In this document: piece after piece, positions 1 through 64,000 of the stretch | How the letters are laid out: every line of letters begins with the position of its first letter | How positions within the stretch are numbered: the stretch's first letter is position 1 | Source of the DNA: Isoetes taiwanensis | Taxonomy: Eukaryota; Streptophyta; Lycopodiopsida; Isoetales; Isoetaceae | Direction: 5' to 3' | DNA length: 64,000 nt | NCBI GenBank assembly: GCA_021234155.1 | Contig: JAJEKV010000008.1 | Location: forward strand, 12,923,406-12,987,405 | Notes under the pieces: generated by a model | Databases searched by the model: none | The model's input: only the letters and a program-made list of their open reading frames with translations | What the model was told of the DNA's origin: nothing | Made by a program: the position numbers and the translations under genes

Positions 1-2850
1 TGATCCGCCACCATAAAATGGATAGCTTAGGATGAAGCAATTTATCCCATACCCATTGCGATTGCTTTTCACGATGAGGCTGGGGGATAACTAAAGGCCA
101 CTTTGGCGATGGAGGCAACACCTCGTGATGAAGCAGACCACATACATCGAAAGTGCACCGTGTGCTCCTCCTTAACACCGCCATGAACCACCCGTGAGTC
201 GGGAGCCACGCCTTGTGGTGTGGAGGAAGTGTAGCAGCTACTTTTTCCCAAAATGCCCGGGTCCCCAACGAAGGAGAAGGAACTTCAATTTGAACTCATT
301 CCACGCCAACAATCTTGTCTCATTATACCATGCGTATACCGCGGAGCACACACCTGCTACATCGCCACCGACGCTAAGGCCAATGGATGGACAAGAGACG
401 GGGGACAACCGCTCAATCGTCACCCAAAGGGATCCACCAACAACCGGGTCAGGGATCATGTGGGCCATTAGATGGAACAAAAAACAAAGTGCGCTTACGC
501 CTCCCAAGCAGCCTAGCAACCCCTTGAGGAAAGGAGATGCATTAGGATATGGAGAAAGTGGATAAAATAATGCCCATGGGAGGAGAGGCTTAATGGATGG
601 AGAGCCAAAGGAAATGCACCTCTCAGAAAGACCGGGCGAATGAGACGCAGACCGAGAATTATCAAAGATTATTGAGAATTCGCCATATGAACTTAGAGAT
701 CAGCGACCTTGCTCGAGAAGAAAGTGAATCATCCCCAAAATTTCCATAAAAATTTAGGCATAATGCACTTCGTCCAACTAACTTTAACATCAGCTCTCCT
801 TCTTCGCCACCCCTGATGAAGTTCCCGACAAGACAATAACAATGAGCTGCATCTTTTGTGCGTGGTGCCGGCCAAGATGGATGCCATGTAGACATGTGTA
901 CCACTTTGAACCTGACTTTGCCATACGGTTACTCCACCAGCCATGGATAACTTAGCCGTGGACCACCGCAACAAATGCCTTTCCAACCCCTTAATAATGA
1001 CATCCCACGCATCTCCGCACGAGGACCAACCGAATGCCTAGAAGCTTAGTTGCCTTCCCATGAGGAAGAACCTTCCATGGAAATGCAACCACGTAAGAGG
1101 AAAGCGAGAGTCTAGAAGTCTACTGTGGCGCATACACTTTTGCCACCCACAAAGACACCAGAAGCCAAAGAGAAACCGTCCAACAAGGAAATGGCATTAC
1201 GCAAATTCTCGCTTCATCGCCCATTAAAAACAAGAAAGTGTCATCTCGTGATACCGATTGCAGAGATCTTTGTGAACCATTATTCATGGGAAGACCATGC
1301 GGGGATGCCTTCCCAAAGACCGCAAGAGAGAATAATACCGAGAAAGAATCTCCGCCACAATTGTAAAAAAGGCCCGGTGCCAAAGGACAGCTCGGCGCTA
1401 ATGCCACGTCCCATCTGAAAAAATGTTGATGGTTCTCCTTGAAAGAACTCAAGAACGAAAGCGAATAATGAAGTTTCATAACATTTGCGAACTGGGCACC
1501 AAAACCAAGACGTAAAAGGCATCGCTCCGGGAAACTCTTACCAACACTGCTTTGTCATATGCTTTTGCAAAATCCAGCTTCAAGTATACAATGGGGTAAC
1601 CATGCATTCTAGCCCAATAGAGACCCTCATATGCTATCGCCACATTATTCAATATACACCGGGCGAGGCAAGAAACCCGATTGGTGGAAGAGATGGACTG
1701 GTAAGAACGCCACAAAGCTTCCGAAAGCAAAAGCTTTAGCAAAGATCTTGTACAATCGAGGACAACAAAGTAATGGGGGCCAATCTGAAATGGAAGAGGG
1801 ATCCTTATATTTTGGAATAAGGGAGATGCAACCGAAAGTTGAGGATTTTGTCCGTGCCTCTGTCTTTTAAAATCCCGAAAAGCATCATACACATCCGCAT
1901 CAAGCCAATCCCAATACTCCCCGAAAACTCCATCGAATACCATCAAGACCTGGACACTTGCCCCTCTTGAGAGAAAATGTGGCCTCAAAGCTAAATCATT
2001 CTCGTCGATTCGGCCTTTAAAGTGGCCCCTTTGCTCATTGGTAACTATAGGATGAGATGAACCTTAGCAAGCAAGGCCGCTTGAAAATCCGGGACCGAAG
2101 GGGAAGACGCCAAGCGTTGAAGAAAGCTAAAAAGTGATTATGCAAAAAAGCCTCTAAGCTCGGTGGATTCAAACAACACGCCCATCCCCGAACCAGCAGA
2201 CCTAAGAGATGCAACCTTAGCTTTCTTGTTTTGGCAACTCAAGAAAAACCATTACCGGGTCTCCCTCCTTGAACCATTACAACCCAGCTTTAATGCGAGC
2301 AAAGTGCACCTCGCTCGTTGATTCCATTTTGCCGAATGCTACACAAAATTTGCTTCTCCACATGACCATCCGATGGGGCAATAGTGACGTGCGTGCTCTC
2401 AAGTTGTCGATAAAGAGCCGCCAGAAGGCTCTAGGTTAGCCTGCTCATTCCACCCCAACCTTTAGCAAAAGACTTCACAAGAGCGTGAGCATCAACAATA
2501 CCGCCATGCCCCCGTGTCGAGAAAGAAGTGAACCACTGCCTACAAACTGCCACAAAATCATCATCCTTCAAGAAAAATGTATTCAGCTTGAAATATGTCT
2601 TAGAGGCAACATGCACCACCATATGAGAGCAAGAGAAATAACGTGGATTATGGTCAGGAAATCGCAAAGATTCAACGAGGTTATCACGATGAAAAGGTGT
2701 AAATGTGGTTGCTACCAAAGCATTATAGTAGCCTCCTATCATGTCTTGCATATGCTCTACCACCACCCAACCAACCATTATACCAAGTAAAACTTGAGGA
2801 ACCCTCAACTTCTATGAAGCCACAATCTTGCATTAAGCGGTGCCATTGCT
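1..2850 (-). pseudogene. LINE (L1-like) remnant, endonuclease end plus reverse transcriptase, cut by window edge
   Basis: Decayed non-LTR retrotransposon read on the minus strand. Near 2560 the translation contains YFKLNTFFLKDDDF followed by a QWF stretch. This is the segment linking endonuclease to reverse transcriptase in L1-type proteins (R/K-LN-LLKD-F...W). At about 1555-1585 it reads YLKLDFAKAYDK, matching reverse-transcriptase motif A (LDF-KAYD with the catalytic Asp). Near 1385 it reads SCPLAPGLF, matching the RQGCPLAPxLF motif. These blocks lie in the right order but in different frames, so the copy is not functional. The part nearer position 1 should hold the C-terminal half of the protein, but I cannot assign motifs there. 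The assignment to LINE is firm from motif order; the clade is an inference. It differs from the two other LINEs in this window, which share CPLSPTLF-type wording. Confidence 0.7.
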
Positions 2851-3330
2851 CCCGTTCAAAGCCCCCGTGACTATCTCTCAGACCTCTGTTGTTAGTTAAT
2901 TGTCCTTCCTTTGCTTTGTTTTTCCTTGTTCTCTCGTTCAGTTCCCTTTGTTTGTTTTAATTTTTTTTCAATGGCCTATAATCCTAGAAATACAAATTAA
3001 TAGAAATTCAATATAATCCCATGAAATTCATTGGATGCATTAAAGGTATTGAACAAAGGTGATTCTTCCTTTAGGAAGTTTCTGCAATTCAATGCCTACA
3101 ATTGACAAAAGGAATCAAGTCTTTTATTGCAAAACATAGAACACAACAAGAGAATGTTAATGTTAAAGCGACCCCAGCCCAAATGAGTTGACATGCATAA
3201 GGTGCTCAAGTTGGACTATCTCAAAGGAATGGTCTGTCAAATCTGAAGCTCAGGCCAACAACTCTAAAGATTAATCCATCTAGGATTAACATAGCCACTA
3301 ATGAAAGTGCCGAGATTAGTGGTAAGACAA
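2851..3330. other. AT-rich spacer beside the LINE
   Basis: A pyrimidine-rich stretch at about 2885-2975 lies at what would be the 5' side of the minus-strand LINE. No gene, repeat or RNA gene is recognisable here. Confidence 0.4.
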
Positions 3331-3335
3331 AAGGA

Positions 3336-3897
3336 ATGGGGAATCATTACTTATGGAAAAGAAGGGATGCTTTGCAAATAAGGAAATTGCACATCCTAGT
3401 GGACTTGATCAATCTAGCAACAACCTACTACCAAATCTTCAACAAACTGAAAACAATGATGCAAACAAAGTTATATACAAGGAAATCCCAAACTCTAAGA
3501 CTAAGAGTTTGGAGAAAGTGCAAGCTTTTGGGAAAGTTAAATGTGCAAACAATTATGGTATTTTAACTGCTATGGTTGATGACTGTTGTGCAGGTACTGA
3601 TGAGCCATTAATTATTTTAAGCTCTCCACCATCTCCAAAGCAATAAATGATGTCCATTCCAGTATGCGCCTAAAACCTATTACTTCAGACACTCCATGCC
3701 TACCCTTAATAGACCTTAGGGATCTGATCAACCTTGGTCAAAACAACCCCCTAGAGAAATCTAGTTCTCCTTTATCAAGCAATAGTATTTTTGAACATGT
3801 GGCAATTCAACTGTCTGAGTTGCAAGTTGAGCAACTGGAACAAATGGGATATGGAATGAAACAATGGAAGATGAAGGAAATTCGAGTAAAATAATAA
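3336..3897 (+). CDS. Asn/Ser/Lys-rich orphan coding fragments, unrecognised
   Basis: Open stretches of 97 codons (3353-3646, starting MEKKGCFANK) and 76 codons (3664-3894) follow each other on the plus strand. The first is polar, rich in Asn, Ser and Lys, and ends in a Pro/Ser stretch (SSPPSPKQ). The second is Leu/Asn-rich. I do not recognise a domain. The setting (LINE to the left, repeats to the right) and polar composition would fit the first ORF or gag-like part of a retroelement, but this is only inference. No cysteine knuckle or transposase motif is seen. Confidence 0.25.
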
Positions 3898-4080
3898 AGT
3901 TTGGAAATAATAATTGTAGGATGCAAAGTGTTCATAAAAGGAAATGATGTAAAACGTAAATAGAGGGGATAAGGGTGATAGCATTAGAGGCAAAATGAAG
4001 TTTAAAATCGTCCTCATAAGGAAACTCCACGTCATTTCATATAAAAATTTAAATAATATCTTAAAAATACCCAAAAAAAC

Positions 4081-4134
4081 ATTAGGGCAGATTTGGGATC
4101 TCAAAATGGCCTCGTAAGAGCCATTCCACGTCAG
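4081..4134 (+). repeat. Left arm of a distant inverted-repeat pair (partner 9584-9644)
   Basis: The segment begins ATTAGGGCAGATTTGGG and continues through TCTCAAAATGGCC to a CCATTCCACGTC block. The reverse complement of 9584-9644 reads the same with a few changes and a short insertion. The spacing of 5.5 kb and inverted orientation suggest terminal inverted repeats of a DNA element, but I see no clear target duplication and no transposase between them. Confidence 0.45.
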
Positions 4135-5150
4135 ATTTCTTATTCTTCTCCCCAATGCCATGTAGATTATCTACCCTTCATAATTATAGATTCTCACGGA
4201 TTTCGAGAGATTGCGCATTTATTGTCCCATTTTCACATATTAGAAAGAAATAAAAAATGTGTATGGCATTAAACCATCGCGACTACGACTAATAACGATG
4301 GCTTATTGACATTCACGAGGCAAAGGAATTTGAATATAAAAAAGTGATGGTTGATGTTGAAAGGAGGGCTACCGATGATATCCATTCCTCATTGAGAATG
4401 AAACAAGCTTGAGATGCTCTATCGGACTTGTTCCCATATATATAAGCGAATACATCTCAAAGAACAAGATGCAAAGAGGTTTGTGGAAGCCCCTAACAAA
4501 ATCATTTAGGCATATGGATGCACTTTCGATTACATACATATACTATGGGTGCATGCACCTCTAGGGAGCATGCACTTGGTTTTGTTAGAAAAATGGGACA
4601 ATTATGAAGTGGACAAGGCATGGAGAAATCCCGTAAGCATCAAGGTAGCTTTTTTTCATAGAAACCTTGAAAGGGGATGGAGGAAAAATAATCACCATCC
4701 CTCTTAGATATATGCCGGAATGGAGATATGATTAATAGCTATGCCAAAATAACTTATTGTGTTGAAGAGGAGGAGATCTTTGGAATAGCATCGATCAAAG
4801 AAGTACCTCTTTAAGGAAGGGAAATGTCCGGTGAAGATGCTAATAAATGACATTATACTTTGCAATACAAAGGGTTTATACATTCTTGAAGTACAAAGGT
4901 TATGGTGTTTGTGTTTAGATACCTCTAATACAAGAAGTCTTTATTTGCTTTTCACAATAGGTTCCTTTAAAATCTATTGCTATTTAAATTATAGCAAAAA
5001 TGAGTCTTGAAACTCTTTAAGTAGTAGAAGAACTCTTTGACTAGTTATCCATTTGATGACCATTTTTTAAGAAAATATGATATGTGACATTCTTATATGC
5101 AAACATTCATAAAATTTATGAATATTGAAGGTCAAAGCCATCCTTGTTTA
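4135..5150. other. AT-rich intergenic DNA, nothing recognisable
   Basis: No open frame with a known motif, no RNA gene and no strong repeat was seen. An imperfect copy of the CTCCACGTCATTTC-type block lies just outside at 4024-4040, so the area is probably built of degraded repeats. Confidence 0.4.
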
Positions 5151-5223
5151 AAGAGGATCATATGATGCGAAATATTCATGCGCAGAAGTAATTGCATATA
5201 AGAAATTCGCCTGGTGTGATCCT

Positions 5224-5600
5224 TGCATAAAAAAGTAAATAGAGATGCAAATATTGAATTTACAACTTAGCGTAAACAAATAGTATTTTACTTATACTTT
5301 TTAAAACATATTTTAATGTTATTTTTGTATAACATAACATTAAGATGGAACATAGCAAATCTGTATCGCGTGACCTACTTTCTTGTTTGCTGTTAAATTC
5401 TAGAATGGGACTCGCATGAAACCAACAAACCGCAGACTTGCTTCTCATTCATCTCAGTAGATTTTCTACAATGATGGATAGTGGGTAGCCGCACCAACGA
5501 ACTACCCATAAAAATAAAAGTAAAAATCCAATTATATCATTTGGACCCCAACAAAATACAATGCTAATAGAGGCGGGCTAGTGTACTTTGAAAGCTTATC
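5224..5600. other. Spacer with one isolated copy of the TTCTAGAATGGGACTC block
   Basis: Around 5397-5425 the sequence TTCTAGAATGGGACTC then a GCATGAAACCAAC tract matches 6043-6070 in direct orientation. No gene seen. Confidence 0.4.
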
Positions 5601-5867
5601 TTAGGGATTAAAAACCCAGCCCTTTAGGGTTTTCGAGGAAAAACCCTAGTGATAAGCCTTGGGCAAGGGGCTTGGACAAGCGTGAAGGCATAAAAAATCG
5701 CTCCCAAAACCCATGAATGGAAAAAGTTGAAATTCATCTTTGGCCGCTTCCGCACACGCACATCACCAACAAAACAACAAGACAAAACAAACCTCGAGTG
5801 GAGGGGCTGATTCTGGCGTGCTTCCGATAAAAATACAATAACAAAGAAGGGGAGGGTGGGTTCAAAG

Positions 5868-6412
5868 AGAATAAGGTGCTGATGAGAGAAGAGGAAGCGC
5901 CCGATGAGATGTTGATGCGGTAAAGCGCCTAAAATAGCAAACTCCCAACGAGAATGGGCATAAAATTTTGCATGCATGCAAAACATGCGTACTTTCGTCC
6001 CATTCTAGAATGGCGATCCGATGTCACCGGATCGATGGGATTCTAGAATGGGACTCCGCTTGATGAAACCAACTTCATTGTGAATACCAAAGGACTTCCT
6101 TACAAACTAGGATCGAGGACGAAGGTCCGCTTCGACGAAGGCTAAAGGCCTAAAAAGGACAAAGAAGAAAGAAACGCCAAATTGGCCAAACCAAGCGGGA
6201 AGAAGCCCCTCCCCCGCCGGGAAACAATTCAAAAGAGAATAAGGTAATCTGAGAGAAGAGGAAGCGCCCGATGAGATGTTGATAAAAAAACGAACCTAAA
6301 AATAGCGAACTCCCAAGCCGGAATGGGCATGACACCACTTGCATGCATGAAAAAACATGCATGCTCGTCCCATTCTAGAATGGCGATCCGATGACGGATC
6401 GATGGGATTATA
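5868..6412 (+). repeat. Tandem-like direct repeat, two ~170-bp cores about 368 bp apart
   Basis: The segments 5868-6035 and 6240-6405 share in the same order AGAGGAAGCGCCCGATGAGA, AGCAAACTCCCAA, GAATGGGCAT, GCATGCATG, then TCGTCCCATTCTAGAATGG and GATCGATGGGAT. Each unit ends in nested short palindromes (CATTCTAGAATG, and a GATCCGATG/CGGATCGATGG hairpin). They look like two copies of one degraded element end. No coding motif is visible on either strand. Confidence 0.55.
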
Positions 6413-6757
6413 AACAAACACCTTTTTAATAAACCAACACTTTACATACTAACATTTACACTTTAAATAAGATATTTCTTTCTTTCTTTTTACTTGAAAG
6501 CTATTTTTTTTTTTCAAGATGGATCACACCCCGAATAATACATATGCAAAAAAAAGGGACACACTAAATTCGCATGGTGTGATCCACTTTCTTATTTGTT
6601 GTCAAATTAAAATTAAAACACAAGCACTCATTCCTATTTGTATCTAAAATGCTTTACCATTCTTAAGTACATAAGTCATTATCCCTTTTCAAAGAGCATA
6701 TTCTTTTCCAAGAAGGATCACACCAAGCGAATAGTACATATGCAACAAAAATGGAAC

Positions 6758-7361
6758 CAGGGAATAAATTACTAATCGCATATTTCTTATTAGCTAAAAT
6801 GACTTTAGCTAAACTTGCTCGATATTAATCCCAAAACTTTCTGTGGTTTAGCTAAACTCTACACATTTTTCCTCTTATACTTTCTAGCGTTTAGCTAAAC
6901 TAACCCAAACATCATCCCAAAAATTTCTATAGTGTGGCCAATGAGAAAATATTAAGCCAAATCACTATACTTCTTTTCAATTGTTTCACTTATTTTAGTC
7001 ATTTTCTTTTCAAAAAACATTCTAAAATAATGTTAACTAGCAAAGTCTAGGACCCAAATTAATTCATAATGCTAGAAACTAAGCTACTAATCATATATTT
7101 CTTATAAACTAGAATGTTGTTAGCTAAACTAGCCTAAAATTCATTCTAAAAGTTTCTATGGTTTAGCTAAACAATACCAAATTTCACTCTCTTACTTTCT
7201 AGCGTTTGGCTAAAAAGAGCTCGAGGTTGCAAATTCCTAAAAAAGTTAAGCTAAAATTATTTTTTTTTTCCCAATTTTTTCCATTTACTTTAGCCAATTT
7301 TTTTTGAAAATGTCCTAAAAAATCGCCAAATAGCTAAGTTTAGCCCTTAAATTATTCCATG
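6758..7361. mobile_element. hAT-type MITE with 8-bp target-site duplication
   Basis: A 604-bp insertion begins CAGGGAATAAATTA and its other end, reverse-complemented, begins CATGGAATAATTTA, giving a short terminal inverted repeat. It is flanked by an exact 8-bp direct repeat AATGGAAC at 6750-6757 and 7362-7369. An 8-bp duplication and a CAGGG-type end are typical of the hAT superfamily. It has no coding capacity. Internally it is a head-to-tail duplication of two ~300-bp halves (from about 6770 and from about 7083). Both halves run ACTAATC-CATATTTCTTAT, TTAGCTAAACT, ACTTTCTAGCGTTTxGCTAAA. It landed inside the loop of one of the GGATCACACC hairpins, so the hairpin family is older. Confidence 0.75.
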
Positions 7362-7899
7362 AATGGAACACACTAAATTCGCATCGTATGATCCACTTTC
7401 TTATTTGTTGTCAAATTAAAATTAAACACAAGTACCCCTTCTCATTTAATGCTTTACCACCCCAAGTGCATAAAGTTATTAGTCCTTTTCAAAGAGCATA
7501 TCTTTTTTTAAGAAGGATCACATCTGCTTAATGATACAATGCAAAAAAAATAGAACACAATCATTTAAGCATGGTGTGATGCGGCTTTCTTGCTTGTTGT
7601 CAAATTAAACTTGAACACAAGTACCCCTTCCTACTTGCATCTAAAATACTTTACCAACTCTAGTAGTACATAAAGTTATTAGCCCTTTTCAAAAAACAAA
7701 CACTTTATCAATAAATGAGCGCGTCACATATCCACACTTAACTTCAAATAAGACACATATATATTTCTTTTATTAAAAGATAATCAAAAGTATTTTACTA
7801 TAGGAAGTCATCTTTTTCCAAAAAGATCACACCAAAGCTATAGAATTTTGTATAAGCTAAAAGGTTGGAATATACTAAATTGCATGGTGTGATCCACTT

Positions 7900-8580
7900 T
7901 CTTTTTGTTGTCAATAGATAATAACACCAAGTCCCTCATCAATAGTCTCCCATTTGCATATAAAATATGTATCATTCCAAGTTATATTATGTTTTATGAA
8001 CTAAACTTTTTTAAAGAGGGTCCCAAACCAAAATACAAACACTTAATCAATAAGCCAACACTTTATCAACAACCAAAGCTTTATTAAATAAGATTTTTAT
8101 GTTATTTTATCAAACCTAACAATGTTTCCATATGTGACACTTTGTGTTAACTGATCCAAAGCCTCCAAAAGTTTACATTTTATACAATATGTCTTTGGAG
8201 CTTTTGTGTCGTGGGCATTAGTAAACACCTCTAATGGAGAAAATATTTTGTAACTCATTTTTCAACAACCCGGATGCACGTCTTATCAAACATTTATTCA
8301 TTGAAAGGACACCATTCTCATAACTTTGAGACTTGCACAATTCGCTTAAAAGAGGTCATGCGATCGACTTTCAAGCTCGGCCCCACAACTTTACAGCGTA
8401 AAACTAGATGCCCATTGCCCCGAATGTATATCTTGGAAAAGCATGTCTCTTATGTCCATATGTTGACAACAACGATGCTAGTAATGCTTTTCCTAATCTC
8501 AAATCCCGACATCGATAAATATAGCCCAAGAAAAAATATTTGATTCGGTGGGTGAATATAAATCAAGAAGAGGAAAAAAA
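7900..8580. other. AT-rich spacer, no gene recognised
   Basis: Short open frames at 7905-8087 and 8274-8543 show no known motif and are interrupted by hairpin-family spacer sequence. I see no support for coding. Confidence 0.4.
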
Positions 8581-8703
8581 GAAGCAAGGATCACATGGCC
8601 GAAATCTCACTACACATTTACAAAATGCATATGCATTTTTCGCATGGTGTGATCCATGTATTATTGAGGGTGCAAATTTGCAATATCCTCCTCTTCAAAT
8701 CCC

Positions 8704-8750
8704 TTCCCCCTCCTTCCTTCCTTCCTTCCTCCCTTCCCTTTTTTTTTTGC
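8704..8750 (+). repeat. Polypyrimidine CCTT tract
   Basis: A run of CCTTCCTTCCTTCC followed by a T9 stretch, a simple low-complexity tract between spacer repeats. Confidence 0.7.
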
Positions 8751-8811
8751 AATATACTATCCATAGCATTTATTTTGAACCCTATAGTTCTACCTATTCA
8801 TTGCGTATGAA

Positions 8812-9200
8812 TGTTGCTTTCCGCGATGTAACTCCATAGTCACCCTTCGTTAAGAATAGCATTCTCACCCATGAGCCTATGGATAGATATCCTTCCATAG
8901 TCATGCCTTTATTGTTTTGTAAGTGATGAACTACTGAGAAGCAATGTAGGAGTACTAGGAGCAATGATGGATGCAATTAGAGATCTGGTCGGTCGTTAAA
9001 TTGTAAGAATGAATGGCGGGAGCAATACGATGAATGGGAAGAGCTGAAAAGTGGAAAACTTTAGAATGAAAATTTGGGTAGTAAAACATGGCATGTAACG
9101 ACGTTTGCTTGTCCCGACATCGCCTCGCCCGTTGTAAGCAACTCTATGCTCAGCCCTCATCGATGCTATAACATACTCACCCATGAACCTTTGGAGACAT
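8812..9200. repeat. Two diverged copies of an ACTCACCCATGA-containing repeat
   Basis: Around 8825-8900 and 9150-9210 the plus strand reads in both cases a CGATG-TAAC block, then AGCATTCTCACCCATGAGCC or ACATACTCACCCATGAACC, then a CTxTGGA-AGA block. They are direct repeats about 320 bp apart. Nothing else is seen in this stretch. Confidence 0.4.
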
Positions 9201-9583
9201 AACCTCCTACTTCTTGACCTTGAATGTTACGTAAATGGGGCAAAAAACAGGACTCTTGGAGACTTGGATTCCAAATGAAGAGTGAAGGCGGAGAGGATGC
9301 ACGTAAGCGGGCTTAATGTGAACAATGGAAATCTTGGTGCCAAAATTTGATAAGATGGTTGGTGCATGTAGGCATGTACATGAAGCGGAAAAAGTAGCCA
9401 TTATTTTGGTCTTGATACGATTTTTTAAAAAATGCGGGCCATTAATGTGGTTGCAATGAATGCACAAACATGTCCTATGAAATTTTGCCATGTGGATGCC
9501 AAGTAAGCCTGCTCCTCTTTCTACTTGCCAACTATCACCGACTTTGAAAAAAAATCATAAAACATCATTGGTCGCTGAGAAAC

Positions 9584-9644
9584 ATGGCGTGGAATTGTGG
9601 CATCCAAGTTATGGGCCATTTTGAGACCTCAAATCCGCCCTAAT
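9584..9644 (-). repeat. Right arm of the distant inverted-repeat pair (partner 4081-4134)
   Basis: Reverse-complemented it reads ATTAGGGCGGATTTGAGG, then TCTCAAAATGGCC, then a CCACAATTCCACGCC block, matching 4081-4134 over about 33 well-aligned bases plus a looser tail. Confidence 0.45.
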
Positions 9645-9726
9645 ATCCCACGCCTTGTCTTATTATGCTAAGAGAGATATCGGGTAGATTGCCCTCCATC
9701 CCAACGGCCTTGCGAGGGCAAAATTT

Positions 9727-10215
9727 TTGTTCCCCCCGTCATCGATCCCGAACCTATACTCGAGATGCACTCACGTCAATGAATCTGAAGTAGACCGAAT
9801 CAAGCACGGACACTGGTGGGAAGTTTTGTTTGGGCTACTCATGATGGCAATTTCTAAAGCAATCATAGCTATTTCGAATTTGAATTCTGGTATCCTTCTC
9901 CTCCATTTTGTAGCTCTGAGTGCTTTTATGCGGAGACTATGGCGTAAATCGAATTTACCTTCCTTCTATTGATTATTTGGAAACATGGCATGCGGAAAGA
10001 GAATCGAAGAGGAAAGCGGATTCACAATTGATAAGCGGTTGAGAGACATGGGTGCAAAGCATGCGATTTATGGGCGGATGGCAAAGCATATATCCAAAGG
10101 ATCCTATCACCGGGAGGCCTCCGAATTCAAGTACGTAAGTGATCTCTTGAAGTTTGCATGTGAAGGGAAACTAGGTTTGCTAGGATATCTTGTGAAAACA
10201 TGCACAAGTACATAA
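9727..10215 (+). CDS. Orphan open frames, possibly an upstream part of the R transposon-like gene
   Basis: Two plus-strand frames (9727-9972 and 9985-10215) stay open. The second starts MACGKRIEEESGFTIDKRL and contains an amphipathic charged stretch (LLKFACEGKLGLLGYL). I recognise no domain. The minus-strand LINE at 10364-13845 separates these frames from the next plus-strand coding blocks, which begin at 13961 with a similarly basic, polar composition. The LINE may therefore have landed in one larger gene. That linkage is inference from orientation and composition only. Confidence 0.25.
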
Positions 10216-10363
10216 ACCAAATCGCACTTTCGCCGGTGTTGTCGGTTTAGCATAAGAAAGAATGATCACTCATTAAAGATACTAGAATTTCGGAATTCTC
10301 AATTGCTAGAAGATAGCATCTCACGAGACAAGTTTGTGTAGCATGCATAATGCATTATGTTAT

Positions 10364-13300
10364 AAGAATGAGAATGAGAATGATTTTTATCGTCCACTTG
10401 AGGCCAATGGCCTATGGGACCCATAAGGGGCGCTTAACAAACTTATTCTTTGTCAGGGTTAAAAAACCATGTCAAGGGTTTTCGAGGGAAAACCGTGGCG
10501 ATAATAAGAATCTTTGTCTAAACCGCCAAGTATACATCAATGTATATATACATGTCAAGTGTGTGCCCAGGACATAGCTGATCTCGCGATGTCCATAACC
10601 TCTCAAGGTATGATCCTAGCAACTGGCGGATGTCGTGGCTCAATGTCACATGTAACGGTTGGCGTGCCTAACCAACTTCAGCATAAGCGCCAGAATTTGA
10701 TCATATCTTTGGGCAACTTTGAAGGGTATGAGGATTCATCCTCATGACTCCCATTTGGCGGCGATTGACAGAGCACATCTCGGGCGTGGCTCGCAATCCA
10801 TCCGCCTGTCTCAATTCCCAAGAAGATGATGTGCCCCCGTATGAATGGAGGCAATGAGTCGCGCCTTTTCATGGGCAAGTGGGCACGCAGTAGCATTGCG
10901 GGCCTCGTTCAATGTGGGATTTATGTGGCGCTGGTAGTGTGTGCTGTCTTGACATGTTCAAGGGCATTGGCATCCCAAAGCTTGGCCGAGGAAGCAAGCG
11001 CCAAGATATTGCCTGATGACGCCTCTGTTTGCACATGTATGCTTCGTGCTCTCGCACATTCCATCTAGCCAACCATTGAGCTCTCTTTTCCCTCCAAAGA
11101 GGCCTTGATATGCGCGCCCCATTGCCATGATATAAGCTAGTTTAGGGAGGCGAACATCGTCCATATTGACCACCTTCGAAAATAGACAATGTGACGATCA
11201 AGGGCAGCCCTCACGAAGAGGCAAGAATCACATCTCACGTAGTAGAATTTGATATGGACTGTGGACTTCACCCCTAGTGCTCATACTAAGAAGGCTTTTT
11301 GGACCTGTTCCAAGTTATTCCAAGTAGCAAGTGATACCTTTGGGCCCCATACTTCCACCCCGTATAAAAGGACATGCTCTACTAAGACCTTGAGCAGGTG
11401 TGGTGATGGGCCCAATCATACAACTCCACTCTATGACTATTGTTTTGCATTGCATATAGTGCCTTCGACTGCCATCACTGTGTGTGCAGTATGGATGTGT
11501 CCCAATGCATAGTAGAAGGAACTTGTATGTGGATGCAACTTCACATCGGCCTTGGTGGCGAAGGAGGGACCCTCGGTGGCGTGAAGATGATATGAAAACC
11601 ACCTTAGTCTTGGCGGGGTTGGCCGCGCATATCGGTTGCTTGGAATACGCGCCCGGGGCATCAAGATGTCATTGCATGTCTGCTGGTGTGTAAGCTAGGA
11701 GGTCCACATCGCCGACGATATATTAAGTGTCGATGATGCGATAGAGAAGGTGAGCTCCATCGCCCCCATTATCGGCCAAGCGGCTCTCAATTGATCAATG
11801 TAAAGCCCAAACAATGTTGAGAGAGGGCATCCACGGCTTAACCCCATACTACTATCAAATGGGTGGCTTGTCTGGCGCAGAAAACCAGAGCATCTTTCAT
11901 ATAGCACGGCCTGCTTTGCGTGCAAATCTCTGAGGAACCCCGCTGTTGCAATCTTGCCCATAGTTTTTCAAGAGGCCGTGATCAAGCGCCTTTTGCAAAA
12001 TCCACAAAGCAACAATATAGAGATGACGGCGGTTCTGCCGTCTTCAATCGAAGTTAATAGCGTGAAGATGTGGTCAATGGTTGAGTGCGGGTGCGAATCT
12101 GCACGGGTGAGGGCCCGCACCTCTGCGCCTCTTGACCCGTCAAGCTGCTGCTTTCGAGAATCCCAAAGAAGCGGTTTTGCAAACTGGCCGACCATGATTG
12201 TTGGTAATTGGTCAGGCGGTGTGGGTCACCTGCCTTATAGATGGGAACAACTCGCTATTGGTCCACTGGCAGCCGAGGAAGCCTTCTGTAATGCCTTGTT
12301 GAACAAAGGCGGTCATCGGGTAGTATTATGGGGCCACACGCCCACTTAAGCAATTACGCGCATACCATCAAGTCTAGGGCTTTCCCATTGGCAAGGCGTT
12401 GTAAGCCTTATTCCACGTCGAATCTGTGATTTCCAGCACCGGGCCTTCTTGCAAGGGTATCTTTGCATGTGCACCCCGGTCATTATAGGCTGTTGCAAGT
12501 ATTGCCTCCTTTGCTTTCGGGAGTGATATTCCCCTGTGGGTTGTCGCGGCTTTCTAAGAACCCTTCGCCCGGAAGGTCCCGGGGGTGATGTTCGGGAGGT
12601 AAAACATTTCCCTTTGATCTTGTTGCAATGTACACGGCTTTCTTAGCTTTAAGGAAGATGCGTCTTGTCCGCATGTACATGTAAAAAAGCGTGGATTCGT
12701 GACTTGGCCCGGAGCCGGCATTTGTGTTCCTTGCACTCTGCATCAAACCATTGATTACGTGGGAAGGTTGTGTTCACGGAGGTGCATGTAAGTGGTGGCT
12801 TATCCCAAAGCACCTCTCTGCCGCATGATCCTAAGCACATCGGTCGGCCGACACTGTCAAGGTTGCTCTAGTGTAGGATATTGCAAAATTTCTGCCAGGT
12901 CATCTATAAGCATCACGGGCATAAGCCCTGCATGTTCATAATCCGGTCGCAGGTGAGGCATGTGAGGAGTTGTTGCCAGGGGGTTCGCACAACCTGCCAA
13001 GCCAACTTCAAGTAAAGTGGTAAGTGGTGCGAGTCGATCTCTTCATCCCTATTAGTTGTTCCCACACGAAAGTTGCTTGATGACATGCATATCCTGCTTT
13101 CGGGCACCAACACATAGTCCACTACACTAGATCCGCCCCCACGGTTTTCCACGCCTACAAGTGCTCTTGCGGGTGGAAGGTCAGCGTGCCAGTCCATTTG
13201 CAGTTACGGTCAAAGATGCCGCAGAGCAAAAGCAATTTATGTCGACCATAGCGCGTGACCTAATTGTCATCGATGTAAAGTGGGCCAAGCTCCTTACTGC

Positions 13301-13845
13301 GGATGTAAGCGCAATATATCATCGATCAAGGGATCAAATCTCATGGGTTGTTCTACCCGGTCGTGCATTGAAGTCTCCAAGGAGTATGACAACGCCCAAC
13401 CGGCTTATCTTCTTTGTGTGTCATCATATAGATCGACATAGGGATCCGACCTATCCACATCCGAGAGTGGGTGTGATAGAAGTTGCTACGCATGTGGAAA
13501 GTAGCAGGTGCCAAAAAGAGGGTGCACTACTTTGCGGTTTTACCTACGCACCCACCGGTATCGGTTGTGCTTTATGCGCCTTGAACAAGGAGATTGATTG
13601 TGCCAAGGTTGTTCCGGTAGTAGCAGCAACCCCCCATGCCCCGCTTTCCGTGCAATCATTGAAGATTGAGTAGTGCTGGTATCGACAAGTCGGTTATCAC
13701 ATTGTCACGCATGCTCCCATGTTTCCATGAAGAAGATGAGATCCATGTATGCGGCAATCGAGTTGAGACTATCTCCTTACGCCATGGGAAGCTCAGACAA
13801 TTCGGGGAGACCATGCGGAGGCACAATTCCTATTTGTTGGCGAGG
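10364..13845 (-). pseudogene. 5'-truncated L1-like LINE with endonuclease and reverse-transcriptase remnants
   Basis: Minus-strand non-LTR retrotransposon. From its 5' side the frames give FFMETWEH (about 13720), LLGDFNARPG (about 13380, the endonuclease GDFNA motif), SVVDYVLVPES (about 13110) and DSHHLPLYL (about 13030, the SDHxPL endonuclease motif). Further on comes DHIFTLLTSIE (about 12060, reverse transcriptase) and then SRGCPLSTLFGLYIDQLRAAW (about 11830), the QGCPLSPTLFxLYIDxLE block. Stops and frameshifts separate these blocks, so the protein is dead. The 3' end at the left is an (AGAATG)n microsatellite directly after a TTTTTATCGTCC block, shared with the LINE at 36498. Compared with that copy, homology at the right stops near 13845, so the 5' part (ORF1) is missing, as is usual after incomplete target-primed reverse transcription. 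Target duplication not identified. Confidence 0.8.
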
Positions 13846-13960
13846 GGGCACAATGGAACAACTCTCTCCACCGCAAATGGATAGCCAACTTAAATGCATG
13901 AGAAGCAAATTCAATGCGTGAGAAAGAAATGCCAAGACAACTGCGAGTAGGCTAAACCGT

Positions 13961-15626
13961 TTGAAAAAGACACCACAAGGATATAGAGAAAGGATAAGAA
14001 AGAGCAAGCCGATTGAAGAACTCAAGCCTACTTGTGGAGCTGCTTTCGGAAGAGAATCCTCGCAATCAAAAGCGGGGCCCTCAACTCAAAGAAGGATAAA
14101 AAGTTTGTCGCGAAAGAATGTTGGTAATATTGTTAAATCCATTGCATCGAAAGCTGAAATCTTGTCATTGTTGAGTGATCAATGAATGTTGGCCTTGAAT
14201 TGGTGTGTATTAGAGATGGCTATGAAAGAGATTAGTGACAAAATAAATGAAGAAGATGTGCAAGCGACATGTGATACAATTGGCATTACTTGAGAGAAGG
14301 GTATAGAAGTTTATTCAAAACTTTTCATGAGGCCATTAGATCATTGGGAACTAAGAAGGTTATCATTCCACGTCCTTATGTGATTGAGTCTATTCGAAAG
14401 AGAAGGAACCTTACGATGGAGGAGAACTTTGGAAAGATGTACTCTATTGAGGCTGGTCATACTCCGAATTTGAAAGGTAAGAAAGATAGTGCATGTGATA
14501 TCATTGGCTTGAATGAAAGGAATAATGTTTGGTTTGATCTCGAGGCTTTGTTGAAGTTCATGATTGTTTATTACAATGTCTACCAAGCCAATGTAGAAGA
14601 AACTCACGGACATTTGTATTAAACTTGGCGAGATGGAATTGACAAGTCAAAAAAAGTATGAGAGGGTTTCTTTAGTTTTTATGAATTATGCGCTCTCTCC
14701 TGACTATGCAGAAAGAGGTCAATTACCTAAGCCAGAAAGAGATGTAGAATGGTTCTCAGTACAATCAGAGGAGCACACATGGTGGCTGGGCATGTTTCGG
14801 GTGAGAAAAGAAAACTATGAGGTCTTAAAATGGGTTATGAACGTAGATATCCCAAGATTAATTAGTCTTTATGAAGCTGGGCAAAGATTGGAGGTGGAAG
14901 GCCCGGGGATACCACTTAGTGTATAAGGGATATGCCATGTGCGAGGAAGGGGTCATAAAAAACCCCTTCGTATACGCTTTTTTTAAGGTCTAAAAAACCC
15001 CTTTCCGTATGAAATACATCACTAGAGATTGGATTTTTTAAGGTCTAAAGAACCCCTTCAAAATGCGTATTAAATGCGCTTTAGGATAAAAAAAACCCCT
15101 TATCGTCCACTCACATGGTATATACGGCCTACACTATGTGAATCCCCCGGGGTGGAAGGCCACGGATTATTCAAGGTGAGGTTCCATCTTGCTGCAGACT
15201 TGAAGACCGAAAAAGCTTTGTATAATGTATCTTCCACACCAGCACAAACCTCAAGGAACTGCATATATTGTTCATATACTTTGAAGAAGAGGACAGGACA
15301 AAGTATTAGTACTTTAACATGCAACCAAAATCTGCCACCTAGTCGAGACAAGGAAGGTCCAAAAATGGATGCAGTATTCCCGATTCCTCTAGAAAGGGTT
15401 CATGCATGTACTTTACATGCAATGGTACGTATTGTTGAGAAAATGATACATGCTAGTTGTTGTTTTATTTGGAACATGAGAAACAAAAAAGATAGGATGG
15501 AAGGTATTGCACGGGTAGAAAAGGTTCTCTCTGATGCAGGATTACATGGCGGTTGCGTTAAGCTCGAGCAGGATACAAAGACATCTAGCAAAAGCTCCAG
15601 GCCAGCCAAAGTGTGCTTAGGTGGTG
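13961..15626 (+). pseudogene. R element gene, 5' part: unclassified transposon-like protein, split by the 15627 transposon
   Basis: A chain of plus-strand frames with one-base shifts between them. 13961-14185 is Lys/Arg/Ser-rich. 14215-14622 reads MKEISDKINEEDVQATCD then REGYRSLFKTFHEAIRSL and KVIIPRPYVIESIRKRRN. 14633-14926 has EEHTWWLGMFRVRKENYEVL. 15074-15626 has FHLAADLKTEKALYN, a CIYC pair, PLERVHACTLHAMVRIVEKM and LSDAGLHGGCVKL. The order (ADLK, CxxC, CTLHA-RIVEK, GLHGG, then KVCLGG-EKARHFL across the insertion) looks like one long conserved protein of the kind that multicopy transposons encode, but I cannot name the superfamily. The 3' part resumes at 25560, and a partial second copy lies at 33236. 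Frameshifts suggest the copy is inactive. Confidence 0.5.
14940..15095 (+). repeat. Short AAGGTCTAAARAACCCCTT direct repeats
   Basis: A block near AAGGTCTAAAAAACCCCTT occurs at about 14987-15005 and 15038-15058, with shorter AAAACCCCTT copies at 14958 and 15092. It lies in a coding gap of the R gene and may be intronic. Confidence 0.5.
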
Positions 15627-15648
15627 GGGTAAAAGCACGCTGTGGTGT
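15623..15648 (+). repeat. Left terminal inverted repeat with GGTG target duplication
   Basis: GGTG (15623-15626) precedes the 22-bp terminal repeat 15627-15648, which is an exact reverse complement of 25538-25559. Confidence 0.9.
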
Positions 15649-15898
15649 TCCAATTCGGCTGTCCCCCCTGTCCCCCCAAAATGTGGCGTTGCATCCACCA
15701 CTTTTGTAGTATGAAAGTATAATTATGGCACCGCTCAGCTGCCGGTATTTAAGAATAGAGTCCCAATTTGTGGGGGAAATTCTAATTTCAAAAACTAAAA
15801 TTCAAATTCAAATTCCTATTCTTTGGCCCCTTCTGTTCTTTGCACTGCGTCTGTTCTTTGGCTCCCTCCTACGCTGCAAGCTCCAATCCATTGTGGAT

Positions 15899-16108
15899 AT
15901 GGATGTCAATGAGGTAATCTGTACACAAACCCGGCATTTTAGGCGGGAGAAAGCGAAGAAGAACCAAGGAACAAGAAATGTTGAAGAAAAAAGCCTTGCG
16001 GAGGAAAAGAAGAAGAGAAGAAAAATTGGAGCTTGCGAGAAATTGGCGAAGAAGGATCCGGTTCATCAAAAGTGCAAAGCGATGGCCGTATTGTCCTTAG
16101 TTTGCTAA
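15899..16108 (+). CDS. Lys/Glu-rich short open frame near the left end of the transposon
   Basis: From ATG at 15899 the frame reads MDVNEVICTQTRHFRREKAK and continues strongly basic (KKKRRK) to a stop at 16106-16108. It could be a first exon of the transposase, giving a nuclear-localisation-like tract, or chance. No domain recognised. Confidence 0.25.
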   Translation: MDVNEVICTQTRHFRREKAKKNQGTRNVEEKSLAEEKKKRRKIGACEKLAKKDPVHQKCKAMAVLSLVC

Positions 16109-16331
16109 CGTCTTTCCATAAAAGCAGGACAAAAGAATGGAGGATAGCACGAAGAAAGAAATTTTACTTGATTTTTGAGGGATAAAACATTGGAAAAATT
16201 CATAGGTGAAGAATTAAAGGATTTGGAAGCCAAGAGCATCGTTATAAGGAACCTCACGGGACTCCATGCGGTATCAAACTCTCTACCAGCAATGATTTGC
16301 CCTAGCAGCCAAGAATAAAATTTGCCTTGCA

Positions 16332-19300
16332 ATGTCGTACCACGCCGTGCGGTTCGAAACAAGTGACAAAATCAGCCAGCGAGATCTTGGAAAGGTATTA
16401 GGTGTTCACCCAAGAAACCTGCAAAAGGCAAAGAAAAAGAGGGAAGAGATCGATTACAATGGTGGGAAATGGGTTTCTTACAAGAGGGCTAAAAGATTGA
16501 TGCAATTTGAGGATGAACATATAGAAAAGATTCAAAAATTTTGGATTGAGAACACGAGTGTCTCTAACACAAAAGGATGTTAGAACTAGAAGATTGGAGA
16601 GAAATGTAAGAGAAGAACATGCTGCCCACTATCACGGAGGAATCGGGTTAGTTTATTTACATTAATCATGTTTTCTTAGTTATGGTGCTTAGTATGGTGG
16701 TGCATGTGGTGGTTATTGTGTTATGAGTGATTGTGGTGTCTTGTATGCGACATGTGAATTGTGTGTAGTTGACTCTAGTCTGAAATGCAATATTTAATGT
16801 TTGGAATATTATTAGAACATGGCCAATTGAGTACTCCTTTCTTGGGTGTGTGTCTGGTCTAAAAATATTTGAGCTATAACTAAGCGATCACGAGATACAA
16901 ATTTTTGTTGAATAAAGACAATCAGATTCAAGCCGACTTCTGTTGGAAAGTATGATATATTAAAAAAGGATCTTACAAAATTTAGCTTTACAAAATTTGG
17001 CTTTCCATTGAAAGCTCGTGCAGAGAACTAAATTTACATGCATGATTTCCTAAGCAACGAGGAAATCTTTGGTATGGTGGCTCGAGCTGGTGCATCAAAA
17101 TTATTGTTTTACGCACTAAAGCATCTAAGCTTTTGCGGTCATCCCAATTTAAGGGATGAGGTTTGCGATTGCTTCTGCATCCCACAGTGGTAAGGCACTG
17201 ATGGTCTTGATGTAAAATCTCTTTATTCTGGTCGGAAGCGGACAAGTGACAAAGAACAAATATACCGGTGCCCTTGCGGTGACATGCTTTATAAGCTCAT
17301 GAACTGTCTAAGAGCTCTCTTCTGTCAATCGACTCCAAGCATAGCCATTGAAGGCCCGACATCCGAGTCATTGTATGCCTTTAGGTTGGATTCGAAATCA
17401 GCAAAGAAGGTGGATTTAGGCATATCCACCTTGAGAGATTTCTGAGCCACTGTTTAACATGTCTTTGAATGCCCTCCTCGGTCACCCTACAATAGCCGTA
17501 GTGATCTCGAACATGGATCCTACCATGTTGCGGAATGAACTTACCCGATTTGGTGAATTGGGAATGCGCCAAAAATCGGGCGTAGGAGCGAGATTTAGGA
17601 CCCGGATCCTTTTCTAATGATTAGAAGAGGAATGTAATTATTATCGGGGTGTCACAATTTCAGAAGTGTTTATGAGAGAAGGTTAGGCAGATTTTTTACG
17701 TGGGAGACGAAATAGGATAAAAGTGATGTGATGTGATGTGTGGTGTCGTGATGGTGGTGTGGTGTGGTGTGGTGTGGTGTGGTGTGGTGTGGTGTGGGTT
17801 GCGTTATGTCCATGGTGTCATGTGGGTGTGCATGTTAATGTATGATCTGGAGAATCTCCCCCTCACCCCACCCACACCCCATCTATCCCACCACCATAGA
17901 CTACCACCACATCTTTCGACCACCACATTACCACCACATGCACACACATCCCACCACATCCCCGCCACACCCCTCCACCACCACCACCACACTCCACCAC
18001 CACCACATCACACCACAATCCCTGGCGCCACACCACACCACCACCACTACACCCCCCCCACCACACTCCACCACCACCACACTCCACCACACACCACCAC
18101 CGACCACCCACCCCACCACCACACCACCCCCATAGCACCCACACCACTACCACCACCACACCCCACCACCCCCACCACCACACCACCCCCCACCACCGCC
18201 CCCACCACCACACACCCCACCACCACCCCCCCACCACCCCACCACACCACCCTCCACCACCCCCACCACCACAATCCACCACCACCACCCCCCCACCACC
18301 ACCCCCCCACCACCACCACCACACTCCACCACCACTCCACACTCCACCATTTGGTGTATGGTGTGTGGTGGGGTGTGTGGTGGTGTGTGGTGTGCCTAAC
18401 ACTAAGGTGCCGTTCAGTGAATATGATGAGTGTGGGGCATGGTATGGTGCATGGTTTGGTGTGGTATACACATCCTAACAGTTTAGTGTTCATTTCATGC
18501 AGATGCTATTGTTCAAGAGGTTTGGACCAACATCCAGAAATTAAGATTAAATCTTGAGCTTTTGAGAAGCTAAAACCCGGTTTGTTGTGAAATTGAAGGA
18601 CTTCAATAGTTGATGTTGCATTCAGCGTGAGGATGCAAATGCTAGTGGATGGACTCAATGGGATGAGAACCAAACATCAGAAGAATTGCACTTGCACTGC
18701 GATGTTTGTAGATCACATGAACTTGGTCAATGCGGGGCACACCAGCATAAAATTGCAAGTCTGGGGAAGTTTATGGAGATCTATATTGTGTCCAAAGAGT
18801 GAATTAGATGAGTTTCACAAGAAGGCGTGCATCCTTGGAAATTGTGGTTTGTGTGGAATCAAAGTTTCAGACCTGTCCCATGGAAGGAAGTGGCGGTGGG
18901 AAAGTGAAATGGGAGTACATTGACTATGAAAAGACAACGTCTCGAGTTACAGTAGGAGGCCCGACTCATCGATTACAATGAGAGAACCCAAGGAGCTTGG
19001 ATAAAGCGAAAGAAGCGTCTAAAATCTTTCCCCTTGCATAATTTCAGGTACCAATGGCGAGGCAAAACAATTTAAGAAGCCACGGAGAATCTCCCAGCGG
19101 ATGCATGTCTCTCGGTAGTGGATTTTGCAAAGAACTATACATTCAAGGAACAAGAGGAGGTGCGGTCGATCTTATTTGGGTCAATAACTTGATTACCATT
19201 TTGGTTCAAATAACATATCGGTATGACTCGGTGGCGAGATGAGATTATCAAGGAAACACATTACTATGTATCGGATGATAGGGAACCACGATACTTTGTT

Positions 19301-20370
19301 AGGTGCAACAGCTTTGCTTCATGAAGCACCACAAATATCACGGAGGCGAAAGGAAGGGTTCAAAGAGACATTATGTGTTTTCGGATGGTGCGACATCTCA
19401 ATTCAAGGCTTCTAGACCATTGTACTTTGTGGCTAGGTACACAAGCGACAGCGATGTCTATATGATGTGGAATTTTTTGGTTCTAACCACGGGAAAGGTG
19501 AACACGATGCAAAGCTGCTGAGTTGAAGAGATGGTTAAGACACATTTGCAATTAAAATACTGGTGACATAAAATTGGGTAATGCTCATGAAGTGGTAGAA
19601 GTTCGAAGAGATGTTTACTTGTGGAACATCCGAGTGGATGAACACATACGAAACGGTAAGAGGAAAGAATATAAAAAGGTTCTTTTGGGAAGTCAAGGTG
19701 GAGGATATAGATAGAAAGAAAGCATGGGGTGCGAGAAAGGATTTTGGACACTAGGCGGATCCATTGTGTACATGCATTCAATCACGAATCTCCATTGCGA
19801 TTTGCTGCGAGGGAACTTTCATGCTTACTCGACTCTGGCTTGGATGGCATGTGGGGCGGTTGTGTGAACAAGCACTACGTTGATGATTGGAAACTTCAAG
19901 TTATTGTACCATCCTCCAATGTGCATCTTTGACATTGAGGACCGTAAATCGGAGGTCCTTGTTCTCCTCAATCCCATGATGTTAGCGAGAGGCACTTAGA
20001 GTTGGTGATAATTTTCTTTGTTGTTGCTCAGAAAGGGAATGATGAGGGTTTGAATTTTTGGATTACGATGTGCACAAAACCAAAATGGATAGTGGAGAAA
20101 GACTTCCAACTCAATGGAACATGGTACCTCACGGTGATAGTGTCATAGAAGGTATGTATTACAAGAAGAGGCGCAAGATCAGCCGTCGGCTATGATCTTT
20201 TTGATAAAGGCGTCTTAGGCATAGTATTCACAACACAGATCTGTGCAATCAGACTTCACATGCCACCAACTAAACATCAAAACAGGACTGTATATAGGCT
20301 GGATCCTTTAGATGAGGAGAAAATTTTACAGAATTTACCCGAAGTTCTTTCTGATGATGATGAAATGTAA
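16332..20370 (+). CDS. Multi-exon DDE-type transposase gene (DFAKNY / SDG-SQFK / HGKG family), frameshifted
   Basis: Catalyses cut-and-paste movement of the host element, by inference from family. The first coding block (16332-16580) starts MSYHAVRFETSDKISQRDL and has a helix-turn-helix-like feel (LGKVLGVHPRNLQKAKKK). It continues one frame over with RTRRLERNVREEH. The block at 18627-18923 contains a cysteine pair cluster, CILGNCGLCG. At 19115 the frame reads VVDFAKNYTFKEQEEVRS (first catalytic Asp, codon 19121), followed by NLITILVQITYRYD. At 19375-19395 it reads YVFSDGATSQFK (second Asp, codon 19384), then FVARYTSDSDVYMMWNF. HGKGEHD follows at 19488, reached only through a one-base slip in a T run. 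A further slip leads to LKRWLRHIC and, later, LGNAHEVVEVRRDVYLW. The C-terminal part (19795-19890) has RFAARELSC, a CVNKHYVDDW stretch and, at the end, LPEVLSDDDEM with stop 20368-20370. Exon edges are approximate. The left minisatellite sits in an apparent intron. Confidence 0.75.
16985..17580. other. Weak open frames inside the transposase intron region
   Basis: Both strands hold partly open frames here (plus: about 17042-17195; minus: 17245-16988 and 17572-17381). None shows a motif I recognise. A missing transposase exon is possible on the plus strand, given the Cys-containing stretches, but I cannot support one. Confidence 0.2.
17718..18420 (+). repeat. Left minisatellite: (GTGGT)n block followed by ~490 bp of CCACCA/CACC repeats
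   Basis: About 17718-17806 is a regular GTGGT array. About 17855-18350 switches to CCACCA/CACCCC repeats on the same strand, and 18351-18400 returns to GTGTGGTGG. Because the composition flips strand, the two blocks can pair in a long hairpin. Long Thr/His/Pro or Gly/Val/Trp frames here are a by-product of the repeat and not genes. It lies in an intron of the transposase gene. Confidence 0.85.
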
Positions 20371-20783
20371 AACCATTCTGTAGTTTTCAGAACTCATGTG
20401 AAGTTTTGTGCTTCAGCTGTGAAAATGAGTTTGTCTTGATTTCTTTTGAAGATTTGAATTCTTCTGAAACACTTGATTCCTTTGTTTGTGAGATGAATTG
20501 AATATGAATTTTCATTGAAATGAATCGAGGGTTACAATAACAATTATGTACATAAGAAAGATATCTGATGATTTAAGTACGAGGTGACTCATGCACCTAC
20601 ATACTTCCCAATACATATGTTCCTCTCAGTTCCAGCTTTTGTTGCTTCTAATCTTAAAACTTCAAGCATGAACACTCTAACATCAACTAGATCCTGGTCT
20701 GAAATGTCCACAACCTGCAGTTAACCACACTTTGTCAATAACAGAGTTTGGTTTGTCTGCTGCATTTAAGTTGACTTACTAGA
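20371..20783. other. Spacer between convergent transposase and Ulp1-like genes
   Basis: 413 bp between the transposase stop and the minus-strand stop at 20784-20786. AT-rich, presumably holding both 3' ends. No canonical feature can be assigned with confidence. Confidence 0.45.
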
Positions 20784-21561
20784 TCAGGCAACAATATATT
20801 CACTCCTTTTAAGTACCCCCTCACAAATTTGTGCATAAACGAACATCTGGCAGGGGCCACATGAATGACCATCGGTTTGAAGAAGCGTACGGAAATTTTC
20901 ACAACATCGAGGTTGTAAAGCTGAAATTATTGTGTCCAAGCAATTCGGGGAACACACTCAAAGTTTGTTGTCATTGTGCCACAACAGCAAAATGCAATGA
21001 GCAAACACTAACCTCTCAATATATACTTACGCCATACAAGCCCAGGAGCTATCAAAGTGATATATCCCTGGTTTATATCTCCGTGCGAGACACGCGTGGC
21101 TTACAATCAGAAAACAGGTCCAGTGATGTCCATCACAAGCAGGCAAAAACATGTACTGGCACTTATCCAGATTCACATGTTTCCTTATTGTTTTGTAACT
21201 ATTTGTGTCCTTGGACAATGTCGAGTGAAAAAAGAGGGTCAAAGAAATGAAAGGGATGGCTCATTCCTTGGAGAATCAAGTAGTATTCCATGTATCTGCA
21301 AACATATGCATATCATCTGGCACAATCCTGATGATCACAAATCAGATGAAAGTATCACCTTGAGAAGAGGAGGATCAATTGATCATTGAACCACTGCGTA
21401 TCAGCTTCCAAAATTTTGATGTCGGTGGAGCTAATCACGACAGTTTCAGTTCCACTCAGCACCACTTCCACATGTGTATTTGGCTTTAGATAGTCAGGGA
21501 CTGCCGAAGCTCTATCATCTCTAGTTCTAAACACACACGAGAACATTTGCTCACAATCCAT
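20784..21561 (-). CDS. Ulp1/C48-type cysteine protease domain (SUMO-protease-like) carried by the transposon
   Basis: Cleaves ubiquitin-like modifiers such as SUMO in characterised relatives; the substrate here is unknown. Read from right to left on the minus strand, the first block (21561-21355) ends EADTQWFNDQLILLF, matching the WLND-I entry motif of Ulp1 domains. The next (21242-21027) reads KCQYMFLPACDGHHWTCFL (catalytic His in HHW at about 21125) and then GIYHFDSSWAC (catalytic Asp at about 21053). The last block, one frame over, reads QTDGHSCGPCQMFVYAQICE at about 20879-20820. It supplies the oxyanion Gln and the catalytic Cys (codon 20859-20861), followed by a stop at 20784-20786. So His, Asp, Gln and Cys are all present in order. 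Length of about 220-250 residues fits the domain. At least one frame change lies between the Asp and the Cys, either an intron or a frameshift. It is convergent with the transposase and continuous in orientation with the phosphatase-like domain upstream, so the two may be one protein. Confidence 0.8.
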
Positions 21562-21644
21562 TCAAATATTTTAAATTGAAAACGTACAACACATATCATA
21601 GAAATTCTTTTTACTTATATTGACTTTCAAAAGTTTTACAAGAT

Positions 21645-22790
21645 TCATTTATGAAAATACTTGTCGAGCATTTTCATGCAGATTCGCGACTCTTGAATCC
21701 CACATGTTCCACATTTGATGTTCCTTCACATAAGCTGGCACACTTTTTGCAGCCAGAAGTCCCTCCAGCCATGGTTTGAGTTGCTCTAAAAGGAAATTGG
21801 AATCCAACCTGTCGGGAGCAAAACTATTTGGACATATCATTGTGTTCGGCTGGTTGGCTAGAACCCTTATATCTGTTGTCATCTATCAACAATGTGTTTG
21901 TCACCTGGTATCTCCAAAATTTCTGGTACACTTTGGACAGATCCTTAAGGAAAATTGGCTTATTAACCACTTTTAATTTTGTGTTGGTGCAGTCATCGAT
22001 TCCAAATAAAAAGAAATCGCCCTTATATTCTGTAGCAACTTTCTAAATCAACAAGTCAACATTACTCTTAGCCATCTTTGGACCACAATGCAATCTCAAA
22101 TTTTGAAAAACACCATTCTAAGAACTCCTGAAATCCAAAGGGGAAGCTGCGAACTTTTGATGGTTCAATTTACGGATGGTCATACGGCTCGGCGATCACG
22201 GGGATCCTCTCTTTCAAGTCATAAAACTTGCCTAAAAACCCCATTAAAATCGAGAACAAGGAGAATTTCAGTTAACCTCTTGGTTTTGTTGGTTGAGGTT
22301 GTATTGGACTCGTTGGCGATCTGCATCTTGTCGGGATCCGTGGTTTCTTTTGTCGACTTCATCACTGCATCCGCATTTGGCTCATATTGACACCAAAACT
22401 TTTTACGGTGAAGGACCCGTCTGAGAATGAATCTCAAGGGAATTAATTTTCCCCCCTAAATCAGATGCACTAGGAATCTCTTCGTCATGGCTTCCAGTTG
22501 CAGTAGCATTTATCTCTGCAACATAATTGAAATGAGGAAGACCACAGAAAAATACAAAAAAAAAAATCATGTATGTGGTATCGGTGCCTTACTTGATACA
22601 ACTGCATTCAGTTGACTATCCAAATTTCGTTTTGGAGTCTCCATGCCGTCAGCAGCTGGGATTGACTTAGGAGTATCAAATGGGGTGAATTCTAGGTACA
22701 ACCGGGAGATATCTTGCAGTCTCATAACTGATCGAGGCGTGGATAACTGTTGGATATCCTTGGTCTCAAATTTGCCAATTACACGCAAAC
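21645..22790 (-). CDS. FCP1/NIF-like (HAD) phosphatase domain, upstream of the Ulp1-like domain
   Basis: Relatives dephosphorylate the C-terminal tail of RNA polymerase II (FCP1/SCP family); the role in this element is not known. The minus-strand block 22788-22567 is an N-terminal stretch (MRVIGKFETKDIQQLSTPRS) without a recognised motif. Block 22437-22219 ends LTEILLVLDFNGVFRQVL. This matches the family's first motif with the nucleophile Asp (codon near 22250), although Asn replaces the second Asp of DxDGT. About 22150-22100 then reads GFQEFLEWCFSKFEIALWSK, the FLE-F--alWS block. About 21950-21925 reads LKDLSKVYQKF, and about 21905-21845 reads NTLLIDDNRYKGSSQPAEH, the LIDD-xxK motif. Block 21882-21649 ends LLEQLKPWLEGLLAAKSVPA. 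Loss of the second Asp could mean a pseudo-phosphatase; plant FCP1-like paralogues with LDLNG-type motifs exist. Several frame changes mark introns or decay. The Ulp1-like domain follows within 100 bp. Confidence 0.75.
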
Positions 22791-23890
22791 ACTAAGTCAA
22801 TAGACACGTGACAACATCAGTAAACATTAGTTAAGGCACTTGTTTGCGGCCGAATCTATATTGTTTCAGCGGCGAACAATATCAAGTGCAGTGAGTTGAC
22901 AACCATTCAAGAGGGTCCGCGCGGGGCTTTTTACTCTTTTAGATGTTCTGTTTATATATATCTAAAGTGCCCCTAAAATGGCGGCGATCTCATCCCGGGG
23001 CACTTTAGATACAAATCAGGACAAGCAAAAGACTAAGCCAACCGGGATGGAAGAGACTAAGCCGGGGATGAAAGAGACACAGTACAAGCATCGAGACTTC
23101 CCAAACCTTGCTTTCACCCCTCTTTGGACTTACTTGTGTCTATTGGTTCTTGTGGTACCACTTTCGAACACCAAAAGCCAAAAAGCCATGTCTCGATCAT
23201 AATGTGGCCTGGCAAGGGCTGCGGTGAGTTCTAGAGTATACGCAAAACAAATTCAAAATCAATAGAGTCTTTAGGCGAGGGTTAGAGATGATAATATTTA
23301 CCTCAAATGGTGTGATAGACATGGAATGTGATCTTTGGTATTGCTTTTTGCTATCTGGCCGACAACATTTTACCCTCCCATTTGGACAAGCGTCCACAAA
23401 ATGGACAACCTTCATCACCCTCTTCTTACGCCTCGGGAAGCATTGGAAGTGCAGGATCTAAAGGAGTGTCATGACCACTACGGCTCAGAAAAAATCTCAA
23501 ATCTTTGCATTGAGGTAGCAGCTCCGGTGATAAATCTTCACATGCCTTTAGCTCAATTTCAGTTTACATTTAATTCCTTATTTAATTGTTTCAGCCCTGG
23601 GCAACCTGTACCATTTAGCTCTTCATCCTTTGGTTAAACACAGCAGAACACCCTCTCTTGCTTTCGGTTCTTTGTCATGATTGATTGCCATCGTGCAAAT
23701 CAGCTCTAATTTCACGATGCTTTATGCTCCATCAACTCAATCTTTCTTTTGATATCATTTTTCTTATCCTCGTTTGCTTGCAATCGTTGCTTGCATCTAT
23801 CAAACCTAGGCTGATGTTGCAGCCAACCATTCCTTCACAAATTCGCCATAGTGCGCAAAACAAAACACTTCGTATATGTCGGCCTCTAAC
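22791..23890. other. Upstream region of the cargo gene, with small frames and a hairpin
   Basis: Apart from the hairpin at 22959-23011, only short frames are seen: plus 22978-23202, starting MAAISSRGTLDTNQDK, and minus 23418-23197. The minus frame (MMKVVHFVDACPNGRVKCC) could be a 5' exon of the cargo gene but shows no domain. Confidence 0.3.
22959..23011. repeat. Perfect 15-bp-arm hairpin TATCTAAAGTGCCCC
   Basis: The left arm 22959-22973 and right arm 22997-23011 are exact reverse complements, separated by a 23-bp GC-rich loop that includes ATGGCGGCGATC. Pairing continues imperfectly outside the arms. It could be a structured RNA element, a small-RNA hairpin or the scar of a tiny insertion. 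Confidence 0.7.
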
Positions 23891-23929
23891 ATAGTAAACC
23901 CGCGTCTTGATGGAAAACCACAATCACAC

Positions 23930-24555
23930 ACCACACAACACAAGGTAGTCTCTACACACCACCACATACCCACACCACACACATGCACACGGTACACACA
24001 CACAACAATTTGTGGTGGTGGTGGTGGTGTCTGTGGTGGTGGTGGTGGTGGTGGTGGTGTGTGTGGTGGTGGTGGTGGTGTGTGGTGGTGGTGGTGGGTG
24101 TGTGGTGGTGGTGTGGTGGTGGTGTGTGTGGTGGTGGTGGGTGTGGTGTGGGACATGGTGGAGTGTGGTGATGGGGTGTGGTGGTGGGGTGTGGTGTGGT
24201 GGTGGTGGTGGGTGTGGGGGTGGTGGTGGGGTGTGGTGTGGTTGTGGTGGGTGTGGTGGTGGTGGATTGTGGTGTGGGACATGGTGGAGTGCAGGTGGTG
24301 TGGTGTGGTGGTGGTGGGTGGGTGGTGGTGGGTGGTGGTGGAGGAGTGTGGTGGTGGTGGTGGAATGTGGTGGTGGTGGTGGTGGAGGAGTGGTGATGGT
24401 GGTGGTGGTGTGTGTGGTGGTGGTGGTGGTGGTGTGTGGTGGTGGTGTGTGGTGTGGGAGTGTGGCGGTGGGAGATGGTAGAGTGTAGTGGTGGGAGATC
24501 GTGGGGTGTGGTGTGGGACATGGTGGATGCCAACAACTCACCACCACCACATACC
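23930..24555 (-). repeat. Right minisatellite: GGTGGT/GTGTGG array in the opposite orientation to the left one
   Basis: About 24010-24530 is almost pure GTGGTGGTG-type repeat, flanked by CACACAC/ACCACAC at 23930-24005 and CCACCACCAC at 24539-24550. On the minus strand it resembles the CCACCA block at 17855-18350, so the transposon carries two long, mutually complementary arrays about 6 kb apart. Recurrent GTGGGACATGGTGGAGTG units within it show a higher-order structure. Long frames are repeat artefacts. Confidence 0.85.
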
Positions 24556-24839
24556 TCATCTATCATTACGGCATCCATTGCGCGAAATGCCCCCGAGATG
24601 GCATCATAGAGACACAACATGACAATCTGGCCCAACATGATGCAAAATGGTAGTAGACATACACGATTCTTGAAGTGGATTTGATGTTACCTTTTACGTG
24701 TTGATAGAAACAATCTAGATCAAGCTTGAGATTTTTTACATTTGTAACACAACTAATAATTGAACATACACGCAATGGCATGTTTTGGTCTCGAGAACAT
24801 TGCTACCTTTTCTGTTTTGATTGTGAGTTGATTGAATGT

Positions 24840-25305
24840 GTGGTCTAGAGGAACCTGATTTGGTTATTTCCCTATCATCTTCATCATTCTTTGTCACTTT
24901 TACTATTTTCCTCCTCGTCGGGTTGGATTTGCCTATGCTTTCTCTTGGGTCTAGAAGAGCGGCCTCGGCTTTCTCATCGGGGAGTTTTATAATAATCCGA
25001 AGCTCTTCAATTAACAGACCTCCCCTTTATATGCGGATAATAAGCCCTTTGCCCGAGTTCGGGGAGCCATTCCACCCCATGTATGTGGCTTCCTGTAATT
25101 CTTTTGTAAATTTGCATGAACTCTTTGTATTGTTCATTGCTCGATTCTTCAACTTTGTACAAGAAAACATATGCCTTAATTTTTCGGTTTGAACAAAACA
25201 TTTGGGGGAAAATACACGTAGCATTTATTTGGAACTCTGTCACCCCAAAGCTTCTTTAGATCTTCGTGGGGCACAATCTCTTGTTTGAGGAGAGATTTCA
25301 TCGTG
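24840..25305 (-). CDS. Possible minus-strand exon near the right end of the transposon, unrecognised
   Basis: From about 25300 the minus strand reads MKSLLKQEIVPHEDLKKLWG and NKCYVYFPPNVLFKPK. A frame change later it reads AYVFLYKVEESSNEQYKEF and WLPELGQRAYYPHIKG. The text is protein-like, with balanced charged and aromatic residues, but I do not recognise a family. It could be the N-terminal region of the cargo protein whose phosphatase and Ulp1-like domains lie downstream, with the minisatellite in an intron. That is inference from strand and order. Confidence 0.35.
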
Positions 25306-25537
25306 TAACCCGATGGCGTTCAATTCCGACTCCATTAGGGTTCAATCGGCGAAGAAGCGGCAAAAAGCAGAGGAAGAGGTGATTCTTTCTTAATTCAAAA
25401 GGTGGACAATGGCGTGGCATAAAATTTAAAATAAGCGGCTCATTAATTAGCACTCCCGCAATCTAAAGCCCGGTATGCACCACGATTCTACCACAAAGGT
25501 GGTGCCAAAATGTGGCGTCAAAATGCACGTTTTTGAT

Positions 25538-25563
25538 ACACCACAGCGTGCTTTTACCCGGTG
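25538..25563 (-). repeat. Right terminal inverted repeat with GGTG target duplication
   Basis: 25538-25559 is the exact reverse complement of 15627-15648; GGTG follows at 25560-25563. Confidence 0.9.
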
Positions 25564-26050
25564 AAAAAGCACGACACTTCTTGCAGCAAATAGACCCTAA
25601 GCGCAAAGGTACGTATGAGTTTGGTAAAGCTGCTTTGGTTCTTGAGAGAGATAGAAATGATGGAGCAAATAGTGCATTAAGGAAGATAGAGGCTTGGCAT
25701 ACATTTTCAAAATTAAATTTCTTTGTTACAAAAGCATTCTTATAGCAAGGAAGATGTTGTAGAGTTCAAAGCTAAGGTGACCCGGTTTCACGAGCATACA
25801 TTAATGCATGGGAGAAAGTGAGATAACACATTACATTCATTTGTTACATGCACATGGCCCATGGTTAGCAGAAAAGTATGGTAGTCTTGCAATTTGGAAT
25901 CAGGGATAGGTTCAATACTGTATCCGTTTTATACTCAATACGTATTATTCGAATGATACGGCACAAACTTGACGTATAATACGTCAAAAATACGGCAAAA
26001 AAATTCCGGTGTCGGGAAATTTTCGCGTATGCGAAACTATTTTTTTTTTT
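25560..26050 (+). pseudogene. R element gene, 3' part after the transposon insertion
   Basis: Immediately right of the transposon the frame resumes with EKARHFLQQIDPKRKGTYEF and then GKAALVLERDRNDGANSAL and AWHTFSKLNFFVTKAFL before a stop at 25743. It joins in sense with AKVCLGGG at 15607-15626. Downstream, 25745-26050 is non-coding and matches 33490-33800 closely, including a GACGTATAATACGTC palindrome at about 25974-25988. A pure T run follows at 26040-26055, where similarity to the second copy ends. Confidence 0.5.
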
Positions 26051-26059
26051 TTTTATGTG

Positions 26060-26299
26060 AGCATGATGGCTACCTTAGGTTATGGAAATTGGATACTATG
26101 CAGATTAAGGGTGTTTGTTAGTTACTATATGCAAGGAAACATCTGGCATTTTGGTGCCCATGGCAAGGCATTCTTTGATGTGGTGGAAAACAATATAGTT
26201 GATTCTCAATTATGGTGGTTAAGAAGGATATTGTCACGTGAAAACACTTTTGATGGATTTGTTGCTTTCCAAATTCAACGGGGAAAATACGGTGATTGA
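26060..26299 (+). CDS. Short unrecognised open frame
   Basis: The frame reads MMATLGYGNWILCRLRVFVS and later FFDVVENNIVDSQLWWLRR to a stop at 26297. Protein-like but without a known motif. It lies after the R-element T run and may belong to another degraded element. Confidence 0.2.
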   Translation, partial: SMMATLGYGNWILCRLRVFVSYYMQGNIWHFGAHGKAFFDVVENNIVDSQLWWLRRILSRENTFDGFVAFQIQRGKYGD

Positions 26300-26441
26300 A
26301 TACATGAAAATGGTTACCCTTATTCCTTGTTAAGAAGTTGAAAAATAATATTAACCAATTACATAATATGGAGTTATTTTGGAGATTTGATTTTTATGCC
26401 TCTTCCTTTGATAGATGGGGAGCCCATAAGCTATGATATGG

Positions 26442-27984
26442 CGGAGAAGAAACTATGGGAACCCTAGCTAGTTAGGGCGGCGTCGCCTTAGGGTCTTGAG
26501 CTCAAAGGCTGCTTGCATTATGGCTGGGAAGAGCGGTGCTAATGCCTGGCTCTGTCTTCACCCGGACCATGGCTGATGCTCGAGCCCTCATCTACTTGGT
26601 CTTCATCGGCTCTTGGCTTGCAGGGGGTTACGCTTTCAAGACATGGCCGCTGTTCTTGGATCTTTCCTCTGTTTGTCCAGGCCTGACTGGGTAAGAATTG
26701 GTCCTCATGCTTCTGCCATTTGATTTGAGTCTAGATCAGCATTAGGTAGCATCTAGCAAGCATTTGAAAAACGGTTTATGCCTCAGAGCTTCAGCACCAG
26801 ATGCTTGTGTGCTTAAGGTCCAGCTGTTTTTCTTTTGCGGGGCTAATGCTACGAGATTTTGAATAGTAAATAAGCTTGGTCATTCAGTTCTGGCTATCAT
26901 CCAATGTTGAGTAATACGGCAGACAGATTTCATGCTGCACTCATTGCAGAGGAAGGCTGCACTCTTGCGGTTTGCAACTGCACTTACTGCAGTTATAGAA
27001 TCAGGGAATGCCATTATATCCTGGAATACCGGAGCTTTCGGGTTGCTTGCTTTGATATTATTCAAAATCTGACAAGAACTGTAGATTACCTTGGCTTTGT
27101 GCAGCAATATGCGGGAAGACAGTGGGATAACTAATGATAGATTCGTATGCCTCTAGACATATTAAGCTGCCCTCTTTTGAACCATTGAAGCCTTCATAGT
27201 CACTGGAGCTGCAGATCTTGTTGGCTGGGCCTTCGAGGGACTTAAGAGGGCGGAATCTTATGGAATACAGGTCTGTTGGGTCTGTTTTTGGCTGTGATAT
27301 TGTTTTCTAGTACTTTGGAGTGTACTTTGGTTGAGCTATTCTAGAGTTCGTCCATCCCTATCCCAGCTAGGGAGATTAGTATCTGCGTGGTAGTGCGAAA
27401 GCAGATAAGTAGAGCAAAGAAGGAGGCCATTTAAAGAAGCCTTGGGCGGGAGACCTTGGTTCCTTTAATCATACTGCAGACGTGGCCTATGCCAGCGTGT
27501 GGAGGAGCATTAGACGAGCAAGTAGACCACCTCCTTGAGGTAGACCTGTATGAGTTCTTGCAAAGTAGGAAGATGGAGTCACGAACTCACTCCCTAGTAC
27601 AGGATTGGAAAGGGGTGCCGAGCTCTTATAGTATTGCAATGCGGGATATTTGCCGAGGTCAAGTTAACGCATGGTATGACATTTTCTCGCCTAAGCTCTC
27701 CATTTGCTTGCATTTGTCGGTGTTGGAGCTTCAAAGGGCCATGTTTGTAGAATTTATAGTGGCTGCATTCTTGCTTGAAATTGAAGGGACAGCACTACTC
27801 TTCAGACTCTTATCTTCGATTGGTGTGTTACTGCGACTATTTTTCCGATCTGGTAGACCATTGTTCTTGCAAATATTTTATCTGGCCTATTGTGGAGCCT
27901 ACTCTAATAAGGTCGTGTACTATGTTTTTAAGATTAATAGAAAATTAAAAAAGCTTGCCTACAAAAAAAAAAAAAAAAAAAAAA
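26442..27984 (+). mobile_element. Retroposed insertion with 3' poly(A) and 13-bp target-site duplication
   Basis: The 13-mer AGCTATGATATGG occurs at 26429-26441 and again at 27985-27997. Between them lies a 1,543-bp insertion ending in an uninterrupted A run (about 27963-27984), the signature of LINE-driven retroposition. The 5' part resembles a transcript leader (GGGAACCCTAGCTAG). At about 27201-27270 the frame reads GAADLVGWAFEGLKRAESYG, resembling the E-AL-GL--A---G stretch of plant LINE RNase H domains. It may therefore be a 5'-truncated LINE; a retrocopy of a cellular RNA cannot be excluded. Longest frame 27456-27992, not recognised. Confidence 0.75.
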
Positions 27985-28572
27985 AGCTATGATATGGTCG
28001 GTTAATTAGAAATGATCTGGACATTTGGTCTCGGGGTAGTCAGGCCCTCTAGGTAGCATATGGGATAGACGGATATATGGGATGTAAATAAGAGTTTAAA
28101 CATTGTGCAAAATACAATAGACTTAATACCTTACAAAGACCGATGGGAATTTTTGAAAAGGTCTTTAGGTTCTGAGCTTACAATATGGCGAGTACTTCAA
28201 ATAAAGATTGAATACAAGAGTTATAGATGCATAAACACCCTATGACCACTGAATATTGTAATAGGACTGTTTTTTATTAAACTAAAATTGTTGTCATGAA
28301 AAATATTATGGTAATGGTCGATTATGTGAACCATAAAATTTAGATCTGAATTTTTAGGGCAGCGGTTCTGACAAAGGAGACATTCACTGGAGAAATTACA
28401 AACAATACAGTGGCATTAAGTACTTTCTTGAATCAAAGCTGGCTTCCAGGTGTGCAATCGTGCTTTTGGAGTTTAGAACTGACGGTATCTAGGTCTTTTG
28501 CAATATGGACGGTAGTTTTTCCTTTTATAGCGAGAAAGTAGTTGATTTCAATGCCCATGCATGTCTTTGCCC

Positions 28573-28985
28573 TTAAGGCTGGTATGTCGGATTTATGCTA
28601 ATGTTAGGCATGGGCCGAAAGAAAGGAGATCTTAACATGGCCACTAGAAGAAGAATTGAGGAGGAAAATGCTAAGGAAGCCAAGTCTGCCAAGAAGTTGA
28701 AGCCCTTTTCTTTCCACAAAAAGGTGGTAGCAGCTAAAGCTATTACTGATCCCATTACTCTGAACTTGGGAGATGCCTCTATAGAAATGGCTAGTGAGAA
28801 GTTGGTACAATGCAGTGAACTAGCCAGCACTGCACAAAAGGGCTCTGATAAGGCATTAATGTTGGAAGACACGGAAATAGGGAATGGATCTAGAAAATAA
28901 ACTCCCTCAGGCGTTTGCATGCCAGCTGCTTTTCAATCTGTGGATAATCCTGCATCTTCTAACCGGGTTGGAAGCATTGTCTATG
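28573..28985 (+). CDS. Orphan Lys/Glu-rich coding exon, unrecognised
   Basis: The frame from 28595 reads MLMLGMGRKKGDLNMATRRR and continues EEENAKEAKSAKKLKPFSF and HKKVVAAKAITDPITLNLGD to a stop at 28898. Composition and lack of stops argue for genuine coding. After the stop, another frame continues briefly (MPAAFQSVDNPASSNRVG) into a T-rich stretch ending TTATGTTGCAG, like an intron acceptor. It resembles a basic gag/ORF1-type or DNA-binding exon. No domain is assigned. Confidence 0.35.
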
Positions 28986-28989
28986 TTTT

Positions 28990-31900
28990 TTCTTTAATTA
29001 TGTTGCAGTTGTTATCATAATTCTGTTGATTGTAGCAGGGTGTTGGACCATGGTTTTGATAGTATCTTTATAATTTAAGTAGGCATCATGCTATATGTTA
29101 TATTCTGGCTGAGCAAATAAGCATTTAATTAAGGCTACTGAATCTAATGTTTTTGTTATGGTGATTAACCCATTTTAGACAGTAAAATTGGATATTATTA
29201 TATTTACTTCTCTAGTTCTTGTTAGGATATACTTTGACTGAGTTATTTCTGCTAGATATCCTTATTCAGGTCTGATTGTTGTTTCTTAACAACTATGGCT
29301 ATGGCTCTTTTTAACTAATGGTATTATGTCAAATAAGAAGTTAGATACAGATCTGCCTGTAGATACTCTCCAAAATCCTATAGATCCAGCATGTTTTTAT
29401 TCATCTATATTCATTAGAGAATTCCTCTGTATTTATTTAAAGTCCTACAATGTAATTTGCTTTGCTGGCCTAGTTCTAGATGCCTTTGACTGACTAAGGT
29501 TCTGCATGGGAGTAAAGTACGAGATGCTAATTCGATATTTGCTCTTATGAAAACTGCAGATCGCTTTGTATGCATGGTCTCATGCTCTTATGTTTTTTCA
29601 TTTGAATTCCTGATATATAGATGCTGGTTTTTTCTTGAATGCTTGTTTCAGTTAATATCCCTACATGTTTTGCCATCAAGTATTGGCTCTATACGGCCTG
29701 ATAAGCTTCATAAATGTATCTGTTCTGTCTAAATAGGTATATTGCTCTTTAGAGGTGTAACTTTAATATACTTGACATGTATTAGTTCAAGGCTGGTTTT
29801 ACTGTTCTGCATGGGAGATTCTGAGTTTTTAGAAAAAGTTTTCAGAAGTGTTACTTGGGGAAAGTCTGTTATATTCACCTTTCGGATAAAAATGTATGCA
29901 TGACTGGAGTAGTTGGAGCTTGCTAACCTATTACCAGAAAGGAGATGTCCGGGGCCTCTTCTTATTGCCTCTAAACTTTCTTTTTTGCTAAATATTATGA
30001 TATGGTTATTTGTTTAAAGCTGTAAGTTTTCTTAAAAGTAGGTGATTATTATGGCATACATGGTGAAGGGCGATGAGCCCAAGAAATCTAAGCTTACCTG
30101 CTAGCGCTTAGGTCTTTACCCTGACTAAGGCTAATGTTCCTATGGTTTGCTACAGGTAATGGGATTTCTTGCTCCCTGTGTGTTGTTTCACATTATTGGA
30201 TAAGCTGTCAAGACTCTTTAAAGAAGGATTTATCAAATCTTTGTACTATTACTTGTGTATTTTTTAACATATTGTGTTGTTTAATACTTGGGGAAGGTCA
30301 GTACTTTCATTCTCCATTTTCTTGCTGATTTTTTTACTGCTGGATAATGCAGCTTGTTATACTGCTTTTGGTTTTATCTTTAACATATTTTATGACCTTT
30401 CGGAAAAGAAAAGTTGTTATGTTGTTTTGTATAACATTAGTTCTTTTATGTAAAATGAATAATCTGGAATACCATGTATAAATGTTCTTTTAAACGTATT
30501 CCAAGTATAAATGTTCTTTTAAAGCTGAGAAGAAGTTGTAGATTGTTGTATTTTTAATCATGTTATGGCCTAAGTCAAAATGCACTGTTTTGAACTTAGG
30601 GCTGCTAATTGTACCTTAAAAAGGTCTTTTGAAAAGGTCTTGGAAAGGTAAACAATCTGTGTAAACAGGTTTAAGGGCTTTTTTTTTTTTTTTTAGTTAA
30701 AGCGAAACCTTGGTTTAAACTTACCCAAACTTTTTAAGTAAAGTTTAAACTTCTGCCAAAAATCAATTTTTTTTTCTTAATATTATGTTATTGCTTTTTT
30801 TTTTCCATAAGGGTCTAGCAAAAAGGGATTGCCCTTGACTAAATGCTATCAGATAGTAGAATTATATGGCCTTGGTACACATGATTTAAGTTTTAACTTG
30901 AGTATGATTTACTTGGAAATACATGTAGGCAGCCACAACTTATGGCAAATATGAAAATTGCCTTAAAGGCATTGATATTGTTCAAAACCCTAGGTCGATC
31001 CGGCCCGGTTTGTTTGACCTATGCGGATCTTTGCTTTGGATCTGAGATATCCAACTTTTCGGTATGATTGGCTATAGATGAGTCTTTTGTTTCTAAAGGG
31101 GATGAGCTAAACCTTGGCTTCAACACTAAAGCTCTTAGTTCTTCCTACTGGCGGCTACCACCAACGACCAATGTTGGGCTGCGGTTGTCTTAGATAAAGA
31201 TGGATCGAGATGAGGAATGATAAGAGTCTTGGGGTTTTCTTGGCAGTTGGTGTTCATATCTTTTTTTCTGATCCAATGCAAAACATTATTTCTCTTTGAA
31301 TCGATTCTTATTGATCGAGAAGGCACATTAAAAAAGCATGAGGCATGTTGCGATTAGGTACGGTTGGCTATGGCAAGACTTACGTGTATGGACATCAAAT
31401 TCCATATGAATAGTGGAGCTTCAAAAAATATGGAGGCGACTTACAAATAGGTTTTATGCATAAGATAGTTCAAAATTTTACGTTTCCACTATCCGGATAT
31501 TACATAACTCTAAGGGTTGCATAATTTATCCTAGTTGTGCTTGAAAACCATTCATGCTCAGATTGTAGCTCCACAATCTCACTGTTGTAGGCTCTTTCTA
31601 CAGATCTCACAATGTCATAACTTCAAGGCCTTTTACTGAGTTGGATTAAACATCTTTGGAATGCGACAACAAAACTAACATATTGCACTTGCTTTTAGTT
31701 TCTTTACCCATCCGGTTAAATATAGCGTTGTGGGCAATCGATACAATGGGTGATCAGCCATAAGGTGAAAATCCCAAAGTACCTTTTGGCCCTTGCATCG
31801 TTCTAGGGATTCTTTGCTAACATGTGTGCATGTTTGGCTGCAGTCTGAGGATTTTTCCTCTCATTGTACCTTTTGCTTGTGAAGTTATATTTAACTCGAT

Positions 31901-32870
31901 GGAGGTTGGAGATACCAAAGATCAAAACCAGTTGTACCCTGTATGGACACATAGACTGAGGCAAAATATAAAAGGGATGTAATCTTGTGTTCTATTATAA
32001 CATGCAAGTAAATGTCTTGTTATGTTTTTTTTAAATTTTGCTTAAAAAGTACAGTTGGAAAATAATCTCTTTCTGTAGATATCTAAGATAGAAGTCACGT
32101 TAAGGGAGAAAAATATGACAGATGACCAGCTACATTAATAGAATCTTCTGATATGAAATTGCCTCATAATACATATTTCTTGGTGATTTAATTATTGATG
32201 GCATAATGTTAATGACATGTTCTATATACAATTGGGCCAATTTAAAACTGGACATATGGACTGGACTGTTACAGCAGATGTAGATGTCACTACAAAAATA
32301 TACAGCAGATCAAGGATTTTGATCTTTAAAACATGATCTATAGGACTATTAGGTCTCATATGCCTTAATGCCTCAGGTAAAAATCTCTCTCGAGTACTTG
32401 ATGACCTTAATTGATCAGCATCAGATCTAGATTGAAAGATTGAAAGTAAATATTCACCATAGACTACAGTTTGAAATGAACTTAAAGATTTAAAGTTTTG
32501 GGTTGGAAATACTATGCTGGAGATGCTCTATCCAGTAATAGGATGATATCTTGCCAAGGGATTGACCAAGGCGGATATGCGGTCTAGTATTTACTAGTTC
32601 AGGCCAGGTGTTTTTAGGAACTTCATCTCATTGGAGATATCCAATGATGTTTCTTACCCATTTGCTAGTTGTTGGAGCAGATACAATGTCCTAGGCTGCT
32701 ACTTAGGAATTACTATGTTTAAACTGATATATGCATTCTTCACATTTACTGAAAGCCTATTGATATAATACTTGAATATACACGATGACTTAATATTGCA
32801 GGAAGCATATGATGAAGAGGAATATGAAACCATACCATATGATTGGAACAAGCGGCCACAAACATTTTAC
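28990..32870. other. T-rich region with no recognisable gene
   Basis: Almost 4 kb of AT-rich DNA with many T runs (for example about 30679-30695 and 30799-30808). Short frames at 29547-29732 and 30134-30328 have no motif and look like chance. It could be intronic DNA of a long gene or a decayed retroelement; nothing decides between these. Confidence 0.4.
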
Positions 32871-32889
32871 TCATAAATCTGCTAATGCA

Positions 32890-33005
32890 GACAATGTTAA
32901 GTTTGGCCAGTAGGCCAGTGACTATACTTATGCCAGTTGGCTAAGGTTGGCCAGTAGGCCAGTCACTGCATTAATGCCAATTGGATGCCAGTTGGCTATA
33001 CAATT
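32890..33005 (+). repeat. Local duplication with GGCCAGTAGGCCAGT motif
   Basis: GTTTGGCCAGTAGGCCAGTG at about 32899 recurs as GGTTGGCCAGTAGGCCAGT at about 32946. Each is followed by ATGCCAGTTGGCTA-like sequence, giving a ~50-bp tandem duplication. Confidence 0.65.
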
Positions 33006-33119
33006 TTCAGATTCCTGACTCGAGAATGATAAGACAATACCGTGTTGTTGTAGTTCATGAGTCTATGATAGTCAAGGTATGTATTTTATTGCAACAAAAT
33101 ATTCTTCTTTAAAGGCTTA

Positions 33120-33232
33120 AAGTTTATGGGATGTGGCGTAACCCCTGCTGTGGCAGTGGGGGTTAGCCTTCCCATGGTCACAGTATTATAAAAATATGGT
33201 GGTTTTCCCACATTCCACGGTTTTTTTTTGGC
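33120..33232. repeat. Short hairpin TAACCCC...GGGGTTA beside the R fragment
   Basis: At about 33135-33165 GGCGTAACCCCTGC faces GCAGTGGGGGTTAGCC, a compact stem-loop. It may be the end of a small insertion. Confidence 0.4.
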
Positions 33233-33235
33233 GAT

Positions 33236-33800
33236 TCGCGTTAAGCTAAGCAGGATACAAAGACATCTAGCAAAAAGCTCCAGGCCAGCCAAAGTGTGCT
33301 TAAGGTGGTGAAAAAGCCACGACACTTCTTGCAAACAAATAGACCCTAAAAGCGCCAAAGTGCATTATGAGTTTGGTAAAAGCTGGCTTTGGTTCTTGCA
33401 GAGAGAGATAGAAATGGTGGAGCAAATAGTGCATTAAGGCTTGGCATACATTTTCAAAATTAAATTTGTTGTCACAAAAGCATTCTTACATCAAGGAAGA
33501 TGTTGTAGAGTTCAAAGCTAAGGTGACCCGATTTCACCCGAGCATACATTAATGCATGGGGAGAAAGTGAGGTAACACATTACATTCATTTGTTACATGC
33601 ACATGGCCCATGGTTAGCAGTAAAAGTATGGTAGTCTTGCAATTTGGAATGGGGGATAGATTCAATCTTGTATATATTTTATACTCAATACGTATTATTC
33701 GAATGATACGGCACAAATTTGACGTATAATACGTCAAAAATCAAAAAAAAAATGGCGTCGGGAAGCGTGTCGGAAATTTTTTTAGCGTAAGCGAAAACCT
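33236..33800 (+). pseudogene. Second, partial R copy preserving the unoccupied transposon insertion site
   Basis: 33236-33306 matches 15545-15622 (GTTAAGCT-AGCAGGATACA onward) and 33307-33800 matches 25560-26050, without the 9.9-kb transposon between them. The junction reads AAGGTGGTGAAAAAGCC with a single GGTG at 33307-33310. Several one-base insertions relative to the other copy break its frame. The left boundary at 33236 is abrupt, so this copy is truncated. Confidence 0.8.
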
Positions 33801-34040
33801 CTCAAAATTTTTTTTTTTCCTGGCGAAAAAAATCGATTTTTTTCGATTTTCCCGTAAAGCCAAACCCTTCGGTTTCTCTTCGAAAACTTTTGGCGTAGTA
33901 AATGAAGGTTTCGCTATTACATTTAAAATTAAAATAAAAATAAAAATTTAAGAACGAAACCTTTAGTTTCGCTTACCCGAAATTTTTTTTTTCCCCGGCG
34001 AGGGAAAAATACGAAAAAGACCTATTTTACCTAAAAATAC
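33801..34040. other. Low-complexity T/A-rich tract with repeated TTCGGTTTC/CGAAACC blocks
   Basis: Contains repeated GATTTTTTTCGATTTT and scattered GAAACC/GGTTTC arms that can pair (about 33868-33880 and 33955-33975). No coding signal. Confidence 0.45.
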
Positions 34041-34046
34041 GTATTT

Positions 34047-34286
34047 TTGGACTTTATACGATCAAAAATAATTTCGTCGTCTGAACCTATCCCCTGTTTG
34101 GAATGCAGGGGGATGGAAAAGTCCCACAAACAGGCAAAGATAGCTTTCCATCGATCAACGCAGAGAGGTGGAAACTCTACCATGTCAAAACCTTTGCATC
34201 AGATGTGTAAATGGTTTTATAGAACTGGTTGCTTTCGGCATGAGAGGAATAACAGGACGAAGAAGGGTGCGGGAGTGTTGCAATAG
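34047..34286 (+). CDS. Small unrecognised open frame with Cys/His
   Basis: An 79-codon frame (MDFIRSKIISSSEPIPCLEC) containing CLECRG and, later, MCKWFYRTGCFRHERN. The Cys/His spacing is suggestive of a metal site but does not match a finger I know. Low support. Confidence 0.2.
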   Translation: MDFIRSKIISSSEPIPCLECRGMEKSHKQAKIAFHRSTQRGGNSTMSKPLHQMCKWFYRTGCFRHERNNRTKKGAGVLQ

Positions 34287-34289
34287 ATC

Positions 34290-35080
34290 AAGTTGTTGTT
34301 GAATTAAGGAAGAGAAGGAGGGATGTTTGGATGAATTCAAATTCGTGCCTCGCTTAGAGAATGGAGGGCAAAGCGGAAAAATTTTGGGCAACAAAATGCG
34401 TAGAGATTTAAGGTATATGTTTCAATGCCTTTTGCTTTTGCTTGGATAAAGAATAACAATCATTCGTTTTATTGCCTCCTGTTGTAACTTCATTATATGA
34501 GTAGTAAATGGAAGCCAAAACATTGTATATTTGCTCAAGATGAGTTCGAAAGTTTGCTGCCTTTGTATTTTTGAAATATGAATGTCAGTTTGTCCTCATC
34601 AGTTTGTCAGTTTGCTGCCTTTATATTTCTGATATCAGTTTGTCCTCATCTCATGTGGAGCATTTTGGTTACACAAACAAGGCTCTTGTTTAAAGATCAA
34701 GTTTAGAGCACCACGAGGCAAAATTGAATTTAAAAATATGGAAAAGGAACTAGCTTGCGCGGAATCTATCAGCGACAAATAGGCCCTTCGATTTGTTAAA
34801 CCGCTGGCTTTGTAGGGTTCTATGATGGATGCTCTCTGATCTAGACCAAGCTTTCATATAAATGATCTCTCTCTCTTTTATTACAAAAATAAAGTTAATG
34901 GTAATTCCTTCTGTTCTATTCTTTGGTAATGGTGTAGTGTTCATTAAAGACAATCTAGGTAGACATGGTATAATTGCATCCATGAGGAAGACCATTTTAG
35001 TCTTGCTCTTCATGTGTTGAAGAAGGCTTTGTGACGGACCATATGAATACAACATAAATGGTTTAGCCCTCAAAAAAAAA
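34290..35080. other. AT-rich spacer, nothing recognised
   Basis: Contains a partial direct duplication TCAGTTTGTCCTCATC (about 34587 and 34636) and no supported gene. Confidence 0.4.
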
Positions 35081-35087
35081 ACTTATA

Positions 35088-35292
35088 CTTGTCCACATGT
35101 ACTTCCAAATGCACATGGACTCCACATGGATTTTGCCCATGGACGCCACATGAACTCTTGACATGGCATGCCACATGGACTACTTACATGCACGCGCCAC
35201 TTGGGGTGGCACATGATGACGGTATGTGGTGATGTCTTCTCAAATGGCATGGCGTGTATGATGACATGGCATGATGATGTGGCACATGCATT
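35088..35292 (+). repeat. CACATG/CATGG-rich repeat tract
   Basis: About 200 bp dense in ACATGGAC, CACATGGA and GGCATG units in both orientations (for example CACATGGACT at 35111 and 35172). Probably an internal simple repeat of a degraded element. Confidence 0.5.
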
Positions 35293-35387
35293 TTGATAGA
35301 TACACAAATTTGCTTAAAAATGTAACATTTTCTTCAAACAAATAAAAGTAGCAATTCTAATATGAATTCTAATTCTAATATTATAAG

Positions 35388-35450
35388 GATCTATATAGGT
35401 CCTTAGTGTCCTTAGTGTCCTATATAGATCCTATATAGGATCTATATAGG
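35388..35450. repeat. 32-bp perfect palindrome with an extra half copy
   Basis: 35419-35450 is a perfect palindrome built from TATATAGATC / GATCTATATA arms around CTATATAG. A further GGATCTATATAGG copy lies at 35388-35400, separated by a duplicated TCCTTAGTG. Confidence 0.8.
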
Positions 35451-35524
35451 ATAGTGATTTATGCATGCAAAATTTAGACCCATAAATTTCGAAGTTTCTC
35501 ATTGCATTGCTTCACAGTCTAAAA

Positions 35525-35632
35525 ATGGCGCGGACGAAGCTCACCCAAAAGAGGCCAATGGAGGAATCTGTCGGTTCTTTTCAAAAACTTCAAAAAATTT
35601 GTGCAAGAGCTCGGTTTAGTTGCTCCCGGTGA
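35525..35632 (+). CDS. Short open frame with a histone-H3-like N-terminus
   Basis: A 35-codon frame starting MARTKLTQKRPMEESVGSFQ. The first residues resemble the conserved histone H3 tail (ARTK then T at the same spacing) but the rest does not. A one-base slip near 35608 would extend it through VQELGLVAPGDDFATQ, suggesting a longer, frameshifted protein. No histone fold follows. It is either a chance match, or an H3-tail mimic on a transposon protein. Confidence 0.3.
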   Translation: MARTKLTQKRPMEESVGSFQKLQKICARARFSCSR

Positions 35633-35879
35633 TGATTTTGCAACACAAAGGAGCTTTAGTTTTTGAAAAATTGCGGCGGTGGGTAGATCGTTCACGCTTC
35701 CATGAGGAACGCCCTTCTCAAAATGAAGACTCAAGTTGATGGAGGCGGTGCCCTCAAAATTCAGCTCAAGATGCACGATTAAAGTGATCTGCGGTTTTTA
35801 TAAATTATAAAAATACTATCTTATGTTTTTAGTTTTTCGGCTCGAGCGGGGTTGTGAAACGGTGTCTGAGGGTTTTACG

Positions 35880-36490
35880 TGAAAAGTTGGCCGATATAAC
35901 ATAATATAAGCGTGTTTTATTGGTATGTGAAAAAATGAAAACTTCGATGCATGAAAATGGTGCGTGAAAACTTCGTGCAGTGAAAACTAGTTTGGACGGG
36001 CATTTTGAAAATTGGTTTGGACGGGCATTTTTGTAAACAAGTTGACTGATATAATATAATATGATTTTATATATGTGTTTTTTGTATATGTTTCTTACAA
36101 TCTGTTGTAACTATAAAACATCTTGGCATTAAGTATTGAATTGCAGAAACATATCTTGTTAACATGCTTGCCTTAAATTGCACAATGAAGCAAGCTTTAA
36201 GTTCTGTTATATGAAGCAAGGCTGCCTTTGTGCTCTTTACAGAAAATATTCAGTAGTACATCAATAATGGAAAGACAAGGGAGGCAAGGTGAGTAACAAC
36301 ATTGCCCATTGTTACCATTAAATTAGGGACAACCTAAGAGCTGGCATCAATCTGTATAAGAGCCTCCAAAATTCATACACTTGAATTGATTTATTACTCC
36401 AAATATTGTATTGATATATTCCCATTTTATATTTTCTCAATATAATAAGAATGACCATGTATGAAGTGTTCTTTTAAGGCTAAAGATTAG
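35880..36490. other. AT-rich spacer with short direct repeats
   Basis: GGTTTGGACGGGCATTTT-like copies at about 35990 and 36012, and GATATAAYATAATATRA-like copies at 35893 and 36047, form an irregular tandem repeat. No gene seen. Confidence 0.45.
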
Positions 36491-36497
36491 TCTTTTA

Positions 36498-36988
36498 AGA
36501 ATAGAATAGAATAGAATATTTTTATCGTCCCACGGAGACCAAAGCTGGCCTATGGGACCCAAGTACAAAGAGAGAGAAAACGAGCGTATTACTACCGGGG
36601 ATTAAAAACCCCCGCCAGAAGGGTTTTGGGAAAACCATAGTAGCAATAAGGATCTTTGACATACCGACTGATTATATACATAATCACAAGAATGCGGTGA
36701 GGTTAATGTGGGACGGGGGCATAACTGAGTTCGTATCCATTACCTCCTCGGAGGCAGTCGATCCCAACAAACCTCTGAGGCCGCTCGATGGCTCATGCAA
36801 GGCACGATGGGGCACAACTAACCGAGCATACAGAGGCAGGATATGTTGTTATGCACGGACAGCCCGGAGGGCGTGACTTTCATCCTCAATGGCGCCCCTG
36901 ACAAGCGGCATTTGGACTCGTCCCTCCGCGGCCCCTCGAATCCATCTCCCTGTCTCAATGCGGAGGTGGTGTGCACTGTCGCGAATGG
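36498..36988 (-). pseudogene. LINE copy 3: 3' segment left of the copia insertion
   Basis: Matches the 3' region of the LINE at 10364-10860. It has an (AGAAT)n tail at 36498-36518, a TTTTTATCGTCC block, a CCTATGGGACCC block, and then a C-terminal region with shared CTGTCTCAAT. The element continues after the copia insertion at 42471; AATGG is duplicated by that insertion. Confidence 0.75.
36984..36988 (+). repeat. Copia target-site duplication, left (AATGG)
   Basis: AATGG directly precedes the TG of the left LTR and reappears at 42471-42475 after the CA of the right LTR. Confidence 0.9.
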
Positions 36989-37613
36989 TGATAAGATTTG
37001 GAAGATAATATACTCAAGAAACTGATAAGATTGATGTCTAGCAAGATTTTACAACTTTATGATCTTAGTGAAAAGCCAAAAAGTGGTCACTAATTTTCAC
37101 TTGATCATGTACAAGTCAATAATCATCATACAAATCAATAACATAAGCCCATAATCTCCTCCTCTCTTGTAACACCCCCTGAAATGCCTTTCAATCACAT
37201 TGCATCCTCCGGCATTTATATATATATATACTTTCCAATCACAGGTACATCCACTTGACAATTTGTGCATCCCCTTTATATAGAAAGTTCTACAACTTGC
37301 CTAAAAATCGGAGTAGATAGACTTAGCGACCTTAAATTTAGGCCCTAGTTGACTTTGACTTTGACTGGTCAACTCAAAACCTAAGTGGCGGGGGGTAGGT
37401 GGCCGATTTCTAGCGAGCCTAGCAACACCTCGGGTAGTACTGCCGCCACCTTTGACTTTGACCGCCACCTTTGACTTTGACCTCACGCCTTTGCTTCTCA
37501 TGGAAGGTCGTTATGCACATTCTAATCCGCGCCAGCGCTTCTCATAGATTAGAATGTAATATCACATGTCAAAGCTCTCCCATTTACATGACTTATATCT
37601 TTGAAACCCTTCA
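36989..37613 (-). repeat. Left LTR (3' LTR of the minus-strand copia)
   Basis: Starts TGATAAGATTTGG and ends CTTCA. It contains a TATATATATATA stretch at about 37217 and a repeated CCGCCACCTTTGACTTTGAC block. Collinear with 41845-42470 apart from clustered differences in the AGTGGCGG and CGCCACC portions. Confidence 0.9.
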
Positions 37614-37625
37614 CTCCTCCTTGAC
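37614..37625 (-). promoter_or_regulatory. Polypurine tract of the copia element
   Basis: The minus strand reads GTCAAGGAGGAG immediately before the 3' LTR, the expected place and composition for plus-strand priming. Confidence 0.7.
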
Positions 37626-38083
37626 TTATAAATTTTGCTTTACATTAATTGCTCTCTCGAATTTTACAAATTTTACCTCGGGATTGATGCTTTTGTAAAC
37701 ACATCCGCTACTTGACTATTGGTTTCCACATATCTCATTTGTATGAGATTCTTCTCGCTAAATCTCATTATGAAGTGCATACTTAGTTCAATGTGCTTGG
37801 TTACTGTCATGGAATCTTGGATTTTTTACAATTGCAATGCAACTCATTTGTCCAGTCCATATTTACGTAGGATCTTTTTTGCATACATCCTAACTCATCC
37901 AACAATCTTCTTAACCAAACTAATTCTCTGGCAGCTAAGGATGATGCGGCATATTACGCTTCATTTGAACTCATTGCCACATTTGCTTGTTTCTTGCACC
38001 TCCGGGTTATGACACCTCCTCCTAAATATATAGCATAGCCAGTAGATTTCCTTGTATCGCAGATCTCCTCCCAATGCGCATCA

Positions 38084-40790
38084 CTATAACAAGTCATAGT
38101 TAGGTTTTACTGAATCAAAACATATACCATGAGTTTGTGTTCCCTTTAGATATTTGAGAACTTCGCTTAGGCGCCTCCCAATGTTCTTTTGTAGCATCAT
38201 GATTCCTACGCGCTCAAGATGTTTACAAAACATAGGCAATGTCGGTCGTGTGCTATTTGCCAAAAAGTAGGCACCCAATCAATGCTCTATATGGTACATT
38301 TTCCATTTTATTTTCTTCATCATTTTGAGGCGTTGTGAACATCGGTCGACCTATGCCCCTGTTGTCATTGGAATTTTGGATGGCTTTGCCTCAACTGGGT
38401 TTGAACCTTTTGAGCATATTTTCTATATGTGTTCTTTGATGCAATTTTATCCATTTCTGCTTCCTATCCCTGATAACCTCAATTCCAAAGAAACTTTCTC
38501 AGTTCACCCGGATCGACATTTGAAACCTTGACTTTAAAATGCTTTTTTACTGTTGAGGATTTTCAAAGAATTTGCAATCATGATACAATCATCCACATAT
38601 AAGGCTATCATGCAATATTCTCCATCTTCTTCAAATCTATAGAGATTTCCATCATTATGTAACTTTTCAAAGCCCTGTTCTTGTAAGAAACCATTTATAC
38701 ATAAGTACCATTCTCTTGGTGATTGTTTTCAGCCCATAGGCAACGCCCTATTGAGTTTCGGACCATATCCTTGCCATGTGAATATCACGGAGCTTGCTTC
38801 ATATAAGCCTCCTCCTCAAGTGTGGCATTTAAGAATCTTGTTTTCACATCCATGTGATGCAGCTCTAAATTTAATGCATTTGCCATAGCAAGCAAAACTC
38901 TAATGCTTTCGTGAGCTTGACTATAGGAGAATAGGTTTCATCATAATCTCTTCCCTTTTAATTGTTGTAACCTTGAGCAACCGGTCTTGCCTTAAATTTC
39001 TTTGCTGCCATCGGGGATTTACTTTTACTTTGTACAACCACTTGCTTCCAATTACATTACGTTTGCTATCAGCCTTGACAAGGTCATAAGTTTTAGTTTC
39101 TTCAAAGGTTTGGAGTTCATCATTCATGGCAGCTATCCACTTATCTTTGTCGACTTTGTAGAGCATCTTCAAAGTTTGTGGAATGATTTCATCTTCTAAA
39201 ATAGCCATAATCTGCTTTCTGGCTCAAATGTAGCGTGTCTCCTACTTTTCCACGACTCATCTACGCCATATAATTTTCCCTCCTCTAGTTTAGCTTCTTC
39301 TACTAATTTTTCTTTGAGTTTTCCTTTTCTTTTTTTCCATATGATGACCAATTGACTCTGACCTTAAATGCATACGGAGTCTCCATTTCAGTTTGCATTG
39401 TTGGACTCTCCATTTCTGGCGTACTCAAGTCCTTTTCTTCTTCATAATCATCTTGCATTATCTAAATCAAACATAGGCATCTCACGGTCTTGTTGTGACA
39501 ATTTTAGTTCCCTTTTTGTATCTATCTTTATAAAGTATGTGCTCATTAAATAAGACATCTCTGTGACTAATACGGTCTTTGATTTAGGACATATATTCTA
39601 TATCCTTTAGAATGCTCATCATAGCCTACAAAAATCAACTTCAGCCTTGTTGTCTAATTTCTTTCTCAATTCGGTAGGAACATGTGCATAAACTAAACAT
39701 CCAAATGCTTTTAGCTTCTCATAGTTTATATTTTTATGCGGATTCCATATAGCATCACGGGATGTTTCCCTTTAAACTTCTTTTGGCAAAGCATGTTTTA
39801 ATATTAACCTGGATTTTTATGCGCCTCTTCCCAAAAAGCTTGTTGGGCAGACCACTTCCTTTTATCATGGCTCATTTTGCATCCATTAATGTCTGTTCTT
39901 TCTTTTGAAACTCCGTTTTTCCGAAGGTGAGTATCTGCGGGTTATTTGTCTCTTAATTCCACTGGCATACCAAATTGTTTAAATTGCTTTGCAAGATATT
40001 CACCTCCTCTATCCGATCTAATACATTTGAGTTTGAGATTGGTCTCTCTTTCCATTTCAGCCACATATTGTTTGAAAACACTCAATGCTTGAGATTTTCT
40101 TGTCAAACAATATGTTCTACATTTTACCGCTATAGTCATCTGTGAGCGTTATAAAGTATCTTTTATTGGTTCTGCTTTTTGCACATTTAAGGGGCCACAT
40201 AAATGGGTATGCACTAACTTCGAGAATTTCTTTGAGCCCTTGTTTTACTTTTAGCAAATGGCTGACTGTTTAGTTTGCCCAAAGCACATCCTTCACAAAT
40301 AAACTCATTTGACTTCTTTGTCATGATAATTTATGTAACCTTGCTTAAGCAACCATTTCAAATTTTTGCAATTTTGTGTGTGCCAATCTTTTTATGCCAT
40401 AGGTCTACACTCTCTTCTTGAATTGTATTTATGCTATGATGCACAACACTATCCATCTCAAATAGATTGCCAACTCTTTTTAGCAAAAACTTCAATTCAT
40501 TGTTGAAATACATTACATTTGTCTCCTTCAAACACAACTCTATATCCCAAATCCACAAAAGGATTACTATGAAATTAAATTTCGATTATGGCTGGGACAC
40601 ACAAAACATCTTCTATATTCACAATATTGCCTTCAAGATCTTCTAAGCGCAGCAAACCCCTTTTCTTTTACTTCTTGAAGAGCTCCATTTCCAACTTGTA
40701 TTTTCTGGAGCTCGTAGTTGATATATTCTTCAAAAGCTCGATGGATTGGACTCACGATCTTTCAGCTCCACTATCAACTATCAAATGATC
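38084..40790 (-). pseudogene. Copia pol remnants: protease, integrase, reverse transcriptase, RNase H
   Basis: Minus-strand order from right to left. LIVDSGAE at about 40780 fits the aspartic-protease active site. Block 40558-40358 ends ESVDLWHKKIGTHKI, matching the GAG-pre-integrase stretch (LWH-RLGH). Block 40139-39942 has KCIRSDRGGEYLAKQF, an integrase catalytic Asp block. Block 39208-38921 has DKWIAAMNDELQTFEETKTY and NVIGSKWLYKVKVN, the classic start of copia reverse transcriptase. LYVDDCI at about 38590-38610 carries the YVDD catalytic pair. Block 38278-38084 has LANSTRPTLPMF and LKYLKGTQTHGI, the RNase H entry region. All are separated by stops or frameshifts. Confidence 0.85.
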
Positions 40791-40851
40791 GATTCATTAG
40801 TGCCAACACTTTCATGCACAATAGCAAATTCAATGTTTACCTCATCCTCGT

Positions 40852-41797
40852 CTATTTCCTCGGTAACCCCTTTTTCATTGATCTCTGTTCTTGAGCAACA
40901 TATGCTTTCTCATAGCCTCGACCTCTTCCTCTTGCTGATCTGCCCCTGCTAGATTCTCCTCTTCCTCTAGCTTTTCCAAAACTCTTTGGTGTTGGGCATT
41001 TTGATGCAGCGTGACCTCTTCCTCCACATGTATAGCAATTAAACTCTTTCTTAAGCTTAGGGCACTCATTCTTATAGTGTCGACTCTCATAACGATTATA
41101 GCACACAATCTTTTCCTTTCTCTTTACAATCAAAACTTCAGGAGTATCTTGATTTTGCCTTAAGATCTTCTTTTGTTCCCATTCAGTTCTTAAGGTAGTT
41201 TCAGCTTCTTCCCTAGACTTGCATGAATTCCTTATGAATAAGGCCAGAGTCTCATTGTCACCTATGGCTCTTGATATCTGTAGGTTTGACTTCTCTCACG
41301 AGATTTCAACTCCAGCCCCCATGCAAATCTACTATTAAGTTATCAAACTTGTTAAAAACTCTCCCACATCTTCATCCTCACTTAATTTTAAACCTCTTAA
41401 TTCATTTTCAAGTAGGTCTATCGAGGAGGAAGTTTTTTTCCTCATAATGTTTCATTGAGAAACTTCCACATGTCTCTAGGTCCAAGAGATCTAAGCTTAA
41501 GGCGTATAGAGGGACTTACCTTGCATGAGATGATCCCTTGCGCTTCTTTGGCCTTAGCTTGCAGAGACTTCCCTCTGTTGAGCCACTAACTCCACCTGCA
41601 GCATCAGCTGCTTTAGACTTCTCTGTGTCCGTGCGGACTCTGCGGATTTCACCACTGCTCAAAATCCCTGTTTGAGCACTCACAATCCCATCTGGATCTA
41701 CCAGACTCCAGAGGTCTTCAACCTCTAACACATATTTGATGGCATCCTTCCATACCTGGAACCCTGGTCCACCTTTATACACATCTATTGTGTTCAA
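40852..41797 (-). pseudogene. Copia gag remnant with CCHC zinc knuckle
   Basis: The start region (41797-41516) reads GPGFQVWKDAIKYVLEVEDL, the F--WK--M---L---LW pattern of copia gag. Later, 41133-40852 contains CYTCGGRGHAASKC, an intact CX2CX4HX4C knuckle (about 40996-41037). A damaged knuckle (CYNRYESRHYKNEC) precedes it and a Gly/Arg/Ser-rich tail (RGRGESSRGRSARGRGRG) follows. Stops separate the parts. Confidence 0.8.
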
Positions 41798-41831
41798 AGA
41801 AACTTAAAACAAATCTACTAGACATGTTGTG

Positions 41832-41843
41832 GCTCTGATACCA
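41832..41843 (-). promoter_or_regulatory. Primer-binding site, initiator Met-tRNA type
   Basis: The minus strand reads TGGTATCAGAGC one base from the 5' LTR, the standard primer site complementary to the 3' end of plant initiator Met-tRNA used by most copia elements. Confidence 0.9.
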
Positions 41844-41844
41844 A

Positions 41845-42470
41845 TGATAAGATTTGAAGATAATATACTCAAGAAACTGATAAGATTGATGTCTAGCAAG
41901 ATTTACAACTTTATGATCTTAGTGAAAAGCCAAAAAGTGGTCACTAATTTTCACTTGATCATGTACAAGTCAATAATCATCATACAAATCAATAACATAG
42001 CGCCCATAATCTCCTCCTCTCTTGTAACACCCCTGCAAGTACGCTCAATCTGTGCATCACTCCAGCATTTATATATATATATATTTACTTTCCAATCTGG
42101 GTACATCCACTTGACAATTTGTGCATCCCCTTTATATAGAAAGTTCTACAACTTGCCTAAAAATCCGGAGTAGATAGACTTGTCGAAATTTTAAATTTCG
42201 GCCCTAGTTGACTTTGACTTTGGGGGTCAACTCAAAACCCTAAGTGGCGGGGGGGGTAGGTGGCGATTTCTAGCGAGCCTAGCAACACCGGGTAGTACAC
42301 CCCGCCACCTTTGACTTTGACCCGCCACCTTTGACTTTGACCTACTGCCACTGCTTCTCATAGGTCAGTATGCACATTCTAATCCACTGCCACTGCTTCT
42401 CATAGATTAGAATGTAATATCACATGTCAAAGCTCTCCCATTTACATGACTTATATGCTGAAACCCTTCA
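41845..42470 (-). repeat. Right LTR (5' LTR of the minus-strand copia)
   Basis: Starts TGATAAGATTTGAAG and ends CCCTTCA. The target duplication AATGG follows at 42471-42475. Confidence 0.9.
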
Positions 42471-45400
42471 AATGGAAGCAATCACCTGCGCTTTTCATGG
42501 GTAGATGGGTGCACGGTAGTGGTGTGGGCCCTCGTGAGCATGGGATTAACCTGTTGTCGATAATTTGCCACCTTGACATGTGACAGGGGCCTGCATCCCA
42601 AAGCTTGGCCATGAAGCAAGCATCAAATCTTTCGCTTCAAGGCGGTAGCGTTCCGCCGGTGTATGCCTTTGGTCCACATCTGTGTGCCTGCACATTCCAT
42701 AAGCGAGAACCACCGGGCTTGCTTGTCTTTCCAAGAGGCTTTTTGTTGCGGGCCCATCGCCACCGCCAAAGCAAGGTTGGGCAGCGGGCTTCATCCATAG
42801 CCCCCACCGCCACGGAAGTAAATAATGTGGCGTTCAGTACGACCCTCGTAATGGAAGGGAAGCACGTCTCTACGGGCAAGATCTGATATGGGGACCGTGG
42901 ATTTCCTCCCGGTGCCGGGCCAAGAAGGCCTTCCGTACACTGCTCTAGATCGTTCCAAGTGGTGAGGGATATCAACCGGCCCCACGCCACGCCCCATAGA
43001 GGAGGGCCAGAGTTCAACCAAGACCTGAACAAATTATTGCTGGTGACCCCATGCATCTGAGCTACGCCTTGTTGTTTGTTTTGTTTTGCATTGCATCTGG
43101 GGGCTTTCCAGCTGCGGTGACCCGTAAACGATGGATGCATCCGGTGTGTGGTAGTAGAAAACTCAATGCCCAAATACTTATAAGATCGAGCCACCTCCAC
43201 TACGCCCTGGTAAGTGAATGAGGGAAGGCGTGGTGCTTGGGATGATGGGACCAGCAGCACCCTTGTCTTGACCAAGTTAACTCTCATGTCGATGAAATTG
43301 GCGAGAAAGTGTCCAGCATCCAGGTGCGCCTCCCCGTGCTCAGCTAGCCATTCTTCTAGCTGGTCAATGTATACCAAAGCGAAGAGCGTCGGTGATAGAG
43401 GGCAGCCACGGCGCACCCAATGCTACCAAATAAACGGGCTCCCCGGCAAAGGTGTGTGAGGCGACGGAGCAAGCCTCCTTATGAATGCCCATATAGCGTG
43501 CGCAGTCGGTGGGGGGTCCCTAGTCTGTCTCAATCTATCCCACAACTTATCCCGAGGCTTTGTGTCAAAAGCCTGCGAAATCCACAAAGCAACAAAGAGC
43601 ATTCTCGGCCGATTCCTAGGCTATCCTCTATGAGTGTTCGTAGAGTGAAGATATGGTCAATAGTAGAATGCCGGGGCGGAAGCCCACTTTAGCGAGAAAC
43701 CGCACTTCTCCATCCCCGCTTAAAGTGTCAATCACGCTCAAGAATCCCGGCAAGCAACTTGGCAAAGACGAGCCCGACCATAATGGTGCGATAGTTGGCT
43801 GGGCCGTAGGGGTCCCTCGCTTTGTATATGGGCACAACTCTACTAGTAGTCAAAGGCGGGAAGCCTTCTTACAATGCCCCCTGGTGAAGAGTCTTTGTGA
43901 GCCCGACCACCATTGGGGGCCCGACCACTTGAGAAGCTGCACGCATACCATCCAAATCTGCTGCCTTCGGTGGCAAGTTGTGCCCATTATGACATCCCTT
44001 TGATGAATGACCAGTGCTAGGCAGGCCTGCTCATGAGGAGAATGCGGGTGCCGGCTTCCCATTGGGTCATACAGTGCGCAAAGTATCTCACCCATTGTTC
44101 CGGGGTAATATTTCACGTGGGAACATGCGGGCTTACTCAAGACCTTTCTCGAAGGCCCTAGGGTGGCGGTCTAGAAGACCAAACATCTGTTGCTGGTGCT
44201 TTCTGCAAAGGTACAGCTTTCTTGGTCTTGAGGAAGGATGGTATTGACGGGCCGGCCTGTTGGCGAATGGTGGGGTCCAGCACTTGGCGGAGCCATCGTT
44301 TCAACTCCGACATTAGATCATCGAACCCGGTGATTGCGAGGGAAGGTGATTGCAGCCCCACGGGTGGATCGTCGAGGCGGCCTCTCCCAAAGCATCGTCC
44401 CCTACCCTCGAAGGGCTGGTTCATTTGGCCGTCTGCTGTTGAAGTGTGGGGGTTTACGGCTCTCCCGCAGCTCATGCTCAAGCATCCTCGCATAGGCCGC
44501 ATCGATCATAGGTCGGGGCACGCAAGTGTAATTTACATGGGGTGTGGGGCAATGGGTGCTGGGTTAACTGCCAATCTATAAACGGGGGGAACTGATGGTG
44601 AGATCTACTTCCTCGGGAGCCACTGTCCCGACATCAAAAACAGTGATCAAAGTGTAGGCATTGCTCAACAAGTAGCACGTAATCCACCACTTGGTGCAGC
44701 CCCCAGTTCTCCCCGGGTTTACAAGTGAAGCCGGTTGGAGGGCCGACCAGCGTGCCAGCCCATTGCAAATGACGGGTCAAAGATCTTTGCCGACAGCGAC
44801 TGATCTGCCAGGCCATAGTGTAACTTTGCTACGTCATCGGCGCCCTTGGCCAAAACCAGTCTCTGCGGGGGTCCATTTGCAACACATCCTCGGCTAGAGG
44901 TGCGAATTTTGGGATCTGCTCTATCCACAATCTTGGCGCATTGAAGTCTCAAGCAACATGACCTTGCCCAATTGTATGCATCTGGCCAGTATGTCATCAT
45001 ATAGATCGACATAGGGCTCCTGCTTTTATCCACATCCAAGTGCGTGTGGTAAAAGTTGCTCTCGGCATGTGGGAAACAGCAAGCCGCCACAAAGAGAGGG
45101 CTGCCATCGCTGATACGCATCGTACCCGCAAGTATCTGTTGTGCTGTCGCCTTACCGCAATGGGGAGGCCGATTGGGCAAAGGCTGCATGCGGTAGTAAC
45201 ACGCAATTCCTCCGTGTCCCTCGTTTCGGTGCACTCATTGAAGGCCGAATGGCTGGGGTATCACGGCAAATCGGTAGCTTTGTGACCGACATGTTCCCAT
45301 GTTTCCATGAGGAAGATAAGGTCCATGTCCATGGCGAATTTTAATTGAGACTGTCCCCTTCGCCATGGAAAGCCCCGCGGCAATTCCGGGGATACCCCGA
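42471..45400 (-). pseudogene. LINE copy 3: reverse transcriptase and endonuclease, right of the copia insertion
   Basis: Minus-strand L1-like LINE. From the 5' side: DLIFLMETWEH-like text near 45310, then EGHGGIACYYRM (45234 on), CCFPHAESNFYHTHLDVDKS and DPSFAMGWHAG (endonuclease), the last in block 45234-44719. The spacer ELKRWLRQVLDP lies in 44502-44158. Reverse transcriptase follows with AQPTIAPLW, AKVGFRPG and TISSLYEHS (43837-43628), then RRGCPLSPTLFALVYIDQLEEW (43416 on), LANFIDMRVNLVKTRVLLV and SYKYLGIEF (43416-42637). The motif order is right and this copy is longer and better kept than the one at 10364, but frameshifts remain. The 3' end lies at 36498 beyond the copia element. Confidence 0.85.
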
Positions 45401-46250
45401 GGCACGATCCCTATTTAGTGGCATGCATCGCCACTTCAGGTCCGGTGGTAGTGGTGGTCCTGGGGGAGCGGAAGATGTGGATGCACGGGTGCGGCTGGGG
45501 CCCCTCGAGGGGACCGAGGGCCGGAGTGCCCGCATCCCCCGCTTTGGCTGCGAATTCCCGCATCCTTCCCAGGACCAGCCCGCTGCACCCCTCCATGTCT
45601 GCTTGGCAGTCCTCGACTTTGGCCAGCTCACGCCGGGTCTCTTCTTTGTCTTTGGGGTCAAGTCCCGGCCAACGTCTGAGCCGTCCCCTTCAACTTTCGG
45701 CTCACGGCGGGGATGGCCACCCGCCCGGCACGCCTCAACTGTGAAGATGACCACCCGGGCGATGAGGGCTTGAATTCCATGATTTATTTCGCCTTTCCAA
45801 TGGTCATGTCTTTGGGAATATCATCCGGTCCAAGATCCGTGGTGCGGAGTCGGGAAGTGAGATGTTCTCCCGACTCTCCGGGTCGGGCCTCGCACTACCA
45901 CATTGCGGCTCCTGCGTCTCTGTTCTGGAGTTTGCGGGGGCCGCACAGTGTTGGTTGAGGTGGGTGAGGCATAGGTCGTGGCGGCGCGGGGTGGTGGCGG
46001 CCCGGCGTGATCCCGATGTGTCCATGACATGTGTTCCGGGTTGGCGTCTGTAGGTTGGTGGGTTTGGGGTTGGTATGTTCTTTCTTTGTGGTTTTTACAT
46101 TCTCCGGAATGCTGAGGCTCAGCTCTTGCGGAGGGCGTTGTCATGCCTTGCCATCTCCCGCGTGCAATGGCGGAGTTGCTCATAAGGCTGAAGTGTTCTT
46201 GATGGGTGTTTTTGCTCATGGCTTTGGCGATTAGATTAGTATATTTTGCT
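45401..46250 (-). pseudogene. LINE copy 3: ORF1-like Pro/Arg-rich region
   Basis: Upstream of the endonuclease, minus-strand frames are GC-rich and rich in Pro, Arg, Ser and Thr (for example PPQTPEQRRRSRNVVVRGPT in 46219-45821). This is the usual place and composition for ORF1 of a LINE. No RNA-recognition motif or CCHC knuckle can be made out. GC content is well above the surroundings. Ends near 46250, where AT-rich DNA resumes. Confidence 0.5.
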
Positions 46251-46259
46251 TAGAGTCTA

Positions 46260-46749
46260 GGTTGCATCTCTAATTGGTAGCAAATTATGGAAGGAGCATT
46301 TCCTTAGGAGAACACAAATTAGGAACTTGTAAAAAACATTATTGTATTCCATTTGCTCCATAAGCTCTCTACATGAGATCGAACTCAAAATCAATGGAGA
46401 ATCCATATAGCCTAGAAAGTCCCACCTCTTGTTGAAGAAGAATAGAGAACCTTAGGAGGATAAATTGAATTGAATTGAGTTGGATTTTATCGGTCGGTGA
46501 GACCTAGACACCTTAATGCCTTCATGGTTATGTTTAGAGGTAGGTGAGAGAGCCTGAAGTGACAGGGGCACTAGTTCTAGCAAGCAGCAGACCTTCAGAA
46601 GACAACAGACTTAGACAGTATCTACCATATCCTATCATTCCAATGCTACAACATGACTTTAATATGCTTGGAAATGTGAATCTGTCAGGCTTTCTACTCT
46701 CTCTCGCTTCATATTCTCAAAACACTCTAATACATCATGATTTTCAAAC
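46260..46749. other. Spacer with a possible LINE 3' tail fragment
   Basis: At about 46465-46510 GAATTGAATTGAGTT precedes GGATTTTATCGGTC. This resembles the microsatellite plus TTTTTATCGTCC ends of the two L1-like LINEs and may mark another truncated copy. Nothing else is seen before the transposon E2. Confidence 0.35.
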
Positions 46750-47219
46750 GCCTTCAAACAAGGTTTAAAATGAAAGCACTTATTTAAGAAGTGCGTTTGA
46801 AAGATTCCTTTATAAAAATTGGAAACTTGAAAAAAATGGACAAAATAGGGAGCAAAATAGATTGTTGAGCAAATAGCATTCAAAATACCCCAAAAAAAGC
46901 AACATTTTTGAAGCCTTTTCATTTTTAAAAAAGGGCAAAAAAAAAAAAAGCTTGTTTTGAGGAGAGAGACATTAAATTTAAAACTCACTAAGTATTTGTT
47001 GTTGAAAATAGAAGGAAATATAGTTTGTCTTTTTGCAAGCTTAATATAAGTACTAAGAAAATCAAACATAGAAAAGAGAAAAGTGTGAAATCATAAAAAA
47101 AAAAAGAATTGTTCTAATTAAGCATTGTTAAAGAGACAAAGTTTTAGGTTGAAAAAATCTTCATCAAAATATATTGAGATTCTTAGCACATAGATTACAA
47201 TGAAAGTTAATTTAAAATC

Positions 47220-48310
47220 TTTATGCGTATAAATTTATACGGGAGGTGGGTCTTCCAGTCCACCGGACTCTCGTTCCCTTAGGATCGTCTATTCTTTGCG
47301 AGGTTTTAATGGCGTAGACGCCCCTTACGATTCCAATGGTACAAATACAGCTGATTCTCCTCGCTCGGGCACCACGGGCTCGGATCGACAAACTCCACCT
47401 CCTCATATCTTCTTCCGTAAGTGGAGGTGGATTTACAGTATATGTGCCTTTCACATCGCCAGCCCCATTTTTGCTCCCGGTTCCTCGTTTTCATCGGAAA
47501 GGATTCACAAGAGCTTATCCCGGTCCCTGATGAAACTTATTTTGTCCCGGGTCTATGTCAACGGAGACAACATTGCGCCCTTGCTTAAAAGTATGGCAAA
47601 CCGGCGGGTGCTCGAGCACGAAAATGCATCTAGAATCGGTCTCACGGGCGAGAAAACCAATTAAATTATTAATTAGCCGTTGTAGCCCGATAATGAGATA
47701 CCACGGCTCCTTGTCGTTGTGGGTCTCTCAATTTTGTAGAAACAGTAGGGCGAAGGCGTTGCGGGGTGGAGTCTTTTCATTCTGCGTGTTGAAATGAACC
47801 ATGGTTTTTGGTGTCCGCTATTTGTAAAACCAATATGGAAATGTTCAAAACTGACTTACTAAGCGGCGGACCACCACCATGTCCTTTGACATTTGTTTTT
47901 AGCTGCCAAACAAAAAGCAATTAAACATTGGAAAGAAAAGCGAACAAAATAAGTTAGTTAAGTGGTGTGGCGGTATAAATTTATACCACCATTGCCTTCT
48001 TTGTATAAATTTATACCACGAGGTTTAATCGAGGTATAAATTTATACCGTGGTGTTAAAGTAAATAGAAAAGCAAGAAATTCAAAGCTTACCATAGCGTT
48101 TTGAAGCCAGCGTTCTGAGGCGACTCCCAATGGCTTTAGCACAGACATCGATGGAGGTGGGAATGAAAAATGATGACCCTCCGGTTTTCAGATGTCGTGA
48201 CTTCTTTTAGGCCATCCAAGAAAGAACGGACTTGCACGTGAGTAAAAGCCTCCTCGTCAAAAGTGCTATCCTTGATTTTGAAGCCATAAGGAATATGCGC
48301 AATGCATAGC
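47220..48310 (-). pseudogene. E2 methyltransferase C-terminal part (separated from its N-terminal part by E1)
   Basis: Minus-strand text begins at the E1 insertion with HIPYGFKIKDSTFDEEAFTH (about 48290-48230), then VQVRSFLDGLKEVTTSEN and RRVIIFHS. HIPYG corresponds to methyltransferase motif IV (DPPY type), with the first Asp changed to His; the E1 copy keeps Asp. An intron with palindromes (about 48060-47950) follows a TATGGTAAGC donor. Next come a KGHGGG block and ADTKNHGSF. Near 47640 ILDAFS marks motif I, whose GSGTT is degraded to CSST here, then GRN(V)V-VDID-like text. The C-terminal stretch 47494-47306 reads STYGRRYEEVEFVDPSPW. E1 separates this part from its upstream exons, so the gene is dead. 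Confidence 0.65.
47222..48055. repeat. Palindrome copies in the E2 3' introns
   Basis: GTATAAATTTATAC cores at about 47226, 47972-47987 (perfect 16-mer GGTATAAATTTATACC), 48003 and 48033-48048 (perfect). They mirror the E1 copies at 56415 and 55520-55690. Confidence 0.85.
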
Positions 48311-48316
48311 GTAAAG

Positions 48317-48345
48317 CTTCAAAAGGAATCTTTGAAAGATTCCCT
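48317..48345 (+). repeat. E1 left terminal palindromic block
   Basis: CTTCAAAAGGAATC leads into the odd palindrome GGAATCTTTGAAAGATTCC. The same block lies about 45-70 bp inside the E2 right end. Confidence 0.7.
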
Positions 48346-48699
48346 AAAATTCCCTTAAAAAGTCCATTTTAAGATTTTTTGTGGCGGTGTGACAATTTAA
48401 GTAATTTAGGTACCATTTTTGAGGGTTGATTGAACATAACTTTTCGTGCAAAAATTTTAAATAGCAATTTTTCATCCTCTAAACTAGAACAAAAATAGTT
48501 ACTTTTATAAAGTGTAGCAAAAAGGGGCAATAAAAAAATAGCAAAGGGTAGTAGAGTGACAAAAAAGTGATATATTCAAGGTTGTGAAAATTGTACAAAA
48601 TTATGAACAAAATTGTCAAAAATATAGGATATTTTGACGGACAATCATCACACTGCACTTTCTGTTCTTTACATGTTGAGTCATCGGACAAACTTACAT

Positions 48700-51600
48700 T
48701 TTTGACAAGATCGGGATGCATCTCATCCTCGACTCATTTATTCCACGATCACTCGAGCCTTCATCCTCGGCTTCACTCGGCCTTTGGATGTACTCGAGCG
48801 ATCTTCTTCCTCACTTGTCTACAAGTGAGTCTTCATCATCATCTTTTTGGCCACCTTTTTGGCTTGTTTGTCTAATCCACATGCCGAGCCTTATTAAAGT
48901 TTGAGTGACCATCGTAACTTATTAGCGGCGGTCGAGAACAAAGTCATATGCAAGAACCTTTACTTCGGTTAGATCTATGGCGGCGATTGCTTGCTTTGGA
49001 CTTAGCTCTCTTTCCCCTCTGTTTTTACCATCTCCAAAGTATAACTCCCCTTTGAAAGCATTGGCGTGATCGTTCTCATCCAGTGCACTTTTAATTGAGT
49101 GGGAATTCCATCCTCTCTTGTTACCTCGGTTACTTTAGCTAGCGGAATGGCCTCGATTCATCATTATCGGTTTGGGACAGCTATGAGCATTCCTTACGAA
49201 TCTCGAGGGTGAACCGGATACTCGAGCAACTTGTTGTCTTTGTGCGTCTAGGGCGGTGTACATGACTCTGTCATCTTCATCGAGCTAGCCAATATCTCTA
49301 CATGTTCCTCTTGATTCTCAAACCCGGGGAGGGTTTGCCTAGATGGCGGTTGAATGTAACTGGTCTTCGACCTTGTAATGAAGCTTGCAACATGTCACGT
49401 TGCCGAGAAAAAAATTGAGGCCACCATAAAGCATCTGCCTCCCCAAAGTGGTTAGAGCAGGACTGAATACTTGTCTCAATACAATCCAATGATTTATTTG
49501 AGTCAAATGCTCTTCCCTCCTTTTTACTCTTTGTGATTTCTTTCAAGCTTTTTAGAGGCATTTGCTCTGCAGAGAGCATGGAACTAGTATTGGGGATGTT
49601 GCGAATGAATTGAATACCTGCTGCTGGCTGCCACTGCAAGGATGTGGCATATTTCTTTCCTTGTAAGATGGCCTTGCCATCTACAAGTGAAATTTTGATC
49701 TGATGCTGGAATGTAATGTTTCTCAAGGGCTCAATAGCACAGTGACCTAGTTGATCTCTTCGAAAAATCCATTCCTTGAAATCATAAGTTTCTTCCAATA
49801 ACTCGATGTCTGGACGAGGATTGTAGGAATCTTGGATGACCTCAATCATGGCTGGCAGGCTTAGAGCTTTTTCGAGCAAGGCGTTTAGAGAACCTCTTGA
49901 ACATCGATCAATTTGGTCGTGTGTATGACCAACAAGCGAGGAAACCAATCTTCACCTTCTTGAAGATTTGTTTCTCTACTAACATAACACGATAAGCAAA
50001 CAACGCTGATTCTTATTTTCCCTTGTCGTGTTATCTGGTGAAGATCTGACCCGGCGGTATATGTTCTAGATTGGAAAGAAGCTTATTCAATATTGTGATA
50101 GTGAGATTTGGATCAGCATGAATGTTTGGATAATTCAAAAATGCCTTGCAAGATAGTTTTCCATTAAATACCATAGCACCAACAACATGCAGATGTATGA
50201 AATCTTCTTGGCTGACATCCTTAGGCACATTGACAAAATGTGGTAGGGTGGTCTTCTTACGGTCCATTCCATCAATAACAAGCGATATGTAGTTGAGTGG
50301 TTGTTCGAGTGCTTTCTTCCTATGTTTTGTCAATTTTCTCCTTTCCAAAGATTGTTGTTCTCACGTGCTTGTTGGTTTCTCCTTCAATGCATCGAAAGGA
50401 AAATATGTTTAGGAAAGAACCTACTTTTAAGTAGAACTAGGCAAGAACTGCGTCACGGAAGCTTACTTTTAGTGTGAAGTGTCCTTGCATTTTGTCTCTG
50501 AGCTTTTAATTGAGCATGTAGCACAAAGCAGACATCCTATGCTTTCTAGGAATGGACCTTGAGAAAACTCTTTTTCGAACCACGATAAAGTAAGAGTAGC
50601 GGAACAAAGCGTTCTCCGGCCTCAACACACATCTCCTTATAATTATCGTAGACTTCTTGTTTAGGTGAAATTGTCACTCAAGTGGTACATAGGGCTATTA
50701 GGGAGTTTCTCACAAGACTCCTTAAAGAAACCTTCCATCCGGGGAAACACATTGAAGGGCATGAATTACGGTTATGCCTCTGAATGGCGGTAGTCATTGA
50801 TGCACGGATTCTTGTCAAGCCTTTTCTTGAGGCGGTCAAGTCGTCTGTTGCCTAAAGCATGAATCAATTTGAAGGCCGTTTGACGAGGCGGTGTGGCCAC
50901 CCATTTGTGTAAGTAAACTTCTCACCATCATCGGCCTAATATTGAAGGCTAAGTAGCCCCTTTGGTCTAGCGAGTCATTGAACTGTAACTATCACGAATC
51001 AACCTCAATTCCTTTAGTCAATCTTAAGCAAACAGCGTTGAGAACAACGATTGCTTTGTATGTGTTGCCCATAAGTGAGCCTCGTCCATGAGTTTCTTTC
51101 TTCTCTTGGTTGTACATGCTTTCTTGTGTAAGTTACGTTTAAGATTCTTACTTGCGGGGGGCTTTGAATTGAACAAGGAGTCTTGTGGCTTTGGTAGGTC
51201 CTCGTCGAGAGATCAACATGAGGTGTTTCTTAAATCGAGAGATCAACTTGAGGTGTACTTGTAGATCTTTGATAGGTTTGGTGTGTGCAAGTCACGGGGG
51301 GAGGTGCTTTCCCTCTCTGCGGGGAAAAATGTCGAGGTTGGTGGCGTAGTTGACCAGCTCTGAAGTGTCGTAGAACCACGGGGAGTTGCGTGTCATTGGC
51401 TACTTCCACTTGTTGTAGTATCATTTAGCGAAATTGATGGAGTTGGCGTGATTTGCCTCGGGGGATTTAGCCTACGGTGGACTAAAGGCGACGTACTAAA
51501 AACTGAAGTGGAGGAGGTAGTCGACCTCTCTAGCTTTGAGGTGGGGTAAAAAGCGCATTGGTGGGGGCGGGGCGGCGTTCGGGGGCGGGGTGTGGTGGAG

Positions 51601-51744
51601 TAAGTTGGCTGGTGGTGGAAGCCGAGGTGGTGCGTCTTTGGAGTAAACTCTCAGAGCTGGGGGTTTGAATATCAAAGCCGAGAATTTCGAGGCTACTTCG
51701 GTGTCGGTTGAGGGGGTGTGAATGTCATTGCGGGGAGGAAGCAC
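48700..51744 (-). pseudogene. E1 transposase (VIDGMD / DNTTRENKN / VGHTHDQID family), frameshifted
   Basis: Likely DDE-type transposase of E1, by inference from motifs. The first frame (51744-51496) starts MLPPRNDIHTPSTD and is proline-rich (LLHHTPPPNAAPPPPMRF). After less clear exons, 50348-50031 reads QPLNYISLVIDGMDRKKTTL, PHFVNVP, HLHVVGAMVFNGK and DPNLTITILNKLLS; the DGMD is a candidate catalytic Asp. Near 50015, in another frame, DNTTRENKNQRCLLIVLC gives the second Asp. Block 49948-49298 reads VGHTHDQIDR, SLPAMIEVIQDSYNPRPDIE and ADALWWPQFFSRQRDM. These motifs recall a widespread, poorly characterised group of transposon proteins (DUF7869-like). The gene probably ends near 48700 in an acidic tail (DDDEDSLVDK). 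One-base shifts imply inactivity of this copy. Confidence 0.65.
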
Positions 51745-51814
51745 TGCGAGCGGGGACTTGGAGGCTCTGCGGTTCTTTTTTCTCGAGCCATACTCGAGAA
51801 AGGTAAGCGTCTGC

Positions 51815-51980
51815 TTGTATAAATTTATCTGACGACAGAAGAAGCAGATGGTAAAAGTTTACACGGGGATGGTATAAATTTATCTGAGAGAAGGCAAACT
51901 TGTAGCTGCTGGCTGTATAAATTTATCTGAGAGATGGTATAAATTTATCACGGAGGAGGAAGACCACGGCACAAATTTAT
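51815..51980. repeat. Palindrome cluster, E1 (transposase-proximal)
   Basis: Five copies of the TATAAATTTAT core at about 51816, 51871, 51917, 51938 and 51965, several ending in TCTG or TCAC instead of TACC. E2 has the matching cluster at 60082-60260. Confidence 0.85.
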
Positions 51981-52250
51981 CACGAAAACTCCTGAGACAC
52001 TTGTATTGGAATCTTTATGGAGAAGCGCTATCTGAAAGCGGCACTTAGCGGGGTACTTAAGCCCGGCGCCGGCCACCCTATTTTCATATCGCTTGGCTTC
52101 GGTCGAATTTCGCTCATGGTCCATATATATACCCCCTCTTATTTGCTCTCGGAACCTCTATACGCTAGTCCATACGGTCATGCCCACGTAAGTCTACTTT
52201 CCGTACTTTTGTTTCTCTTTGGTTTTAATCTGTTAGAGTGTAAGCCCCCA

Positions 52251-52612
52251 CGGTATAAATTTATACCGAGATGGCTCTGGATCGGTATAAATTTATATCA
52301 TTTAATAGTATAAATTTATACGGCTCCAAAGCACTCGCGGTATTACCCCCGCCAAATTTGCTTTCAGGCCGGTATAAATTTATCTGCTTCGGCTGCGTAA
52401 GTATAAATTTATTCGACTTTCGACACGGCGGTATAAATTTATACCGCTCAGAACACATTCGATTGTTCGGGCGGTATAAATTTATACGCTTCGTGCTTTC
52501 GGCGGTATAAATTTATCGCCCGTCTTTCGGCGGTATAAATTTATCTCGCTCGAGCACTAGCGGTATAAATTTATACAAGTGCTTTCGAGCCGTATAAATT
52601 TATACCGTTCGA
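52251..52612. repeat. Palindrome cluster, E1 (methyltransferase-proximal), including a 20-bp perfect palindrome
   Basis: Twelve copies at 22-60 bp spacing. The best are CGGTATAAATTTATACCG at 52251-52268 and GCGGTATAAATTTATACCGC at 52428-52447. Others keep the left arm and vary at the right end. Spacers share TTCG, CTCGAGCAC and TTTCGGCGG words. E2 has the matching cluster at 59490-59825. Confidence 0.9.
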
Positions 52613-52799
52613 GAACCATTTTAAATTCTTGGCGTCTAGTGCTCAGCGAATGGTCGAACCTTAATATTTTGGTAATATTGTTGTGTTTTCAGCTTAAATG
52701 ACACAAATGAAGTGTTAATTTAGTGTGGATTTTATGCCCTTTCATCCTCTTTTTTCTTTGTTTTTGTGTTTCAAAAATTGAAAAAGATTGAGTTTCTTT

Positions 52800-55700
52800 T
52801 GTAAAAATGGTTTTTAGCATTACGGTGGCCCTAAGATCAAGTTTGTACTCGGAGGGTCATCATCAAAGGGTGCACCACGAGCCCGCAGACTTATGAACTA
52901 AAGGATCGGACTTGAGTGCGTCCACGGCGCAAGAGAAAGCAAACCCAGCGAGGCGTACCTTTACTTGTGCAAACAATCGGGGAAGGGCAAGTTCAAGTCA
53001 GATGATTATTACCCTATTGGCGAAATTATAAGCCTTGTTGCTCTGAGAGCGATGATGAAGTTCTAATGCGGTGCAACCATGACAAGGGTCCGTCCACTAT
53101 GTTACGAATACTAGAATGCTTAGAATTAGCATGTGCAAGCCTAAAGGCGTACCACGATTACATTGCGGACAATTACAAGGCGGCCCGTAAGTTATTCTTA
53201 CATGCTTTCCGTATAAATTTATCTGAGTCATTCTCTTAACTTAACTGCATTACGGGGCGTAGTAGAAATTTTGATGTCGGTAGTCTTTGTTGTGCGACGA
53301 AAAAGTGTTGGTCAAGGGTCTATGGTACCCCGTACTATCGAAGAGGAAGTAGTAGAGGAAGAGGAAGAGGAAGAGGAGAGGAAGAGGAGGAACCGGTCGT
53401 CACAAAGGGAAAGGGTAGGAAGTATTCACGGTAGAAGATACGACCTCCTACCAAAAAAGTCTAGAATCACAAAGTCCTTGACTATAGAGGAGTCGTGAAG
53501 CTCTTGAAGGCTCGGGGGGGCGGATATCGTTGTGAAGCCCATGAGATAAGTCGAGTGCTATTCTCAAAGCGGGTTAATGAAACCAAAGCTGCTCAAGCGA
53601 GACCATTTCTTTGACACTAAGCACTATTAAGAGGCCACCAAAAAATGAAGATGGGGTCGAGTGCTTCAGGTCGAAAAGTTTGTCTGCGGCACATGTGGCT
53701 ATCCTTAAGCAAAGAATGAGAAGGAATCCTCATGCCCATGTGTTGCCACTAGTTGTGATGGTGGGCCAGTCGGTGCAACCAATTAAAAGACTACAAAAAG
53801 CTGATTTTGAAGATTACACCTATTATGTTCTTGGAGGCACACATAGCTATAAAGCAAGAAAAGAACTTTCAAAAAAGAAAAGCCGTAATGAAGTGCGGAA
53901 GGCGTGGAAGCACATATCTATGTGGGGGTGAGACGAAGAGGCAAAAGTCATTCTAAAGTGAGTCACAATCTCGACAATGACTTAGGACTAAAGATGAGCC
54001 TAATAGACAAGATTAAGCTTCATGCCAGAAAGTGCGTGGATTTCAAACAAGTGCATGGAGGCGACTTCAAAAAACAAAGAACAAGCTTCAAGAGCTTGAG
54101 AAGCACTGTGTGTGATCTTTGCCTCGGTTATATGATTCGGATAAAGAAACCCATTATGGCTGTCAAACAATACGATAACTACTTTCAGCTAGCTTTGAGA
54201 GATGGTCAAGTAAGTAAAAGCTTCAATTCAATCTTTTGTAGTATGTTTAAGCGTGGTTAGAAGCTTGTAATAGCGGTATAAATTTAGTGCGGGGCGGTAT
54301 AAATTTATCACTGGTGCGGTGTGAGTATAAATTTATCACCGTGGGTATAAATTTATACAGTGACCGGCCGCGGTATAAATTTTCTCTGGCGCGGTATAAA
54401 TTTATCTGCGGTATAGGATGCGGTATAAATTTATCTGCTTGACCCGGCCGCGGTATAAATTTATCTGTTGATCGTCATGCCGTGCCCATCCTCTTCGCCA
54501 TTCAACACTAAACCGTTTGAACATTTCTGGTGTGGGATCTTCAAGAGAATTTTTTTGTATGTTGAAGATGGGGAGCTCAAAAGAACAAGCTAGGGGCCTT
54601 GAGGAAAGAAACCAAAGAAAGGTGGTGAATCAAAACAAAAAAATATGAGCATTGTACCACGGGCCTTGATTCTGGGGTCTTAAAGCTAAAAAAGAAATAT
54701 TTGTTAGCTTTGTTGGAAAAAGTAGTTGCCAAAAGAATTCACATTAGGCGAGATGGCCAAGGAAGCTAAAGCGTAAGCCTCACTTGCTATGCCAAGTTTT
54801 TTCTACCTTTTTTTGTCTTACAATACTTTTCCCTCTGCGATCGAGGAAAGACATTGTCACTTGCCGGGCCGAGTTAATGAAGCAGCTCAACCTAGAAGGC
54901 TGGGAGGAGTGCAAACTTTTGTACCCAAGTTGCACCACAGGCGGTATCATCGAGAAACCTTGATTAACCCGGTTAATTTGGGTAAGTTTTGCAAACAATA
55001 TGTTATGTGTTTGTGCCTTTGTCTTACATTACTCTTCTGAGAACAAGAAAAAGGGGCTACCAATTTGGATTTTTAAAACTGGTTCGTAGGGCCAAAGAAA
55101 GAGGCAAAGGCTTAAGGCAATTGAGCAGGGTAGAGAGGTCGCCACTTCCGGTTTTATTTGTACATATGAGAGATTTACCACATTTGGTCGGGGCGTCCGG
55201 TCTGAGGGGTTGTTGAGGGTGATTGTACAAGGTGGGGACTCTTTTAGACAAGCAAAATTTTACATTATGCATTGCGAGATATTCCTTATGGATTTAAAAT
55301 AAAGGATAAGCGCTTTTGATGAGGAGGCTTTCACTCACGTGCAAGTCCGGTCTTTCTGGATGGCCTAAAAAAAGTCCGCGACATCGGCGGAGGGTCATCA
55401 TTTTTCATTCCGACCTTGAGGCGATGTCGGTGCTTAAACCTATGGGGGCGATGCATGTAGCGCCCGGCCCAGCTGCGTTTGGTAAGCTTCACAATTGCGC
55501 TTTTTTGTTTTACGGTAACTCCTTTGTATAAATTTATACCACATCATCTTAAGGTTTAAATTTTAAAAGTTTGGAATTTCTTAGTGGTATAAATTTATCT
55601 GACAAGGCAATGTCGTTTCAAATTTATCTGACTTTGCCGTAAATGGTATAAATTTATCTGACAAGGCAACCGTCGTATAAGTTTATCCGCCACACTCTAG

Positions 55701-56330
55701 GGACTAACTTATTTTCCTTGTTTTCTTTTTACTAATTTCTAATTCTTTGTTTTGCTTGGCGGGCTTAAAACAAGCGTCAAAGGGTCATGGTGGTGGTCGC
55801 GCTTAGTGAGTTGTTTGAGCATTTTCATATAGGTTTTCTGGTAGCGGACACCAAAAACCATGATTCATTTTAAACACCTTGAGAATGAGAAGACTCCTCC
55901 CCGCAATGCATTTCGGTTCCGGTGTTCTGCGAAATTAAAGAGACCCACGGCGACAAAGTTTGTGGTGTCAATATCCCCAGCGGCTTATTAATAATTTAGT
56001 GCGGTGGTTTTCATACGCCACAGGCGGATCTTAGATGCCTTTTACGGATCGGGCACCACGGCGGTTTTCGCCCTTAAAGCGGGGCCGCAATGTCGTCTCG
56101 GTCGACATAGACCCGGATAAAGTAAGTTTCATCGGGACCGGGATAAGCTCTTGTGAATCCTTTCGATGAAAATGAAGCTGGGAGCAAAAAGCGGTGCTAA
56201 GCGATGCTAAGGGCACTTACCGCAATCCAGCCTCCACTTACGGGGAAGAAGAGATGAGGAGGTGGGTTTGTCGACTTAGAACTGTGGTGCAGAGCTGAAA
56301 GCGGCTGTACGTGCCATTGGAATCGAAGCG
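52800..56330 (+). CDS. ParB-like domain plus DNA amino-methyltransferase gene of E1, multi-exon, frameshifted
   Basis: Predicted to methylate adenine-N6 or cytosine-N4 in DNA, by family. An early exon reads KSDDYYP, SDDEVLMRCNHDKGPSTML and LELACASLKAYHDYIADNYK, then a GTAAGT donor near 53190. A Glu-rich acidic linker follows (EEEVVEEEEEEEERKRR, about 53340-53400). Block 53611-53931 contains PHAHVLPLVVMV and YYVLGGTHSYKARKELSKK, the ParB/sulfiredoxin-fold GG-H-R/S motif. Block 53904-54206 has HNLDNDLGLKMSLIDKIKLH, then a GTAAGT donor at 54207. About 54900 reads RAELMKQLNLEGWEECKLLY. At 55280-55310 the frame reads RDIPYGFKIKDK (motif IV, DxPY), then FDEEAFTHVQVRSFL. After a palindrome-filled intron, 56030-56115 reads ILDAFYGSGTTAVFALKAG then NVVSVDIDPDK (motif I, F-GSGTT and acidic loop), followed by a GTAAGT donor. 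Order IV then I is that of bacterial beta-class enzymes. Start and exon edges are approximate. Confidence 0.7.
53205..53225. repeat. Single palindrome in the first intron, E1
   Basis: CGTATAAATTTATCTG right after the GTAAGT donor near 53190; E2 has TGGTATAAATTTATCATT at the matching place (58863). Confidence 0.8.
54270..54472. repeat. Palindrome cluster in the intron after the ParB domain, E1
   Basis: Eight or nine copies (about 54272, 54296, 54323, 54345, 54371, 54392, 54420, 54449), mostly CGGTATAAATTTATC. Matches E2 57565-57785. Confidence 0.85.
55522..55692. repeat. Palindrome cluster in the intron between methyltransferase motifs IV and I, E1
   Basis: Four or five copies (about 55527, 55588, 55617, 55645, 55674) after a TTTGGTAAGC donor at about 55480. 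A single further copy lies at about 56416 near the gene end. Matches E2 47960-48055 and 47226. Confidence 0.85.
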
Positions 56331-56861
56331 GCGTCTCTGCTATCATACCCTCACAAGAGTCGGATCCTAAAAAGTGCGAGAGTCACGTGGTGGGAAGAAC
56401 CACCTCCTCCACCGGTTGTATAAATTTATCTGAGTCAAGATTACAAACTAACTTTCATTGTAAACTATGTGCTAAGAAATATAACATATTTTGATGATGA
56501 TTTTTAATCTGAAAGCTTTGTCTCTTCAACAGTGCTTAATTAGAGCAACTCTTTCTTGCTCCATGATTTCACACTCTTTGTCTTCCCTATGTTTAATTTT
56601 CTTAGTACTTATATTAAGCTTGCAAAAGACAAACTATATTTCCTTCTATTTTCAGCAATAAATACTTATTGACTTTTTAAATTTAATGTCACCCTCCTCA
56701 AAACAAGCTTTTTTTTTTTTTTTTTTTTTTGCCCTCTTTAAAAAATGAAAAGGCTTCAAAAATGTTAACTTTTTGGGGGTATTTGAATGCTAATTGCTTA
56801 ACAATCTATTTTGCTCCCTATTTTTTGTCATTTTTTTTTCAAGTTTCCAATTTTATAAAGG

Positions 56862-56911
56862 AATCTTTCAAAGCGCACTTCTTAAATAAGTCGCGTTTCA
56901 TTTCTAAACTC
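56862..56911 (+). repeat. E1 right terminal inverted-repeat block
   Basis: GGAATCTTTCAAAGCGCACT followed by TTAAATAAGTCGCGTTTCA and TTTCTAAAC. It matches the E2 left end (46750-46810) in reverse complement and, more loosely, the E2 right end (63660-63731). Confidence 0.7.
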
Positions 56912-57564
56912 TTGTTAATTGCTTTAGGTCTGCCTCTCCTCCTTGCCCCTCTGAACCGGGTTTTAAAATCTGTTGGTAGGCCTTTCTTCTTTCTGCAAAG
57001 AAAAGCGTGAGACAAAAGGCGAAAACAAAAAGTATTTTTACGTACAACTTACCCGACCGAAGTTAACGGCGTGCTCTCGATAATAGTATCGTAGTAGAGG
57101 TTGGATATAAAGCCTTGCACTCCTCCGGTCCTCGAGGTTAAAGTTGCTTCATTAATTACACTTTGGCGGTGACAATGTCTTTACATTGCGGAGGGGAAAA
57201 ATGTGATCGAGACAAAATTAAAAAAAAAGAACGACATAAAAAAGTGTGGCTTCGTCTTAGCTTCTTTGGCCATTTAAATTAGAGTAAATTCTTTGGCCAC
57301 AACTTTTTCTAGAAGTCTTACAAAAATTTCTTTGCTTTTCAAACCACTGTAGGCTGCGTCCGGGGAACAATGCTCATGTTTTTGTTTTGCCTCACCACCT
57401 TTTTTGGTTTTCGTGAGCTAGATTGTTCTTCAGCTCACCATCTTGAACATACAAAATATTCTTTCTTGAAGATCCCACACTGTTGGCGATCGAACACAAG
57501 TATTTTAGTTTTGAATGGCGAACAAAGCGTTGGTTACTCTGTCTACTATATTATTGCACGCGGA

Positions 57565-57785
57565 ATACCGATACGGTATAAATTTATCAAAGTGACCGGC
57601 CACCGGTATAAATTTATCACAGATGCCAGTGGCTTAACATGGCTATGACTTTATCTGGAGTGCACGGCAGCGGTATAAATTTATCACGAATCACCCGGGC
57701 TACCGGTATAAATTTATCGCAAATCTTGTGTCTGATCACGGTATAAATTTATCTTGTGACCGGGCGGTATAAATTATCTGTGTGT
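57565..57785. repeat. Palindrome cluster in the E2 intron after the ParB domain
   Basis: Six copies (about 57574, 57606, 57671, 57705, 57739, 57766). Same intron as E1 54270-54472. Confidence 0.85.
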
Positions 57786-58859
57786 GGTCTTCCTTGATGC
57801 GCATTTACAAAGTTCGATGTTAATATACAAGCTTCGGCTATGCTAAGAATACTCTGAACAACTAAATTAAAGCTTTTACTTTGACCATCTCATCGAGAAA
57901 GCAAAATTTGGAAGTAATTGTCGTCTTGCTTCCACGACCATTATGGGCTTCTTATCGAATAATTAGGCTGAGGTGACACTCGTGACACAAGCTTACCGAA
58001 GTTCTTGGAGCTTGTTCTTTTGTTTTGAAGTCCTCCCCATGCACTTGCTTGAACTCTCACGTATTCGGTGCATAGGCGGATCTTGTCTATAAGACTCATT
58101 TTTAGTGCGAAGTCATTGTCGAGATTATGACTCGCGGCAATGGCGTTTGCTTCCTCGTCTGTGACTCCAGCGTAGATATGTGCTTCTATGCTCTTCCAAA
58201 CCGTTGCGGGATTCTTCTTTTGAGAGTTCCTTCCTTGCTTTGTAACTATGTGTGCCTCCAAGTACAAAATATGTGTAATCCTCAAAGTTAGCCTTTTTAT
58301 AATCTTTTAGTTGGTTTGCTGACTCCTGTCAACCATTACAACAAGTGGCGACACATGGGCATGAGGATTCCTTCTCATTCTTTGCTTGAGTATAGCCACA
58401 TGTGCGTCGTCTGACTTTCATTACTGAAGAACTCGACCCCATCTTCATTTTAGGTGACCTCTTAATAGTGCTCAATGTCAAAGGAAATTGTGTGCTGGCG
58501 GTTTAGTGTCATTAACCTTTTTTTAGAATAGCACTTGACTTGTCCCACGAGGCTTCACAACAATATCTGCACTTTTCGGAGCCGCGAAGAGCTTCTGGCG
58601 ACTCCTCTATAGTCGATGCCTTTGTGGTTCTAGTCTTTTTTTTTGGTGGGAGGCGTGTATCTACTACGGGAATGCTTCCTACCCTTTCCCTTTGGTATTA
58701 CTATTTCCTCCTCTTCCTCTTCTTCTTCTACTTCATCAACATTTTCTTCCTCTTGATAGTAGTGGGGTACCCGGACCTTTGACCAACACCTTTTCGCCAA
58801 AGCACCATACGACATCAAAATGTCCACTATATCATGTCGAGGGGGTTTAGTTAGGAGGA

Positions 58860-58882
58860 TAATGGTATAAATTTATCATTAA
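58860..58882. repeat. Single palindrome in the E2 first intron
   Basis: AATGGTATAAATTTATCATT, at the position matching E1 53205-53225. Confidence 0.8.
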
Positions 58883-59489
58883 AGCCACTAAGAATAACTT
58901 ACATAGCCGCCCTTGTAATTTTCAGATATGTACTCATTCCGTCTTTGGGCTTGCACATGCTTAATCTAAGCATGTTACTACTGAAGCGTAGAAGACTTCC
59001 CATTGTCATGCATGCACTTCATTAAAAGTTCATTTTAGTTTTTACTGTAGCAACCGGGTTTATTATTGGCCCCGGCGGGATAATAATCATCGGCCTTGTA
59101 CTTGCCCTTCACTGAATGATGGTTCATGAATACAGATGCAGCCTCAGTTGGTTTGCTCTCTTGCCCCAATGGGCATTACCCGCGTCAGTCTTTCTGGATT
59201 CGATGCGTCTATGGCCGGGGAGGTGCGACTGTGAATTGACTGAAGATTGGCCTTTGTGCACAAACTTTATCAGCAGGGCGTGCGTTAAAAACTATTTTTT
59301 TGTAAGCGAACATTTTGACTTTTTGACACACAAAAGCAGTAAAAGCGAGGCTAAAAGGGCATAAAATCCACAATTAATTAACACTTTTGTTTGTCTTATT
59401 TAAGCTTAAAACACAACAATATTACTAAAATATTAAGGTTAGGGTCCATTCTTTTTTGGCACTAGACACAAGATTAGAAACAATTTTGA

Positions 59490-59825
59490 AACAATATAAT
59501 AAATTTATCGCCCAGAGCTCGGCGGTATAAATTAAGACCGAGATGGCTAACGGGTGGGGTATAAATTTATCGCTCGTTCTTTCCGGCGGTATAAATTTAT
59601 CTGGGTTCGAACACATTACGGTATAAATTTACCCTTAAATTGTTCTTGAGCGGTATAAATTTATCTGCTTCGTCTTTCAGCGGTATAAGTTATCCGCCCT
59701 AAAAACTGCGGTATAAATTTATCTGGATTGTATTGATGCAGGTATAATTACTCTTGCTTCAAACTGCGGCGTATAAATTTATCGCAGAGCGAGCCATCTC
59801 GGTCTTAATTTATCTGCTTTCGAGC
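59490..59825. repeat. Palindrome cluster, E2 (methyltransferase-proximal)
   Basis: About eleven copies, spaced 25-40 bp, mostly with one intact arm. The order of spacer words (TTCG, CTTTCAGCGG) matches the E1 cluster at 52251-52612 in reverse. Confidence 0.85.
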
Positions 59826-60079
59826 ACTACCACTCTATGATTAAAAAAAAAGAAACTAAAGCGATGCAGTAGACTTATGTGGCCATGACCGTATGGACTG
59901 GCGTATGAACATTAAGGCAAATAAGAAGAAATTATATAAGGCGGTCCTTGGCGCCGCCCTCCGATGTGCGTATATGGAAAATAGGGTGTGGCGGTAGAAC
60001 TTAAGTACCCTTTAACTAAGTCTTGGATTTTAGTATAACGCGTTTCTCCATAAAGTTTCCAATACAAGTAATGCGTGAG

Positions 60080-60262
60080 TTTTTGGTATAAATTTATCTA
60101 CGTTTACGTTCTATGTTGCCCTCCTCGCGTATAAATTTATACCATCTCCCGATATAAATTTATCTTGTCTAGCGTAAAGGTTTCCCTTTCTGTATAAATT
60201 TATACCATCTACGTATAAATTTATACCGTCTAGAACTTACGTGGTATAAATTTATGCGATTA
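60080..60262. repeat. Palindrome cluster, E2 (transposase-proximal)
   Basis: Six copies (about 60086, 60129, 60150, 60191, 60214, 60243), several as GTATAAATTTATACC. Matches E1 51815-51980. Confidence 0.85.
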
Positions 60263-60299
60263 TTGGCCTAACTTTTACGAGTTTGGCTCGAGAGAAAAA

Positions 60300-63200
60300 G
60301 AGCGGCCGAGCCTCAACTCACATTCGCGAGGCTCCCACACGCAATGAGTTTACACCTCCTCCATGGACACCAGAGTAGTCATGAATATTCACAGCTCAGA
60401 CATTCCGGCTTTTTATTTCTGTTGAGCTTACTCGCCTTTGACCACCTCGGCTTCCACCACCAGTTCAATTTACTCCACCACACCTGCTCACGACGTCGTT
60501 TGCCCCCACCAATGCGTTTTACTCCACCCACGGGCTAGAGAGCTCGGACTACCTCCTCCGGTTAATTTTGATGCGTTAAGCCCATAGTCGCGTGTAGGCT
60601 CCCTCCCGGGAGGCAAATTCGCCAACTCCATCCATTTAAGCTAAATGGTACTACAACAAGTGGGGGCAGTCGGCGACCACTTATCTCTGTGTTCTCACGA
60701 CGCCGAGGAGCTGGTCAACTTCGTCACCAACCTCGATTACTTTTCCGGAGAGGAAAAGCACCTCCCAGGGACTTTTTTTTTGCCCACATCAAACCTCTCG
60801 GCACATCTACAAGTACACCTCATGTTGATCTCTCAGACGAAGAAACACCTCATGTTGATGTCTCGAGACGAGGAGACCTCCCAAAACCACAAGACTCCAT
60901 GTTAATTCAAAGCCCACCGCAAGTAAGAATCTTAAAAGCGTAATTTACACAAGAAAGCATGTACAGCCGTTAGAAAGAAAAAAACTCATGGGCCGAGGGC
61001 TCACTTTGCGGGCAACACATACAAAGCATTGATGTTCTCGCGTTGTTTTGCTTAAGATTGGACTAAAGGAATTGAGGTTGATTAGGTGATAATTCTGGTT
61101 CAATGACTACTGCTAGACCAAAGGGGCTACTTAGCCTTCAATATTAGGCACGATTGTAGTGAGAAGTTTTACTTACATTTGGTAGCCCGCTAGTACGTCA
61201 AGCGGCCTTCAATTGATTCATGCTTTGGGCGTGACGACTTGACCCTTTGAAGAAAAGGCGACAAGAATCGGGCATTGTACTCTTGCCATTAGGGGTATAT
61301 CGAATTCATGCCCTTCAATGTGTTTCTTGGATGGAAGGTTTCTTTTAAGAGTCTTCGCGAAACTCCCCTACTTGCCCCATGTACCACTTAGTGACAATTT
61401 CCCCCGAAACAAGAAGTCGATAATTATAAGGAGATGTGTGTTGGCTGGAGAGCGCTTTGTGCCGCTACTCTTACTTTCTTGTACTCACGGAAAAAAAGAG
61501 TTCTCAGCGTGTCCATTCTAGAAACACTTAGGATGTACGTTTGTGCTACATACTTTTGAATTAAAAGCTTCCGAGACAAAATGCAGGACACTTCACACTA
61601 AAAAGTAAGCTTCAGGACGTGTTCTTGCCTATGGTTCTAACTAAAAGTAAGTTCTTTTCCTAAGCATATTTTCATTTAGGATGCATTGAAGGGGCGAACA
61701 AACCTGAGAGAACAACAATCTTTGGAAAGGAAAATTGACAAAACATAGGAAAACCTTTGGAACAACCACTCAACTACATATCCGGTTGTTTATTGATGGA
61801 ATGGACCCAGAAGAAGACCACCTACCACATTTTGTCAATGTGTAATACAGGATCTTCTTGAAAGAAGATTTGCTATGTTGTTTAATGGAATGGAATCTTT
61901 ACCAAGCATTTTTGAATTATCAAACATTCATGCTGATCCAAATCTCACTATCACAATATTGAATAACTTCTTTCCAATCTAGAACATATACCACGGTTAC
62001 GTATCTTGACTAGACAACCGACAAGGGAAAATAAGAATGGGCGTTGTTTGCTTCTTTGTGCTATGCTAGTAGAAACAAAATCTTCAGAAGGTGAAGATTG
62101 GTTTCACCTTGTTGGTCATACCACCGATCAAATTGATCAGATGTTGATTAGGTTCTCTAAGCGTCTTGCTTTCGAAAAACCGACTCTACCTAACACAATG
62201 ATTGAGGTTATCCAGATTCCTACAATCCTGAATCCGGTGTCGAGTTATTGGAAGAAACTTTGATTTCAAAGAATGGATTTTTTGGAGATCAACTAGGTCA
62301 CTTGTGCTGTGAGCCCTTGAAACATTACATTTGGCATCGAGATCAAAATTTCCTTGTAGATGCAAGGCCATCTTACAGAAAAAATATGCCACATCCTTTA
62401 GCGATTGGCGGCCCGGTAGTGTTATTCAATTCATTAAGCACCATCCCCAATACTAGTTCCATGCTCTGCCGAATAAATGCCTCTAAAAGCTTGAAAAGAA
62501 ATCACAAAAGTAAAAGGAGGAAAAGGCATTTGACTCAAACAAATCATTGGATTATATTGGAGACAAGTATTCAGTCTGCTCTAACCACTTTGGGGGCGAT
62601 GCTTTATGGTGGCCTCAATTTTTCGACAGCGTGACATGTTGCAAGCTTCTGAGGTAGAAGACCCGGTTACATTCAAGCTGGCCATCTAGGCAAATACTGT
62701 GCAAGTTGAGAGAATCCAAGAGGAACATGTAGAGATATTGGTAGCTCGGATGAAATGCCGATCATATTAGCCTGCGGCCCCAGACAGCCTGACACAACAA
62801 GTTGCTTCAGTATCTGGTTCGGTCTCGAGGGGTTGAGAAAGGAATGCTCATAAATTTCCCGTGATAATGATGAATCTGGGAGGCCATTTGGCTAATAAAA
62901 TGCTTGGAGGTAACAGAAGGATGGAATTCCACTCAATTAAAAGTGCCTTTGGATGAGGAAATTGCGCCGTACTTGGGTGGGAGTTATACTTTGGAGATGG
63001 TAAGCAGTGGGAAAAGGAGCTAAGTCAAAGCAAAGCTGCTAGCATCATAGATCTAGAAGTAAAGGTTCTTGCATATGACTTTGTTACGGCTTTGCTAATA
63101 AGTTCGATTATGGTCCTCAAACTTTAATAAAGGTCGGCATGTGGATTAGACAAACAAGCCAAAAGGTGGCCAAAAGATGATGATGAAGACTCACTTGTAG

Positions 63201-63350
63201 GCGGTGAGGGAAGAAGATGGTTTGAGTACATCTAGTTTTGAAGAGGATGAAGGCTGAAGTGATCGGGGAATAAATGAGTCGAGGAGGATGAGATGCATCG
63301 ATCTTCTTTACCAAAATGTAAGTTTATCAGATGACTCGAACATGTAAAAA
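60300..63350 (+). pseudogene. E2 transposase, second copy of the VGHTHDQID family
   Basis: Counterpart of the E1 transposase on the opposite strand. The N-terminal region near 60341-60540 is again rich in Pro/His/Thr. Block 60645-60905 reads EELVNFVTNLDYFSGEEKH. Near 61790 the frame reads IDGMDPEED then HLPHFVNV. Block 62006-62263 reads PTRENKNGRCLLLCAMLVET and HLVGHTTDQIDQMLIRFSKR, keeping the RENKN and VGHT-DQID motifs in one frame, unlike E1. Block 62248-62634 reads KNGFFGDQLGHLCCEPLKHY and later CRINASKSLKRNHKSKRRK. Several one-base shifts remain. The intact parts of the two copies complement each other, which helps define the family's true protein by alignment. Confidence 0.65.
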
Positions 63351-63654
63351 CGAAAGTCGCGGTGATGATTATGCAGTCAAAATGTCCTATATTTTTTGAC
63401 AATTTTGTTCATAATTTTGTACAATTTTCACAACCTTGAATATATCGCCTTCTTTGTCACTCTACTACCCTTGCTATTTTTTTGTGCCCTTTTTGCTACA
63501 CACACATAAGTAACTATTTTTTGTTCTAAAAATGGGAGGGATAAAATTGCTATTTGAAATTTTTTACTTGCGGAAGTTATGTTGATCAACCCCTCAAAAA
63601 GGTACCTAAATTAACTAAATTGTCACACCTCTTAAAATGGACTTTTAAGGGAAT

Positions 63655-63745
63655 TTTAGGGAATCTTTCAAAGATTCCTTTTTGAAGTCTTGCGTTCCGA
63701 CAAATAAGTCGTTTCATTTTAAACTTTGTTTTCACAAAACAATTG
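63655..63745 (-). repeat. E2 right terminal inverted-repeat region
   Basis: Contains GGAATCTTTCAAAGATTCC (63660-63678) and AAATAAGTCGTTTCATTTTA (63702 on). Inverted relative to the E2 left end at 46755-46811. Confidence 0.7.
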
Positions 63746-64000
63746 ATGGAAAACTTGATAACATCTTGGAATGACTTTCTGAAAATGTAAAAGCAACAAT
63801 TTTCATTGATAAAGTTGTTCATTATACACATATGGTTATTACCCAGCGCCATATAGCGATCTTAAAACACGAGCTTTAAAGCGGCGAGGATAGGTGCAAT
63901 CATTGTCGACATTCTCTTAGCCGAAAACCAATCTTCTGATCATTATGCATGAATTGGAAGTCAAAAAGTTGTTGAATAGCTCAGCAATACGTAACTTGTA
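63746..64000. other. Right window edge, outer TIR similarity or flanking DNA
   Basis: The stretch to about 63810 shows weak inverted similarity to 46690-46750, so the E2 ends may extend slightly further. Beyond that I see no gene or repeat. Confidence 0.35.

Follow-up and report, generated by a model that had tools for sequence, protein, structure and literature searches.

Organization of the locus

The window, by which we mean the whole 64-kb stretch of Isoetes taiwanensis DNA analysed here, is repeat-rich and eukaryotic-looking, and its longest open frame (276 codons) is of low complexity. BLAST comparison of the window against itself identified one DNA transposon family at 46.76–63.73 kb, present as two nested copies with the inner copy (E1) lying inside the outer (E2). 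Both copies contain a DUF7869 transposase gene paired with a divergent, intron-containing gene, which we refer to as the accessory gene. Rfam and tRNA scans of the window gave no matches, and none of eight other frames in it had a Pfam row with E of 0.01 or less. The main features of the two copies, with the basis on which each was placed, are as follows:

46757–63730, minus strand: E2, outer copy, interrupted by E1 (self-BLAST; end anchors by eye, flanks)
48317–56916, plus strand: E1, inner copy (self-BLAST, E1/E2 alignment)
48317–52100, minus strand: E1 transposase gene region (DUF7869, PF25273), approximate limits (PF25273 matches)
52800–56400, plus strand: E1 gene with ParB-like and predicted methyltransferase parts and several introns, approximate limits (motif frames, GTAAG donors)
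53617–54210, plus strand: E1 ParB/Srx-like region, VLPLVVMV..GGTHSYKAR..SHNLDND (frames 53581–53931 and 53892–54260)
55248–55457, plus strand: E1 exon with methyltransferase motif IV, DIPYG...VIIFHS (motif in frame)
55845–56166, plus strand: E1 methyltransferase motif X/I region, RLINNL...ILDAFYGSGTT...VDID (PF01555 at E=0.0026 in raw frame 55995–56117)
57865–58520, minus strand: E2 ParB/Srx-like region (self-BLAST, frames)
46900–48318, minus strand: 3' part of the E2 methyltransferase, IPYGFKIKD...ILDAF...VVSVDIDP, and E2 right end (self-BLAST, motifs)

Three blocks of E1 pair with inverted blocks of E2 (48317–52297 with 63687–59772, 52657–54228 with 59440–57865, and 54530–55122 with 57480–56917). 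The counterpart of the remaining block, E1 55259–56916, does not lie beside 56917 but is found inverted at 48315–46757. Read in its own direction, E2 extends from 63730 to 56917 and is resumed from 48315 to 46757, and it is this displacement of its last part which indicates that E1 was inserted in E2. E1 interrupts the E2 methyltransferase gene a short way upstream of the IPYG motif. Over 8075 aligned bases the two copies are 74% identical.

The outer ends of E2 have a common terminus, AACAARGTTTAAAATG, with a TTCA flank at either side (anchored by eye), and the right end of E1 has a terminus of the same kind. The left terminus of E1 is absent, and at the left E1/E2 junction 136 aligned bases of E1 lack an E2 counterpart. 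Transposons of the Sola1 superfamily have a 4-bp target site duplication; here, the left end of E1 being lost, the TTCA flanks that might represent one are seen around E2 alone, that is, around one copy.

The first-pass annotation had placed the accessory gene within inverted-repeat ends and in two copies. The gene is indeed common to E1 and E2, both by self-BLAST and in the alignment, but the supposed repeat arms at 46.8–48.3 and 55.3–56.9 kb are the ends of different nested copies. A single element at 46757–56916 with terminal inverted repeats of 1.3–1.5 kb and no nesting would account for 46757–48018 being an inverted copy of 55644–56916, but is very improbable given that 46757–48315 supplies the missing 3' part of E2, that the terminus at 63.69–63.73 kb (the transposase-side end of the other copy) is direct and without an arm, and that the same TTCA flanks both 46757 and 63730.

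The transposase and methyltransferase genes

The neighbouring gene, proposed earlier to be a divergent transposase, is confirmed as such by matches of two minus-strand E1 frames to DUF7869 (PF25273), at 49301–49951 (E=8.9e-10, 38.9 bits) and 50031–50360 (E=7.7e-6, 26.1 bits), both above the family cut-off of 26 bits. A search of viral contigs gave no relative of this transposase, and no paper with the term DUF7869 was found in the PMC literature searched. A separate viral-contig match was rejected as a chance resemblance within a 296-aa frame that lies between phage-like frames and that we take, by eye, for a phage peptidase.

In beta-class amino-methyltransferases an xPPY-like motif IV precedes motif I (FxGxG). 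The accessory gene of E1 has DIPYG at 55248–55316, followed by ILDAFYGSGTT at 55995–56117 and, in another frame, VDID at 56035–56166; the motif order IV then I (AFYGSGTT) reported previously is therefore right. A mosaic built from the two copies matches N6_N4_Mtase (PF01555) above its cut-off of 26.7 bits (E=4.1e-7, 30.6 bits), while one of the six raw methyltransferase frames matches that profile, below cut-off (55995–56117, E=0.0026), and the raw frame with the E2 IPYG motif instead gives a Leu_zip row at a similar value (E=0.0056). Against phage DNA-methyltransferase families the best match of the mosaic has E=4.4e-7, and its weak PDB matches to beta-class enzymes include MboIIA (0.033) and RsrI (0.13), with chance rows, such as those to camelid antibodies, in the same range. 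Among phage records, 260 matched the mosaic with E of 1 or less, each at under 60% identity, and the best 25 of the 260 are annotated mostly as methyltransferases; in the two of the 260 that were examined, the genes have PF01555 but, down to E=0.01, no ParB family.

On the basis of these motifs and profiles, the accessory gene encodes a predicted enzyme of the beta-class N6A/N4C methyltransferase family. The mosaic match and the presence of the gene in both copies uphold the view of the locus as a eukaryotic transposon with a beta-class amino-methyltransferase gene. Four GTAAG donors are found in E1 (53187, 54210, 54982 and 55482). Three of them are the same in E2, and that at 54210 reads differently there. 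Since three of the four donors occupy matching positions in E1 and E2, the gene has a eukaryotic, intron-bearing look and does not resemble a bacterial contaminant.

The ParB-like region

The N-terminal part of the accessory protein is probably ParB/Srx-like, although here the first-pass annotation fared less evenly. The motifs on which it relied are present, with VLPLVVMV...VLGGTHSYKARKEL contained in a single open frame (53581–53931, plus strand), and E2 read-through and mosaic sequences match two PHROGs described as 'ParB-like partition protein' (phrog_723 and phrog_8071, E 0.07–0.13) over the same stretch. However a search against ParBc (PF02195) was negative, a 159-aa mosaic of the region giving no row at E up to 10, and the region has no NCBIfam match. 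The sole PHROG row for the raw E1 frame is a family of unknown function (phrog_18269, E=0.065), with no ParB row, and the weak Pfam rows for the region (query P0001) carry other names, the best being IgA0_D2 (0.013) and DUF6551 (0.036). The mosaic gave chance-level matches to PDB sequences (best E=0.47) and no tblastn match in phages, and its structure model is of too low confidence for use (pLDDT 43.6). Taken alone, the profiles suggest a ParB-like identity.

ParB proteins have two characteristic boxes, GERR and ENxxR. By eye, the box expected as GERR reads GTHS and the ENxxR-like box reads HNLDN, in E1 as in E2, and the nuclease activity or nucleotide binding and activity of ParB may therefore be absent from this protein.

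Sequence quality and strand bias

In the alignment of E1 and E2, disagreements are clumped and separate near-perfect runs, a pattern also seen in two direct repeats from other parts of the window. On the plus strand of the window the trinucleotide GCG is in excess of CGC (587 vs 323), and this holds for E1 (118/33), inverted E2 (81/31), the E2 tail (20/6) and positions 16001–46756 (225/121), with no bias in 1–16000 (130/121). CGG is also in excess over its complement on this strand in E1, inverted E2 and 16001–46756, and again not in 1–16000. Substitutions between the copies that mean C-to-T (or A-to-G) on the plus strand number 628, compared to 403 in the opposite direction, in a count where the erring copy is indistinguishable.

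The same plus-strand bias would not be expected to evolve in two inverted copies, thus the disagreement between them is probably due in part to strand-specific base calling. Unpolished long reads that are miscalled more often on one strand, perhaps where cytosines are modified, may be the cause. We considered the frameshifts as evidence for pseudogenes and rejected this, as the strand bias is seen in E1, E2 and 16001–46756 alike; with the damage in part looking like sequencing error, the frameshifts are no sign that the genes are dead.

Arrays of a palindrome-like site

Arrayed within E1 and E2 is a palindrome-like site with the 18-bp consensus CGGTATAAATTTATACCG. Across the 17 kb of the elements its 11-mer core TATAAATTTAT has 47 exact and four one-mismatch occurrences (expected 0 and 0.4), compared to none of either kind in 1–46756, and is thus confined to the elements within the 64-kb window. 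The full consensus is found at 28 places with up to 3 mismatches (expected 0.04). We term the site palindrome-like because the full 18 bp are an exact palindrome in two copies only; the palindrome extends over 16 bp in 4 and over the inner 14 bp in 15. Counted by a 10-mer core, E1 has 26 sites and E2 has 22, distributed as follows:

51800–52640: sites of the E1 intergenic region and transposase side, 15 exact ATAAATTTAT cores
54290–54470: E1 intron array, 6 exact cores
53213; 55528–55658 (3); 56420: other E1 cores
57570–60260: E2 counterparts of the arrays, 18 exact cores (57.57–57.76 kb, 58867 and 59.5–60.26 kb)
47229–48046: E2 tail counterparts, 4 exact cores

All 26 E1 cores fall in modelled non-coding sequence, comprising the intergenic region, the transposase-side flank, the stretches after three splice donors and the 3' flank, where the coding and non-coding classes and the gene limits were drawn by hand and constitute a model. 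Sites are absent within ~480 bp of the E1 right end and in 48.3–51.8 kb. The paired site was found in none of the viral and none of the prokaryote genome contigs searched.

An exact E2 core lies within 60 alignment columns of every one of the 26 E1 cores, compared to 18% of random places. Among the E1 cores that could be aligned (two of the 26 have no alignable E2 partner and were left out), 16 of 24 are exact in E2, compared to 6 of 33 other AT-only 10-mers (Fisher p=0.0003, with the qualification that clustered sites are not independent and that within an array the best of several sites may be taken as partner) and to 259 of 1236 AT-rich 10-mers. The sites are therefore better kept than comparable sequence and are probably older than the split between E1 and E2, a comparison of two copies which are both error-ridden.

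The site is asymmetric as read, since in both inverted copies the 5' GT is kept on the plus strand in 46 of 48 cases and the 3' AC in 15 of 48. We take this asymmetry for a product of miscalling, in which case the incomplete copies would be miscalled palindromes. It is not counted as a sign of methylation by the element's own enzyme, as the bias is also present outside the elements.

Relation to known transposons

A gene of this kind has been described in the transposon Sola1-1_Ec32 of Ectocarpus, which encodes opposite its transposase a protein of 1104 aa with ParB-like and N4C/N6A methyltransferase parts (Dinatale et al. 2025, PMC12477816). The same paper puts forward binding and modification of the home transposon as a possible role of such proteins, so the self-marking idea had already been proposed there, and cites similar proteins from green and red algal transposons (Iyer, Abhiman, Aravind 2011; Petroll et al. 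2025). Judged by its description, Sola1-1_Ec32 has the same architecture as the Isoetes element, although at 21.5 kb it is larger than the latter (~8.6 kb); and whereas repeat arrays are present here, no mention of them was found in the passages of PMC12477816 examined. Given the architecture and role reported in that paper, the transposon described here is a further member of a reported class. Among the matches listed in PMC, a source whose scope mostly excludes subscription papers, PMC12477816 is the sole paper describing such a transposon gene, and a palindrome-like site array in such transposons was not found. The class itself is known; the sites proposed as its targets look new.

Bacterial-type amino-methyltransferases have also been found in eukaryotes in another setting, the 4mC methyltransferase of bdelloid rotifers reportedly being a host gene and not borne on a transposon. 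That enzyme works in its eukaryotic host (PMC8885841), and the term ParB is absent from the main text of the paper. Among prokaryotes, Bce_0392 of Bacillus cereus is a fusion of a ParB domain with an adenine methylase, an architecture like that proposed for the accessory protein here but with a ParB part that acts as a non-specific nicking nuclease according to the account in PMC5512222. This calls for caution in assuming that a ParB part binds specific sites.

Proposed function of the sites

The reading we favour, to which we would give roughly even odds, is that of a cut-and-paste eukaryotic transposon of ~8.6 kb whose ParB-like part would bind CGGTATAAATTTATACCG and whose methyltransferase would mark the element's own DNA. 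The ParB-like part would bind the 22–26 sites in the non-coding parts of each copy and, once bound, would bring the methyltransferase to the element, whose own DNA would be marked in consequence. The mark might then act in anti-silencing or self-recognition, by shielding or labelling the element's regulatory and intronic DNA, or might regulate the two divergent promoters; of these effects anti-silencing or self-recognition is the likeliest and autoregulation the next, the direction being a guess. The sites are accordingly proposed as candidate binding and/or methylation targets of the ParB-methyltransferase. The association of a ParB-like region beside a methyltransferase with about two dozen spaced non-coding sites suggests that binding and methylation take place there, and their location, both between the promoters and inside introns, points to coverage of the element and not to a single operator. 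A bolder proposal, which we regard as tentative and on balance doubtful, is that the element has domesticated a bacterial partition-like system, in which the ParB-like protein and its two dozen or so sites would deliver 6mA or 4mC, the element thus labelling its own DNA by sequence and without recourse to the silencing pathways of the host.

It is also conceivable, if somewhat against our expectation, that the transposase or a host factor binds at the arrays, or that they are regulatory or TATA-like repeats, the methyltransferase being independent and methylating elsewhere or without specificity. Transposons such as En/Spm have short transposase-binding motifs arrayed near their ends, the arrays here are densest between the two divergent genes, the expected position of promoters, and by eye the core resembles a TATA box. 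However the sites are not subterminal, given their absence near the E1 right end and from 48.3–51.8 kb, and those following three splice donors of the ParB-methyltransferase gene would be needless for a promoter or a transposase.

We consider it improbable that the arrays are functionless, minisatellite-like expansions kept by their youth or by fewer errors in AT strings. The spacing of ~30 bp (16 of the 36 neighbour distances below 80 bp are 28–33 bp), the TRF arrays, and the error-ridden sequence with its strand-specific bias would all be in keeping with such an origin, but an exact core stands amid spacers that vary, solitary sites have counterparts at matching positions in E1 and E2, and other AT-only 10-mers are exact far less often than the core.

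Amino-methyltransferase transposons have been proposed to mark themselves, and a defined target for this was not found in the literature searched, as far as its accessible text extends. With a defined candidate site that recurs some two dozen times in each copy, introns included, binding, methylation and comparative tests become possible. If self-marking through these sites is true, it would represent sequence-directed 6mA or 4mC in a eukaryote with a mobile-element source, and a ParB-like domain with a role outside partitioning.

Bacterial ParB proteins use palindromic parS sites, and bacterial parS and iteron arrays resemble those described here in comprising many short sites at regular spacing (in the P1 iterons, incA starts occur every 30–41 bp and incC starts every 21–22 bp), although the P1 iterons bind RepA and not ParB. 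Unlike such bacterial replicon arrays, the sites reported here belong to a eukaryotic transposon and occupy its intergenic DNA as well as its introns.

Strand bias of k-mers

K-mer counts over the whole window are skewed on the + strand, where GCG outnumbers CGC (587 vs 323), CGG outnumbers CCG (620 vs 411) and CTG outnumbers CAG (586 vs 431). The bias spans 16001–64000, being seen at 16001–46756 and in both mutually inverted copies of the transposon, and is absent from 1–16000 (GCG 130 vs CGC 121). It probably reflects strand-specific base-calling error, perhaps located at modified cytosines.

Repeats and minor features

Within the element termini (46757–46810 and 56865–56916) an inner inverted repeat of approximately CGCACTTATTTAAGAAGTGCG was recognised by eye, and GGAATCTTTGAAAGATTCC is present at the transposase-side end of the element. 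A tandem repeat of GAAGAG at 53340–53388, in the ParB-like/methyltransferase gene, codes for an acidic stretch. Two frames, 1479–2063 (-) and 42640–43422 (-), resemble LINE reverse transcriptase by eye; a Pfam search with them gave no row at the limits applied. Direct repeats outside the elements comprise:

36989–37613 and 41845–42470, LTR-like pair, ~4.86 kb apart, 90% identity over 640 columns
25560–26018 and 33307–33764, pair ~7.75 kb apart, 88% identity

Low-complexity arrays rich in CCA/GGT, in part mutually inverted, lie at 17931–18348 and 23900–24480.
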